Source: Tachypleus tridentatus
Lineage: Eukaryota > Arthropoda > Merostomata > Xiphosura > Limulidae
DNA length: 64,000 nucleotides
NCBI RefSeq assembly: GCF_004210375.1
Contig: NC_134833.1
Coordinates: forward strand, 21,445,396 to 21,509,395
Reading direction: 5' to 3'
Shown here: piece by piece, positions 1 through 64,000 of the stretch
How positions within the stretch are numbered: position 1 is the stretch's first letter
How the letters are laid out: every line of letters starts with the position of its first letter
Notes under the pieces: generated by a model
Database searches by the model: none
What the model was told of the DNA's origin: nothing
What the model saw: the letters and a program-made list of their open reading frames with translations, nothing else
Translations under genes and position numbers: made by a program

Positions 1-1721
1 CCTGGAACGAGTGCTGATACAAGTGATGCCTTTAAGGCTAGTAGGAGGTGGTTAGAAAAATTTAGGAAGAGAAGTGGCATACATAGTGTGGTGAGACATG
101 GAGAGGGTGCCAGTTCTAACAAAGACGCTGCTGATAAATTTGTTAGGGAATTTTAGGACTATGTAGAAGCTGAGGGTTTTATTCCCCAACAAGTGTTCAA
201 CTGTGATGAGACAGGCCTCTTTTGGAAGAAAATGACAAAGAGGACCTACATCACCAAGGAGGAGAAGTCACTGCTAGGACACGAGCCAATGAAGGACAGG
301 CTAACTTCATTGTTATGTTGTAATGCAAGTGGGGACTTAAAACTTAAGCCTTTGCTTGTGTACCATTCTGAGAACCAGAGGGTTTTAAGAAAAATAATGT
401 ACTGAAAAGTAAACTTAATGTCATGTGGAGAGCTAATAGTAAAGCATGGGTAACCAGGCAATGTTTTATGGAGTGGGTCCATGAAGTGTTTGCCCCAAGT
501 GTAAAGAATTACCTCACGAAAAAACAGTTGCCACTCAAGGCCCTTCTTGTGATGGACAATGCACCTGCTCACCCACCAGGCTTGAAGGACGGGTTGGTGG
601 AGGAGTACAGTTTCATTACGGTGAAACTCTTGCCCCCTAACACGACTCCTCTCATTCAGCCCATGGACCAGCAGGTCATATCAAACTTTAAGAAACTCTA
701 CACCAAAGCACTGTTTCAAAGGTGCTTTGAAGTGACCTCTGACACAGAGTTAACCCTCAGAGAGTTCTGGAAAAATCACTTTAATATCCTCCATTGCTTG
801 AGGATCATAGGCAAAGCCTGAAGGGAAGTGTCTTTTAGGACCATGAACTCAGCCTGGAAGAAATTGTGGCCAGACTCAGTAGGAGATAGAGACTTTAAAG
901 GCTGAGCCTGTTGTCGAGGATATTGTCTCACTAGACAAGTGTATGAGCTTGAATGTGAGTGGTGATGATGTGGAGGAGTTGGTGGAAGACCACAACACTG
1001 AGCTCACCATGGAAGAACTCCAAGACCTTCAGAAGGAGCAGCAACAGAAGGCAACTGAGGAAGTGTCTTCAGATGAGGAGAAAGGAAGGGAGGATGTTCC
1101 TAGTTCACTAATCAAGGAAATGTGTGGAAAATGGGGAGAGTTAGAAAGTTTTGTGGAAACATTTCACCCTGACAAAGCTGTAGCAAACCGCAGCATTAAC
1201 CTTTACAATGACAATGCCATATCTTACTTCAGAAACATTTTGAAATGCAGGCAGAAACAAACCTCATTAGAGAAGTTTTTAGTGAGAAATAGGTCCAGTG
1301 AGTCTCAAGCAGGTTGTAGCAGTGCAAAGAGACAAAAAAGAGAAAGAACCCCAGAAGGAGAGTTACCTGACGTTTTTATGGAAGGTAACTCCCCTTCCAA
1401 ACAATAATAACCCTCCTACTCTCCACGTTCCTCACCACCTTTCACTTACGTCATCATCTCTCCTCAGCACAGGTAAAGTGCAGTTAAATTTTCATTTATT
1501 GTTTTTTATTGTGTTTATAGTTTTTGTGGTTGACTTTATGCATGTAAGTATTATTATACAGGTATAAATAAGCAATATTTTACTTAAAATGCTTCATAAT
1601 GCGTAATTTTTGGAGGTCTGTAACGGATTAATTTAATTTACAGCATTTCTTATGGTAAAATTGATTCGGTTTTCGAACAGCCTTCTGGAACAGATTAAGT
1701 TCGAGAACCGAGGTACCACTG
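1..1721 (+). mobile_element. Tigger (pogo/Tc1-mariner) DNA transposon, right part, decayed
   Basis: Pieces of a Tigger/jerky-type DDE transposase run left to right: CDETGLFWKKM (first catalytic D, about 201-235), LLVMDNAPAHPPG (second D, about 544-585), PNTTPLIQPMDQQVISNFK (third D, about 636-690), then an acidic C-terminal tail at 943-1404. The element's right terminal inverted repeat ends at 1721 with TTCGAGAACCGAGGTACCAC followed by TG, then a TA dinucleotide, as expected for TA-targeting pogo elements. The left end lies outside the window. The coding sequence is dead: an in-frame stop near 155, a frame change around 385-425, and further breaks between 820 and 943. Its product would have catalysed cut-and-paste transposition. 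Confidence 0.9.
1701..1721 (-). repeat. Tigger right terminal inverted repeat
   Basis: On the minus strand it reads CAGTGGTACCTCGGTTCTCG, a typical Tigger-type terminal repeat, flanked by TA at 1722-1723. Confidence 0.8.
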
Positions 1722-1723
1722 TA

Positions 1724-3629
1724 CACTGTTAGTTTGGAATAGTTTTAGAGCTGACCTTTTAAAAACATTTTTATCTTGATAAAATATTGCGATTGGACTA
1801 TTTATTTGCATTATACAGAATACGCGAAGTCAACCGTTGTTTCTTTTCTGAGTGACACACGCAACCTTTTTATGAAGAAAAAGTACCCTTTCTACAACGT
1901 TCTATGGCGATGCATTTTTCCAGGTGTTGACAAAAGAGGATCCTTATGTTAAGAGTGTAATATGGAGTATTCTATGAACTAAGGGGTTGACTGTTTTATA
2001 TTTCATGTGTTGAAGGTTGCCTGTGAAGCACTACATGAACTGAGGGTTGTTTATGAAGTATTCCTTGAGTTGAGGGCTGTCTGTGAAAGATATACGTGTA
2101 CCTAAGTGGTTGATTTTTGGAATCCACATGCTTGGTTTCTGATTGTTAAGAACAGCGCACTAAGTTTATACGTATTTTTTTTATACAATAAATTTGTAAA
2201 CAATACTATTGTACATTTAAATTTTTTGACCCTCTTTATTTTCATTTAGAAGACACATCAAGAACAGTTCTTGTTTAAGATTTAGCTATTGTAGGCCTAA
2301 CCATTTAATTATATCACGTAGAACGCCTGATAATGTGCTTCACCAGGCAATACTTTAGGCACATAAGTTAGATAAACAGTTTTGTTGTTTTCACAGTAGT
2401 ATTACAGTTTCGTGTTGTTAGCTTACCAATTTGATATCAAATTATGGAAATGTTAGTCGTACTGTTTAATGTTGATCAGTCACTTTGCTGTCAAACTGTT
2501 AAAAAGTTAACCACTGCTTAGAAGTAACCATATTTTTAAGTGAATACGTTAAGTCTTAGGTTTATCATCAAGGCATTTCTTGACAAAAACATACCTTTTC
2601 TCAGAGGTTTTAGTTACATGTAATAATTTAAAACCAATTTATGAACGACCTTCACAAACTATTTTTAAAACAACTTTGTAAACAGGCGTTAGCAATTCCA
2701 AATTTCTCTGTATTAATTCAAATTTGTTTGGGCTACACTCCCTCCTCTCCTTCACTGGGTCGATGTCTGAGCAAATCATGCTGACTTACTGACCTACATC
2801 GTAAAGCATAACGAACAAAACCGTAAAGTTTCCGCCATTAAAAGGCAACTTACAGAGTGCTTTAAACTCGTCTTGTATTCACACCCGATTTACCACAGGA
2901 TGTTACAAACTCTTCTCGGTTTTCTGTCCTAAATCTTCAGAACGGTTCACAAAAAACATGAAGATTGATTATTTTTATTATTATCCAAAAAACTGCTGGA
3001 GGAAAACAGATAAACCAAGTGACAAAATGCATAAGGCCTAGCTTTTGTTAAGTGTGAGACACGACGTTAGGGTTAGCTATTGTTAGTGTAGTACAAATTG
3101 AAAAATTGAGATATCTATCAGTGTTGCCAAGAGTAACGACAAACACAAGCAGCACTACCGTTCAAAACGTATGGATTTGACCTTCAAAACTACTTTTTTT
3201 CATGTGAGTTGCCCTCGAAATGGCGATTTATTCGGCGGTTATGTTGCAATATAGAATGTCTCAAGTAGGTTGGTCAGAAAGTTCACGATTGTGGGTGCGT
3301 TCTTTAATTGAATAGGAATAGGGAATTGGACGAATCTAAAAACTATAATACTATGAAATATTCATTGGTCAATCACCGCTTCACAATGTGTCGAAATCAA
3401 ACAAACAGACAAGTAACTACAAAATAAAACAAGCCTAAACAACAGAAATTCATGACTCGAAAAAAAATTAAAACGATTTTATAAAAACACACACATTAAA
3501 ACAACCATAAAACAAACTCAAATCCGCTTACAATGAGCGGATTTCGTAACCCTAATTATTGTTTTGAATTATACTTGTAATAGTAAACAGTGCTAGAACG
3601 ACGCCCCCTATGTGTTTGGTAGATTGTTG
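1724..3629. other. Unannotated AT-rich stretch
   Basis: No convincing coding exon, repeat family or tandem array was seen on either strand. A 9-bp inverted repeat (AAATCCGCT/AGCGGATTT) sits at about 3520-3545. Confidence 0.5.
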
Positions 3630-3742
3630 ATTGTTTCTTTTTAAGTACAAAGCTATACAAAGGGTTATCTGTGCTTTGCCCACCAAAGTTGTTGAAACCC
3701 GGTTTCTATCGTTGTAAATCCGCTGTGCTACTGGGGCGGCTG
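3630..3742 (-). repeat. tRNA-derived SINE, family B
   Basis: On the minus strand: a head with an AGCACAGCGG A-box region, B-box-like GGGTTTCAA, then GGTGGGCAAAGCACAGATA and a tail TAGCTTTGTACTTA. The same layout recurs throughout the window. Confidence 0.75.
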
Positions 3743-4026
3743 GTAATTTCTTATCTAAAAATTAGAGTTGTTATTATTGTCTTTGAACAACATAAATGCA
3801 TCTCGAAATGGAACAATAAATAAATAAATTCGGTGCTGACTTATTATTACAAAAAATCTTCACAGATTTAACATACACATCTCATATATATAAAACCAAC
3901 GCTCAAAAGACAGTAATTTTAAAAACTGTATAAGATTCGTAATATTCAAGAAAATCGCTTATTTCCATAGCTTCTTTTAACTTTTTTTTTACCCTTTCTA
4001 TTCTTTATGTTTCTCTCTCTTCAGAC

Positions 4027-4143
4027 TTCTGGTAGGACAGTGGTAAGTTTACGGACCCACAACGCTAAAACACAGGGTTTGATTCCCAGTGGCGAAAGCA
4101 TCAGATTACCTAATGTAGTAGCTTTGATCTAAAATAAACAAAT
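4027..4143 (+). repeat. tRNA-derived SINE, family B, diverged
   Basis: GGACAGTGGTAAGTTTACGG head, GGGTTTGATTCCC B-box and TAGTAGCTTTGATC tail match the family B pattern. Confidence 0.6.
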
Positions 4144-4329
4144 TTCTCTCTTAAGTTACTTTCCATTAAATATAATTCATTGGAGTACACATTAACGTAA
4201 AAGTAAAAAAGTAGGTTTTTCTTGTATTATTTTCAATTTAATTATCAAAAGTAAAAAACATCCTCTGGTGTGGATGAAGATACGTAGGTTAGTTATAGCA
4301 CTTTTTTTTTTTAAGTTTCCACTTGCAAT

Positions 4330-4420
4330 GATTGATTTGTTTATTTATAACAGTCACATTAGGGTATCTGCTGTGTCCAACACAGAAACCTTGTTGACTT
4401 ACCGCTGTCTCCTCGAGAGA
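4330..4420 (-). repeat. tRNA-derived SINE, family C, diverged
   Basis: Minus-strand reading gives AGCGGTAAGTCAACAAGG and a CAGCAGATACCC segment, as in the better copies at 5439 and 46099. Confidence 0.5.
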
Positions 4421-5438
4421 CCGCTTGTAATGATAACAACAAAATAAGAAATGTTTAGTGCTAAGAATGGTTCGCATGAAATACCAGGTACGAAACACTG
4501 AAACAACAGATTAACCGGAGGACCAGATACTCATAATTATTTGATGTTAAGAGAGGTTAACATAACTTATAAGATGGGAAACACTGAAACAACAGGCTGA
4601 GGCTTAAGAAACATAAGGTTTCTGTTGTTTCAGGCTGAAAATGAGTTCAAGAGCGTCAGCACTAAACTGATGGTTTAATACGTTATTATTATATGATTGA
4701 GATGCCTAATGTCTCTTTGGCTTATACACGAAGTATGCCTAGTCGCTATAATGTATTATTACCAATTTATAAACTGTTTTTAGTTCTGATCTGAGGCGGC
4801 TTACTTTTGAACGTAAATTATTAATAAAGTTAAGTGACGAGACTTATTACCCCTTTTGGTTCTAAGAGTTACTTACTAGTAATTTTTTTATGGGTTTAGC
4901 CTATTTATTATAATGTAAATAAACTTTCATTGTTCCTCATGTAATATTCCTTTGCATCTATTTAGCAGGCAGTTAACATCTTCGTTGTAGGAAATTATCT
5001 TCTGTACGAGAATGATGCCCACAGAACATCTAACCGTAAAATAGTCGCCAGATAGCAAAACTGGAACTAGAAACCAGCTGACCTAGTTCTGAACTTCAAG
5101 GCAGACAGTCAACCGGTCAAGTTTAACAAATTGCTACCATGAAGAGAAAATGAGCTAACATATGTGGTTTGTTTGAAAAGTTTGAGACCTAGTTTTATTT
5201 TTAGCTGAGTAAATTAATACCAACCAAACGAACTTAAACAACAGTCCAAAAGAATTATTATATACTTTATATTTATAGAAGGTTATTTCTGGTGTTAAGT
5301 CAATAAAATTAGTTCATGTATATTAATGAAATAACTGTCTTCCACGTTTTCAAAACTAAAACTTTAAGAACGCTCAACAACATCACGAATTTATTCAAAT
5401 CTATCAAATTATTTGTCAGAGAATATTTGATAAGAATA
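4421..5438. other. Unannotated AT-rich stretch
   Basis: Only a short local duplication is visible: GGGAAACACTGAAACAACAG near 4576 echoes CGAAACACTGAAACAACAG near 4490. No gene was recognised. Confidence 0.45.
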
Positions 5439-5561
5439 GTGTGTGTGTGTATTTGCTTACAGCAAAGCCACATCGGGCTATCTGCTGAGCTCATCGAGGG
5501 GAATCAAACCCTTGATTATAACGTTGTAAATCCGTAGACTTACCGCTGTACTAGCGGGTGG
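5439..5561 (-). repeat. tRNA-derived SINE, family C
   Basis: Minus strand: AGTACAGCGGTAAGTCTACG, GGGTTTGATTCCCCTCG, GAGCTCAGCAGATAGCCCGA and TGTGGCTTTGCTGTAAG, followed by a CA-rich tail. Family C differs from B in its CAGCAGATAGCCCGATGTGG segment and (CA)n tail. Confidence 0.75.
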
Positions 5562-5631
5562 TAATAAGAGTAGTCACAGATAATTCAAATACAAAGAATC
5601 CCAAGGTGTTAACAGCTAATTATTAAACAAA

Positions 5632-5897
5632 GCCCGGCATGGCCAGGTGATTACGGCACTTGGCTTGTAATCCGAGGGGCGCGGGTTCGAATCCTCGTCA
5701 CACCAAACATGCTCACCCTTTCAGCCGAGAGGACATTAAAATTTTACGGTAAATCCCACTATTCGTTGGTAAAAGAATAGTCCAAGAGTTGGCAGTGGGT
5801 GGTGATGACTAGCTGTCTTCCCTCTAGTCTTACACTGCTAAATTAGGGACAGCTAATGCAGATAGTAATCGTGTAGCTTTGCACGAAATTCAAACAA
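5632..5897 (+). repeat. tRNA-derived SINE, subfamily A1
   Basis: GCCCGGCATGGCCAGGTG head, perfect B-box GGTTCGAATCC, ATGCTCACCCTTTCAGCCG, GTGGTGATGACTAGCTGTC and GTGTAGCTTTGCACGAAATT tail. Full length. Confidence 0.9.
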
Positions 5898-6109
5898 TTA
5901 AACGGAGTGTTATATATGTTAAATTAAACGAGACTTCGTAATGTATTTTACAACTTTTATATACCTCTGTACATTTCAACAGGTTTACAAAACCGAAGTT
6001 CCTATTTACATACGATCTGGGTAAAGGTAAAGTATTTAGAAAAACACACTAAAGCCAGACAAAATAATCAGCTAAGCCTGAATGATTAATCAACTTTGCC
6101 TTCAAAAAC

Positions 6110-7165
6110 TATCATATCTGAGTTTAGTTATACAAGACATTCCCCAACAGAGATACACAAGCGGGCTTCCAATTTAGTCATATAAGATATTTCCTCTAAC
6201 TGAGCTACGCAAGCCAGCTCTCAATTTAGTCATACAAGTGATCCCCAAGTTTGGGTATACAGTAATAGATCTTTCAGTCTGGCCATACAAGACATCTATC
6301 AGTTTGGTTGCATAAAATACTCTTCAGTTTGACTCAACAAAACATCTTTAAATTCGGCTGTACAAAACATCCGTCAGTTTGGCTATATAAGACATCTGTA
6401 GATTTGGCTATACATCTATCAGTTTGGCTATATAAGACATCTGTAGATTTGTCTATACATTTATCAGTTTGACTATATAAGACATCTTTCAAGTCGGCTA
6501 TACATCTGTTAGTTTGACTATATAAGACATCTTTCAAGTCGGCTATGCATCTGTTAGTTTGGCTATATAAGACATCTTTCAGTCGGCTATACATCTGTTA
6601 GTTTGACTATATAAGACATCTTTCAAGTCGGCTATACATCTGTTAGTTTGGCTATATAAGACATCTTTCAAGTCGGCTATACATCTGTTAGTTTGGCTAT
6701 ATAAGACATCTTTCAAGTCGGCTATACATCTGTTAGTTTGGCTATATAAGACATCTTTCAAGTCGGCTTACATCTGTTAGTTTGACTATATAAGACATCT
6801 TTCAAGTCGGCTTACATCTGTTAGTTTGACTATATAAGACATCTTTCAAGTCGGCTATACATCTGTTAGTTTGGCTATATAAGACATCTTTCAAGTCGGC
6901 TATACATCTGTTAGTTTGGCTATATAAGACATCTTTCAAGTCGGCTATACATCTGTTAGTTTGACTATATAAGACATCTTTCAAGTCGGCTATACATCTG
7001 TTAGTTTGGCTGTATAAGACATCTTTCAAGTCGGCCATACATCTGTTAATTTGGCTATAAAAGGCACCTTTCAATTCGGCTACACAAGACACCTTTCAAT
7101 TTGGCTTTGCAAGACATCTGTCAATATAGCTATATAAAACATCTGCTATTTTGGCTATGTAAACA
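6110..7165. repeat. 45-bp minisatellite
   Basis: Roughly 18 good units of 45 bp (CATCTGTTAGTTTGGCTATA, then AGACATCTTTCAAGTCGGC) between about 6330 and 7080, with decayed units at both edges. Because 45 is a multiple of three and the unit has no stop on the minus strand, long open frames repeat KDVLYSQTNRCIADL. These are by-products of the array; no start or splice context supports a protein. Confidence 0.9.
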
Positions 7166-7384
7166 TCTGTATTACATTTCGTTTGAAATGATAAATAAGT
7201 TTTTTAATTATTCGTATAGCTACTACAAGACATTTCTTTAGTGAATATTCGCATAAATATCAGTTTGAAGATCCTTCCTATATCAAGTCTTTCTGAATAT
7301 TTAGATTCTTGCTATGAAGTAAACTACATATATACTACTTTGGTTTAGCAGTTGTATTTTATTTTTTGGAATATTCTACATCAT

Positions 7385-7610
7385 TCTGATAGGAATACTT
7401 AACAACTTTATGAATTAATTCAGATAGTTAAAAAACTAATAGGAATACTTAACAAGTTGATTAACTAATTCAGATAGTTAAAAACTAATAGGAATATTTA
7501 ACAAGTTAATTAGTCAGATAGTTAAAAACTAATAGGAATACTTAACAAGTTAATTAATTCAGTTAATTAAAAACTAATAGGAATACTTAACAAGTTAATT
7601 AATTAATTTA
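7385..7610. repeat. 44-51 bp AT-rich tandem repeat, about 5 copies
   Basis: Successive units begin AATAGGAATACTTAACAAG and end in AGATAGTTAAAAACT, varying by small indels. Confidence 0.8.
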
Positions 7611-7909
7611 GCACCATTCTTCTTTTACTAATTGTGTCGTGACGAAGAGGACATAACATCGATTTCTATAGTTGAAATTTTTCAGACAGTTTCTTTTTTG
7701 TGATGTCTACAAAGAGCTGAACGGTATCTTGGAACGCTTATTTTGCCGAAAATTTCGGGTTTCGTCAATGTAACAATTTGACTAACTAACTAGCAAATGA
7801 ATAATAATTATAAAGTAAACAAAACCTGAACAACTCGTAACTGTACTTAAGTACCTAATCGAATTGAACGTAAAATACCTATCTCTGCATGTATATTCAA
7901 GCAGAAATT

Positions 7910-8006
7910 CTGCGGACTTACAACGCTAAAATTCGGGTTTCGATACCCGTGGCGGGCAGAGCACAGATAGCCCATTGTGTAGCTTTGTACTTAATTCAAA
8001 ACAACA
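7910..8006 (+). repeat. 5'-truncated family B SINE with target-site duplication
   Basis: Starts within the tRNA-related head (CTGCGGACTTACAACGCT) and ends AGCTTTGTACTTAATT. It is flanked by a perfect 13-bp duplication TCAAGCAGAAATT at 7897-7909 and 8007-8019, showing LINE-type insertion with 5' truncation. Confidence 0.85.
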
Positions 8007-8139
8007 TCAAGCAGAAATTGTATCACAAAAAAGTACCCTGAACTGAGTACAACTTGTAATTCAGGGGCTGGAGTTTTACCACTTGTTTGTTGGTATACAC
8101 TATTGCAAGGTCTGAAAATGCTCTCCCAACGCTGAATCA

Positions 8140-8215
8140 GCAGCTAAGCTAAGGGCTTCTAACACTAAAAATTTGGTTTCAGTATCTGTGACGAGCAAAG
8201 CACAGATAGACTAAT
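8140..8215 (+). repeat. Old family B SINE fragment
   Basis: TTTGGTTTCAGTATCTGTGA and GAGCAAAGCACAGATAG match family B at reduced identity. Confidence 0.4.
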
Positions 8216-8345
8216 AATTTTTCCGTGGGATGATAATTACATCTTACATAAAACATGTTTATTATGTATTCCGTTTAATATTTACGTAAGACGAAGACCA
8301 GTTTTAAAAGTATCGTAAGAACAAATTACGATGCGATTTCGAAAC

Positions 8346-8560
8346 TCATTCTCCCAACAGTCGCGAACGCGTTGTGTCTACAAACAACCAACATTGACTT
8401 ACCGTTTCTAAAGCGTGCTCAGTTTCCGCTCTCGGGCTTTTTACACGGTGCGTGAAGTACAAACACTGCGTAAACGTGCCGCGCACTGAAGACGTTTGAC
8501 CATGCTTCTGTCGTCTGCAGTTGTGAGCCATAGCTCAGGAGGTTCAGTCTCTAGACTCAC
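8346..8560 (-). promoter_or_regulatory. CpG-rich patch, candidate promoter and first exon
   Basis: CpG is clearly denser here than in flanking DNA (for example GTCGCGAACGCG and GTGCCGCGCAC). On the minus strand, a frame from ATG at 8531 runs to a good 5' splice site CG|GTAAGT with the exon ending at 8403. That is compatible with a first exon of a gene whose other exons lie to the left. No protein family is recognised and no downstream exon was found, so this is tentative. Confidence 0.25.
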
Positions 8561-9067
8561 GAAACTAAACCAACGACCTTCTTAGGATGACAGATTTCCT
8601 ACTAAACAAACATCAGTTCAATGTCAGGAGCAGTGGCTGCTAGGGGGAGGGAGTGAGCACTCCTGGTTTTTTTCCAGCGTGTTATACCAGAAATCTGTGT
8701 TAGTAGGATAAACGGGTCACCAGCTCAGGTTTGTGGAACAATCTGCTTCGCTTGGTTTGGACGTACAAAGAAACTTCTCCTGTCATTTCACGGCCGGTGG
8801 AAGGTATATCGTTCGCCGCAAAGAAGCGGGCACGACAGATACTGAAAGTTACAGGCCTGTTTATACTGAATATATGTGTATTCAGAATTTTCAAGTGAGG
8901 TGTTGATTAACCTCCTACGTTCGAATGCTACCTTATATTTACAGCTTATCAAATCTTGACCTCTCTACCAGTCGTTATATTAACGTTGCAAACTAACCAA
9001 GTGTGGTCCTTGGCTTGGTCCACAATCCAAGTCACTGGCATTAATACTGATAACTTTTATTTTATTA

Positions 9068-9165
9068 GGTCTAGCGTGACCACATGGTCAAGAACGCTCG
9101 ACTCGTACTCTGAGGGTATCGGGTTCGAATCCTCGTCACAACAAACATGCTCGCCCTTTCAGCCG
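9068..9165 (+). repeat. SINE A1 5' part, left arm of an inverted pair
   Basis: Head and B-box (GGGTTCGAATCCTCGTCAC) through ATGCTCGCCCTTTCAGCCG, then broken off. Confidence 0.75.
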
Positions 9166-9194
9166 TTTTATCAGTTTAAGACTACAGGGTGGGG

Positions 9195-9378
9195 CAACTA
9201 GTCATCATCACCCACCGCCAACTATTGGGCTACTCGTTTACCAATGAATAGTAGAATTGACCGTCATTTTATAAAGCCCCACGGCTAAAAGTGCGAGCAT
9301 GTTTGGTGTGACGGGGATTCAAACGTGCGACCCTCAGATTACGAGTCGAGTGCCCTAACCACCTAGCCATGATAGGCC
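9195..9378 (-). repeat. SINE A1, right arm of an inverted pair
   Basis: On the minus strand it reads from the tRNA head (GGCTAGGTGGTTAGGGCAC) to GGCGGTGGGTGATGATGAC. With the plus-strand fragment 30 bp to its left it forms a fold-back. Confidence 0.8.
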
Positions 9379-9730
9379 AAGTTTATCGTTAATATTAAGT
9401 TAACCATACGACAATGTCACTAAGCGGTTAGAAAATGTATCCATAAAATCAGTTCAAATTGCGCTAACATTCTGTAATAAGGGAATCCAGCTATTGGATC
9501 CTCATTCATTCAAATTAGTATAAATTGAATATCGTAAAATACATCAAAACGTTGTAAGATATATATTTTTAAAAAAGGCTTAGTGGGAGAACAAAATGCC
9601 TTATCTCGTCTTCCGATTTTTAACGTCGGGAAGAAACAAATGTTCCAAACGTGAGCGATACAACATATCGTCTTGGAAGAAACTGTTAAAGCAAACACAT
9701 TTTCTAGTTTTGTGTAGATTGCTTTTATTA

Positions 9731-9822
9731 AGCACAAAGCTACCTGAACACACCGCGGGTATCGAAACCCGATTTCTAGAGCTATACGCCCACAGAAAAA
9801 CAACTTAACGGTGCCCCACCAA
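9731..9822 (-). repeat. tRNA-derived SINE, family B
   Basis: Minus strand shows GAAATCGGGTTTCGATACCC and AGGTAGCTTTGTGCTTAAT, the B-box and tail of family B. Confidence 0.7.
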
Positions 9823-10149
9823 GTGACGTGTTAAAAAACGGTTGTGGCAGAGTTCGTAATACTGAAGTCAAATATTTAATAAATAATAAAGAATTCTGAT
9901 CAGATGTAAGCTACACACTTGGAGCGAAACTAGAATTCAAACTGGTCATCAATACAACTAATTAGATATAATACATTGCTCCTAAAGTATGCGTTAGAAA
10001 CAAGTGCCTGGTAGTTATTGTGTCTCTTAGTGAGAAAGTTGGTTGAATGGATAGCTTTACAAGTGACCATTAGATCCATCCACTAAGGAACTGGTTTCAT
10101 GTTGTCTTTTTTATTATTATTCTTATTACATTTCGATTTATATGTGCAT
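9823..10149. other. Unannotated stretch
   Basis: Nothing recognisable on either strand. Confidence 0.4.
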
Positions 10150-10262
10150 AGTTTTAACAGTTGGGTAATTTTCGAAGCCAACGATATTTTCGGTTGTAAA
10201 CCCAATATTATCTCACGAGGTTCGGTCAGTTTAGAAGACTTAACTTAGTCCTCATTGCAAAT
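10150..10262 (+). repeat. Unclassified interspersed repeat D, copy 1
   Basis: Shares the core TTTTCGGT..TAA.CCCAATA.TATCTCACGAGGTTCGG and a TTAGAAGACTTAACTTAGTC end with copies at 16497-16605 and, inverted, 20197-20325. Confidence 0.6.
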
Positions 10263-10913
10263 TCTCAGCTAAGATTACGAAAGGATGTTTACATTAAAAT
10301 TGTGCTAATAATAAACGACGAATGAAAGAAAACAAAATAGTGACATAAGGTGTAGTAGCTAGTGTAACTAATATTTATTAAAGACAGCAATATGAAATAA
10401 ACAAAACAGCATAGTTTATTTAGGAAGCCCACAGACACTAATTTTAAACCTGAACCCTTAATCTTTGACCTACATTTGTTTTGAATCTTGTTCTCTCTTA
10501 CACATTACCTCATTTTACTTTATTGTGTCTACCTACAGCATCACGTTGGGTGACATTTAGTGTTGAGGTCATTCTTTTAGACTTCCATGTACAAGTAGTT
10601 AATAACACCATGTAACACAAATTTTGTTCCTGAATAGTATGTGCTATTTCTTAATTGCTTATGTTGTAAAAGTACAGAAAATGGCCATTATTCCCTTCAA
10701 ACTTTGCTTTTGTGACCTGGATAATGAAATTTAGAAATTAACCTATTTTCTATGTAAAAACGGGCAAATTTGCACATTTTCATTTACATAAGGTCTGAAT
10801 AAAACAACGTATGAATCAAGATGTGCATGTATTTATACTAAAGTTATACAGAAATGTTTAGAAGTTAGTAGTTTTTCGAGATTTCTAACTGTAATGTAAA
10901 TCACTTTCACGTA
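10263..10913. other. 3' flank of the Cys-rich gene, otherwise unannotated
   Basis: Lies downstream of the minus-strand gene ending at 10914. No further exon of that family was found. Confidence 0.4.
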
Positions 10914-11311
10914 TCAGAACCTAACTATAGTCTCAGCATTCGACTTTGTTAGACCAAGATCTCTGATTACGCCATTGAGGTCTCTTTGGTTGGGGTAGTA
11001 TGGGTTTCTCTCACCAGCTGCACCTCTGAAATTGTAATCTGGAACTTCAAGGTCTACCTTCTCTTCTGATTTACTGTTCTCTTCTGAGGATGGCTGCTTT
11101 CTCTCTGGCGGAGAAGGTACAGTGTAACAGTGTGGTACTGGGGCGATGGATGATGGAAGGTCCGGATACATGATAGCAGATGCATTCTTGCCAGCCCGAC
11201 ATTTGGAAGTGTCCACCATGCAAAAGTAGCAATTGTTTGAGTGGTCAGTGGGTTCATGCCAGATTCTTGGAATAGATAACTTCATGGCTCTCTTTTCCCC
11301 TCTGTACCATC
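10914..11311 (-). CDS. Cys-rich gene, coding exon 2
   Basis: Acceptor TTTTACAG|GATGG; codes GWYRGEKRAMKLSIPRIW onward and stops with TGA at 10916-10914. Confidence 0.65.
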
Positions 11312-11733
11312 CTGTAAAAGAACAAAATAAAATTGTTATTATGAAGAATAAATTTCTTTCATCCACAACTAATGTGTAAGAGGTTCATGCAAAATATTTT
11401 ATATATGATACTTTTCTATACTATTGGAAATTTAATAAAAGATATTTAAATCTTAAAAGGTCTAAAATTCATATAATATAAAATTTTACCATTCAAGCAA
11501 GCAAAAATTGTCCGTCTTACCTTCTGGAGTTTTTCTTTTTTACAGTGCTCGCAGGTAAAATGAGGTGCCCAGAGTTTGTTTTGATCCCTGACAGGCATGT
11601 TAAAATATGCCTTGTAGGCTTCACACATTTTAACAGATGCAGTTACAGAGTACTTTTTCGCTCTCGTCTTGATAAATTGACCACATACATAGCAGAATGT
11701 GTCTGGAGAATGCCTGCAGCTTCTTAATGCCAT
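10914..11733 (-). CDS. Cys-rich protein of unknown function (CYVCG...CYFCMVD family)
   Basis: Two exons: 11733-11521 (MALRSCRHSPDTF, CYVCG, DQNKLWAPHFTCEHC) and 11311-10914 (GWYRGEKRAMK, CYFCMVD, YPDLPSSIAPVPH, then LNGVIRDLGLTKS before a TGA). Cys pairs suggest metal binding. The intron has GAAG|GTAAGA and TTTTACAG|GA borders. I know this pattern from memory as an uncharacterised family expanded in arthropods and cnidarians; no function is known to me. The start is the first ATG after the TATA box at 11797 (AGAGATGG context). Exon 1 is 213 nt (phase 0) whereas exon 2 needs phase 1. One extra A in the run after CEHCKK would restore agreement, so a frameshift or homopolymer error is likely. 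The C-terminus looks shorter than in relatives I recall. Confidence 0.65.
11521..11733 (-). CDS. Cys-rich gene, coding exon 1
   Basis: ATG at 11733; ends at GAAG|GTAAGACGG. Contains the first two CxxC pairs. Confidence 0.65.
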
Positions 11734-11796
11734 CTCTGATAAAATCAAATAGGTCTATGTGTTCACTAAATTGAAATGGTGAGTGGTGAGCCTCTG

Positions 11797-11804
11797 TATA
11801 TATA
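11797..11804 (-). promoter_or_regulatory. TATA box of the Cys-rich gene
   Basis: TATATATA lies 64 bp upstream of the ATG at 11733 and 8 bp downstream of the heat-shock-element array, a spacing typical of compact stress promoters. Confidence 0.5.
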
Positions 11805-11812
11805 TTACTATG

Positions 11813-11984
11813 GAAAGTTCTAGAAAATTCTAAAAGGTTTTTGAACATTCTCGTAAGTTCAACAATATTCTAGAAAATTCTTGTAAGTTCTACAACATTC
11901 GAGAAAGTTCTTAAAAGGTATTATAAGTTCGAGAAAATTCTCTATCAACTACTCAACACTGAATCTACCTGGAATGTTCTCGAA
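11813..11984 (-). promoter_or_regulatory. Heat-shock-element (HSF-binding) array
   Basis: GAA and TTC pentamer modules lie on one strict 5-bp grid from 11813 to 11940: GAA 11813, TTC 11818, GAA 11823, TTC 11828, GAA 11843, TTC 11848, 11858, 11868, GAA 11873, TTC 11878, 11888, 11898, GAA 11903, TTC 11908, 11928, GAA 11933, TTC 11938. A separate perfect three-module site follows (GAATGTTCTCGAA, 11972-11984). Alternating nGAAn/nTTCn is the known heat-shock factor site. Placement just upstream of a TATA box suggests heat or stress control of the Cys-rich gene. The array could also be viewed as a 10-bp minisatellite. Confidence 0.6.
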
Positions 11985-12149
11985 AATAGTTACATTTGAA
12001 AATTTCATTACCTTGGTCACAAAAGCAAAGTTTGAAGAGAAAAATAGATCTTTTATATTTACTTTAGGCATAAGCAATTGGGAAATAACTCTTTCTGCCC
12101 AGGAACAAGAAAACGTAAAAATTTTGTTACATAGTGTAATTGTTTGTTT

Positions 12150-12716
12150 CAGTGGTGGCCCCCCCAAAATGAGCCAACCCCCCTTTACCCCCAATATTGT
12201 TACCTACATATATTCATAAAATATGGAAAACACAATCGTCGTTATTCAATTAACATAAAATAGATCTGTAGAACTCAACAGCCTGATAGTGACCTTACTT
12301 TTCCTCAGAGTGTATTAACTTCACATGGGATATTTTCTATAAACTATGTCTTTATGTTATATTTCTTTTGATTTTAGCTTTACTCTTAATGGTATATTAA
12401 ATGTTCAATCTAAGCTAATCTTGATTTTCTTTATTATTATGTATTACCTTGGGTGGAATTTAGTTGAGTTTCCTCTTTTACATATGCATATTTTCATAAA
12501 CAGTTTGTCAATGAATTATTAATCTGTAGTTTCCAATGAAAACTGCATTGAAAACACAGTTCAAAATAGTACACCTTCCTGATATGTACCTTGGTATTTA
12601 CATTATTGTAATTTACCATCTATACTTCATATTGGTGGCATTTTGGGAAGCCCCTCCACAGTTTACCTCAGACCACCCTCAGTCCCCTCAACGAAAATAT
12701 CCTGGCGCCGCCACTG
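12150..12716. mobile_element. hAT-type MITE
   Basis: Begins CAGTGGTGGC at 12150 and ends GCCGCCACTG at 12716. Flanks carry an 8-bp target duplication, GTTTGTTT (12142-12149) and GTTTATTT (12717-12724), with one mismatch. No transposase frame inside, so it is non-autonomous. Eight-base duplications and CAGTGG-type ends fit the hAT superfamily. Confidence 0.75.
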
Positions 12717-12724
12717 GTTTATTT

Positions 12725-13039
12725 GTTTACTTTATATATTAATCCGCTAGCTGTCCCTGATTTTGAGCTGATAGAACAAAAAATAACTAGAAAACAAAAA
12801 CCCTGCCATTCTGTGATCCTCCGATTTATAATACGCGACCCTTTTTCGAAAACAAATGCACTCCGTACTTTGTGGTCAACACCAACTTTTCGGTCAGACA
12901 AGAGTGACCTAAGAGATGGCGATAGTTGACAAGCTACTTTTCTTCTACAAATTCAAAATTATGGACGACTTTGCGCAAAAATAGTCCTTGTATATAAAAT
13001 AGCCCGTTATTCTGAAGTAAATAAACATATCGTAGGTAA
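12725..13039. other. Unannotated stretch
   Basis: Nothing recognisable. Confidence 0.4.
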
Positions 13040-13660
13040 CAAAAATGTTTGACTACTGTTAGTTCCTGTTATTAATGTAAAGAAACATCTGTTAGTTCCT
13101 GTTATTAATGTAAAGAAACATCTGTTAGTTCCTGTTATTAATGTTTTACTAAACATCTGTTAGTTCCTGTTATTAATGTAAACAAACATCTGTTAGTTCC
13201 TGTTATTAATGTAAACAAACATCTGTTAGTTCCTGTTATTAATGTAAAGAAACATCTGTTAGTTCCTGTTATTAATGTTTTACTAAACATCTGTTAGTTC
13301 CTGTTAATAATGTTTTACTAAACATCTGTTAGTTCCTGTTATTAATGTAAACAAACATCTGTTAGTTCCTGTTATTATTGTAAACAAACATCTGTTAGTT
13401 CCTGTTATTAATGTAAAGAAACATCTGTTAGTTCCTGTTATTATTGTAAACAAACATCTGTTAGTTCCTGTTATTAATGTAAAGAAACATCCTTGTTCCT
13501 GTTATTAATGTTTGTAAACAAACATCTGTTAGTTCCTGTTATTAATGTAAACAAACATCTGTTAGTTCCTGTTATTAATGTTTTACTAAACATCTGTTAG
13601 TTCCTGTTATTAATGTAAACAAACATCTGTTAGTTCCTGTTATTAATGTTTTACTAAATA
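13040..13660. repeat. 35-bp minisatellite
   Basis: About 17 units of CATCTGTTAGTTCCTGTTAT followed by TAATGTAAACAAA or TAATGTTTTACTAAA. The two unit ends are interspersed. Confidence 0.9.
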
Positions 13661-14424
13661 CTATATAGATAACAGACTCAAATGATGGGGTTGATTGTCA
13701 TCTTTATAATGGAATCACATCTGAAAGTTGGGGCGTGTTCAGTAGCTTCATTTCTTGAACCTCAGACCTTTGGTTGCGCAGACTGATACGGTAACCATTA
13801 GGTCAGATCTACCTCCTGTACTGATTTTGGTATAAACGTTCAACATGAAACTGACTTTAATTCTTGATCCGAATCCAAGAAACAGATGTGTACGTGTAAT
13901 TAACAGTTCTTTATCTCGAGGGCTAGAAAAAAAAAACCACTTATTTATGTCATTTCTTTCTCAATTATTGAATCCGATTTTGATACTTAACCTTGAAAAT
14001 ATTAACACGTCAAACTGTCGGTACCTGATGAAACTCCATGATTACAAAATTGAGGGAAAAAAACCCACCAAAGACAATTATACATTTCATAAAAACTTCA
14101 TTCATTAACGATCGTCTGCCAACTTTCTTTTTTTAATCTGAAGATGATTTGAGAAGATCAAAACATTGTTCTGTACTTTATTTTAATTAAAGTTTCAATA
14201 CCTATACCAGCCATATTGAGAATACAAGAATAGCAGACATTTATGTCTTTTTCTTAGTGGTTATAAGCAGGTTTTATATAAGAGATATAAAAAAAACCTT
14301 TATCAATTTTCTATTATTTCAACTACCTTGAAACGTTCAAAGTTCATTTCCGAGTAACGCCTGTTTCCATTTATTAGAATAATCATAGCTACATAAATCG
14401 TGTGTAAAAATAAAACAAACAACT
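13661..14424. other. Unannotated stretch with a Penelope-like relic
   Basis: At 14138-14220, CTGAAGATGATTTGAGAAGA and ACCTATACCAGCC match one arm of the fold-back element at 18020. Otherwise nothing recognised. Confidence 0.4.
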
Positions 14425-14666
14425 TGTTTGGTTTGAATTTCGAGCAAAGCTACACGAGGGCTATTTGCGCTAGTCGTCCCTAAGCTAGTAATCACCACCC
14501 ACCGCTAACTCTTGGGCTACTCTTTTACCACCGAATAGTGGGATTGACCATCACATTATAATGTTCTCACGGCTGAAAGGGCGAGCATGTGTGGTGTGAC
14601 GGGGATTCGAACCCGCGACCCTCTGATTACGGGTCGAGTGTCTTAACCACCTGGCCATGCCGGGCC
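14425..14666 (-). repeat. tRNA-derived SINE, subfamily A1
   Basis: Minus-strand head GGCCCGGCATGGCCAGGTGG and B-box GGGTTCGAATCCCCGTCAC; a short internal deletion precedes the tail. Confidence 0.9.
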
Positions 14667-14904
14667 AAAAACAACAATAAATAAACCTAGATTTAATTAT
14701 TTATCAGCCTAGGAAATTATATTTTTCCTGACTAATCAAACTTTAGACAAGTTTATCGAGCTAATTGAAACTGTAATTTTAAGGGAGGTTGATACATCAT
14801 TGTGCATTTCCGGGTATGATTGAGACAAAACTTATGAATTTTATAACATATGTTTTTGTCTGTATGATTGAGACAAAACTTGCTCATGTTTTCTGTAAGT
14901 CCTT

Positions 14905-15012
14905 CCCCGGTGGTACATCGGTAAGTCTACGGGCTTAAGACGCTGAAATTCGGAGTTCGATTATCCTAGGCAAACATAGCATATATCCAAATATGGCTTT
15001 GCTCTAAAAAAA
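14905..15012 (+). repeat. tRNA-derived SINE, family B/C, diverged
   Basis: GGTGGTACATCGGTAAGTCT head, GAGTTCGATTATCC B-box and ATGGCTTTGCTCT tail. Confidence 0.6.
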
Positions 15013-15095
15013 GACATGTTTATTTAACTTATACTCCAAATGTTTGAAGTCAATAATGCACCACAGTGTTTCAAAAATCCGTATCATTGGTTGGT

Positions 15096-15213
15096 TATTT
15101 GTAGCCAAACACATAGCTACGCATTGAACTTTCTGTGCTCTGGCCACCACGGGTATCGAAACTCGGTTTCTAACGTTGTAAGTCCGCAGAAATACTCCTG
15201 TGCATCTTCTTGG
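15096..15213 (-). repeat. tRNA-derived SINE, family B
   Basis: Minus strand: TCTGCGGACTTACAACGTTA, CGAGTTTCGATACCCGTGG and GGCCAGAGCACAGA. Confidence 0.7.
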
Positions 15214-15539
15214 TAGGCGAGTCCGTATTGGGAAGTTATGATGTAAACGGAAAAAGGAAATGCGTGAAGTTCTTTATTATACATCTTAAATACACAGGAA
15301 AAAATAAAACATATATTTCAGTTTCGTTGACGCTGCTAAATAAAAAAAATATCTGAAAATATTAAGAATATTACAGTCGTTTTTGAGACAAAATTCTATA
15401 TTTTGGGGACATTATCAAGTACATGGGTATCGTTAATGAGTGATTATATTTCTAGGATTTACAATTAACGTGCACATATACGTGCACATTTACTGACTAA
15501 CAGAAGGGTGAGACCTGTGTTGCAGAACCGTAGATTTAA

Positions 15540-15545
15540 TTTATT
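15540..15545 (-). terminator. Candidate polyadenylation signal of protease gene 1
   Basis: AATAAA on the minus strand, about 415 bp past the stop codon at 15960. Others are possible. Confidence 0.3.
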
Positions 15546-15959
15546 CTACAGAAAAGGCAGAACAAACACGCTTTGAATCTCTAACGATTTTTAAGAACTT
15601 AACAATGTGTGAGAAAAAGTACATTTTTCACTGAGAATACATTAAAATCAGAACACAACTCCCTCTAGAGATTCGATTAAAGAACAAATAAATCCCTAGA
15701 AACTAATTCTAGGGGGGTCTCGTTAAATTATTGCCTAGTGTACACAGAAGAAGCTGGTGAAACGTGCCATTTTGGTTTTTGGTTTTCGTTATCAATTACT
15801 CAGAAGGGTTTTGCTAATTGTGAAAACGTCTTGGCTATCTATTCCACATCGATTGGTTTGGAACTTTCTAAACGTATTCCTATCAGTTATCACATCACAC
15901 TCTCGTGCTAACAGTATTATCCAATCAAAGCATATTGATGGTATAAGTATTAAGCAAGG

Positions 15960-16121
15960 TCAAGGATTGATCACACTCTCGATCCAGAGTTTGTAGGCTG
16001 TTATTTTCATGTAGACACCAGGCAGGTTGGGGCCTGCGCATTTGATGCCATGAGAAACTGTTCCAATGAGCATCCAACGTCCATCGTCCTTCTGTGTCAT
16101 CAACGGTCCTCCAGAATCGCC
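15960..16121 (-). CDS. Protease gene 1, exon 7 (catalytic Ser, stop)
   Basis: Acceptor TTATTCCAAG|GGC; codes [33 protein letters not shown] and ends VINP-TGA at 15960. Confidence 0.92.
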   Translation of the reverse strand, partial: GDSGGPLMTQKDDGRWMLIGTVSHGIKCAGPNLPGVYMKITAYKLWIESVINP

Positions 16122-19100
16122 CTTGGAATAAAAGGTCAGAGATGCATAAAAACGTTTAATTTTATGTTAGATATATTATCGTCAGTATAACTTTGAAGTA
16201 TGGTTGTATCTTGCATGTACTCAAGGTAAAAAATATCGCACGTCAGTCCGTGAATACTTTCAATAAATAGAATACTGAACACAACTTAAAAATGTGGTAA
16301 ACAAAACACAGAAATGTTATAAAATAGAAGTTTTAAGTACCATAAATCAACGTTTTATTTGAATGTTGTAAACCTATTTATTAATATGAACTTCCGATTA
16401 GAGCAAGTTGTGTGTATAAACTGATATTGTAAATTAACCTAATAATCAGAATAACTAATTAACTGTACTTTTCTTACGTTTCTGCTTATATATATTATAA
16501 TGGATCATTTGGGTACCATCGATGCTAGCGGTATTTTCGGTCATAATCCCAGTAATATCTCACGATATATTCAGCTTAGGAGACTTAGGTTAGTTCTAGA
16601 TCATATATATTAAATTAACAATACAAAATAATCTTTATAATAAAACCACATAATAATAAACAATATGTAAAAATAAAAACATTAATAAACAATAAATAAA
16701 AAATTAATGCTATTTAATGTAATAAATACTAAAACCAATAGTGTTATTAAAAGTAGCAATAAATAAACAATATAGTATATCTTTGCTTTGGGAATACAAC
16801 AGTACTAGATGTCAGCTTGAATTAATGTCATATAAGAAACTTCTTTGTAAAACGTAAACTCAGAATAATATGACTGTTTTTTTTTTCCCCAATTCTCCCT
16901 GGTACGTTTTTTGACCAAAGAAAACTCATAAGTCATCCTTACTGTCTAGCGTCAGAGGCAAATAACATCTTTATTCAACATGTGCTGCTGTTTTAACACT
17001 GTCAATTTTGTACCAGTGAATTTCACATAACACAATAAAAAACGAATGTTTATGAATAAACGAAATAATAAAATATTAAAGAAATAGTATATTTATCACT
17101 GAGTAACAGCATTAGAGGACTTCAGAATATTTGTTCAATTAATATGTAAATGGCGGAGCTCACTGAAAGCTTAGTACATCAAGTAGACGTTAGCATTGGT
17201 AGCCTACTTCCCTTATTATTATAAGACACACGATTTCTGACTGCGGACAGTTGTCGTTTTTCCGAAGCTAGCCTCAATATACGACAATAGTTCGCAAACC
17301 CTTTGGGGATTCACGAAATGTTTTTGAGGGGTTTCGAAAAACAGCCATTCCACCGATTAGATTATAACTTTAACATAAGACTCTTCATGAGAAATTGAAA
17401 GGTGAGGGAAGGTGCGTATTTCTGAGTGTTTTTAAAATGAAATCGACTGTAAGTGTTGTTTTTAGTGCTAAAATGAAAAACACGTTTAGGCTTAACGAGT
17501 GTGATACGAGTTACGAAAGTGAAATCCTGGAAGGCTATAGTTGTTTTCATAATGTAAAGGCCCGGCATGGCCAGGTGGAATAAGGCATTCGAATCTCTGT
17601 CGCGCCAAACATGCTCGCCCTTTCAGCCGTGGGGACGTTATAATCTGACAGTCAATCCTACTATTCGTTGGTAAAAGAGTAGCCCAAGAGTTGGCGGTTG
17701 GCGGTGATGAATAGCTGCCTTCCCTTTAGTCTTACACTGCAAAATTAGGTACGGCTAGTGCAGATAGCTCTCGTGTAGCTTTGTGCGAAATTCCAAAACA
17801 AACATAATGTAATAAAATTAATAATAAATAGTGTGTAATAAATGTGTCGTAAGGAAAACAAATTTTATGTTTCCGAGATCAATGTATGGAAAATACTTAT
17901 CTTTAGAAGGGGATTAGTGAGATTTGATATTTTCATGAGGGGAGTTCGCAGGGTACTAAACCTCCGGAACCTCTGGTGTACAGCAACGTTTAAGTTTTAC
18001 AAAAAAACAGAACTGTTTCTCAGAACGGCTGGTATAAGTAACAACACTTTTATTGATAAGTAGAGAACAACGTTTCGACCTTCCTAGGTCATCTTAACCT
18101 GAAGATAACCCAACAATGTCGAAACGTTGTTATCAATAAAAGTGTTAATACTCATACCACCTGTTCTGATATATATATTTTTTACTTCAAATGGGTTTCT
18201 CGTCATCAAAAATAAACAGAACTGTTGAGTTGAGAATGGTATTCATATATTAAACGTTGTGTTTTCTGATTTATCAGTGAGCGTTTCTCAGTTTATTTTT
18301 GAAGGTCTGAGGACGAGGATACAAATATGGACGACTACTTGAAACACAAGGTATTTAATGGATGTCTTTGACACAAAAAAGACAAAAATATTTAAACAGA
18401 ACTTACTTCACAAGAGTCCTGTCCTCCTGTCTCGTATCCAGCACAAATAAAAGTGTTCTTTATTATTTTGTCGTGGCCACTATGAAGGAACATTTCTTGA
18501 CACTTACTGTTTCCAATTATTGGTACTTTTACGTACTGTAAACGTTTTGGAACAGGACCATCTAAATATTTAAAATTATCATATAATGAAATATTGTATG
18601 TTAATCATGGCTACTTCAAAGTCAAATGAAAAGAAAACACCACATGTAATATTGAAAATTCTGATATTATTTTCACGACGTGACGTTACATATAATAATA
18701 GAAAACACGGATATTTTACAAGGCGTGACACTACATCTAAACAGAAAACAGATAATTCCAAGAGGTGACATTACATATAATAATAGAAAACACGGATACT
18801 TTCATGGCGTGACACTACATCTCAACATACAAAAATACATATATTTTCATGACAAGGAACAACTTTAACTGCAGAAGTGTACCCAAGCAGAATGATTAGT
18901 AAAGTTTTAGGTATTACATATGTAGTTTTGTCTGACAAAATCTATAGAACTAATCATTATTTATCCAAGTAACGGATATATATGTATATATAAACATAAA
19001 CATAATTCACAGACATTAACGACGTTCAACACAGAATTCTATAAACGTGCAACATGCCTGTGAGGTCTTCCCATAACCAACTGTGACGTCTGTTGTAACG

Positions 19101-22100
19101 TTAATTTAAATTCAGTCTGTTTAAGATTTCCTGTTCAGTTCACCCTAAAACAAAACTGAGACAGAAATTTTTGTTTACTGTGACAAGACTCGTCTTTGTA
19201 ATATTAAAACTAAAATCACCATGGAAGTCCTTCATCCAGCCTGATACAAAAACTGTCTCCTCTGTGAAGTTCTCTCATCTCGTTGCGTGTAACGAGACTT
19301 ATCTTTGTAATGCTAAAACTAAACATTATGTTATATGTTAAAACTGAAATCACCATGGAAGTCCTTCATTCAGCCTGTTACAAAAGTTGTCTCCTCTGTG
19401 AAGTTCTCTTATCTCGTTGTGTGTAACGAGACTTATCTTTGTAATGCTGAAACTAAACATTATGTTATATGTTAAAACTGAAATCACCATGGAAGTCTTT
19501 TCCTCATCTTGATACAAAAGATGTCTCTTCTGTGAAGTCTCAGCTTGTTACGTATGGCAAGACCTATCTTTATAATACTAAATCTGCAATTACCATGGAA
19601 GAGCTTTCCCCAGCCTGAGACAAAAGCTGTCTTCCCAGTAAAGTCATCTCCACTCTCAGGAAGACAGATTGGGACGATGTGAGGCTGAAACCTGACTGGT
19701 GTCTCCAGTTCCAGAAGTGCTAAATCATTTTCAAACGATTGCGTGTTGAAATTTCTGTGAACGATAATTTTCTTCACATTTTTCACCACAGGTTTCAAAG
19801 ATTCAAAATCACCTCCGAAATCGTGTTCTCCTAACACAACCACAAGAGAAGCTAGAACCCTGAAAAGTAAGTTGTGTTTCACGATCATAGAATAATCTAA
19901 TATTTGTGAAAGTGTTAAGGTAAAACACCATTTATTTATATAATTATAAAACGCATGCCGGAACACAAAATTTCACTTTCTATGATGGCACTAAATATTT
20001 AGTTAGATAATTAAACGTGTTTTTTTTTAAAAAAGGCTCATAAGTAACATAAAACATTTCTGCCGTATCTAATATTATTTAAACATAACTAATTTTAAAT
20101 AATTTTAGCAGTAGGAATATTAATAGAAAATACATTATTGTATTTTCAGTACAGATATAAATAGAATGGTGATGATATATAAGAACAAGAGTCTAACTAA
20201 AGTCTTCGTAAATGTAGGACTAACCTAAAATTCCTAAGCTAGCCGAACCTCGGGTGATATTATTGGGATTATGGCCGACATTATCGATAATAGCGAGTGC
20301 ACCCAAATGAAGAGGCAAGGTATTCTTATCATTATAGGCCTTATTCACCTCTTGTGTAGTTTTGTAATCGTAACTAGATTCGTTAATCTATCGATTACTT
20401 ATTAGTTCTGATTTATATTAGTATGTTTGTTTGTTTTGGAATTTCGCACAAAGCTACTCGAGGGCTATCTGTGCTAGCCGTCTCTAATTTAGCAGTGTAA
20501 GACCAGAGGGAAGGCAGCTATCATCACCACCCATCGCCAACTCTTGGGCTACTCTTTACCAACGAATAGTGGGATTGACCGTCACATTATAAACCTGGGC
20601 GAGCATGTTTATGCGACTACCCGCGACCCTCAGATTACGAAGTGCACGCCTTAACGCGCTAGGCCATGCCAGGCCTTTTATATCAGTTAACTTGCTTAAT
20701 AGTTACATCTCGGGTTTGAAAAACTGTATGGCTGTTTATCTTAAACAGGTACATTTGGTGAATGGTAGCAATCTATTAAGGTGTATTACGAAAAAAAGCA
20801 CAACTTCTTTAACAATTTCGTACACGCCCATAAAATGTCATTTAGGCATAGAGTACATTTTCGGAAATATTTAAATGTTGTATCAACCTTCCGAGTGGGG
20901 CGCCTTATTCTTTAGATAAACGTAACATGTTAGGAAAGTACAAGTTGCCAAATACGTAATATTACTTTTTATTAGTTGATTGTTTTGAAAGACTCACATT
21001 ATTTTTGTTTGTTTTCAGTTATGCACAAAACTGCGTAATGGGCTCTTTGTGGTAGACATACCACGAGTATCGCCTTCAGACTTGTCTGAAGCTGCGCCTC
21101 TGGGGATAGAGCCCCTATATCATTCCATTGAACTTACGACACATTACATACTATGTGTATAAATAATTCAGTACATTTTCAAATCTCAGGCTTTGTTCTA
21201 CACATCCGGTTCTTTTACACTTGAAACAAGTAAAATATTTCGTTCAGTTGGATGTTTACTCCGCTAGTACTCTGATGTATCAAAACATCCAAACAAAAGA
21301 TGTTATCGAAACCACAGGTTGTGTAGGACACGTTTACTACGCGAAAAAAAGTAGTTTGTTTCGCACAAAGTCACACGAGGGCTATCTGCGCAAGCCGTCC
21401 CTAATTTAGCAGTGTAAAACTAGAAGGAAGACGGCTAGTCATCACCACTCACCGCCAGCTCATGAGCTACATTTTTACCAACGAATAGTGGGATTGACCG
21501 TACCATTATAACGTCCCCCCGGCTGAAAAGGTGTTTGGTGTGACTGGGATTCGAACCTGGGACCCTCAGATTAAAAGTCGAGTTCCTTAACCACCTAGCC
21601 ATGCCATTAAATATAATAATAACAAAGTAGTACTTACCCTGGTTGGCAGTGAGCTGCTGTTATCACGTTAAATATAATAATAACAAAGTAGTACTTACCC
21701 TGGTTGGCAGTGAGCTGCTGTTATCACGTTAAATATAATAATAACAAAGTAGTACTTACCCTGGTTGGCAGTGAGCTGCTGTTATCACGTATTTGGAATT
21801 TAGTAAGACACCTCCACATTTATTCTTTAGAAACAGTCCCAGCCAAGTTGATTCCTTCAAAAGCACCTACACAATAACCATGATTACAATATTGTATATT
21901 ACAATATACGTATAGTATATGTTATCACTATTAACCTGTAGGTTTAAAGATAAATAGCTACTGTAATCTGCGCTGTCGCAGCTACTGAATTGTAGGTCTT
22001 AAAAATTAAAATCTAGAACACCTAGCGGCGAAGTTATTGCTTCAAAAAAGCGGCTGTTCCTCTTATAACCTCTTTTAGCATTGTTATTCTCGGTTTGATC

Positions 22101-25100
22101 TCAACATGATTTTAACATGTTTATCGAGCTTAGTCTTAGCAGTTGGTATGTCTGGACTGTCAATCCGAGTGTTCGCATTGCGTTTGTGCAAAAACGCACT
22201 CCGCACGTTGGAGATGTGAGTAACGGTCAAATCGCACTATTCGGTCAGACTACATAAAGCTCAACAGTTGGCGGGGGGCGCTAGCCGCTTTCACTGTACT
22301 GTTGCAGTTCAGTATTAGGGACGGCCATGTGTAGGTAGTACTTCGCGTATTTTTGTGCTAAAGTATTGAACGTAATACTAAAAGTGATGCTTTTGTATCT
22401 CGCCTTTCATGTCTTATTAGTTATGACTCTCTACTCGCAGTGTGCGAGTCACGTGCTCACAGTCCGTCACTAAACACACTCGTCCTTTTAGTTGTTGGGC
22501 CGTCATAATGTGACAGTCAATCCTACCGTTTTATGGAAATAAGTTGGCAGTGGACAGTGTCGAATAACTCTTTTGCTTTTAGTCTATCACTTCAAAAGTA
22601 AGGAAGGCTAGTTTTGTGCGAAATTCATCAAACAAACAAACAAGTTCTCGTATTAAAACCTTGTTATTTTCATCGCCATGTAAGTATTCACGACATATTT
22701 ATCGTTGACGTGTTACCCTCAGTCCTGAGCTTTTTAACTTGTACTTGTATTACAATTAGCCTGAAGAGATATGTACTAAGTGAAACAAACAGAATAAATG
22801 TAAAATATTATTACTGTACATTCATGAAAATCCCTAGGGTATTAGATAAAGATTATAGGGCTTGAAAATATAATAGGCTTAATACTAATATCTTATTACA
22901 AGTATAATTACAAACACTATAATTCATATTAAATCACTCATCTGTCATGGCCACTTTCTGAAATAAGCGTTATTTTCACTAACAGTTCTACCATCTGGAT
23001 ACCACTCACCTGTCATGGCCACTTTCTGAAATAAGCGTTATGACCACTAATAATTGTACAATCTGGACACCACTTACCTGTCATGACTACTTCCTGAAAT
23101 AAGTGTTATAACTAGTAACAATTCTATCATCTGGACACCACTTACCTGTCATGGCTACTTCCTGAAATAAGTGTTATAACTAGTAACAATTCTATCATCT
23201 GGACACCACTTACCTGTCATGGCTACTTCCTGAAATAAGTGTTATAACTAGTAACAATTCTATCATCTGGACACCACTTACCTGTCATGGCTACTTCCTG
23301 AAATAAGTGTTATAACTAGTAACAATTCTATCATCTGTACACCACTTACCTGTCATGGCTACATCCTGAAATAAGTGTTATGACCACTAACAATTCTATC
23401 ATCTGGACACCACTTACCTGTCATGGCTACTTCCTGAAATAAGTGTTATGACCACTAACAATTCTATCATCTGGACACCACTTACCTGTCATGGCTACTT
23501 CCTGAAATAAGTGTTATAACCACTAACAATTCTATCATCTGGACACCACTTACCTGTCATGGTTACTTCCTGAAATAAGTGTTATAACTAGTAACAATTC
23601 TATCATCTGGACACCACTTACCTGTCATGGCTACTTCCTGAAATAAGTGTTATAACTAGTAACAATTCTATCATCTGTACACCACTTACCTGTCATGGCT
23701 ACTTCCTGAAATAAGTGTTATGACCACTAACAATTCTGCCATACGGACACCACTTACTTGCCAAGGCCACTCTCCAAAGTAAGCGTTACGACCTCCAACA
23801 ATTCTACCGTACGGCCTTAACGACCTGACCCCACAGTCTAAAAGGGATAAAAAAAAAGTGAGCAGTGAAATAAGCTGTTAGTAGTTAAGTATCAAGATAT
23901 TCTAACCGTATTCACTTAATTTCCAAGACTTTATGCCTTTGTTAAACAATGTGTTACCAAGTACTGTTCAAGAACTTGTTGATCAGTGTAACTTGCACAA
24001 CTAAAACTATAATACTATATGGTTACCACAATGATTTTCTGTTTCTGAAAATGTTGGAACCTAAATAGCATAAGATGAGGATTAGTTCTAAACTATTTTA
24101 CATCGTTATTGATGGTTAAAAGAATAATCACTTCCTTTTTTATATAACTTCTATCTTTTGTTTGTATCTTAATATCATTGAGTCGAATAAGAAAACATTC
24201 CCACAAATATCTGAAAAATATTCATAGTACGTTTTAAGGGTCAGGCGCAGGGTAATGGTTCCATATCAGCTTGTGGGTTTAGGAATCGAGATGTGACGCA
24301 GCCTTAACTGCACAGTGGGTGTGTTATAAAAGTAACAGACAATGCCACGATTAAGTTCAAAGAACCGGACAAACCTAAGATTATGATGTTGACTGACTGG
24401 TTTTCATATGCTCATTTTGGAACATCTAAGCCTAAATTCCAGGAAGTCTCTGATTTGACTGGTTTAACCCACATGCTAATAAGGTGTCTTCTTATTTTAA
24501 AAAATCCAAATCCATTTTTATAGTGATGCACTTTTAATAAGCCCAGTATTTTCCTTTTTAAAAAGAGAACATCAAAGCTGAATAATCCTCAATTAGGAAA
24601 GAGAGAGAAATGCCCTAGAAATGCTTTCAAATACAGAACTTAAAAACAAAACAACAATAAAAGGGCTTCAACGAGCCACTGGAAAACTTGTTTGTTTGAT
24701 TTTCTTATAGCAAAGCTACACTGGGCTATCTGCTGAGTACACGGAGGGGAATCGAATCCTTGATTTTAGCGTTGTAAATCCGTAGATTTACCGCTGTACC
24801 CGTGAGGAACCCGCTGGAGTCCCTAAAAGGTAGTTTTATAAAACTAAATGCATGGATAAATATGAGATTCATTCAGATTCTCTCGTGGTAATTTTGTTCC
24901 AAAAATAGCAGGATTAAGATATCTTTGGACAATAACAAACCGAAAGAGAAATTGGATGTTGTTTTAACCTTTTAACCTTTAACCTTGGATTTAACCTTTT
25001 CTTTAAACTTCTTAAATAATGTTTTCGATAACTAGAGTATCAAAAGAAATTTCGGCTGAAATGTAAATATTTGTGTTTATTTGAAGTTTAGGACAAGGCT

Positions 25101-28100
25101 GTACAATGGACTCTCTGTACTCGGTACTTTTTTACAAATTAACGTTTTCTTGTTGCTGTTTTATTTTTTTCCCGTAGTTAACAACGTTAGTAACGGAAAA
25201 TGTTTGGATTTGCAGGACTATATAAAAATGGAAGATGGATTAATTAATTATTTGTTCGCTTAAGGCAAAGCCACTAAAACTATCTGTCACATTCCCTAGT
25301 TTTGAACTACTGACCACAGAGACGTGACCAGTCGATAGCACTCATGGCCAACTCTTGGGTTCTTTTTACCAACTAATAGTGGGATTAATATCCACATAAT
25401 GGCTCTTCCACACTTGAAGGGAAGGAAATGTACGGTGCTGGGTTGCGATCTCGGGACCCACAGATAACGAGTCAAACGTCCTAGCTTACAGCCAGAACCT
25501 CGACAGGTTAAAATACAAGGTTGTTTGAAGTTAAGCACAAAGCTACACAATAGGCTATCTGTGCTCTGCCCACTATCACTATCGAAAACCAATTTCTAGC
25601 GTTGTAAGCCTGCAGACATACTGGTGTGCCAGTGGGAGGCGATTTTTTTTTTTTTTTAGATTGGTTTGGTTTGTTTTGAATTTCGTCCAAAGCTACACGA
25701 GGGCTATCTCTGCCAGCCGTCTCTAGATTAGCAGTGTAAGGCTAGAGGGAAGCCAGCTAGTCATCACCATCCACCGCCAGCTCTTGGGCTACTCTTTTAC
25801 CAACGAATATGACCGTCACATTATAACGTCCTCACGGTTGAAAGGGCGAATATGATTTTGGTGTGACGGAGATTAGAATTCGCGATTCTAGGATTACCAG
25901 TCGAGTGCCTTAACCACCTGGCCATGGCGGGCCTTTTTTTAGATGACAATTTAATATATTGTAATTGAAGGTATCTGACCTTTACTTTCACTGGAATTAA
26001 TCACCTTGCAAGCTACACAATGTGCTATCTGTGCTGTGCTCACCACGAGCATCAAAACCCGGTTTCTAGATGTGTGAGTCCGCAGACATACCGCTATGCC
26101 ATTAGGGGGCAGAATGCAATTGAACAGAAATGTCGACACGTCGATAAGTGGAAATCTGTAATTGTATTCTACTAGTGCAAATGACAATGTATAATATAAT
26201 TTCTTTCTAAAAATATTAAGATGTGTCGAAAAAGAATTGTCATATTTTTCATCTGCACCATCAATTGACAAAAGTCTGTGTGTATCTGTTCGTTTATAGT
26301 TGGCAAAGTGATGGAACAATTGTCACCAGATTTGTTATAGTCACTTAGATGTCCAAGGAAATGACATAGGTTGGTTAGGCCTTCTCGCCTCTACCCCCTC
26401 GTCTGGTTATCCCAAGGGTAATAATTCTGCCTCATGTGTTATATATTTTAATAATTGGCGAGGCGCAAAACTGGTTGTCACCAAAACTTGCATCTACCTT
26501 ATGTCCCACAAAGAGTGCCATGGGGTCGTCATTCGAATCTTTTCTGTCTCACCCCTAAGGCCTTTGTAGTTTTCCCTGCACGTTGACTGTTTGTTTGCTT
26601 TTTAATTCACGCAAAGCTACACGAGGGCTATCTACCCTAGCCGTCCCTAATTAGGCAGTGTAAGACTAGAGAGAAGACAGCTAGTTATCACCACCCACTG
26701 ACAAATCTCGGGCTATTCTTTCACCAACGAATAGTAGGATTGACCGTCACATTATATAGTGCCCGCACGGCTGAAAGGGCGAGCATGTTGGTGCAACGGG
26801 GATTCGAACCCACGATCCTCAGATTACGATTCGAGCGCCTTAATCACCAGGCAATGCCGGACCACCCTGCACGTTGAAAGGGGCTCAAACAACATTTTAA
26901 GTGCCCACACGTGTAAATTAATAGCCCTGAACTAATAAACTGTTTCGGAAAAAAATCGATTTTCATGCTAGCGTTTCCTGTTCTTTCCAAACGCTAGATA
27001 ATTTATAACAGGACAGTTCCTAAGATGTCAGAGTTACAGGATCATATTCAATAGCTGTATAACGAATTAGATAAGACAGAACCACCTGGTGGGATAATCA
27101 CCTTCTTATCGTTCACTTTTGTGTCCTCAATCTGGAGATAGGCTGATATGATCAAACTTCAGTCCAAAATTAATCATTTCGTTTTACCTATTGTTATTTT
27201 AATAACGTGTTTTAATTCGTTAAGTTTGATTAACAATAAAGAGGAACTGGTATGTGTTAAACTTATGACTTTTTCTGCCATATTTGACAATATTTTACAA
27301 TAACTTACTAAACACGGCTGTGAGTAATTTATTTCGGTTCGATACCTTTCAAGTGATCCACGTGCTAATATAAGGCACTGAACATGTAATTACCTTTCCT
27401 GTAGTCCCATTGTTGCTTGGCTGTCATTAAAGGAGTTACTCTACTTGGAAGAGTGCTTGACGTCACTTTCATAATGTTTGTTGCCTTTGGTGAGGTGTTT
27501 TGACTCACAATGTCCGAATTAAAGGGAAGTTTGGTGCTGACGTCGGTGTTGGTATCAACTTGTGTTGCTGCTTCTATATGCGGTCTTGATGTATCGCTGA
27601 TCGTTTCGTAGTAATACTTTTCAGAAGTTAGTTTTGTGCTGACTTCGACCAGAGTTTCTTCTGCTTCTAGCTGATCCAAAATGGACTGGACCCCCGCAAT
27701 TGGAACATCATGGTTAAGTGGGGTTAAAGTCGTTATCTGTGTAGCTGAGAGTATCTTGTCAGTAGAAGATGTAGGGATAGTTTTCTCTTGAAAAGCTGGA
27801 GATGTGACGGTGTTCTCGAGCCTAGTGCTAGAAGCCACAATTATGTCTTTATCGTCAGAGTCGCAGGGGTTTAAATTATCCACTACAGTATTGTTTCTAC
27901 TGATAACACTTTGAGTTACATTAAAATCGTTTAATTTTGTGTTCAACTCTGGCTTGGTAGATGTACGAGAATAGGCGAGACTCACACTTGACGTTGTCAC
28001 CATTGTATTGGTAGTATCATAAACGGTAGCAGTGCTTGTCTTTGGAGCAGAAATTTCGTTATGAGGGGTGAAACTGGTGAAATGGTGATTGTCTACAGAC

Positions 28101-31100
28101 TGAGAGGGAGTTGGAGATAGTGAAACTAGACCTTGGCTTGTAGTATCCTTCTTAATAACATGTTGGGTCTCGACAATGGGTTTTTGTTTTACAGTATTTG
28201 CAAGACTAGAAATGGTATTAAAAGTCTCTTGTTGGGTATGTGGCCACCTAACGGTGGGCGTTGTACTTAATAGACTAAATAGAGCACTACTGCCATCTAG
28301 TGGTTCATGTGTCGTGTAATGATGCCCGCTTGAAGATGATGCTACATTTTTTATTGGTTCCTTCGTTACATTCGATGACGGTAGTTTACAACAGGTGAGA
28401 TAGAAAAAACCGTTAGTACAAGTAGAGAGTAATACGCCATCTTTGTTAATGCAGTTCCACTTGAAAATACAAACTCCTGAATTACCACTGGCGTCTTTAC
28501 ATGTTTTCTTAAGAAGGTTCAGAGTTTTCCCTAAGTAAATAAAATAAATACAGTAAAAATTAACGTAAAAAATGCTCTCTTAAATATAGAATCAGACCTT
28601 AATCATTCAGCATCAACTCTGACTACGGAAACTTGCATCAAAATAAGCTTTATGATGTTCTAATTTGTGAGCTAAATCAATTTGGTCATTCAGCATCAAC
28701 TCTGACTACTGAAACTGACATCAAATAGTGCGAAATCGTCGTTAAAGTTTTGACACCACTATTAAGTACGTAAAACTGAAAAATAATTCAAATATTATCA
28801 CATATTTAATAGTGTACACGGTGTATGACTCAGTGTTAAACCAAGTGTTATTTATATGCATCAGTGTACACTCTGCATGACTCAATGTTTACTCACTTGA
28901 GTTATTTATGTGTATCAGTATAAACTCTGTATGAGTCAATGTTACCTCAAATGTTATTTATATGTATCAGTGTACACGGTGTATGACTCAGCGTTAAACT
29001 AAGTGTTATTTATATGTACTAGTGTACACTCTGCGTGACTCAACCTTAAGTAAAACACAATAATGGATGCCCACGTAACTTATCTAATTTTCTTATTCGT
29101 TTTCATTTCACCATTTTCTTGTAGGCCATCATAATATCACATTTTAAGAATTTTTCCACATCTATATATGCTGCCATATTTTCACATTTTTAATTAAACC
29201 ATATTCGTAAAGGATTTCACAGTTACATTTTTTCTTCAAATTTCACGAAAAACTGCTTTTAAGTTTGCGAGTTTGTAGCAAGACATTTCTCTTTATTTTC
29301 AGCCTAATATTTAAGTAACGATACGAAAAGAGTTTTGCCACAATTGAATGAAGATAAAGATATAATTGCAACGGGTTTAGCGAGAAGTTTCTTAAGCATC
29401 TGAGAAGTTTATAAGCATGTGCAAAACAGAGAAAGTCCAAAATTTATAAAATGATGTTGGGTGAAACTTATGGACGGTGTAGAAAACGATTATTGTACTT
29501 TAGGCATCCAGTAGCTCAGCGGTAAACTTTAGGGATTAGACCCTGAGACTCGTGTTTCAATGCCTGTGGTAATTACAGCACAAATACTCCATTGTATAGC
29601 TTTGCTCTTAACCACAAACAAAGAAGCAGTGATTTAACCTGTTCTGCTCTGTTTCTGATAACACTGGTTATTTTGAGTTCAGAGTCAGTTATTACACGTG
29701 TTAGAAAATAAAACAATAACAACAAATTATTTTGAAGTTACTTTAATGTTCTAGAATGATTAAAGTTCTGAAGGCGTGAAGAAACGAAGCTAAGAGCCAA
29801 AATTCGCACGACAGAATTATTACAAAACCTACACAGCATATCGAACAAGAGACATGTGAAAGAAAACCGAAACCTTTGGCATGAATGCACTCGACTGCAT
29901 TAGACGCTACTTTTAGGAATGTTCACTCACATGAAAATCCATTGATTAAATAATGAATTATTATTTTTTGCTCATAAGACAAGGAGATGCAAAGGCATAA
30001 CAAAGTTTCACGTACATAGATTTTCTTAGTAAAACAAACTTGTCTCAGTACTTGGCTAATAATCACGAAGAGAAAAGACGAAATAAGAGCGACTTGTCAG
30101 AATAGCATGTTTACCAGATGTTACGAAAACGTTAACTCAAACGGTGAGTCGAGCTAGACTGTTGTCATAAGATTCGTGTCCGAAACGTACCAGCTGATCA
30201 TTTCTCTCCTTTATTTAACTTTCTATCACAGTGTAAGATTCAACATTAACTCAAATAGAGTCACGTCTGTACCACAGTACTATATGTAAAATTCAAAATT
30301 AACTCAAATATAATCACGTCTGTACCACGATACTATATGTAAAATTCAACATTAACTCTAACGTTACCACACTTGTATCACACTACATACACACCATGTA
30401 AAATTCGACATTAACTCTAAATTTATCACATTTGTACCACACCACATACACATCATGTAAGATTCAACATTAACTTCAACGTTATCACATTTGTATCACA
30501 CTACATACACACCATGTAAGATTCAACATTAACTCTAACGTTATCATATTTATATCACACTACATACACACCATGTAAAATTCAACATTAACTCTAAATT
30601 TATCACATTTGTATCACACTACATACACACCATGTAAAATTCAACATTAACTCTAACGTTATCACGTTTGTATCACACAACATACACACCATGTAAAATT
30701 CAACATTAACTCTAAATTTATCACATTTGTATCACACTACATACACACCATGTAAAATTCAACATTAATTCTAACGTTATCACAATTGTATCACACTACA
30801 TACACACCATGTAAGATTCAACATTAACTCTAACGTTATCACGTTTGTATCACAATACATACACACAATGTACGATTCAACATTAACTCTAACGTTATCT
30901 TATTTGTATCACACTACATACACACCATGTAAGATTCAACATTAACGTTATCACGTTTGTATCACACTACATACACACCATGTAAAATTCAACATTAACT
31001 CTAAATTTATCACACTTGTATCACACTACATACACACCATGTAAAATTCAACATTAACTCTAAATTTATCACATTTGTATCACACTACATACACACCATG

Positions 31101-34100
31101 TAAGATTCAACATTAACTCTAACGTTATCACGTTTGTATCACAATACATACACACAATGTACGATTCAACATTAACTCTAACGTTATCACGTTTGTATCA
31201 CACTCACATACACACCATGTAAAATTCAACATTAACTCTAAATTTATCACATTTGTATCACACTACATACACACCATGTAAAATTCAACATTAACTCTAA
31301 CGTTATCACGTTTGTATCACACTACATACACACCATGTAAGATTCAACATTAACTCTAACGTTATCACGTTTGTATCACAATACATACACACAATGTACG
31401 ATTCAACATTAACTCTAACGTTATCACGTTTGTATCACACTACATACACACCATGTAAAATTCAACATTAACTCTAAATTTATCACATTTGTATCACACT
31501 ACATACACACCATGTAAAATTCAACATTAACTCTAACGTTATCACGTTTGTATCACACTACATACACACCATGTAAGATTCAACATTAACTCTAACGTTA
31601 TCACGTTTGTATCACACTACATACACACCATGTAAGATTCAACATTAACTCTAACGTTATCACATTTGTATCACACTACATACACACCATGTAAGATTCA
31701 ACATTAACGTTATCACGTTTGTATCACACTACATACACACCATGTAAGATTCAACATTAACGTTATCACGTTTGTATCACACTACATACACACCATGTAA
31801 GATTCAACATTAACTCTAACGTTATCACGTTTGTATCACACTACATACACACCATGTAAGATTCAACATTAACTCTAACGTTATCACGTTTGTATCACAC
31901 TACATACACACCATGTAAGATTCAACATTAACTCTAACGTTATCACATTTGTATCACACTACATACACACCATGTAAGATTCAACATTAACGTTATCACG
32001 TTTGTATCACACTACATACACACCATGTAAGATTCAACATTAACTCTAACGTTATCACGTTTGTATCACACTACATACACACCATGTAAGATTCAACATT
32101 AACTCTAACGTTATCACGTTTGTATCACACTACATACACACCATGTAAGATTCAACATTAAATCTAACGTTATCACGTTTGTATCACACTACATACACAC
32201 CATGTAAGATTCAACATTAACGTTATCACATTTGTATCACACTACATACACACCATGTAAGATTCAACATTAACGTTATCACGTTTGTATCACACTACAT
32301 ACACACCATGTAAGATTCAACATTAACGTTATCACGTTTGTATCACACTACATACACACCATGTAAGATTCAACATTAACTCTAACGTTATCACGTTTGT
32401 ATCACACTACATACACACCATGTAAGATTCAACATTAACTCTAACGTTATCACATTTGTATCACACTACATACGCACCATGTAAAATTCAACATTAACTC
32501 TAACGTTATCACATTTGTATCACACTACATACACACCATGTAAGATTCAACATTAATTCTAACGTTATCGCATTTGTATCACACTACATACACACCATGT
32601 AAAATTCAACATTAACTCTAACGTTATCACGTTTGTATCACACTACATAACACCATGTAAGATTCAACATTAACGTTATCACATATGTTTGAATGTATAT
32701 ATTTAAGCCTTAATGTTAACAAAACATAATTTACTTAGAGAATGCCAGTTGAATAGAACACATTTTTCTCACGTGTGAGTGTTAAACGCGAGAACAACAG
32801 ACCAAATAATTACAAAAGGATACGCTCTGAATGATAAAGGATAAAACAGAAGTTAAATATTAAAGAGTACAGGAGTTTCACAGTGAGTACCTGTCGGAAA
32901 GTTACGGAGGTAAAAATTCATGTCATCTCGGTAGATGACTAAATATTCTCTGCATTTCGACATTTTGTTCTGTCGAATAAATAATAAATGTTAAGTATTC
33001 TTGATTAAATGCCAAACTGTAGTTGTAAAAAGTCATTTTAGATTAATAATTGAGGCAACGTTCCATAAGATTTCAGCTAGTTTGAATGATACCATTGATA
33101 CACCAGAAAATTTGAGTCGATATAATAATTAGTTTGTTTGTTTTTGAATTTCGTGCAAACCTACACGAAGGCTCTCTGCTGTAGCCGTCCCTAATTTAAC
33201 AATGTAAGACGAGTTGGAAGGCACCCATCGCTAACTCTTGGGCTCCTCTTTTACCAACGAATAGTGGGATTGACCGTCACATCATAATGCCCCCACGACT
33301 GAAAGGAGGAGCATGTGACGGAGACTCTTAGATTACGACCCGAGCGCCTTAACCACCAGGCCATGCCGGGCCTATAATAATTAGAGATGGTCAATTACAT
33401 TTTATAATAACAATTAGAACGATTTAAAGCAGCGGTTGTTGCAGACATGGGCCTTGGTATCAAGGGTTACTTGTTTATCATCAATATACGCGCTTCATTG
33501 CGAATACCAAGCCAGTAGAAAGTCTAATGTTGTGTAGGGTGCAGTTATGACCATGTAACAGCTTTTTCATACAAATAATATTCAGATATCAAGATTATTA
33601 AACGATATAAAGGACTCAAACCTTGAATTATCTGAATGGAAGCAAGAAAATGTACACACTAGAATGTTTAGAACAGGAATGGACATGATACCACACAACA
33701 ACCATATTCCGTGAGCATGATACCACACAACAACAATATTCCGTGAGCATGATACCACACAACAACCATATTCCGTGAGCATGATACCACACAACAACCA
33801 TATTCCGTGAGCATGATACCACACAACAACAATATTCCGTGAGCATGATACCACACAACAACAATATTCCGTGAGCATGATACCACACAACAACCATATT
33901 CCGTGAGCATGATACCACACAACAACCATATTCCGTGACCATGATACCACACAACAACCATATTCCGTGAGCATGATACCACACAACAACCATATTCCGT
34001 GAGCATGATACCACACAGCAACCATATTCCGTGACCATGATACCACACAACAACCATATTCCGTGAGCATGATACCACACAACAATCATATTCCGTGAGC

Positions 34101-37100
34101 ATAATACCACACAACAACCATGTTCCGTGAGCATGATACCACACAACAATCATATTCCGTGAGCATGATACCACACAACAACCATATTTCGTGAGCATGA
34201 TACCACACAACAACCATATTCCGTGAGCATAATACCACACAACAACCATGTTCCGTGAGCATGACACCACACAACAATCATATTTCGTGAGCATTATACC
34301 ACACAACAACCATATTTCGTGAGCATTATACCACACAATAACCATATTCCGTGAGCATGATACCACACAACAACCATATTCCGTGAGCATAATACCACAC
34401 AACAACCATGTTCCGTGAGCATGATACCACACAACAATCATATTCTGTGAGCATGATACCACACAACAACCATATTTCGTGAGCATGATACCACACAACA
34501 ACCATATTCCGTGAGCATAATACCACACAACAACCATGTTCCGTGAGCATGATACCACACAACAATCATATTTCGTGAGCATGATACCACACAACAACCA
34601 TATTTCGTGAGCATTATACCACACAACAACCATATTCCGTGAGCATGATACCACACAACAACCATATTCCGTGAGCATGATACCACACAACAACCATATT
34701 CCGTGAGCATAATACCACACAACAACCATGTTCCGTGAGCATGATACCACACAACAATCATATTCTGTGAGCATTATACCACACAACAATCATATTCCGT
34801 GAGCATGATACCACACAAGAACCATATTCCGGACAATGTCAGTGTCCGCAAAAGGAAACTGGAAATATCCACAAATACCGTTAAAAGCCTTTAACAAATT
34901 TAAAGATGGCAAAGACACACACAAGCCTAAAATTTAGAAGTTTCCAGAAATCAAGACTGTTTTCGTGATAAAGATGACTTAAAAAACTGGAACCACAGCA
35001 ATCTAATTGGATCACATATCTGTTAGATTTCCTAATGCAAATTCAATAGACTCCTACTCTTTGTTTCAGTTATAGGTGGCTTAGAAAATTATATGTTACA
35101 CGAACATTTCGTCATCTAAGATCGATTCTTCTCTGAAGATTGTTATAAAATCAGAGTGTTAGAGACGGTCAAGAGAGGCAGCAGTCTAAAGCAGTGGTTT
35201 TCAACCCGTGATCCGCGGATCCCTGGGGATCCGCGAAGTTCGCCCAGGGGATCCGCAAGACCGACAGATGTACAATGTGCAATTAATGTAGTATCAATGT
35301 GTATCAATATGTAGTATCACATCAATGTAGGTACAGTAGTACACTGTATCAATGTAATTAGTGCATCTTGTCGAGATAACTCGTCGTTCACATCTGAAAC
35401 CAGCATTGTTTGTTTGGAAATTTCGCACAAAGCTACTCGAGGGCTATCTGTGCTAGCCGTCCCTAATTTAGCAGTGTAAGACTAGAGGGAAGGCAGCTAG
35501 TCATCACCACCCACCGCCAACTCTTGGGCTACTCTTTACCAACGAATAGTGGGATTGACCGTCACATTATACACCCCCACGGCTGGGAGGGCGAGCATGT
35601 TTAGCGCGACGCGGGCGCGAACCCGCGACCCTCGGATTACGAGTCGCACGCCTTACGCGCTAGGCCATGCCGGGCCGCTGAAACCAGCAACCTTCGCTAA
35701 CGTTAGGGAAGAACTGCGCGCGCACATTTGCAGTCAAGCAGTCCAGTTATGACGACGACCTACGTCATTTCATTTAATTGAAACATTTAATGTAGCCAAT
35801 ACTATCCGGCGTGACGCTCTGCTGGTCTACTTCTTGTGTATCAGCTATGAGAGGTACAATAGGAAGGAAGGAACAAATGAGAGCGCGAGGTGGCAGATTA
35901 CCAAATAAGGTCATCAGTGTTAATCGAAGGAAGGGACTCAGACGTGCGCACGTGACGTCTATGCGGAGCGTGGGAAAGGCAGGCAGGAGGATACTGCAAC
36001 ACTGCTGAAGAGAAAACTATAGATGAATGAAGAAATTCGTGCGTATCGGCTTGTATGAGTTCGATGACGAAGCATTGCCGAAAGAACGGTGTAGAATAGG
36101 CGTCATTCAAGGTTACAGAACTGTATGCGTTATCCAATCATGCAGCGCCAGGCGCTACTGATGTATAGCCTAGCGTAGTTTAATTTAAACCATAAAACAT
36201 TGTCTCAGATTACTCATCATCGGCTAGACAACGTGAAGTGTGAGTACCTATTCAATTTTTTTATTTTTTATTGAATGCTTGTAAATGGATTTGAAGAAAG
36301 AAAACGTTATAAAAATTGATAAAAATCAGAAGACTCGACTATATGATTCAGATTATTTAGCTTTTGATTTATTGCTAGCGACGATCGGAACTGCCCATCA
36401 CCATTATGTTTAGTTTGTGGTGAGAATTTATCAAACAGTTCAATGCTGCCATCTAAGTTGAAGCGTCATCTGATATCAAAACATCCTAATTTGGCTGATA
36501 AAACCAAAGAATACTTTCAAAGACTGAAAGAATCTACTTCAAAACAAGCTCGTATATTTGAAAGGAAGTTCAACATCAGCCAAGCAGATGAAGCCACATA
36601 CAATCGCTGAATCGTTAATATTACCAGCATGTGTTACCATTGCGAAGATTTTTTTTGGAGATGCTGCTGCTGAAGAAATTAAGAACATCCCTCTGTCTGA
36701 CAACACAATAGGCAGGCGGATTACGAACATGTCAGTTGATATCGAAAAAGGGGTTATGTTAAAATTGAAAGCTGCTGATTTTTTTGCTATTCAAGTGGAT
36801 GAAAGCACAGATTTAAGTGGAAAATCACAGTTACTTGCTTTTATTAGATTTATTGAAAATGATGGAATTGTCGAAGACTTTTTATGTTGCAGAGAACTAC
36901 CAGAAACAACGAAAGAACAAGATATATATGATGCACTTACCTCGTACTTGAATCACTGGGACTTGACATGGGAAAAGTGTGTTGGAATATGCACAGATGG
37001 TTGTCCTTCAATGATTGCAAGTGTAAAAGGTTTTGTCACATTGGTAAAGCAATCTCAGCCAAATATTTTCATAACACATTGCTTTCTTCATCGTGAAGCT

Positions 37101-40100
37101 CTAGTTGCCAAAGCTATTGGCCCAGAGCTAAAAGAGGTACTTGATATGGTGGTCAAGATGGTCAACTACTTAAAGTCAAGGCCAGTGAAATGCCGGCAGT
37201 TCACTAAACTTTGCGAAAGCATGGATGCTGAAAATGTCACGCTTCTATTTCATACAGAAGTCCGATGGCTCTCTCGAGGACGAGTGCTATCTCGATTTTA
37301 TGAACTTAGAGAAGAACTAATGATTTTCTTTACAAGCAACAATATTGAATATGTGAAATTTCTGAGTGACGAAAGTTGGTGTTTAAAATTGGCCTACCTA
37401 TCTGACATCTTCCAGCACCTGAATAATTTGAATATGAGTATGCAAGGGAAAAAGGAGAACATTCTAACTTCGGTAGATAAAATCAATGCGTTCAAAAGGA
37501 AATTGATTATTTGGAAAAAGCATGCTTTGCGAGGCAATTGTGAAATGTTTCCACTTTAGTTCAAAGAACAAATTTAATTGACATTTTGCCATTGATAATT
37601 AACCATCTGGAATCTTTAATTAAAGGATTGGATAAATATTTCCCTTCAATATCGCTTGAAGAGTATGATTGGATTAGAAATCCATTTGTTGAATCTTTGA
37701 ACGTGGATTTCAGTTTGACCGACGAGGAAGAGTTGGCAGGTATTTCAAATGACCGGACACTTAGAATGAAGCACACTGAACTTGATCTGGACTCATTTTG
37801 GATTTTAACTGCAAAAGAATATCCATCAATCTCGAATAAGGCTCTGCGCATTCTCCTGCAGTTTTCTACATCACACCTGTGTGAAATAGGATTTTCCACC
37901 ATGACGAACATTAAAAGTAAGAAAAGAAATAAATTACTAGCACTTGAAGAAGAGATGCGTGTATGTCTTTCTAAAACCAGGCCAAACTATCCAGTTCTGT
38001 TCAAAAATCACCAAGGACAAATTTCACATTAATTTGTAATTCTCTTGAATAAACAAATTTAGATGGTACTGTATTGTGTTTTTGTGTATATAAACCGTTT
38101 TTATTTCATTGAAAAAATCTTATATATATATATTTATGTACAAGGGGATCCGCAAGAAAAAATGAGCTCCTCGGGGGATCCGCGCCTGCAAAAAGGTTGA
38201 AAAGCACTGGTCTAAAGTGTAGCCTGTGATCTGAAATATCATTGTTATAAAGTATAATAACACCCGACTATCAACCAACAGTTCGTACCATCAATCATTA
38301 GTTGATAGTGTCAAACAGTAATTTATACCATCAACCAACAGTTCGTACCATCAACCAGTATTCCATACTGTCACCCAACAGTTTGTGCTATCAACCAGTA
38401 TTCCATACTGTCACCCAACAGTTTGTAATATCAAACAGTAGCTTATACTGTCACCCAACAGTTTGTACTATCAACCAGTATCCCATATTGTCACCCAACA
38501 GTTTGTACTATCAACCAGTATTCCATACTGTCACCCAACAGTTTGTACTATCAACCAGTAGTTCATACTGTCACCCAACAGTTTGTACTATCAACCAGTA
38601 GTTCATACTGTCACCCAACAGTTTGTACTATCAACCAGTAGCTCATACTGTGACCCAACAGTTTGTACTATCAACCAGTAGTTCATACCGTCACCCAACA
38701 GTTTGTGCTATCAACCAGTATTCCATACTGTCACCCAACAGTTTGTAATATCAAACAGTGGCTTATACTGTCACCCAACAGTTTGTACTATCAACCATTA
38801 TTCCATATTGTCACCCAACAGTTTGTACTATCAACCAGTATTCCATACTGTCACCCAACAGTTTGTACTATCAACCATTATTCCATATTGTCACCCAACA
38901 GTTTGTACTATCAACCAGTATTCCATACTGTCACCCAACAGTTTGTACTATCAACTAGTAGTTCATACTGTCACCCAACAGTTTGTACTATCAACCAGTA
39001 GTTCATACTGTCACCCAACAGTTTGTACTATCAACCAGTAGTTCATACTGTCACCCAACAGTTTGTACTATCAACCAGTAGTTCATACTGTCACCCAACA
39101 GTTTGTACTATCAACCAGTAGTTCATACTGTCACCCAACAGTTTGTACTATCAACCAGTAGTTATGCCATGAAGCAGGAATTCTTCGCTTGTTGCTCTTG
39201 ACGGAAAACAATTAGTTATCAACACATACAAACTTTCTTTACTATGTATGATACAAACTTTTAATATTCTTGGACTAAAGCTTACAGAATATGGTATATG
39301 TAAATAAACAAGACAGTTTTCACTCTAAGTTATGTAATTATACGAAAGCTCTCATTGTAGATTATATAACTGTACAAACATTATCACGGTCAATTTCATT
39401 GTAGATTATATAACTGTACAAACATTTTCATGGTCAATTTCATTGTAGATTATATAACTGTACAAACATTATCACGGTCAATTTAACTGTAGATTATATA
39501 ATTTCATGAAGAGTTTCACTGCTACTTTGTTTATTGTTTATAGAATAAAATTAATATTTCTACTGTTACAATACGGATTTACTTAAGTTAACCAAAGCGT
39601 AATATACTTACAATATTAGGCACACGTTCTAAAAGAACCAAGTTTGTGATCGAACAATTTTCCACACTAAGCTTTGTGTATACAAAAGCGATCGGAGAGA
39701 TTTCATGCTCTTGTCCTGCTGTTCCTTTTCGAGATTGTACGCGTTTATATTGGACAACGTCAAATTTCACCTTCTAAGGTCAGAAGATCCTTCTTAGATC
39801 CAGAAACGTGAACAATCTGGATCATATTGTGTGATGTGATGATGAATCTCAACTTTAATGTACCCATGAAGTTTGGTTACAAATCCAATTACACTTAACA
39901 GAATTATTAACCAAAAAGTGTAAGAAATGCCCTATCTCTTAGTTATAAAAACTGCTCCAAACCGAGATCAAACAAAACTTGGGAAGAACTGACCCATACT
40001 AACTTCCCATCTTATGTAAAATTTATTTGTACATCGGTTCATTAGTTTTCGAGATACGTACGCGGAAACACGAACATAAATACATGAACCTGCTTGCAAT

Positions 40101-41435
40101 ATACTCACACATTTAGGGTAACAATACCCGACTCGTCAAATCTTTTATTTAAAAGGATTATATCTCGAAAATATGACAGAAATTAGAAAGTTATTGTTGT
40201 TAAAATTAAGGATGTAAAGCTATTGTTGTTAATTACAAAGTTATTGTTGTTAATTAGAAAGTTATTGTTGTTAATTAAAAAGTTATTGTTGTTAAAATGA
40301 AGAATGTAAAGCTATTGTTGTTAATTACAAAGTTATTGTTGTTAAAATTAAGGATGTAAAGCTATTGTTGTTAATTACAAAGTTATTGTTGTTAAAATTA
40401 AGAATGTAAAGCTATTGTTGTTAATTACAAAGTTATTGTTTTTATTTTTAAGGATGTAAAGCTATTGTTGTTAATTACAAAGTTATTGTTTTTATTTTTA
40501 AGGATATAAAGCTATTGTTGTTAATTACAAAGTTATTGTTTTTATTTTTAAGGATGTAAAGCTATTGTTGTTAATTACAAAGTTATTGTTTTTATTTTTA
40601 AGGATGTAAAGCTATTGTTGTTAATTACAAAGTTATTGTTTTTATTTTTAAGGATGTAAAGCTATTGTTGTTAATTACAAAGTTATTGTTTTTATTTTTA
40701 AGGATGTAAAGCTATCGTTGTTAATTATAAGGATACAGAGTTATTTTGGTTACTTATAAGGATGTAAAGCTATTGTTGTTAACTATAAAGATATAAAGTT
40801 ATTGTTGTCAGTTATAAGAATCAACATAACGTATATTTCACAAACATTAGTTTAGAAACCTTTATTAAATATATATGTAATAAGTATTTACTGACAACAG
40901 AAATGGACTCATGTTTTGTGTATGCAACACTTCCAATCTTTATCACAAAAAAATATTTTGTTGAATGTACAAATTTGGCCTAAACTGTAAGATTGTTTGT
41001 TTGTTGTTAAGTACAAATATATACATAATGGGCTATGCTTGCTTTGCCTACCGCGGATATGGAAATCCGATCTTAAAGCGTTGAAAGCCCTCAGATTTAC
41101 GAAGGATAGGGGCGAACTATAAGGTTGGATTATATTTTTAAATATATGTATATAATTGCACTGGATAATCCTTCGCTTCATTAACGTTATGTACAACAGT
41201 ACAACTTGAGGCCAACTGGTAATTTTGATCGCACGAGAGTTAGAAAGTTTCTGTTTCGTTTCCAATTCCTGAAGGATTTTCGTAAACCACAAAGTTAACA
41301 CAGGATAAATAATCCTGTGATACTGATAACGCTACCTTTATCATACTTACAATGGTAAGATGAAGTGGCTGATTTTGAGAAACTCACAGTCGTTAGTGTT
41401 AAAAGAATGATGAAGTTCCTGGTTGGATGATTCAT
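15960..41435 (-). CDS. Stubble-like clip-domain trypsin-type serine protease, 7 coding exons
   Basis: Exons: 41435-41351, 28530-27394, 23837-23758, 21866-21760, 19859-19594, 18561-18407, 16121-15960. All have GT/AG borders and compatible phases; total 1992 nt, 663 residues. Residues 1-28 include a signal peptide ([12 protein letters not shown] core). Residues 39-76 form a clip domain with six Cys (39, 49, 55, 66, 75, 76). Residues 77-407 are a Ser/Thr-rich linker. Cys409 probably tethers the light chain. Cleavage at R419 before IVGG would activate. The catalytic triad is H466 (ITAAHC), D515 (ENDLALL) and S613 (GDSGGP). D607 at the specificity site predicts Arg/Lys preference. It is odd that His replaces the usual Trp after Ser in the SWG motif (VSHGIKC). 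Clip proteases act extracellularly in clotting, immunity or cuticle/epithelial remodelling; which applies here is unknown. Drosophila Stubble is the closest family I recognise, but Stubble is membrane-anchored and this protein appears secreted. Confidence 0.9.
16497..16605 (+). repeat. Unclassified interspersed repeat D, copy 2
   Basis: TATTTTCGGTCATAATCCCA and CTTAGGAGACTTAGGTTAG match the inverted copy at 20197-20325. Located in intron 6 of protease gene 1. Confidence 0.6.
17558..17802 (+). repeat. SINE A1 with target-site duplication
   Basis: Flanked by CATAATGTAA at 17548-17557 and 17803-17812. Part of the anticodon arm is missing (GGCATTCGAATCTCTGTCG). Inserted in intron 6 of protease gene 1. 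Confidence 0.9.
18020..18175. repeat. Fold-back element with hammerhead-like motifs
   Basis: Left arm CAGAACGGCTGGTATAAG to CAACGTTTCGACC pairs with right arm GTCGAAACGTTGTTATC to CATACCACCTGTTCTG. Read outward, each arm carries a GAAAC box; the right arm has CTGAAGA and the left arm a GACCT/AGGTC stem. This resembles terminal hammerhead ribozymes described for Penelope-like retroelements. Family assignment is inference. Confidence 0.5.
18407..18561 (-). CDS. Protease gene 1, exon 6
   Basis: Acceptor ATATTTAG|AT; codes [20 protein letters not shown] and [15 protein letters not shown], donor GAA|GTAAGT. The Asp in QDSCE is the trypsin-type specificity residue. Confidence 0.92.
18675..18845. 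repeat. Two-copy tandem duplication of about 100 bp
   Basis: GTTACATATAATAATAGAAA and ACACGGATA, then GGCGTGACACTACATCT, recur in order. Lies in intron 5 of protease gene 1. Confidence 0.75.
19180..19593 (-). repeat. Three decayed tandem copies of exon 5's 3' end plus donor
   Basis: CACCATGGAAG landmarks at 19218, 19352 and 19486 (134-bp spacing) precede the true exon's at 19592. On the minus strand, the copy ending at 19218 reads [19 protein letters not shown], next to the exon's [18 protein letters not shown]; another has a stop. The units keep a GT donor-like dinucleotide. Confidence 0.88.
19594..19859 (-). CDS. Protease gene 1, exon 5 (catalytic Asp)
   Basis: Acceptor TACTTTTCAG|G; codes [16 protein letters not shown] through [18 protein letters not shown] and [12 protein letters not shown], donor CATG|GTAATT. 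Confidence 0.92.
20197..20325 (-). repeat. Unclassified interspersed repeat D, copy 3
   Basis: Minus strand: GGCCATAATCCCAATAATAT, CGAGGTTCGGCTAGCTTAGG, TTAGGTTAGTCCT. Confidence 0.6.
20425..20675 (-). repeat. tRNA-derived SINE, subfamily A2
   Basis: Minus-strand head GGCCTGGCATGGCCTAGCGC with GCGTGCACTTCGTAATC, and the tail CTCGAGTAGCTTTGTGCGAA diagnostic of A2. Confidence 0.88.
21355..21605 (-). repeat. tRNA-derived SINE, subfamily A1
   Basis: Ends directly beside the exon 4-derived copies. Head TGGCATGGCTAGGTGGTTAA; tail GTGTGACTTTGTGCGAAA. Confidence 0.85.
21607..21728 (-). repeat. Two extra tandem copies of exon 4's 3' end plus donor
   Basis: A 61-bp unit (30 nt of exon coding [10 protein letters not shown] plus 31 nt of intron) is present three times in a row, once as the true exon end. 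Copies look identical, so the event is recent. Donors fall at 21638, 21699 and 21760. Continuing past the first donor meets an in-frame TAA, so only the 21760 donor gives a full protein. Confidence 0.93.
21760..21866 (-). CDS. Protease gene 1, exon 4 (catalytic His)
   Basis: Acceptor TTGTGTAG|GTG; codes [19 protein letters not shown] and VITAAHCQP, donor CCAGG|GTAAGT in phase 2. Same length (107 nt) and phases as gene 2's matching exon. Confidence 0.92.
22140..22640 (+). repeat. Two old family A SINE remnants
   Basis: At 22440-22640, CTCGTCCTTTTAGTTGTTGG, GTCATAATGTGACAGTCAAT and GTTTTGTGCGAAATTCATCA match SINE A. At about 22140-22380, TTAGGGACGGCCATGTG and a GGTCAAATCGCACTATTCGG segment also match, poorly. 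Confidence 0.55.
22935..23757 (-). repeat. 68-bp minisatellite derived from exon 3 and its 5' splice site
   Basis: Twelve units at 68-bp spacing (donor-side landmarks at 22935, 23003, 23071 and so on to 23683; the true exon's landmark is at 23751). Each unit corresponds to the last 48 nt of exon 3 plus 20 nt of intron. Reading a unit in the exon frame gives [12 protein letters not shown], stop, P, stop, Q, an obvious decayed copy of [16 protein letters not shown]. Most units keep CAG|GTAAGTGG and have gained TTATTTCAG|G, so each resembles a 16-nt microexon. Confidence 0.93.
23758..23837 (-). CDS. Protease gene 1, exon 3 (zymogen activation site)
   Basis: Acceptor CCCTTTTAG|AC; codes [11 protein letters not shown], then [16 protein letters not shown], donor CAA|GTAAGTGG. 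The activation bond is R|IVGG. It is the parent sequence of the 68-bp array that follows it. Confidence 0.92.
24690..24807 (-). repeat. tRNA-derived SINE, family C
   Basis: Minus strand: GGTACAGCGGTAAATCTACG, GGATTCGATTCCCCTCCG, CAGCAGATAGCCCAGTGTAG. Confidence 0.75.
25262..25500 (-). repeat. Old SINE A remnant
   Basis: CCAACTCTTGGGT, TTTTTACCAACTAATAGTGG and a decayed head match subfamily A at low identity. Confidence 0.6.
25520..25642 (-). repeat. tRNA-derived SINE, family B
   Basis: Minus strand: GGCACACCAGTATGTCTGC, GGTTTTCGATAGTGATAGTG, GGGCAGAGCACAGATAGCC. Confidence 0.75.
25659..25933 (-). repeat. tRNA-derived SINE, subfamily A1
   Basis: Full length; head GGCCCGCCATGGCCAGGTGG, tail GTGTAGCTTTGGACGAAA. 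Confidence 0.88.
26006..26108 (-). repeat. tRNA-derived SINE, family B
   Basis: Minus strand: ATAGCGGTATGTCTGCGGAC, CGGGTTTTGATGCTCGTGG. Confidence 0.7.
26587..26864 (-). repeat. SINE A1 with target-site duplication
   Basis: A perfect 13-bp duplication CCCTGCACGTTGA flanks it (26574-26586, 26865-26877). Inserted in intron 2 of protease gene 1. Confidence 0.92.
27394..28530 (-). CDS. Protease gene 1, exon 2 (clip domain and Ser/Thr linker)
   Basis: Acceptor TTTACTTAG|GG at 28530; open for 1137 nt without a stop. Clip Cys pattern: C-x9-C-x5-C-x10-C-x8-CC. The linker is rich in Thr/Ser/Pro and probably O-glycosylated. Donor AAAG|GTAATT at 27394. Confidence 0.9.
28790..29045. repeat. About 60-bp tandem repeat, 4 copies
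   Basis: CAGTGTACAC(T/G)(C/G)TG, ATGACTCA.TGTTA, GTTATTTATATGTATCAGTG recur. Intron 1 of protease gene 1, just upstream of exon 2. Confidence 0.75.
29502..29622 (+). repeat. tRNA-derived SINE, family B, diverged
   Basis: GTAGCTCAGCGGTAAACTTT head, GTGTTTCAATGCCTGTGG and TGTATAGCTTTGCTCTTAA. Confidence 0.65.
30225..32690. repeat. 59/53-bp minisatellite, about 2.4 kb
   Basis: More than 40 units: TAACGTTATCACGTTTGTAT, CACACTACATACACACCATG, TAAGATTCAACATTAACTC. Some units lack six bases (53 bp). Unit variants (AAATTTATC versus ACGTTATC; AAAATTC versus AAGATTC) occur in recurring blocks, showing multi-unit duplication. Intron 1 of protease gene 1. Confidence 0.95.
32700..33120. other. Intron 1 stretch without recognised features
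   Basis: AT-rich, nothing recognised. Confidence 0.4.
33133..33372 (-). repeat. SINE A1 with target-site duplication
   Basis: TATAATAATTAG at 33121-33132 and 33373-33384 flanks it. Confidence 0.9.
33675..34830. repeat. 32-bp minisatellite, about 36 copies
   Basis: Unit CATGATACCACACAACAACC, ATATTCCGTGAG. Since 32 is not a multiple of three and no unit frame has a stop on the minus strand, all three minus frames stay open, giving a 373-residue CVV/MLTEYG-type frame. It has no splice or start support and is treated as non-coding. Intron 1 of protease gene 1. Confidence 0.95.
35406..35677 (-). repeat. SINE A2 nested in the hAT element
   Basis: Flanked by CTGAAACCAGCA at 35394-35405 and 35678-35689. 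Its insertion postdates the hAT element. Confidence 0.92.
36558..37559 (+). pseudogene. hAT transposase core domain
   Basis: A 333-residue open stretch with acidic residues of the DDE/RNase-H fold ([28 protein letters not shown]). It ends at a TAG just before the dimerisation segment, so the full transposase cannot be made. Confidence 0.85.
37586..38032 (+). pseudogene. hAT transposase C-terminal dimerisation segment
   Basis: Codes [20 protein letters not shown] through the hAT C-terminal signature [17 protein letters not shown] and ends at TAA, in a different frame from the core. Confidence 0.85.
38265..39165. repeat. 40-bp minisatellite, about 22 copies
   Basis: Unit TCAACCAGTAGTTCATACTG, TCACCCAACAGTTTGTACTA, starting 50 bp past the hAT element. 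Open frames here ([11 protein letters not shown]) are array artefacts. Confidence 0.95.
39353..39510. repeat. 44-bp tandem repeat, about 4 copies
   Basis: CATTGTAGATTATATAACTG and TACAAACATTATCACGGTCA repeat at 39353, 39397 and 39441. Confidence 0.85.
40170..40805. repeat. 50-bp AT-rich minisatellite, about 12 copies
   Basis: GCTATTGTTGTTAATTACAA, AGTTATTGTTTTTATTTTTA, AGGATGTAAA. Lies about 600 bp downstream of exon 1 of protease gene 1, with no likeness to that exon. Confidence 0.9.
40993..41112 (-). repeat. Diverged family B SINE
   Basis: TTTGTTGTTAAGTACAAATA, ATGGGCTATGCTTGCTTTGC and CCGCGGATATGGAAATCCGA match B in reverse. Confidence 0.55.
41351..41435 (-). CDS. Protease gene 1, exon 1 (signal peptide)
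   Basis: ATG at 41435; [20 protein letters not shown], then donor CATT|GTAAGT. It ends in phase 1 and joins exon 2 (T|GG = Trp). A short upstream ATG (ATGAAACAGCCATGA) overlaps the start. The exon is assigned by signal-peptide character and exact phase fit, 12.8 kb from exon 2. Confidence 0.7.
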
Positions 41436-41934
41436 GGCTGTTTCATACCCTAGAAACAGTGCGTGTGGCGGAAAAAAAGAGAAGAGAACCTTTAGTCATT
41501 TTCAGACGATTAACTTATAAGTAAAACTAATGCATAAACATTTCGTGAATAATTATATAAATACAGAGAGAGAGACGAATTGCATGCTGGCAACAGAAAT
41601 CCTGAAGTACATGAAACCAACAGTGACAAACATAAACCGAATAGTTAAAATCACAAATCAGAGAACGCCATATCATATTATTACTGAATTGGAAATACGC
41701 AAACCGCTCTAGTTAAAGGTAATAAAAATCGTTAAAGGTAATCAAGTGGACGTGCTATTCTTCTGTTTGAAATTTGAAAATAGTATTTTAAAAACAGTTT
41801 TGGTTTCAGTTTAAATTAGAATTGTAAGATATCATTGAACTATTTGCCGCTACTAATTATATCAATATCTCATATTTACCTACGTATTTTCTAAAGATTA
41901 TCTGTTTATTATATGAATCTTAAGCTGCGATTGA
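41436..41934. other. 5' flank of protease gene 1
   Basis: Should hold the promoter or a 5' untranslated exon. No clear TATA box or CpG cluster was seen. Confidence 0.4.
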
Positions 41935-41944
41935 TATGATTTGG

Positions 41945-42216
41945 TTTTGATTTTGTTTTGAATTTCGCGCAAAGCTACACGAAAGCTATCTGTGCTAGCC
42001 GTCCCTAATTTAACAGTGTAAGACTAAAGAGAAGGCAGCTAGTCATCACCACCCACCGCCAACTCTTCGGCTACTCTTTTACTAACGAATAGTGGGATTG
42101 ATCGTAACATTATGATGCCTCCACGGCGGAAAGGGCGAACACTTATAGTGTGACGGGGATTCGAGCCCGCGATCCTCAGATTACGGAGTGCCTTAACCAC
42201 CTGGCCATGCCGGGCC
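41945..42216 (-). repeat. tRNA-derived SINE, subfamily A1
   Basis: Full length; head GGCCCGGCATGGCCAGGTGG with a deletion in the anticodon arm. Confidence 0.88.
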
Positions 42217-42659
42217 AGGTTTATATGAATGATAGCTGTCCACTGCTTGTCCACTGCTTGGTTATAATGTAAAGTTTCAGAACAATAAATAGCTGAAAGA
42301 TCGTGTGTGTGTATATATATATATATATTTACACACGAACGTTTAAAAATCACACTTTAATGCATTTTTATAGGTTGGAGGGCTTAAAAGTTTTATGCTC
42401 CCCTCAGATATCGAAACTCATTTTTAGCGTCACAAGTCGACAAATTGAGTCTCCACGGAGCGTTTAAAACGGTTACACGTTAAACATTACTTGTGTTGGA
42501 AACTAAAATTCATAAAAGGCACATTTTATTTTGGAATAACTAGACGTAGGATTTTAAAAATAGTCGTAGAAGGTGTTCAGAATGTTTCTGTCACTTTTAA
42601 CCACAGTATCCGACGTATCCCTAAACGAAGCAGTTGAATTAATTATTTTCTTTAAAGAC
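42217..42659. other. Unannotated stretch
   Basis: A short (GT)n/(AT)n tract at 42303-42330; a possible SINE B fragment (ATCGAAACTCATTTTTAGCG) near 42409. No gene recognised. Confidence 0.4.
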
Positions 42660-43690
42660 GTAATACAAACAACACAATGACACGTATTTTAGTCAAGTTA
42701 CCTTTATCATTTTATCATATTATTAGAAAATATTTACAACACAAACCACACAATGACACGTATTTTAGTCAAGTTACCATTATCATTTTATCATATTATT
42801 AGAAAACATTTACAATACAAACCACACAATGACACGTATTTTAGTCAAGTTACCTTTATCATTTTATCATATTATTAGAAAATATTTACAACACAAACCA
42901 CACAATGACACGTATTTTAGTCAAGTTACCATTATCATTTTATCATATTATTAGAAAACATTTACAATACAAACCACACAATGACACGTATTTTAGTCAA
43001 GTTACCTTTATCATTTTATCATATTATTAGAAAACATTTACAATACAAACTACACAATGACACGTATTTTAGTCAAGTTACCATTATCATTTTATCATAT
43101 TATTAGAAAATATTTACAATACAAACTACACAATGACACGTATTTTAGTCAAGTTGCCTTTATCATTTTATCATGTTATTAGAAAATATTTACAATACAA
43201 ACTACACAATGACACGTATTTTAGTCAAGTTACCTTTATCATTTTGTCATATTATTAGAAAACATTTACAATACAAACTACACAATGACACGTATTTTAG
43301 TCAAGTTACCATTATCATTTTATCATATTATTAGAAAATATTTACAATACAAACAACACAATGACACGTATTTTAGTCAAGTTACCTTTATCATTTTATC
43401 ATATTATTAGAAAATATTTACAACACAAACCACACAATGACACGTATTTTAGTCAAGTTACCTTTATCATTTTATCATATTATTAGAAAATATTTACAAT
43501 ACAAACTACACAATGACACGTATTTTAGTCAAGTTACCATTATCATTTTATCATATTATTAGAAAATATTTACAATACAAACTACACAATGACACGTATT
43601 TTAGTCAAGTTACCTTTATCGTATTGTTATAAAAAAACTTTGCAATATAAACTACATAGTTATACGTAGTTCAATCAAATTACCATTATC
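42660..43690. repeat. 76-bp minisatellite, about 13 copies
   Basis: Landmark CACAATGACACGTATTTTAG at 42673, 42749 and every 76 bp after. Units alternate ACCTTTATC with ACCATTATC over the first several copies, a 152-bp dimeric pattern. Confidence 0.93.
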
Positions 43691-46098
43691 GTATTCTTAG
43701 AAGACTGAGAAATGAAAGAAATTCCAGTTTCGAGAAAAGGATTCAGGTGTACAAAATATTATGGATTTGAGACAACCTCACAAAATGCAAAATTTTATAA
43801 ATAAAACATACGATCCTCTCATACATCTGGTGAAATCTAGATCTCTGATGTTAGGTAGTTTTTAAGATATAATGATTTTTATCATAATCATTCTATTTAT
43901 ATATATGATTAATAGATGAGTATATATAGCTATAGACGAAGAGCTTACAAAACAAAAAATCAAAGTTCAACACATTACAAAAAAGAAGTCAATTGTTTTA
44001 GTCCTTACCCTAACCACAGCGCAGGTATGGTATTCTACTTAAACAAGTTCGTGTGAGTTGATTCCTAACATGTGTTTATATAAAGTAGATCAGAGCCGAG
44101 TTCAAGGTGGTTCCAGTAGTAGATTATGTTGGTCATTTTTTTCTGGTTAGAAGACATCCGACTTGGTCAACACACCAGAACGTCCAAATGGATAATGACG
44201 ATATGTTTCCTGAAAACTTTGAACATGTCTGGAATAATTTTTCAACCTATTTTCAGGCTCTATATCAAAGACAGTCTGAGTTGTAGGCCTAATATGCATT
44301 TTTTTTTCATTTGTTTTGTTCCTCTACGTTTTCAACAGAATATTAGAACTTTGCTTCACCTTTATACAGGTATTTAAAGGATGTTTCTTGTGTGTTTTTT
44401 GAGATTGGTAACTAAAATGTTCTAAAAATAAATTATTGGAAAAATCAAGACATTAAAGATTTAATTACAGGTCAATAATTGGCCACTTATTGAATAGTTT
44501 TTTAATGAATAAACTTTTAAAAAGTTATTTTCTTAACACGAAATTCAGTTACTGCGTAAAAATGATGTGCTTAAAGTGTTCATTCGTGGTTATTCATCAT
44601 CATATATGAGTGGTTACTTTGTTTTTTATTTTGGTTTTACAATGTATTATTTTTCTAAATGGTTTCTTAAAAATGTAAACATGCAATTTTGTGGTAATTT
44701 TAAAATGTCATAAAATTAAACCAATCGTAAATAGACTTACATCTACAAGATTAACCACTTTAAATTTGTTTATGATTTGCTCTTAAAATGTTAAATCTCT
44801 TTAAGTAATAAAATGTTTTGTAAGAGAGATGAACTAAAAAATGTCCTTAGAAAAATGCATTGAAGCTTAGTTCAGGTAAGTTATATATTCAAAAACGGCT
44901 GGTATGGGTAGAGAAGGCACTAATAGAGGAGCGAACATACTGAGAATAAATAATTTATCCCTGTAATGATAAATTAGCCTGTAATGATATTAGGTGGGTT
45001 TTCTCGTCATCAAGGATTATTAGTTCACGTAAGATCTCATAGATGGCAGCCAGGTCAAAATTTTCAGTTTGTAGATTTCATTAATCGAGTCTGATTTTCT
45101 CACTTGGAAAGAGTTCTGCACTTCCACCTAGTATCATTACAAGGATAAATTACTTATTATCAGTATGTCCCTGCAGAAGAAAGGTCCATCTTTCGAAAGC
45201 GCTCGGATTATAGAGTTTTTATCATCTTGTATCATAACTTATTAGTTAATTTTTTATATAATTTTGTATGCATTCATTATTACACGTTTATACATGTATA
45301 TCATACTATAATGGAACGCTTGCTTATATGATACTGGAAAAACCTTTTTATTACGTGATGTGCACCTCCCACTTTGCCAAATTTTTATCATGTGTGCATG
45401 TAGATTTCTAATAAGAGCCACGATTTTTCTGTTTCGCCTCTGTTTCTCGTCACGGACAACTTTATTTTTCTCCATTCTCAGGGTGCAGATATGACATCTT
45501 GAATACATCACAAGCGGATCTAATGCACTAACGTTACGGATAATTAAAAATATTTTTTCTACTTACGAAACAGTAGAACTGATCTTCCCAAAAATCATCT
45601 TTTAGAATAAATAGATAAACTTAGAAACATCGTTACGATTACTTGAAATTTGCCGTCACAAAGAATATGAAGGTTTTGGACCCAAAACAAACGTTATTTA
45701 CTTTTATTACGTAAGCATAAACACTTACGTAAACCTTCTTGTATATGTAAGAAGAAGAATAGTTTTTGACATTATACATATTGTATACACATATACACAT
45801 GAACTATCAAGTTTTGTTTATGTCCTGAAGTCATATCTAGAATCACAAATAAAGTGAACAAATTATATCTGATAGTAACTTTAGCTAGTAAGAAAAACAA
45901 AACTTGATTTAAATTCGACGAAACTTTAAATTCTAACTAGTTTGATAAAATACTATATTATTGATAAAGAACTGACACATTGTAATTTCACTATACCCAG
46001 ATACCATTATAATAGCAGGAATAAACCGTAATTTCCTAAGCAGCCTCTTCTAAAGTGGATAAGACTTTGTCTATTTCACTCACACTGCTGTTTTGAAA
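43691..46098. other. Intergenic stretch with one Penelope-like relic
   Basis: At 44890-45225, CGGCTGGTATGGGTA, GGGTTTTCTCGTCATCAAGG and CTGCAGAAGAAAGGTCC then TTTCGAAAGCGCTCGG match pieces of other repeats at 18020-18220 and 60341-60395. The rest is AT-rich with no recognised gene. Confidence 0.45.
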
Positions 46099-46222
46099 TC
46101 ACCCATAAGTACAGCGGTAAGTCTACGAATTTACAACGCTAAATTCAGGGGGTTCGATTCCCCTCAGTGGACTCAGCAGATAGTCCGATGTGGCTTTGCT
46201 ATAAGAAAACACACACACACAC
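46099..46222 (+). repeat. tRNA-derived SINE, family C, well preserved
   Basis: AAGTACAGCGGTAAGTCTAC, GGGGGTTCGATTCCCCTCAG, GACTCAGCAGATAGTCCGAT, TGTGGCTTTGCTATAAG and a (CA)n tail. Confidence 0.85.
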
Positions 46223-46734
46223 ATTAGTGTTTTGGGCAATATGACACGACTTTCGACCACTCGTGTCAAACACGAAATCGTGCAGCAAGTCATTTGTTTG
46301 AATTCAACTACAGGTGTAGACAAGGAAGCCTGGCCCCCTGAAATATCTAGACATATTTATCACGTATTATTTTCAACTTTTATTAATAATAAACTTGTTT
46401 TCTATCATTTAACAAAAATAAATAAAACTTTTATGAACACTATTACATTTAATTTGATTTAGTTTATTGACAACTTTACTAAAAAAATTATATCGATTTC
46501 ACCCTTTTAATTTATTGGTTCTCCTTAAAAATTTCTGCGTGAGTCTTTTCTAAAAAAGTGAGCATACACAATTCTTCCTTCTGCTTCCTCTAGTTCATAA
46601 TTTACATGTTACAAATTTAAGAGAAAATCTGAATAATAGAATTTCAAGAAAATCAATAGAGAGAACACATAAAAACTTCCTTTCTATAGTATCACTACAT
46701 ACTAGTTCAGTTGGTAACCTGATGCACCCGTGAT

Positions 46735-47018
46735 ATGTTTGTTTGTTTGTTTTTGAATTTCGCACAAAGCTACTCGAGGGCTATCTGTGCTAGCCGTCCC
46801 TAATTTTGCAGTGTAAGAGTAGAGGGAAGGCAGCTAGTCATCATCACTCACCGCCAACTCTTGGGCTACTCTTTCACCAACGAATAGTGGGATTGACCGT
46901 CACGTTATAACGCCCCCATGGCTGAAAGGGCGAGCATGTTTGGCGCGACGACGATGCGAACCCGCGACCCTCAGATTACGAGTCGCACGCCTTAACACGC
47001 TTGGCCATGCCGGGCCAC
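46735..47018 (-). repeat. SINE A2 with target-site duplication
   Basis: CACCCGTGAT at 46725-46734 and 47019-47028. Head GGCCCGGCATGGCCAAGCGT and GCGTGCGACTCGTAATCTGA. Confidence 0.93.
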
Positions 47019-47192
47019 CACCCGTGATTACACCATAGTAACGAGTAATAATGTGTTTAAGTGTTTACACAGAATGAAGTCAGTTTCGTGACCTTATAAA
47101 GTAATTCCAAAACGAAAACATAAAAAAAATTCCTTATCTTTGATCGCTCCGCAAAAATCAATATACATCACAAGAGAATCACACTTTTTGTG

Positions 47193-47322
47193 GCACCTTG
47201 CTGGCTCAGCGGTAAGTCTTACAGCTTACAATACTAAAATTCGAGTTCCTATACCCGCAGCACACGGAGCATACATAGTCCATCGCATGGCTTTGTACTT
47301 GATAACAAATAAACACTCTTAA
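47193..47322 (+). repeat. tRNA-derived SINE, family B
   Basis: GCTGGCTCAGCGGTAAGTCT, TTCGAGTTCCTATACCCGC and ATGGCTTTGTACTTGATA. Confidence 0.75.
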
Positions 47323-49134
47323 GGTCGAACTTTAGATTCGTCTTACGCATTGTAACTCGGAGCTACAATAATGCTGCATATATTAACATTCAACTCAGCT
47401 TCATGACTAAGAATGAAGTGTAATTATAATAATTATTACTTGCATAAGACTGATATTATGTATCAATCTTATGAGAATCAAGGGCGTTACCTAATTTTAA
47501 CTATTTAGTCTGTAGAGGGCAGCATTCTTTTAACAATGATGCCTAGCTACCACCATTTCAAATTAAGGAATTTGTTATCTGAAACAAGTAACTAAGGTCT
47601 CAGGCAATATGCGTGTATAAACTTTTGTTATTATTTCATAATAGAAATAACTTTCTAAGATCCCATCGCTTTAACATCTAGTTTGTAGCATCAATACGCA
47701 ATAAAACAAATCATGGGATTGTAAAATGTGTGAAGGGGGACCTGCTCCCCTAAAACTTCCCCAATAGGTTTTGGCAGCTGAGATACACCGTAAACCTATT
47801 TTTCTATAACTTAATGAAACTGAATAAATAACACACATCCATGTCCACTTAAGGTCTTTATTGAAATTAATGTGGCAACAACCAATGTTTTTTTACTTTT
47901 TTGTCTTAGCGTCTCTCCATGGATTAGCGGTACATTCAGCCAAAATCCAGGGTCCAATTCTCAGATTGCTTATTATGTAGCTTTGCACAAAGAACAAGAA
48001 CTCGCCCTAGCGATGTATTTGAGAATTTTTTTTGTCAATGCTGTACACTATTTGTCCTTTTTTTTTTTCTTTCATCTAATCACTTTTACAGCCTGAATTG
48101 ATTAACGTAAGATAGTAAAATAAAGTCAGGTTTGAAAGCGGACTACTTTCTGAGCAGCGTAATACACTGGTATCGGTATTGTTTTTTAACTTTATACCAG
48201 TCGAACCTTTTTTTGTTTATTAACGATTAATGCCGTGGTTCAACTTGATTCGAAGTTAACACTTTCATTACTGGTATGTCCATTGAATTATTAAAATTTG
48301 GAATAAAACTGAATCCAACTTCCACAGTTCTACTGAATACGTAACTAGATTCTCGAGTTGTGCAACACAAATGACGTCAAAGGTTTTAGTAAAAATATAA
48401 ATAAAAAAGGAGATAAATTCCATTGCATTCGTAGAAGGAAACGGACATGATGGACTAAAGTAATCTATCATATTTGTGCAATGTTTTCCAGCTGTATCTT
48501 TTGGGCTAGAACTAACAAGAAATAAGCCAATACTTGAAATTCTGACAAAAATCTGTTCACATGACAAACAATAAGTGCTAGAATTACTTCACGTTCCAAG
48601 AATGTTCATTTCGAAAAACACGCTTCAGAATTTTCACATAAAATTAGACAAATAGCTATTTGAACACATCCTTCCCTAATTTTGAAATGATATACTAGAG
48701 AAAAGGCAATTAATCTATATCTATATATCCAAAAATGTTATAAAATACACAGGCTTTCATAGGGTGTCCTAACTTTTCACAATTCATATCAGGACAACTT
48801 CACTGACATATATTCAATAATTCCCACTATGACAATTAACTAACTGATAAATAACCCTCGCGAGGAGATACGAAAGGTAATATCGCAATAACAAACACGA
48901 AGATATTTCTGTTATTCTATGTTTTTAAATGAAATAAATATATCATTTCATAATTCACAGACATATCTTTGCTAGACTTATCTTCTTTTCATACTTGAAC
49001 CCTGTCCTAGCTGACAGCCCACTTTATTAGGACGCCCACACACATTTGTAAAATAACTTATTTGCAAAAAGAAAATAGGATGAGTGATGTGTACTGTTTG
49101 AATCTTACATTTAGTAACAGTAATAAAATCGGTA
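47323..49134. other. Unannotated stretch
   Basis: A decayed SINE B-like fragment at about 47905-48000 (GGATTAGCGGTAC, TATGTAGCTTTGCACAAAGA). No gene recognised; a 99-residue minus frame at 48567-48268 has no family or splice support. Confidence 0.4.
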
Positions 49135-49560
49135 AGAACAAGGATCTCGATGACTTTCAAAGGGGTATGATAGTAGGTGCTAATCTAGCAGAAACTTTGT
49201 TATCAAAGTCTGACTCTTTGGTAAACTATTAAAAAAATATGTGCCACCAAAGATGCTATGAACTTTGACAGTAGGAAAAGAAGCCATCTGCTTCATGGAG
49301 AGCTGTGGCCTCTTACCGATGATGACTGAGAAAACATACTATCTGATAGGCACGTCATGTGTAACAGAAGCAAATATGTCTTAACTAACCGATTCATTCA
49401 GCAGTTTTCAACATTCAACTGTGTCCAACGGTATAATGTGAAGGACATTTACGAGTATTTAATATGTCAGTTGTCTATAAACGTTAAAAACGCTTATTCC
49501 AAACGCAAAAGTGAAGGCATGATTGATGGTAGTGCAAAAATATAGAGAACATGACTAGAG
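49135..49560 (+). pseudogene. Tc1-like transposase relic
   Basis: LDDFQRGMIVGANLAETLLS (from about 49147) resembles the first helix-turn-helix region of Tc1 transposases (DFERG.IVGAR.AG.S). Scattered downstream pieces (KKPSASWRAVAS; SKYVLTNRFIQQF) follow with many stops. Probably non-functional; no catalytic DDE part was recognised. Confidence 0.55.
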
Positions 49561-49885
49561 GCATTTATTTCTGCTGTTTTCTTCCCCAACGCAAACTGCT
49601 GGAGAGAGTATAATAGTGAGGGTAATGGCCAAGAGGTGGGAACTTTGACTGTCTTAAAAAGAGTGATTAACATCCTTAAACTGTGATTCTCCATGGTTAT
49701 GTTAATTCTGCCAATATTCGCTTATTGATTGCAGACTAGATCTCTTGATTAAGGGATTTCAATAAATGAAGAAGCTTCTGACATTTCGTAAAGTCGAAGA
49801 AAACAGTAACCTAATCACATGTGAAATTGAAGTCCCATTGGAAAGATAATTCAGTAAATAATATAAGTTAAGTATGATATTTTTG

Positions 49886-49960
49886 TTTGTATCAGATCAA
49901 AGCCACATTGGGCTATCATTTAGGGAAAACATAGTAATTAGAATTACACTGTTAGAACAC
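49886..49960 (-). repeat. Family C SINE tail fragment
   Basis: AAAGCCACATTGGGCTATC matches the C tail in reverse. Confidence 0.45.
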
Positions 49961-50189
49961 CATCATTGTTTGTGTAATTACTCGAGGCACACAGTCATTA
50001 ATTTGGGATAATAATTCTTCCGAAAATATTCAGAGATCAAATGTCGTGTTTATATATTAGGATGTACAGTCTGAGTTATACATAAGGTACAAAGTAAGAA
50101 GAGTCTAATACGTTTATTTAAATACTTTATATCGTTTAGTAGCGTCCCAGTTAGTCTGATACATGTTTATCATTCTCTGATGTAAAACT

Positions 50190-50416
50190 TATATAATAAT
50201 CAGCAAATTTAACAAAACACGTGTGGTTCAAAGTTACAACAAATTTAACAAAACACGTGTGGTTCAAAGTTACAACAAATTTAACAAAACACGTGTGGTT
50301 CAAAGTTACAACAAATTTAACAAAACACGTGTGGTTCAAAGTTACAACAAATTTAACAAAACACGTGTGGTTCAAAGTTACAACAAATTTAACAAAACAC
50401 GTGTGGTTCAAAGTTA
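50190..50416. repeat. 36-bp minisatellite, 6 copies
   Basis: AAATTTAACAAAACACGTGT, GGTTCAAAGTTACAAC; copies nearly identical. Because 36 is divisible by three, open frames appear on both strands (NHTCFVKFVVTL); these are artefacts. Confidence 0.95.
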
Positions 50417-51045
50417 AGTTTTTAACTATTATATATATATATATTTTTTACTTTAGCCTAATCTCGATTTAGTTCTCTTGATGGTTAGTAAAGAAAAACG
50501 TGATGAACAAAGATAAAATGGGCAGCCACTGCTCAGTTCGACGTAACTCTTTAGTAGAAGGTCTTGCTGGACTAGCCTACAAAAGTAGTGCAGTTGAAAC
50601 AGAAAGTCGTCTCGAAAGAGTTCCGATAAATCGATTAGAACGCAACGAGTAGATGTATTATGTATTTACAGTGAATGTCTAAAAGAACCAACTGAGCATG
50701 GCTGATTTTAATTGTATATAGAATTGTCTTTTTATTAATACATAATCTAAAACAACATAATATTTTAAAAAGATGTGGTTTAAATGTTTGTTGTTCTGTA
50801 CGTTAGGAAAGTGTATTTGATTGAAGTAGATATCGTAGAACGTTTTATATCATACTTAAACTCAATTTGGCTTTGCTATAAGTAAAACACACACACACAC
50901 ACACCATACTTAAGCACATTTTATAGTCCTTAATTAAACAGTCAAAGATTTTTCACATGTTAGTGGATGACTTAAGAACTACAACTTAAGTCCAAATATT
51001 ATGAACCGCCACAACTGTTGTAATGTCTTGAGTTGCACACTAAAA
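50417..51045. other. Unannotated stretch
   Basis: A short SINE C tail with (CA)n at 50866-50904. No gene recognised. Confidence 0.4.
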
Positions 51046-51228
51046 GCAGGCAGGTTAAGGCGTTCGACTCCCTGTCGCACCAAACATGCTCGCCCTTTCA
51101 GCCGTGGGGGCGTTATAATGTGACGGTCAATCCCACTGTTCGTTGGTAAAAGAGTAGCCCAAGAGTTCACAGTGGGTGGTGATGACTAGTTGCCTTCCCT
51201 CTAGTCTTACACTGCTAAATTAGGGACT
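51046..51228 (+). repeat. Partial SINE A1
   Basis: Starts at CAGGTTAAGGCGTTCGACTC and stops at CTAAATTAGGGAC; both ends are missing. Confidence 0.8.
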
Positions 51229-52358
51229 ACTTTCAACTACTTTCTTTAATTATCCTAATCTGCAAAACATATTTATTTCTTTAAAATATTACGATATTTC
51301 ACAGCCTAAGCACGAAAATATAAGAAAGAAGAGAAAATAAAATATTTTAGAAACATAACAAAAACTATCCAAATAAGTTTCGTATAAAATCAGTTTCAAA
51401 TAAAAATAATTTAATATTTTGACAGAGGAACATTTAACATTATTTCGTAATTAAGATATTCGATTAATGGTTATTTATCGCAATGTCTGGAAATCAGATA
51501 CCAGATTAAGAAACGTTTTTCGTTTTAATGATTTTACTTATTCTGAAAGATTTTGTTGTAATTTTGAATACATAATATTACAGACAAAGATGTTGTTACA
51601 GCTAATATAGACCTTTAGAAAGACAGAATTAATTTAAAATTTATTATAATTATCACTTTGATTAACCTTTAATAAAACTGTGGATGTTACGACTGAGAAA
51701 AGTAGATACATTTTTATACAATTTTAACAGGCTTTGTGACACATACATACATATATATATATAATTTTTTGAGGAGAATTTCTTGCACATATCTGTTTAA
51801 AATGAATAAACCACAAACTTATACCAAAAATTGCGTACCTTAAACGTACGACGAACAAACGAATATAATTATGGTGTTTTCAGTGCTAACAATAAATTAA
51901 GTACCATAGTATCAAGATAGTATTGATTAAAGATAAAACTTAAATCATTTAATATAATTTTCTTTTCAAGTCCACTAAACGTTCCTAAACTTAGCAGAAC
52001 ATCTTCCACAAATCGCTACTTAACATGTGGTTCGAGTGAATTCAGATCTATATGGATGAATAAATAATTTTGCGATGATTTGATCAAAACAAGCGTAATG
52101 CGTAATCCAAGCTCTTCATTTTCAAGGAGACAACTTATATCAGCCGTGGGATAAACCTGGTCACCTCTACAGCCATCCTCAATTTGACAACAAACCGAAC
52201 TGTTAATTTCACATAATTTTACAAATCATAATATTGACAGAGATGAATCGATTGGCTAACTTGTCATGACAAGTTGAAGAAACCAAACTAGTTTTTTTAC
52301 AGTAAATTTTTAAGTTTGCTTATTTGTCTTCTGTTCATGGATGGATCGTATAAAATTT
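51229..52358. other. Unannotated AT-rich stretch
   Basis: Very AT-rich, no gene or repeat recognised apart from a short AT tract near 51750. Confidence 0.45.
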
Positions 52359-52494
52359 TGGCTACTCTTTTACCAACGAATAATGGGATTGACTGTCACA
52401 TTATAACGCCTCCACAGCTGAAAGGGCGAGCATGTTTGGTGTCACGGAGATTTGAACCCCACGACCCTCACATTACGAGTTCAGTACCTTAACT
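52359..52494 (-). repeat. Partial SINE A1
   Basis: Head and middle of the element from GGCTACTCTTTTACCAACGA to GAGTTCAGTACCTTAAC; tail missing. Confidence 0.8.
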
Positions 52495-52963
52495 TATCAA
52501 ATAAATAAACTTATCAAATGATCAACATTGTTTTCTTAAAGTTTTATCAGATAGTTTTTATTACGCTTGTAGAAAATCCTTTGTGAAACTTGAGACTTTA
52601 ATGAAACGAAAACACAGAGTAAAGAAACTATATTTTTTTATGTTAACAAACACATGAATGAGAAAATATGGAACTTGTGTTTTCTTAAACAATTATAAGT
52701 TATATTATATACAAAAATGTGCGAGAGAAATGAGAAATAAAACAAGATGGGATTCAAAACTGCCATTCTATTTGCTAATTATGTTCTTTAAATAATATAA
52801 ATACTCACTATAAATACCAGCCACACTTCATCGTTCATTGAAAGTAGAATTGGACAAGAGTGTTGAATTATAACAACGTGATCGTGAAACTTCAAATCCG
52901 AATGATTAATTTGTTGGAGTTGGAAGAACCAATACAAAAAGTCCAAAATACCGGGAGTTGTGG

Positions 52964-53144
52964 TTTGTTTGTTTGTTTTTTGAATTTCGCACAAAGCTAC
53001 TCGAGAGCTATCTGTGCTAGCCGTCCCTAATTTAGTAGTGTAAGACTAGAGGGAAAACAGCTAGTCATCACCACCCACCGCCAACTCTTGGGCTACTCTT
53101 TTACCAACGAATAGTGGGATTGACCGTCACATTATAACGCCCCA
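52964..53144 (-). repeat. 5'-truncated SINE A with target-site duplication
   Basis: GGAGTTGTGG at 52954-52963 and 53145-53154. The tRNA head is absent, as expected from incomplete reverse transcription. Confidence 0.92.
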
Positions 53145-53370
53145 GGAGTTGTGGAATTCAGATTGTAAATTGCCCAGTTGGTTAAAGTATCCGTTCAATA
53201 AGTATGGTTGCAGATCTGAATCCCACCATTTCTTATATATATATATATATATATATATATCTTCAGAAAGTTTCCAATTTCCTATCATTTGTGGGTTATC
53301 CTTGAAATTTCTAAAATAATTATGAATTTTTTTGGTTTATCTCTGAACTATTTAAGGTCGACGATACTGT

Positions 53371-53670
53371 TTCTAAGTGGCACAGCGGCATGTCAGCTGA
53401 CTTAGAATGCTAGAATCCGGGATTCGATATCCGTAATGGGTAAAGCACAGATAACCAATCGTGTAGCTACACTACTGAGGCGTTGCCCAGTGGGTCCTTA
53501 TGTTTGAAAAATAACGGTTCTGTTACTGTCTAGTTTAGTTATCTTCCGGCCTACGAGATGGCGCAGTCTGAACAGTTCATGATATATTTATTTTGAGAAT
53601 ATGTTGAGCGTATATTTGCTTCGGAACCTGGTTTCTATCGTTGTAAGTCCACATATATATTGTTGTAGGG
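53371..53670 (+). repeat. Family B SINE and a further inverted B fragment
   Basis: Plus copy at 53371-53480 (GGCACAGCGGCATGTCAGC, GGGATTCGATATCCGTAATG). An inverted fragment at 53615-53670 contains GGTTTCTATCGTTGTAAGTC. Confidence 0.65.
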
Positions 53671-53861
53671 AGGTGCTGAGGGAAGAGTAAAATATTCTGA
53701 AACTACTGCCTTTTCGACCTCTGGTGTCAGATTAAGAGTGAATCAAACTCCATCAAAAAGTGCTGAGTTTAACTTTATTGAAGTTAACAAAGACAAACTC
53801 TTTTAAATCATTAATTTGCTTTGGACCCTCAGTGAATAGAACTGAATCACTTCTTCTCCTC

Positions 53862-53981
53862 CAGTGGCTCAGCGGTATGTCTGCGGACTTACAACGCTAA
53901 AAACCAGGTTTCGATACCGGTGGTGGGCAGAGCACAGATAGCCCATTGTGTAGCTTTGTGCTTAGTTCTAAACAACAAAAA
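53862..53981 (+). repeat. SINE B with target-site duplication
   Basis: TCTTCTCCTC at 53852-53861 and 53982-53991. Near-consensus: GTGGCTCAGCGGTATGTCTG, AGGTTTCGATACCGGTGG, GGGCAGAGCACAGATAGCCC, TGTAGCTTTGTGCTTAGTT. Confidence 0.93.
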
Positions 53982-54309
53982 TCTTCTCCTCGAAGTGTAT
54001 TTTAATTAATATCCCACTCAAATCTTAATAAGACATCTATTTTCTACAATGTGCTTTCAGTCGTGACGTCAACACAGAAAAACAGCACAGTGGTATAACA
54101 GTGTACAGTGGTATAACAATAAATATCTACGCTATTATCTGTATATATAAAACACTGAAGCTATACACCCACACACATACAATGACCAAACTTAAGAAAC
54201 TAAACATATCTTGATTGTTATAGAAAATTTCATTGACTGTCCAGACAGACAGAACAATTTCAATAATCAAGCGTGTTTGAAAAATAAATATAACACCTTT
54301 GACCTTACA

Positions 54310-54430
54310 CAACAGCGTGTGTGTTTTCTTATTGCAAAACGATACATCAGGCTGTGTGGTGGGTCTATCGAAGGGAATCGGACCCCTGATTTTAGGGTTG
54401 GAAGTCCGTAGAGTTACCGCTGTCCTACCG
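54310..54430 (-). repeat. tRNA-derived SINE, family C
   Basis: Minus strand: GACAGCGGTAACTCTACGG, GGGGTCCGATTCCCTTCG and a (CA) tail. Confidence 0.7.
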
Positions 54431-54509
54431 TTGGACATTCATAGCTCTTCTTAGCCCTTGAAATTACCAATATGCACTGTAATGGAAAAATAATACAAAG
54501 CGTGGATTG

Positions 54510-54515
54510 TTTATT
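54510..54515 (-). terminator. Candidate polyadenylation signal of protease gene 2
   Basis: AATAAA on the minus strand, about 190 bp past the stop at 54706. Confidence 0.35.
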
Positions 54516-54705
54516 ATAGTCCATGAATCAAATTGTGTTACTGAAGAGTTCCAATGAGCACAAATACAACGGAAGGATACATCCAGGCCACTTTCAGTGC
54601 CAGAACTTTCGAATATTCGTCCCATTTGCTAAAACTGTTCTCGTCAGTTTGAACACGATTTATATTGTAAATTACGGAATTTACAGAACTGTATCATGAC
54701 AAACA

Positions 54706-54864
54706 TTATTTTATATTCTTTAAAATCCAGGTTTTGTACTTTGATATTCTGGTACAGACTCCTGGTAGATTGGGTTCGCCACATCCGATCCCCCATGATA
54801 TTATACCGGCCAAAAACCATCGTCCATCTTCACCCTGGACTTGCACGGGTCCTCCAGAGTCTCC
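54706..54864 (-). CDS. Protease gene 2, terminal exon (catalytic Ser, stop)
   Basis: Acceptor TTTATCGTAG|GGA; GDSGGPVQVQGEDGRWFLAG, IISWGIGCGEPNLPG, ends NIK-TAA. Confidence 0.92.
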   Translation of the reverse strand, partial: GDSGGPVQVQGEDGRWFLAGIISWGIGCGEPNLPGVCTRISKYKTWILKNIK

Positions 54865-57800
54865 CTACGATAAACAACATAAACATTATAAATTATCGCT
54901 ATTAGAAAAAGACGAACCTCTTGACAGATTCTCGTTTGAAAAGTAAACGCTAATTTACACTTATTTTACAGAATATTTAAACTATAAACGAGCAAAAGAA
55001 AATAATCCTTAGTTTTGATGATCCAATTACCAGGAAAATAAGCGTGACTTACACAGGAAGACGGGAAAATCTGAACACAGGAGCGTAACATGTTGGTAAT
55101 GTGACTGGTGTTCCAGGATTCTGTTGGTAATGACATGATATTCACGTACTCTGCCAGTGAAGGTATTAGTATTATAATGAAAGATTTGTTGGGTAAAAGG
55201 ATTTTTAACTTTTATTTGAGTTGTTGTTTGATAAGCTTCATGTTCAGTGACTGAATGAGTGGTAGCACCTTATTTTGAGTGTTTTTTCTTCTTTAGTTTG
55301 AAGAGCATTCAGTCACCTTCTTACAACTGTTCACAGCCAGTGAAGGCATATTTATACTGCCTGATATAAATGGGGGACGTTATCGGTTTGAGTAGTCACA
55401 TTTCGCTCTCATAATTTCTGTTTTTTTATTATTTTATTCTGATTATTTTATTATTTTTATCTAATTCTGATTATTTTATTATATTTATTCAATTGTGGTT
55501 ATTTTATTATTTTTATCTAATTCTGATTATTTTATTATTTTTATCTAATTCTGATTATTTTATTATATTTATTCAATTGTGGTTATTTTATTATTTTAAT
55601 CTAATTCTGATTATTTTATTATTTTTACCTAGTTTTGATTGTTTTATTATTTTTATTCAATTGTGGTTATTTTATTATTTTTATCTAATTGTGGTTATTT
55701 TATTATTTTTACCTAATTTTGATTGTTTTATTATTTTTATTCAATTGTGGTTATTTTATTATATTTATTCAATTGTGGTTATTTTATTATTTTTATCTAA
55801 TTGTGGTTATTTTATTATTTTTACCTAATTTTGATTGTTTTATTATTTTTATTCAATTGTGGTTATTTTATTATATTTATTCAATTTTGGTTATTTTATT
55901 ATTTTATTTAATTGTGGTTATTTTATTATTTTTACCTAATTTTGATTGTTTTATTATTTTTATTCAATTGTGGTTATTTTTTTATTTTTATCTAATTGTG
56001 GTTATTTTATTATTTTTATCTAATTTTGATTACATTATTATTTATTTTATGAATTTCTTCACGTGAAACTGGTGAACGAAGTGTTCCGAATGCATGAGGG
56101 ATTGTAAGACCCGCCCCACATTTTATTTTCAGTTCTACCTTGAAGCAGTCGGATATGCAACGAACATTACGATATGGCTCACCAAGTATGTTTTGCAGTA
56201 AAACGCAGTTGTGATTGAAAAATATCATGTAAGAAATTGGTAATGACTAATAGGTTCACAATATCGTGAAGTAAAGATGAGTTGAGCCCGTTGAGATAGC
56301 TGAGTTACAGCTGTTAACACATTACCAACTTAAGCCTTTTTATTTAGGTTTCGGTCCATTTTACCAAATAACATTTAACATTTTACTTCGAGCTCGAAAT
56401 ATAGCATTACAAAGTAAGCTAATCAGCGCCATACCTGACAAGAATCTTTTCTTCCTTCTTCGAGGCCAGAGCACATAAAAATGTCAGGAATATACTCGTC
56501 TTCCTGCAGCCAAGAACATAATCTTGCATTTATGGTTGCTAATAATGGGAACTTGAACTTCCTGTAGAATGGACGGAAGAACTCCACCTGTGAAGGACAT
56601 TAGGAGATCAAATATAGTTACACTGTTTAGCATCAAAACGTACCTGATTTAGTCGTCTCAAGAAACATCACGACCTTTATGGTGAACCTTGAAAATGGCT
56701 GCTACATCTGGACACAAAATAGTATTAGTTTTCAAGAAACTCAGTGGATTAAGGTTTCTGAGACGTGTACAATAAACAAAAACAATTAAGACTGAAATAA
56801 TTTGTTGAAAATATGAAATCTGAGATGTTTGAAAACTTGGTTATCTTGTACATTTTACAACGAATTCAAATCCAGATGACTCAAATACACTAGCTTATCG
56901 ATAGTATGTGGATATTTAGTTGAAACTGGACAAATCTAATTGATCACTGTTCTAAAACAATAAAGCTCTCACTGTTTTGTGTCAGGTACAAATCATGTCT
57001 GTTTTGTTTTACCTGAAAGGTGAGCCACTTAATGAATATTAGATAACTGTGGACAGATATTCCAATTTGAAGCTTTTAAGTAGTTTCAAAGATGACAAAT
57101 GAAGTTAAGATCTGGGTTTTCTGTGGATGGAAGAGCAATATGGACTTCCAGACAGTCCAAAAGATGATGTATAGTAAAAACTGTCTAAGCCGGAAACTGC
57201 ATAGGGCGGAAACATTTACAAACCGGAAGTATCAAAATTTAGCAGCATTATCTTAAGATTTTTCTCCTAAAAGGTCCTCTATATGGCGGAACCTGCGTAA
57301 GGCGGACGTAAAACTATCTTTCACCTACCACATCTATCAACAAGTAGGATTAGAACCTGAGTAAGGTGGAAAAAATGATTTTGATTAAATATGAATTTCT
57401 TATTTAATTAATAATTTGTTTAAATATTAATAAATTCTCGGACATTTTGTTACAGTAAGTTGTGGTTAAATATATTCTGTTCTTTTTTCTGCCGTTATTA
57501 TTCCGGAGGTCGCTATTAGAAAGAAAGATTGACTGTACATCTGGTCACATTTATTGATGTAAAACTATAGAAACCATGGTTGATAGGTAAAAGTGAAAAT
57601 CCGAGCTGTTTCAAAAATGTAAGGAAAAATCAACTTCCTGTGAAAGTGAATAATAAAACGTGGATGACAAATGTTGTATTCGAGGAATTTTTGAACAAAT
57701 TAAACAAAAGAATGGAACAAGAAAATAGGAACATTCTACTTTTCCTAGATAATGCAACTTGTCACCCAAAACTTCAACATTCAAATGTTTTGTTTAGTCT

Positions 57801-60800
57801 TTCTACCTCCATGTACAACAGCAGTTCTACAGCCACTAGATAATGGAATTATACAGTGTATACAACTGAAATACAGAAAACTGATGCTTCAGTATATTAT
57901 TGTAAACATGGACAACTGTAAGAGAGCATCTGAAATGACCGTGAAAATTGACGTGTTAGATGTAATTGAATTTTTAAGTGATTCAATCAAATACGTAAAA
58001 TATGAATCTGTAATAAAGTGCTTTTGAAACTGTGGATTTATTCTTGATAATGGCGGAGATTGTGGAGAAGTTGTTTGTTATGATGATTCTAGTGAAATCC
58101 AAACTCTGATTGAGAAGACTGATGCAGATGATTCTGTGAACGTGGAAAGTTTTGTGAACGTTGACAAGAATGTTGTAACAGAAACTGATGAAATTGATTT
58201 AAAATCTATAATATAATCTCAAGATGGTAACAGTGTGAGAGATTCAGAAGATGAACAAAATGGAAAAGATAGTGAGGAAATAGAAATTCTACTTCATCAC
58301 AAGTGTTAAGTTATATTAACGTTATCAAATTGTATGTAAAATGAAGGGGAAAATGAACTTCATGAAAAGGTCGTAGAATTGGTGTTCTATTTTAACCACA
58401 TGAGAAAGACCATTAAAAAAACAAAACAGTTGAAATTGAACACTTTTCTCAAATAAATTTGATTAATATTTTGTGTACTTGTATATATTTTGAATGTCTA
58501 TTTATGTTATTATTCTAATAAATATAACATAAATAATATAATAATTTTATTCACAAATGCCTTACTTCCCTCGAGTCAAGCAAGTATAACGTTCTGCTCA
58601 AAATTATATATAATTAAGGTAATGCATGTTCACTGTCTAAGGCGGAAAACCTGCTTAACTCGGATATTTTACTCGGTTTCCTGCTATTCCGCCTGAGACA
58701 TGTTTTACTGTATCTGGACTTTCTGGAGATAAGAGAGTTTCCTGAGATATTTCTACTAATGTTTGGTAACCGAACATGCATAGATTACTCTTCCTGTTGG
58801 AACAGTTGTTTGAAGTTAAACACAAAGCTCCACAATGGGCTATCCGTGTTCTGCCTACTACGTTTATCAAAATCTGATTTCTAGCGTTGTACGTCCCCAG
58901 ACATACCCCTGTGCCAATAGGGGACCTGTTGGAACAGTAGATGGAGTTTGTAATGGTAAAACTCCCTCACAATCTCTACAGTGACTTTATTTAGAATTTC
59001 TTGACATTTACCGAAGTTTCACTTGAAGATGTAACATTCAAGATACAAAACGAAGTTCACAAACTTAGCACACACACACACACGTGCGGCGTATCATTAA
59101 ATGAATAAAACCAATATATATATATATATATATATATATGAACATATTTTCCGGAATAATTTTTTTGATTTAAGCAATATTACCACGCAGGTATCAAATT
59201 TGGAATTTTAGCTCTATGCTTTTCCAGAATAAATAACGTTTGTTCAAATGCATGGTTTTATTAGAATGTTACGGTACAGACAGGTATGTCTTAGTTGATG
59301 TAGCTGTACGATTTGTGGATCCCCAGTGGCGTAGTGATATGCCTGCGGACTCACACCACTAAAAAACAAACAAACCGAGGTTCAATATCCGTGGTGGGCA
59401 AAGCACAGATAACGTATTGCGTATCTTTCTGTTTAATTCCAAACAAAATATTTTTAATACTACGTAGGGTTGCTTATAGTGAAAAACAAACAAAACAAAA
59501 TATCTTGGTGGTCAATTAATAATACTTATTTATGAACAGGGATTTTTATATATATTTTTATCATTAGAATATTTAACGAGGAAGCAATATACACAGCAAT
59601 TCTACGGCCGAATGATAAGCCATGAATAACGTATTTTGTTTTAAATGTATCACACTGTGAGTTTGTGTCAAAAAAGAAAACTTGCCAAAACTACAGTTCT
59701 CTAAAATTGTACTCAACAGCAAATGGATATTTAAATAGTTTAACCATTTTTGAAATGGAAAACAAAACAACAACAAAAAAACTGCAAGGGAATTTGAATA
59801 AATCGAACGTGGTATCGAACCTTCTTTGAGGCGCCCCCAACCGGTAATACTGGCGTTTCTTCCAATCAGAAAATCCTCGTTTGATGGAAGGCATATTGGG
59901 GCGATATGAGGCCGATACTTCACTGGCGCTTCCAGTTCTACTAGGGCTAGGTCGTTTTCGTAAGTAAAGAAGTTGTAGCTGGGGTGGACAACCTTTCTTC
60001 TCACCCCTCGTTCCACGAAAGAATAAGGCTCCATGACGCTAGAGAAGTCATGCTCTCCCATCCTAACTCGAATCTGGGAAAGGAGTAAGCTGTAAGAAAA
60101 ATGAGTCAGCGCTCTTGTAACAACAGTTTTATTCCATAAATTACTAACAACAAAACAAAGAAGGTAATATCTCTGCCAACCTCTATTGGCCTAGCGGTAC
60201 GTCTGCGGACTCGTAATGTTAGAAACCGGGTTTTTATACCCGTGGTAGGCAGCTCATACATAGCCCATTGTGTAGCTTTGTGCTTAATTACAAACAAACA
60301 AAATACAGAAGCTGGCTTCCATTTGTCCATTTTTTTTAAATTAAGAAGAAAGGTCCACTTTTCGAAAGCGCTCGGGTTATACGGGTTTTTATTCATTTAT
60401 AAGTAGAAAGACGATTTTTGACACTTTAAATGGCAATTAGTTACCGCATATCATAGTCTCAAAACAGTTATAAGAAGTGACTGGTAGTGACAATATCGGC
60501 TTCACAATTTACTACGTGTGGAGTTATAAAATCACCCATGTAGACCATTTACTGTTCCTTTATCCTATACCTAATTTTTCGGGCCCAGAATGGCCAGGTG
60601 GTTAGGATCCTTGGCTCACATTGTGAGCATCAAGCGTTCGAGTCCCTGTCCCTCCAAACATGTTCGCCTTGTAAGGGCGTTATTGCGTGACGGTCGATCT
60701 TACTATACGTTGGTAAAAGAGTAGCCCCAGAGTTGTTGGGGTGGGGTTGATGATGACTAACTGTTTCCCTCTAGTCTTTCACTGATAAATTATGAACAGC

Positions 60801-63193
60801 TAGCGTAGGTAGCCCTCGTATAGCTCTGCGCAATATTCCAATCAAACCTATTTTGTGTGGAAGATAATACCAAGGGATCCCGAACTTCTTGAAAGGATTA
60901 AGGCTTCGTCTTTCGTTCTGAGTTATCATTACTACTTACACATGTTGTTTAATTTTACTAACACACATTTATGTGTGTGTGTGTGCCTCCACACAGTGGG
61001 CTTAATACCCCATTGACCTTAAAACACCCCCTTTAAAAATAATCATTTATGCACTCAAAAATTGAGGTGTCTAGATGGAGTGACGTTGGAGGACAGATCC
61101 CCTATTGGAGAGCTCTCTCTTCCTTCGTATCTGAGATTTCAGGATTCAGTCTTTCTGGAATTTTATATTTTCCCTACATGGTGACTCTCACTGACATGAA
61201 ATCGTTGTCATTTAAACGGGAGTGGTAGTTGTACTATGTAAGATGAATAGAATATGAAATCGTTACGATGACTTTATTGGTATTGTAAAACAGCGTCAGA
61301 CATCGCCCGAAGTTGTACAAACGTTTTACTTGTCTGTTTGTTGAGTTTTGTGAAAAGCTGCTCGACGTTTATCCATGGTAGTCATCCCTAATTTGAAAAT
61401 GATAGACTAGTGGGAAGGCAGGTGATCAAAACCATTCACCGCTAACCCTTGGGCTAATATTTTACCAACAAAATGAAGGATTCACCATTACATTATGACA
61501 TCTTAATGGTTGAAAATGTGAGCATGTTTGATGACGGAATTGCAACTCGTGACCTGCAGAGTGCGAGTCGAGCGTCCTAAACACACCACCATGTCAGGAC
61601 TATCTCTAATAAAGAGAGGTTTGGTTTGGTTTGAATTTCGCGCAAAGCTACACGAGGGCTATCTGCGCTAGCTGTCCCTAACTTCGCAGTGTAAGACTAG
61701 AGGAAGGCATCTAGTCATCACCACCCACCGCCAACTCTTGGGCTACTCTTTATATGAACGAATAGTGGGATTGACCTTAACATTATAACGCCCAAACGGC
61801 TGAAAGGGCGAGCATGTTTGGTATGATGGAGATTCGAACCCGTGACTCTCGGATTACGAGTCGAGTACCTTAACTACTTGGCCATGTCGGGCCCCATCTA
61901 TACAAAGAGAGCTTTTTTTATGAATAAAAATAATATATAGTTACTTCTTAAAGGCAAAGAACACATTTATTTTGTACCTAGAAACATCTGACCAGTTTTG
62001 ATTCGCCCTTTTCTATAATTCATTACTATCTTCTACCCCACGATGACATATTCTAGAAACATTATTACATGTATACAGAAACACAAAACCCACTAGTGGC
62101 ACAGCCGTATAGTTGTGGAATAACAACACTAGAAACGAGGTTTTGATACCATGATGGGCAGAGCACAATTGTGCAGCTATGTGCTTATTTACAAACAAAC
62201 ACAAAAAATTAAACACAACATCTCATCAATATATCAATTAACATCACTAAATATAACCAGAATCCTCAACGGACCTTAATTAGAAAATGAATTAAAAATG
62301 TAAGATTACTCAATATTTTGTAACATATGGACCCCACCGGTGGTGAATGGTATATTAAAAAGCCAATATCCAGAGAGTTTAGAGAATGTGATGTTCTTTT
62401 GTGATAGAGCAGAATCAATAGAAACCTGAATAACTGAAAGAGAAAAACACCAACAGTAAAAGGAATAAACTGACAGAAGTATTGATATTTGAAAAACTAG
62501 TTTCAACAAGTCAGACTGAAGACGACCCATGAGCGTGTAGAAACTAGATTCTCCAATATCAAGACTTCTGACAGTTTGTTCCGTTTACTGTTGGTGTTTT
62601 CTTCATTACCAACAACACAAGATATTGGGTAATTTTTTATGGCAGTGACGGCCTGCTAAGAATACTGGACATTCGAATGCTTGGACCTTTTTATTACTTG
62701 TTTGTTTTTGGAATTTTGCACAAAGCTACTCGAGGGCTATCTGTGCTAGCCGTCCCTAATTTAGCAGTGTAAGACTAGACTAGAGCTAGTCATCACCACC
62801 CACCGCCAACTCTTGGGCTACTCTTTTACCAACGAATAGTGGGATTGACCGTTACATTATAACGCCCCCACGGCTAAAAGGGGCGAGCATGTTTGGCGCG
62901 ACCGGGATGCGAACCTGCGGCCCTCAGATTACGAGTCGCACGCCTTAACACGCTTGGCCATTTTATTATTTGCGGCACGTTCTAGTTAATAGTTTCTTCT
63001 ACAGAAACTGAGCTCCAATAGAACAAGACCACGCGTTCAATTCATGGATCAAAATTTATTTTCTGAACAAATAATATACAACATACTCATCCACACAGTG
63101 TCCAGCCGTGGCTATCCATTTGCTGTTCAAGATGGCGCCACCACATCGATGGTTACTGGAAAAACCAAAAAAGGATGTCCGTCTAACAGATAC
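54706..63193 (-). CDS. Stubble-like trypsin-type serine protease, 3' four exons
   Basis: Exons 63193-63087, 60089-59821, 56587-56435, 54864-54706, all with GT/AG borders. Segments: VSVRRTSFFGFSSNHRCGG and WIATAGHCVD (catalytic His); LLLSQIRVRMGEHDFSS and YENDLALVELEAPVKYRPH (catalytic Asp), ITGWGRLKEG; GVLPSILQEVQVPIISNHKC; KDSCQ|GDSGGP (catalytic Ser), SWGIGCGEPNLPGVCTRIS. These match Drosophila Stubble from memory more closely than gene 1 does (VSVRRTSFFGFSS; GWGRL.EGG.LPS). Arg/Lys specificity is expected. The third exon is 153 nt where gene 1 has 155, and the frame breaks after FLAAGR: two bases are missing before GAGTATATTCCTGAC. It is thus either a damaged gene or an assembly/read error. 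Activation, clip and N-terminal exons lie beyond 64000. Confidence 0.85.
55400..56045. repeat. About 29-bp AT-rich minisatellite
   Basis: About 21 units of the type GGTTATTTTATTATTTTTAT, CTAATTGT, in the last intron of protease gene 2. Long LFYYF/VILLFL frames on the plus strand are artefacts. Confidence 0.92.
56435..56587 (-). CDS. Protease gene 2, exon before the Ser exon, with a 2-nt frame break
   Basis: Acceptor CCTTCACAG|GT; GVLPSILQEVQVPIISNHKC, KIMFLAAGR, then out of frame; the rest reads EYIPDIFMCSGLEEGRKDSC in the shifted frame; donor CAG|GTATGG. Confidence 0.85.
57172..58710 (+). mobile_element. pogo/Tigger-type DNA transposon, decayed
   Basis: Ends TAGTAAAAACTGTCTAAGCC at left and GAGACATGTTTTACTG at right form an imperfect inverted repeat; TA lies on each side (57170-57171, 58711-58712). 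Inside: WMTNVVFEEFLNKLNKRM, ILLFLDNATCHPK (second catalytic D), then in another frame FLPPCTTAVLQPLDNGIIQC (third D) and an acidic tail. The N-terminal DNA-binding part and first D are missing, so it is an internally deleted copy. In an intron of protease gene 2. Confidence 0.85.
58800..58925 (-). repeat. tRNA-derived SINE, family B
   Basis: Minus strand: TTGGCACAGGGGTATGTCTG, GGCAGAACACGGATAGCCCA, GGAGCTTTGTGTTTAACTT. Confidence 0.75.
59322..59450 (+). repeat. tRNA-derived SINE, family B
   Basis: AGTGGCGTAGTGATATGCCT head, GAGGTTCAATATCCGTGG, GGGCAAAGCACAGATAACG. A (AT)n tract precedes it at about 59116-59140. Confidence 0.75.
59821..60089 (-). CDS. Protease gene 2, catalytic Asp exon
   Basis: Acceptor TTTCTTACAG|C; 269 nt; donor GAAG|GTTCGA is weak but is fixed by phase and by the LKEGG junction expected in Stubble-type proteases. 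Confidence 0.88.
60183..60304 (+). repeat. tRNA-derived SINE, family B
   Basis: TGGCCTAGCGGTACGTCTGC, CCGGGTTTTTATACCCGTGG, TGTAGCTTTGTGCTTAATTA. About 100 bp upstream of the Asp exon of protease gene 2. Confidence 0.8.
60341..60395 (+). repeat. Hammerhead-like repeat fragment
   Basis: GAAGAAAGGTCCACTTTTCG and AAAGCGCTCGGGTTATACG match the piece at 45171-45215. Confidence 0.4.
60578..60850 (+). repeat. tRNA-derived SINE, subfamily A1
   Basis: GGGCCCAGAATGGCCAGGTG head through GTATAGCTCTGCGCAATATT tail, moderately diverged. Confidence 0.85.
60851..61329. other. Intronic stretch without recognised features
   Basis: A (GT)n tract at 60971-60984; otherwise nothing recognised. Confidence 0.4.
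61330..61600 (-). repeat. Old SINE A copy
   Basis: AAAGCTGCTCGACGTTTATC tail and ATTTTACCAACAAAATGAAG; more diverged than its neighbour. Confidence 0.7.
61618..61895 (-). repeat. tRNA-derived SINE, subfamily A1
   Basis: Full length in the same orientation as, and 20 bp from, an older copy. Confidence 0.88.
62090..62205 (+). repeat. tRNA-derived SINE, family B, diverged
   Basis: AGTGGCACAGCCGTATAGTT head, GGTTTTGATACCATGATGGG, GCAGCTATGTGCTTATTTA. Confidence 0.65.
62206..62688. other. Intronic stretch
   Basis: A short inverted repeat CTAGTTTC/GAAACTAG brackets 62497-62549. No gene recognised. Confidence 0.35.
62701..62960 (-). repeat. SINE A2 with target-site duplication
   Basis: Flanks TTTTATTACTTG (62689-62700) and TTTTATTATTTG (62961-62972), one mismatch. 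125 bp downstream of the His exon of protease gene 2. Confidence 0.9.
63087..63193 (-). CDS. Protease gene 2, catalytic His exon
   Basis: Acceptor TGTTTTCAG|GTA; 107 nt; TAGHCVD at the end; donor GA|GTATGT joining C to make Asp. Confidence 0.9.
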
Positions 63194-63648
63194 CTGAAAA
63201 CAGTTGCAGAGACAAAATATATTAACACAATGTTTTTTTTTAATTGCAGTTGTGTAATATAAATATATCTATTCAGGGGGTTCAGAACTTAATGTTCAAC
63301 GAAAATGTTGGATATTTTAGCTTTTGTTTTTATTTTTGGTGATAGAACATCACAATTATTAATAATAATTATTATTAGGCACCTTAAGCTGATTGCTCAA
63401 TACGTTTGCCCCTCTAGTATCTTTAACATTTCACCTGAAATATGAGGCCTTGGACTGACCGTAAAAGTCATTTGGTTTGTTCGATCTTTGAATGTTTGGT
63501 GTTTTATTTAGCAAACTTGAATATCAACACCCTATATAAAACGTAGAGTTACGCTGCCAGATTACATATTCCTTGGTATCACCCATAGTCGTTCCAAATT
63601 TTGAGGTTCTGACGAGTAAAAATAAAGACAATCAGTTGCATTATCAAA
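63194..63648. other. Intronic stretch upstream of the His exon of protease gene 2
   Basis: No RIVGG exon found here; it must lie beyond the window. Confidence 0.5.
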
Positions 63649-63918
63649 GCCCGGCACGGCCAGGTAGGTTAAGGCGTTCGACTCGTAATCTGAGGGTCGT
63701 GGCTTCGAATCCCCGTTGCACCAACCATGCTCGCCCTTTTAGCCGTGGGGGCATTATAATGTTACGGTCAATCCCGCTATTTGTTGGTAGAAGAGTAGCC
63801 CAAGAGTTGGCGGTGGGTGGTGATGACTAGCTGCCTTCCCTCTCGTCTTACACTGCTAAATTAGGGACGGCTAGCGCAGATAGCCCTCGCGTAGCTTTGC
63901 GCGAAATTGAAAAACAAA
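63649..63918 (+). repeat. tRNA-derived SINE, subfamily A1, well preserved
   Basis: GCCCGGCACGGCCAGGTAGG, GCGTTCGACTCGTAATCTGA, GGCTTCGAATCCCCGTTGC and GCGTAGCTTTGCGCGAAATT. The head folds like a tRNA with CGT in the anticodon loop (Thr-like). Confidence 0.92.
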
Positions 63919-64000
63919 GAAAGAAGCATCATGTAATCGAATAGCTGAGCTGATTGTTACTCTTATAATGCATCTGCCGGTAAAAATATAAAGCGTGGTC

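Follow-up and report, generated by a model that had tools for sequence, protein, structure and literature searches.

Host gene and its three donor-spanning arrays

Why should three consecutive exons of one gene each be trailed by a tandem array of the exon's own 3' end and 5' splice site? This arrangement was found at exons E1, E2 and E3 of gene A, which lies in the window (the whole 64-kb stretch of DNA that was analysed). Gene A is on the minus strand and encodes an animal-type (trypsin-type) serine protease. The six exons found up to 28.5 kb of the window, E0 to E5, and the three arrays are as follows, in gene order.

27394-28530, minus strand: exon E0, 1137 nt, Ser/Thr-rich by eye, precedes the protease domain; donor without an array
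23758-23837, minus strand: exon E1, 80 nt, activation site RIVGG...WPWQ; first intron base 23757, donor CAA/GTAAGT
22931-23814, minus strand: array A3, 68-bp unit of 57 nt from the end of E1 plus 11 intronic nt; the exonic copy and 12 intronic copies
21760-21866, minus strand: exon E2, 107 nt, TAAHC with the catalytic His; first intron base 21759, donor AGG/GTAAGT
21607-21789, minus strand: array A2, 61-bp unit of 30 nt of exon end and 31 nt of intron; three identical copies
19594-19859, minus strand: exon E3, 266 nt, catalytic Asp region; first intron base 19593, donor ATG/GTAATT
19204-19643, minus strand: array A1, four copies of about 50 nt of exon end with the intron start
18407-18561, minus strand: exon E4; donor without an array
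15960-16121, minus strand: exon E5, GDSGG and the stop codon

When E0 to E5 were joined via the exon-proximal donors, they gave a single open frame terminated by a stop, with intron phases 1, 0, 2, 1 and 0. The joined protein covered the full Pfam Trypsin profile (E=6.2e-61). Its top solved structures, among the best 60 of 557, were enteropeptidase, plasma kallikrein and chymotrypsin. Human factor VII (F7), considered below, is a trypsin-family gene too.

The first-pass annotation of this DNA had described donor-spanning arrays at three neighbouring exons that grow into the intron. This was confirmed by TRF together with an alignment of the donors. TRF called A3 at 22935-23806 (period 68), A2 at 21607-21790 (period 61, 100% matches) and A1 at 19204-19538 (period 134). 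In gene sense, all three arrays start within the exon, cross the donor and enter the intron, and the repeat spans the exon/intron boundary in each. The real donor is in the first repeat of A1, A2 and A3. The intronic copies also carry splice signals, as GT was retained in 11 of 12 copies in A3, both copies in A2 and all three in A1. In each array, the conserved protease residues and the full exon continuation were found in the exon-proximal copy alone. The donor-to-donor spacings of A1 were 106, 134 and 134 nt. Judged by eye, about 28 additional intronic bases are present in the longer units, and the intronic share of the unit is about 56-84 nt. Microhomology at the unit ends was likewise judged by eye: A2 shows no more than 1 bp, and for A3 none was seen.

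Comparison of the A1, A2 and A3 units gave nothing beyond 7-base matches (E 0.6 or worse). Since the units are unrelated, these results point to three separate events, and the independent origin claimed in the first-pass annotation is upheld. We then considered the products of the downstream donors. There are 17 possible downstream-donor isoforms, and nine were modelled (the first four of 12 at E1, both at E2 and all three at E3). All nine reached a premature stop, including two that lengthen the exon by a multiple of three.

The minisatellite density of the window seems very high. Minisatellite-type repeats form 20 arrays of 11 kb in all, about 17% of the window, after TRF rows were merged by hand. 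Among them, a 59-bp array at 30232-32674 has about 40 copies, and the GC skew over 30001-32000 is -0.49, a strong asymmetry between the strands. At 50204-50416 a 36-bp unit, whose length is a multiple of three, recurs in about six identical copies, with long open frames on both strands. Transposase remnants with a DDE_1 domain, which we take to be pogo/Tigger-like, lie at 157-818 and 57571-58024. A hAT-type transposase was found at 36528-38029, its C-terminal dimerisation domain above the Pfam cut-off and DUF4371 below its cut-off. Rfam at gathering thresholds and ARAGORN with the bacterial code found nothing in the window.

History of the copies and age of the introns

The A3 copies retain a record of their descent. 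At 11 sites every one of the 12 intronic copies departs from the exon in the same way; one of these changes is TGG to TGA, so that a stop replaces the second Trp of WPWQ in 12 of 12. Seven of the 11 fixed differences are at third codon positions (binomial p=0.039), which suits an exon that was changing under coding constraint, with the exception that one of the seven is the stop itself, which necessarily arose in the copy. Copies 1-10 differ from one another at 0-8 of 68 sites. From these ten, the two most distal copies differ at 9-15 sites; the exon copy differs from every other copy at 15-21. The shared differences and this pattern of distances indicate that one founder copy in the intron decayed first and was multiplied afterwards, while the edges of the array escaped homogenisation. 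Homogenised inner copies with the boundary copies left out were found in A3 only; for this comparison A1 has too few copies and A2 has no variation. A TTTCAG acceptor-like site was also seen 16 nt ahead of the donor in 11 of the 12 A3 intronic copies (23025-23705), the two sites lying as if they bounded a tiny exon.

In A1, nine fixed differences were counted across 60 aligned sites. A stop is present within the exon-derived stretch in two of the three intronic copies and is missing there from the third. A2 is recent or recently homogenised, because there is no variation among its copies. A SINE-like element (21330-21606) lies flush against A2 on its intronic side, the junction coinciding exactly with the unit boundary. 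It is unlikely that A2 arose by SINE-mediated duplication, as a target-site duplication flanking the element, because the unit matches the window solely at the three array copies. The SINEs of the window presumably resemble those of horseshoe crabs. When viral contigs were scanned for the SINE core and the A3 unit, no matches were found.

A paralogous protease gene in the same window, gene B, was used to date the introns. Its exons are listed here under the numbers of their gene A counterparts.

54706-63193, minus strand: gene B, paralogous protease with intron positions common with gene A
63087-63193, minus strand: gene B E2
59821-60089, minus strand: gene B E3
56435-56587, minus strand: gene B E4
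54864 down to about 54706, minus strand: gene B E5

E1 of gene B was not found within the window. The intron phases after E2 and E3 of gene B (2 and 1) and the phase of its E2 acceptor are the same as those of gene A, and no array was found at its three known donors. As gene B has the same intron places and phases without arrays, the introns after E2 and E3 of gene A look older than the arrays, and by this comparison they do not appear to owe their existence to duplication. By eye, from the translations, the reading frame shifts part-way through E4 of gene B (56435-56587). This frame change suggests that gene B may be a pseudogene, or that the sequence contains an error.

We consider it probable, at roughly three chances in four, that the arrays are donor-side mirages produced by ordinary minisatellite birth together with a selective filter that lets additional donors persist downstream of the real one. 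A short tandem duplication would by chance have covered the exon end and the 5' splice site of a pre-existing intron, as gene B supports. Splicing would pick the most upstream donor, and the exon-proximal copy would stay exon. The downstream copy would then have turned intronic and been free to decay, which is seen in A3 as the common stop and the fixed differences. Usual minisatellite turnover, by unequal exchange or slippage, may have multiplied this intronic founder. Such turnover would have kept the inner copies alike while the exon copy and the distal ones remained divergent, as A3 illustrates. The donor-side pattern would be mainly survivorship in a minisatellite-rich genome, as other placements would damage the mRNA; the twenty arrays that make up 17% of the window favour this. 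The arrays themselves are most likely neutral. Tolerance with the first donor winning had been among the options of the first-pass annotation and is the one that fits best, with first-donor use presumed and each of the nine modelled downstream isoforms ending at a stop.

Donor preference and other accounts

The first-pass annotation had proposed a process that favours donors. Such a process would make the 5' splice junctions of this lineage a birth hotspot for tandem arrays beyond selection filtering, for example through breaks tied to transcription or splicing by way of co-transcriptional pausing or R-loops. We judge this to be unlikely, although some of the statistics lean towards it. The arrays cover three consecutive donors of gene A, that is, three of the 8 known donors and none of the 10 known acceptors (Fisher one-sided p=0.069); these junctions are from genes A and B only, and further exons in the window could alter the counts. 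A local repeat was present at 17.9% of 2552 window sites at the threshold used, and 3 of 8 donors against that rate gave p=0.16. With four other settings the counts were still 3/8 and 0/10; p ranged from 0.14 to 0.19 when the window was the reference and from 0.06 to 0.16 when 925 points in known introns were. Gene A alone, with 3 of 5 donors covered, gave p=0.043.

A placement test was performed in which 20 arrays were randomly placed in 4000 trials per rule. For this set, TRF rows were merged by hand, two dinucleotide runs were omitted, and A1 and A3 were extended to the exonic copy. When exons were ignored, at least three donors were covered in 12.9% of trials, at least three junctions of either kind in 57%, and at least three donors with no acceptor in 0.2%. 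When exons were spared and one exon-end overlap was permitted, the corresponding figures were 0.8%, 7.4% and 0.4%. With donor overlaps only, exon-sparing placement covered at least three donors in 0.6% of trials (p=0.006). Exon-sparing placement expected 0.5 covered donors, and 3 of 8 were seen (p=0.008). When donor and acceptor overlaps were both tolerated, 0.57 acceptors were expected against 0.49 donors, and no acceptor was covered. The earlier donor-preference claim is best served by the exon-sparing figures, which hint at more than survivorship; the p values of 0.006-0.008 belong to a case chosen after the fact as striking, with every covered donor in one gene.

Against a hotspot, the simple tests were not significant, and random placement reached three junctions, when either kind was counted, commonly in the free trials and at times in the exon-sparing ones. 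At the thresholds used, none of the five remaining known donors, two in gene A (E0 and E4) and three in gene B, had array-like copies. Downstream of the E4 donor there are two exact matches, one of 12 bases (E 0.006) and one of 11 (E 0.024), which we attribute to chance. Amphioxus mirages occur at acceptors too. The sense-strand GC skew was +0.32 in the E1 array, -0.09 in the E2 array and +0.16 in the E3 array, with GC of 36-39%. The arrays are therefore without a common strand skew, and R-loop-linked breaks, which the first-pass annotation had named as a possible cause, find no common signature here. The three arrays exceed chance as repeats but are weak as a sign of donor preference. One window is too little to establish that donors are particularly liable to arrays.

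Could the arrays instead be functional decoys, whose repeated strong donors recruit U1 or tune dosage by nonsense-mediated decay? Donors were scored against the U1 consensus. Copies 1-10 of A3 keep CAG/GTAAGT, which matches the consensus at 9 of 9 positions, whereas the real E1 site, CAA/GTAAGT, matches at 8 of 9. The stops gained in all nine modelled isoforms are also in line with decoys. However, one of the 9 columns of the donor core varies in copies 1-11, compared with 19 of the 68 columns of the whole unit, a contrast too small for constraint; the most distal A3 copy has lost its GT, and the donors of the A1 copies are weaker than that of the exon (5/9 against 6/9 consensus matches). Selection on the intronic donors is not demonstrable from the variation in the copies, and we regard decoys as quite improbable. 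As copies 1-10 of A3 outscore the real donor, minisatellite birth with a selective filter requires a preference for the upstream donor; the A1 intronic copy whose exon-derived part lacks a stop also tells against that account.

An assembly artefact or collapsed heterozygosity would be suggested by the 100% identity of the three 61-bp A2 copies in one assembled haplotype, but it is very improbable for the set, as the A1 and A3 copies differ by many substitutions and those of A3 do so in an ordered inner/edge pattern that is unexpected from misassembly. Least credible of all is that the arrays created the introns: the literature does describe intron gain by tandem duplication of stretches that contain splice signals (PMC4974935), and mirages were proposed as such a route in the available text of PMC3087553, but gene B lacks arrays and shares the introns after E2 and E3 and the E2 acceptor, its E1 donor being out of view.

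Comparison with known boundary repeats

The first-pass annotation knew of no named mechanism for such arrays. This does not stand, as the arrays belong to a class of repeat that has been described already, though it is seldom noticed. Tandem repeats that cross an exon/intron boundary are called mirages in amphioxus, where they occur at both 5' and 3' boundaries; in the accessible part of a report on the amphioxus globins their origin is called unclear and work on Adh3 is cited (PMC3087553). The amphioxus genes listed in the text available are Adh3, the globins BflGb6 and BflGb9, and troponin C; the repeat units measure 10 to 160 bp, splicing is regular, and the copies at the boundary evade homogenisation. 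Further similar repeats were described for PGBD5 (PMC3902484, available portion), and variable repeats at exon-intron boundaries for human paralogs (PMC2812944, available portion). The accessible part of a Daphnia tandem-repeat paper did not mention splice sites. In the open-licence literature, the titles and abstract openings among the matches listed gave no report of three such arrays in consecutive exons or of a genome-wide donor test for them. Mirages are little known, and the papers found under that name concern amphioxus. Three mirages in consecutive exons provide a natural series on the origin of boundary duplications and the use of the first donor, with one array of identical copies and another in which a degenerate founder is still readable. 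A genome-wide donor excess, if true, would implicate a mutational process linked to splicing.

As far as the available portions of the sources go, three known systems can be set beside gene A. In the tandem genomic duplication model of intron gain (Rogers 1989 and Hellsten 2011, as cited in PMC4974935), a short tandem duplication bears splice signals, as here. Unlike in that model, which makes a new intron, the introns of gene A appear older than the arrays. Intron 7 of human F7 contains 37-bp repeats, and splicing there normally takes the 5' splice site that lies furthest upstream and no other. As in F7, the donors of E1, E2 and E3 of gene A sit in the first of several near-identical repeats. 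The F7 unit is shorter, and F7 splicing was studied experimentally, whereas gene A was read from its sequence only. Like the amphioxus mirages, the arrays of gene A include many-copy boundary repeats with splice signals, and in A3 concerted evolution inside with boundary copies that escape it. Unlike the amphioxus mirages, which occupy both boundaries, those of gene A are at donors only, three in a row, in another gene and presumably another animal.
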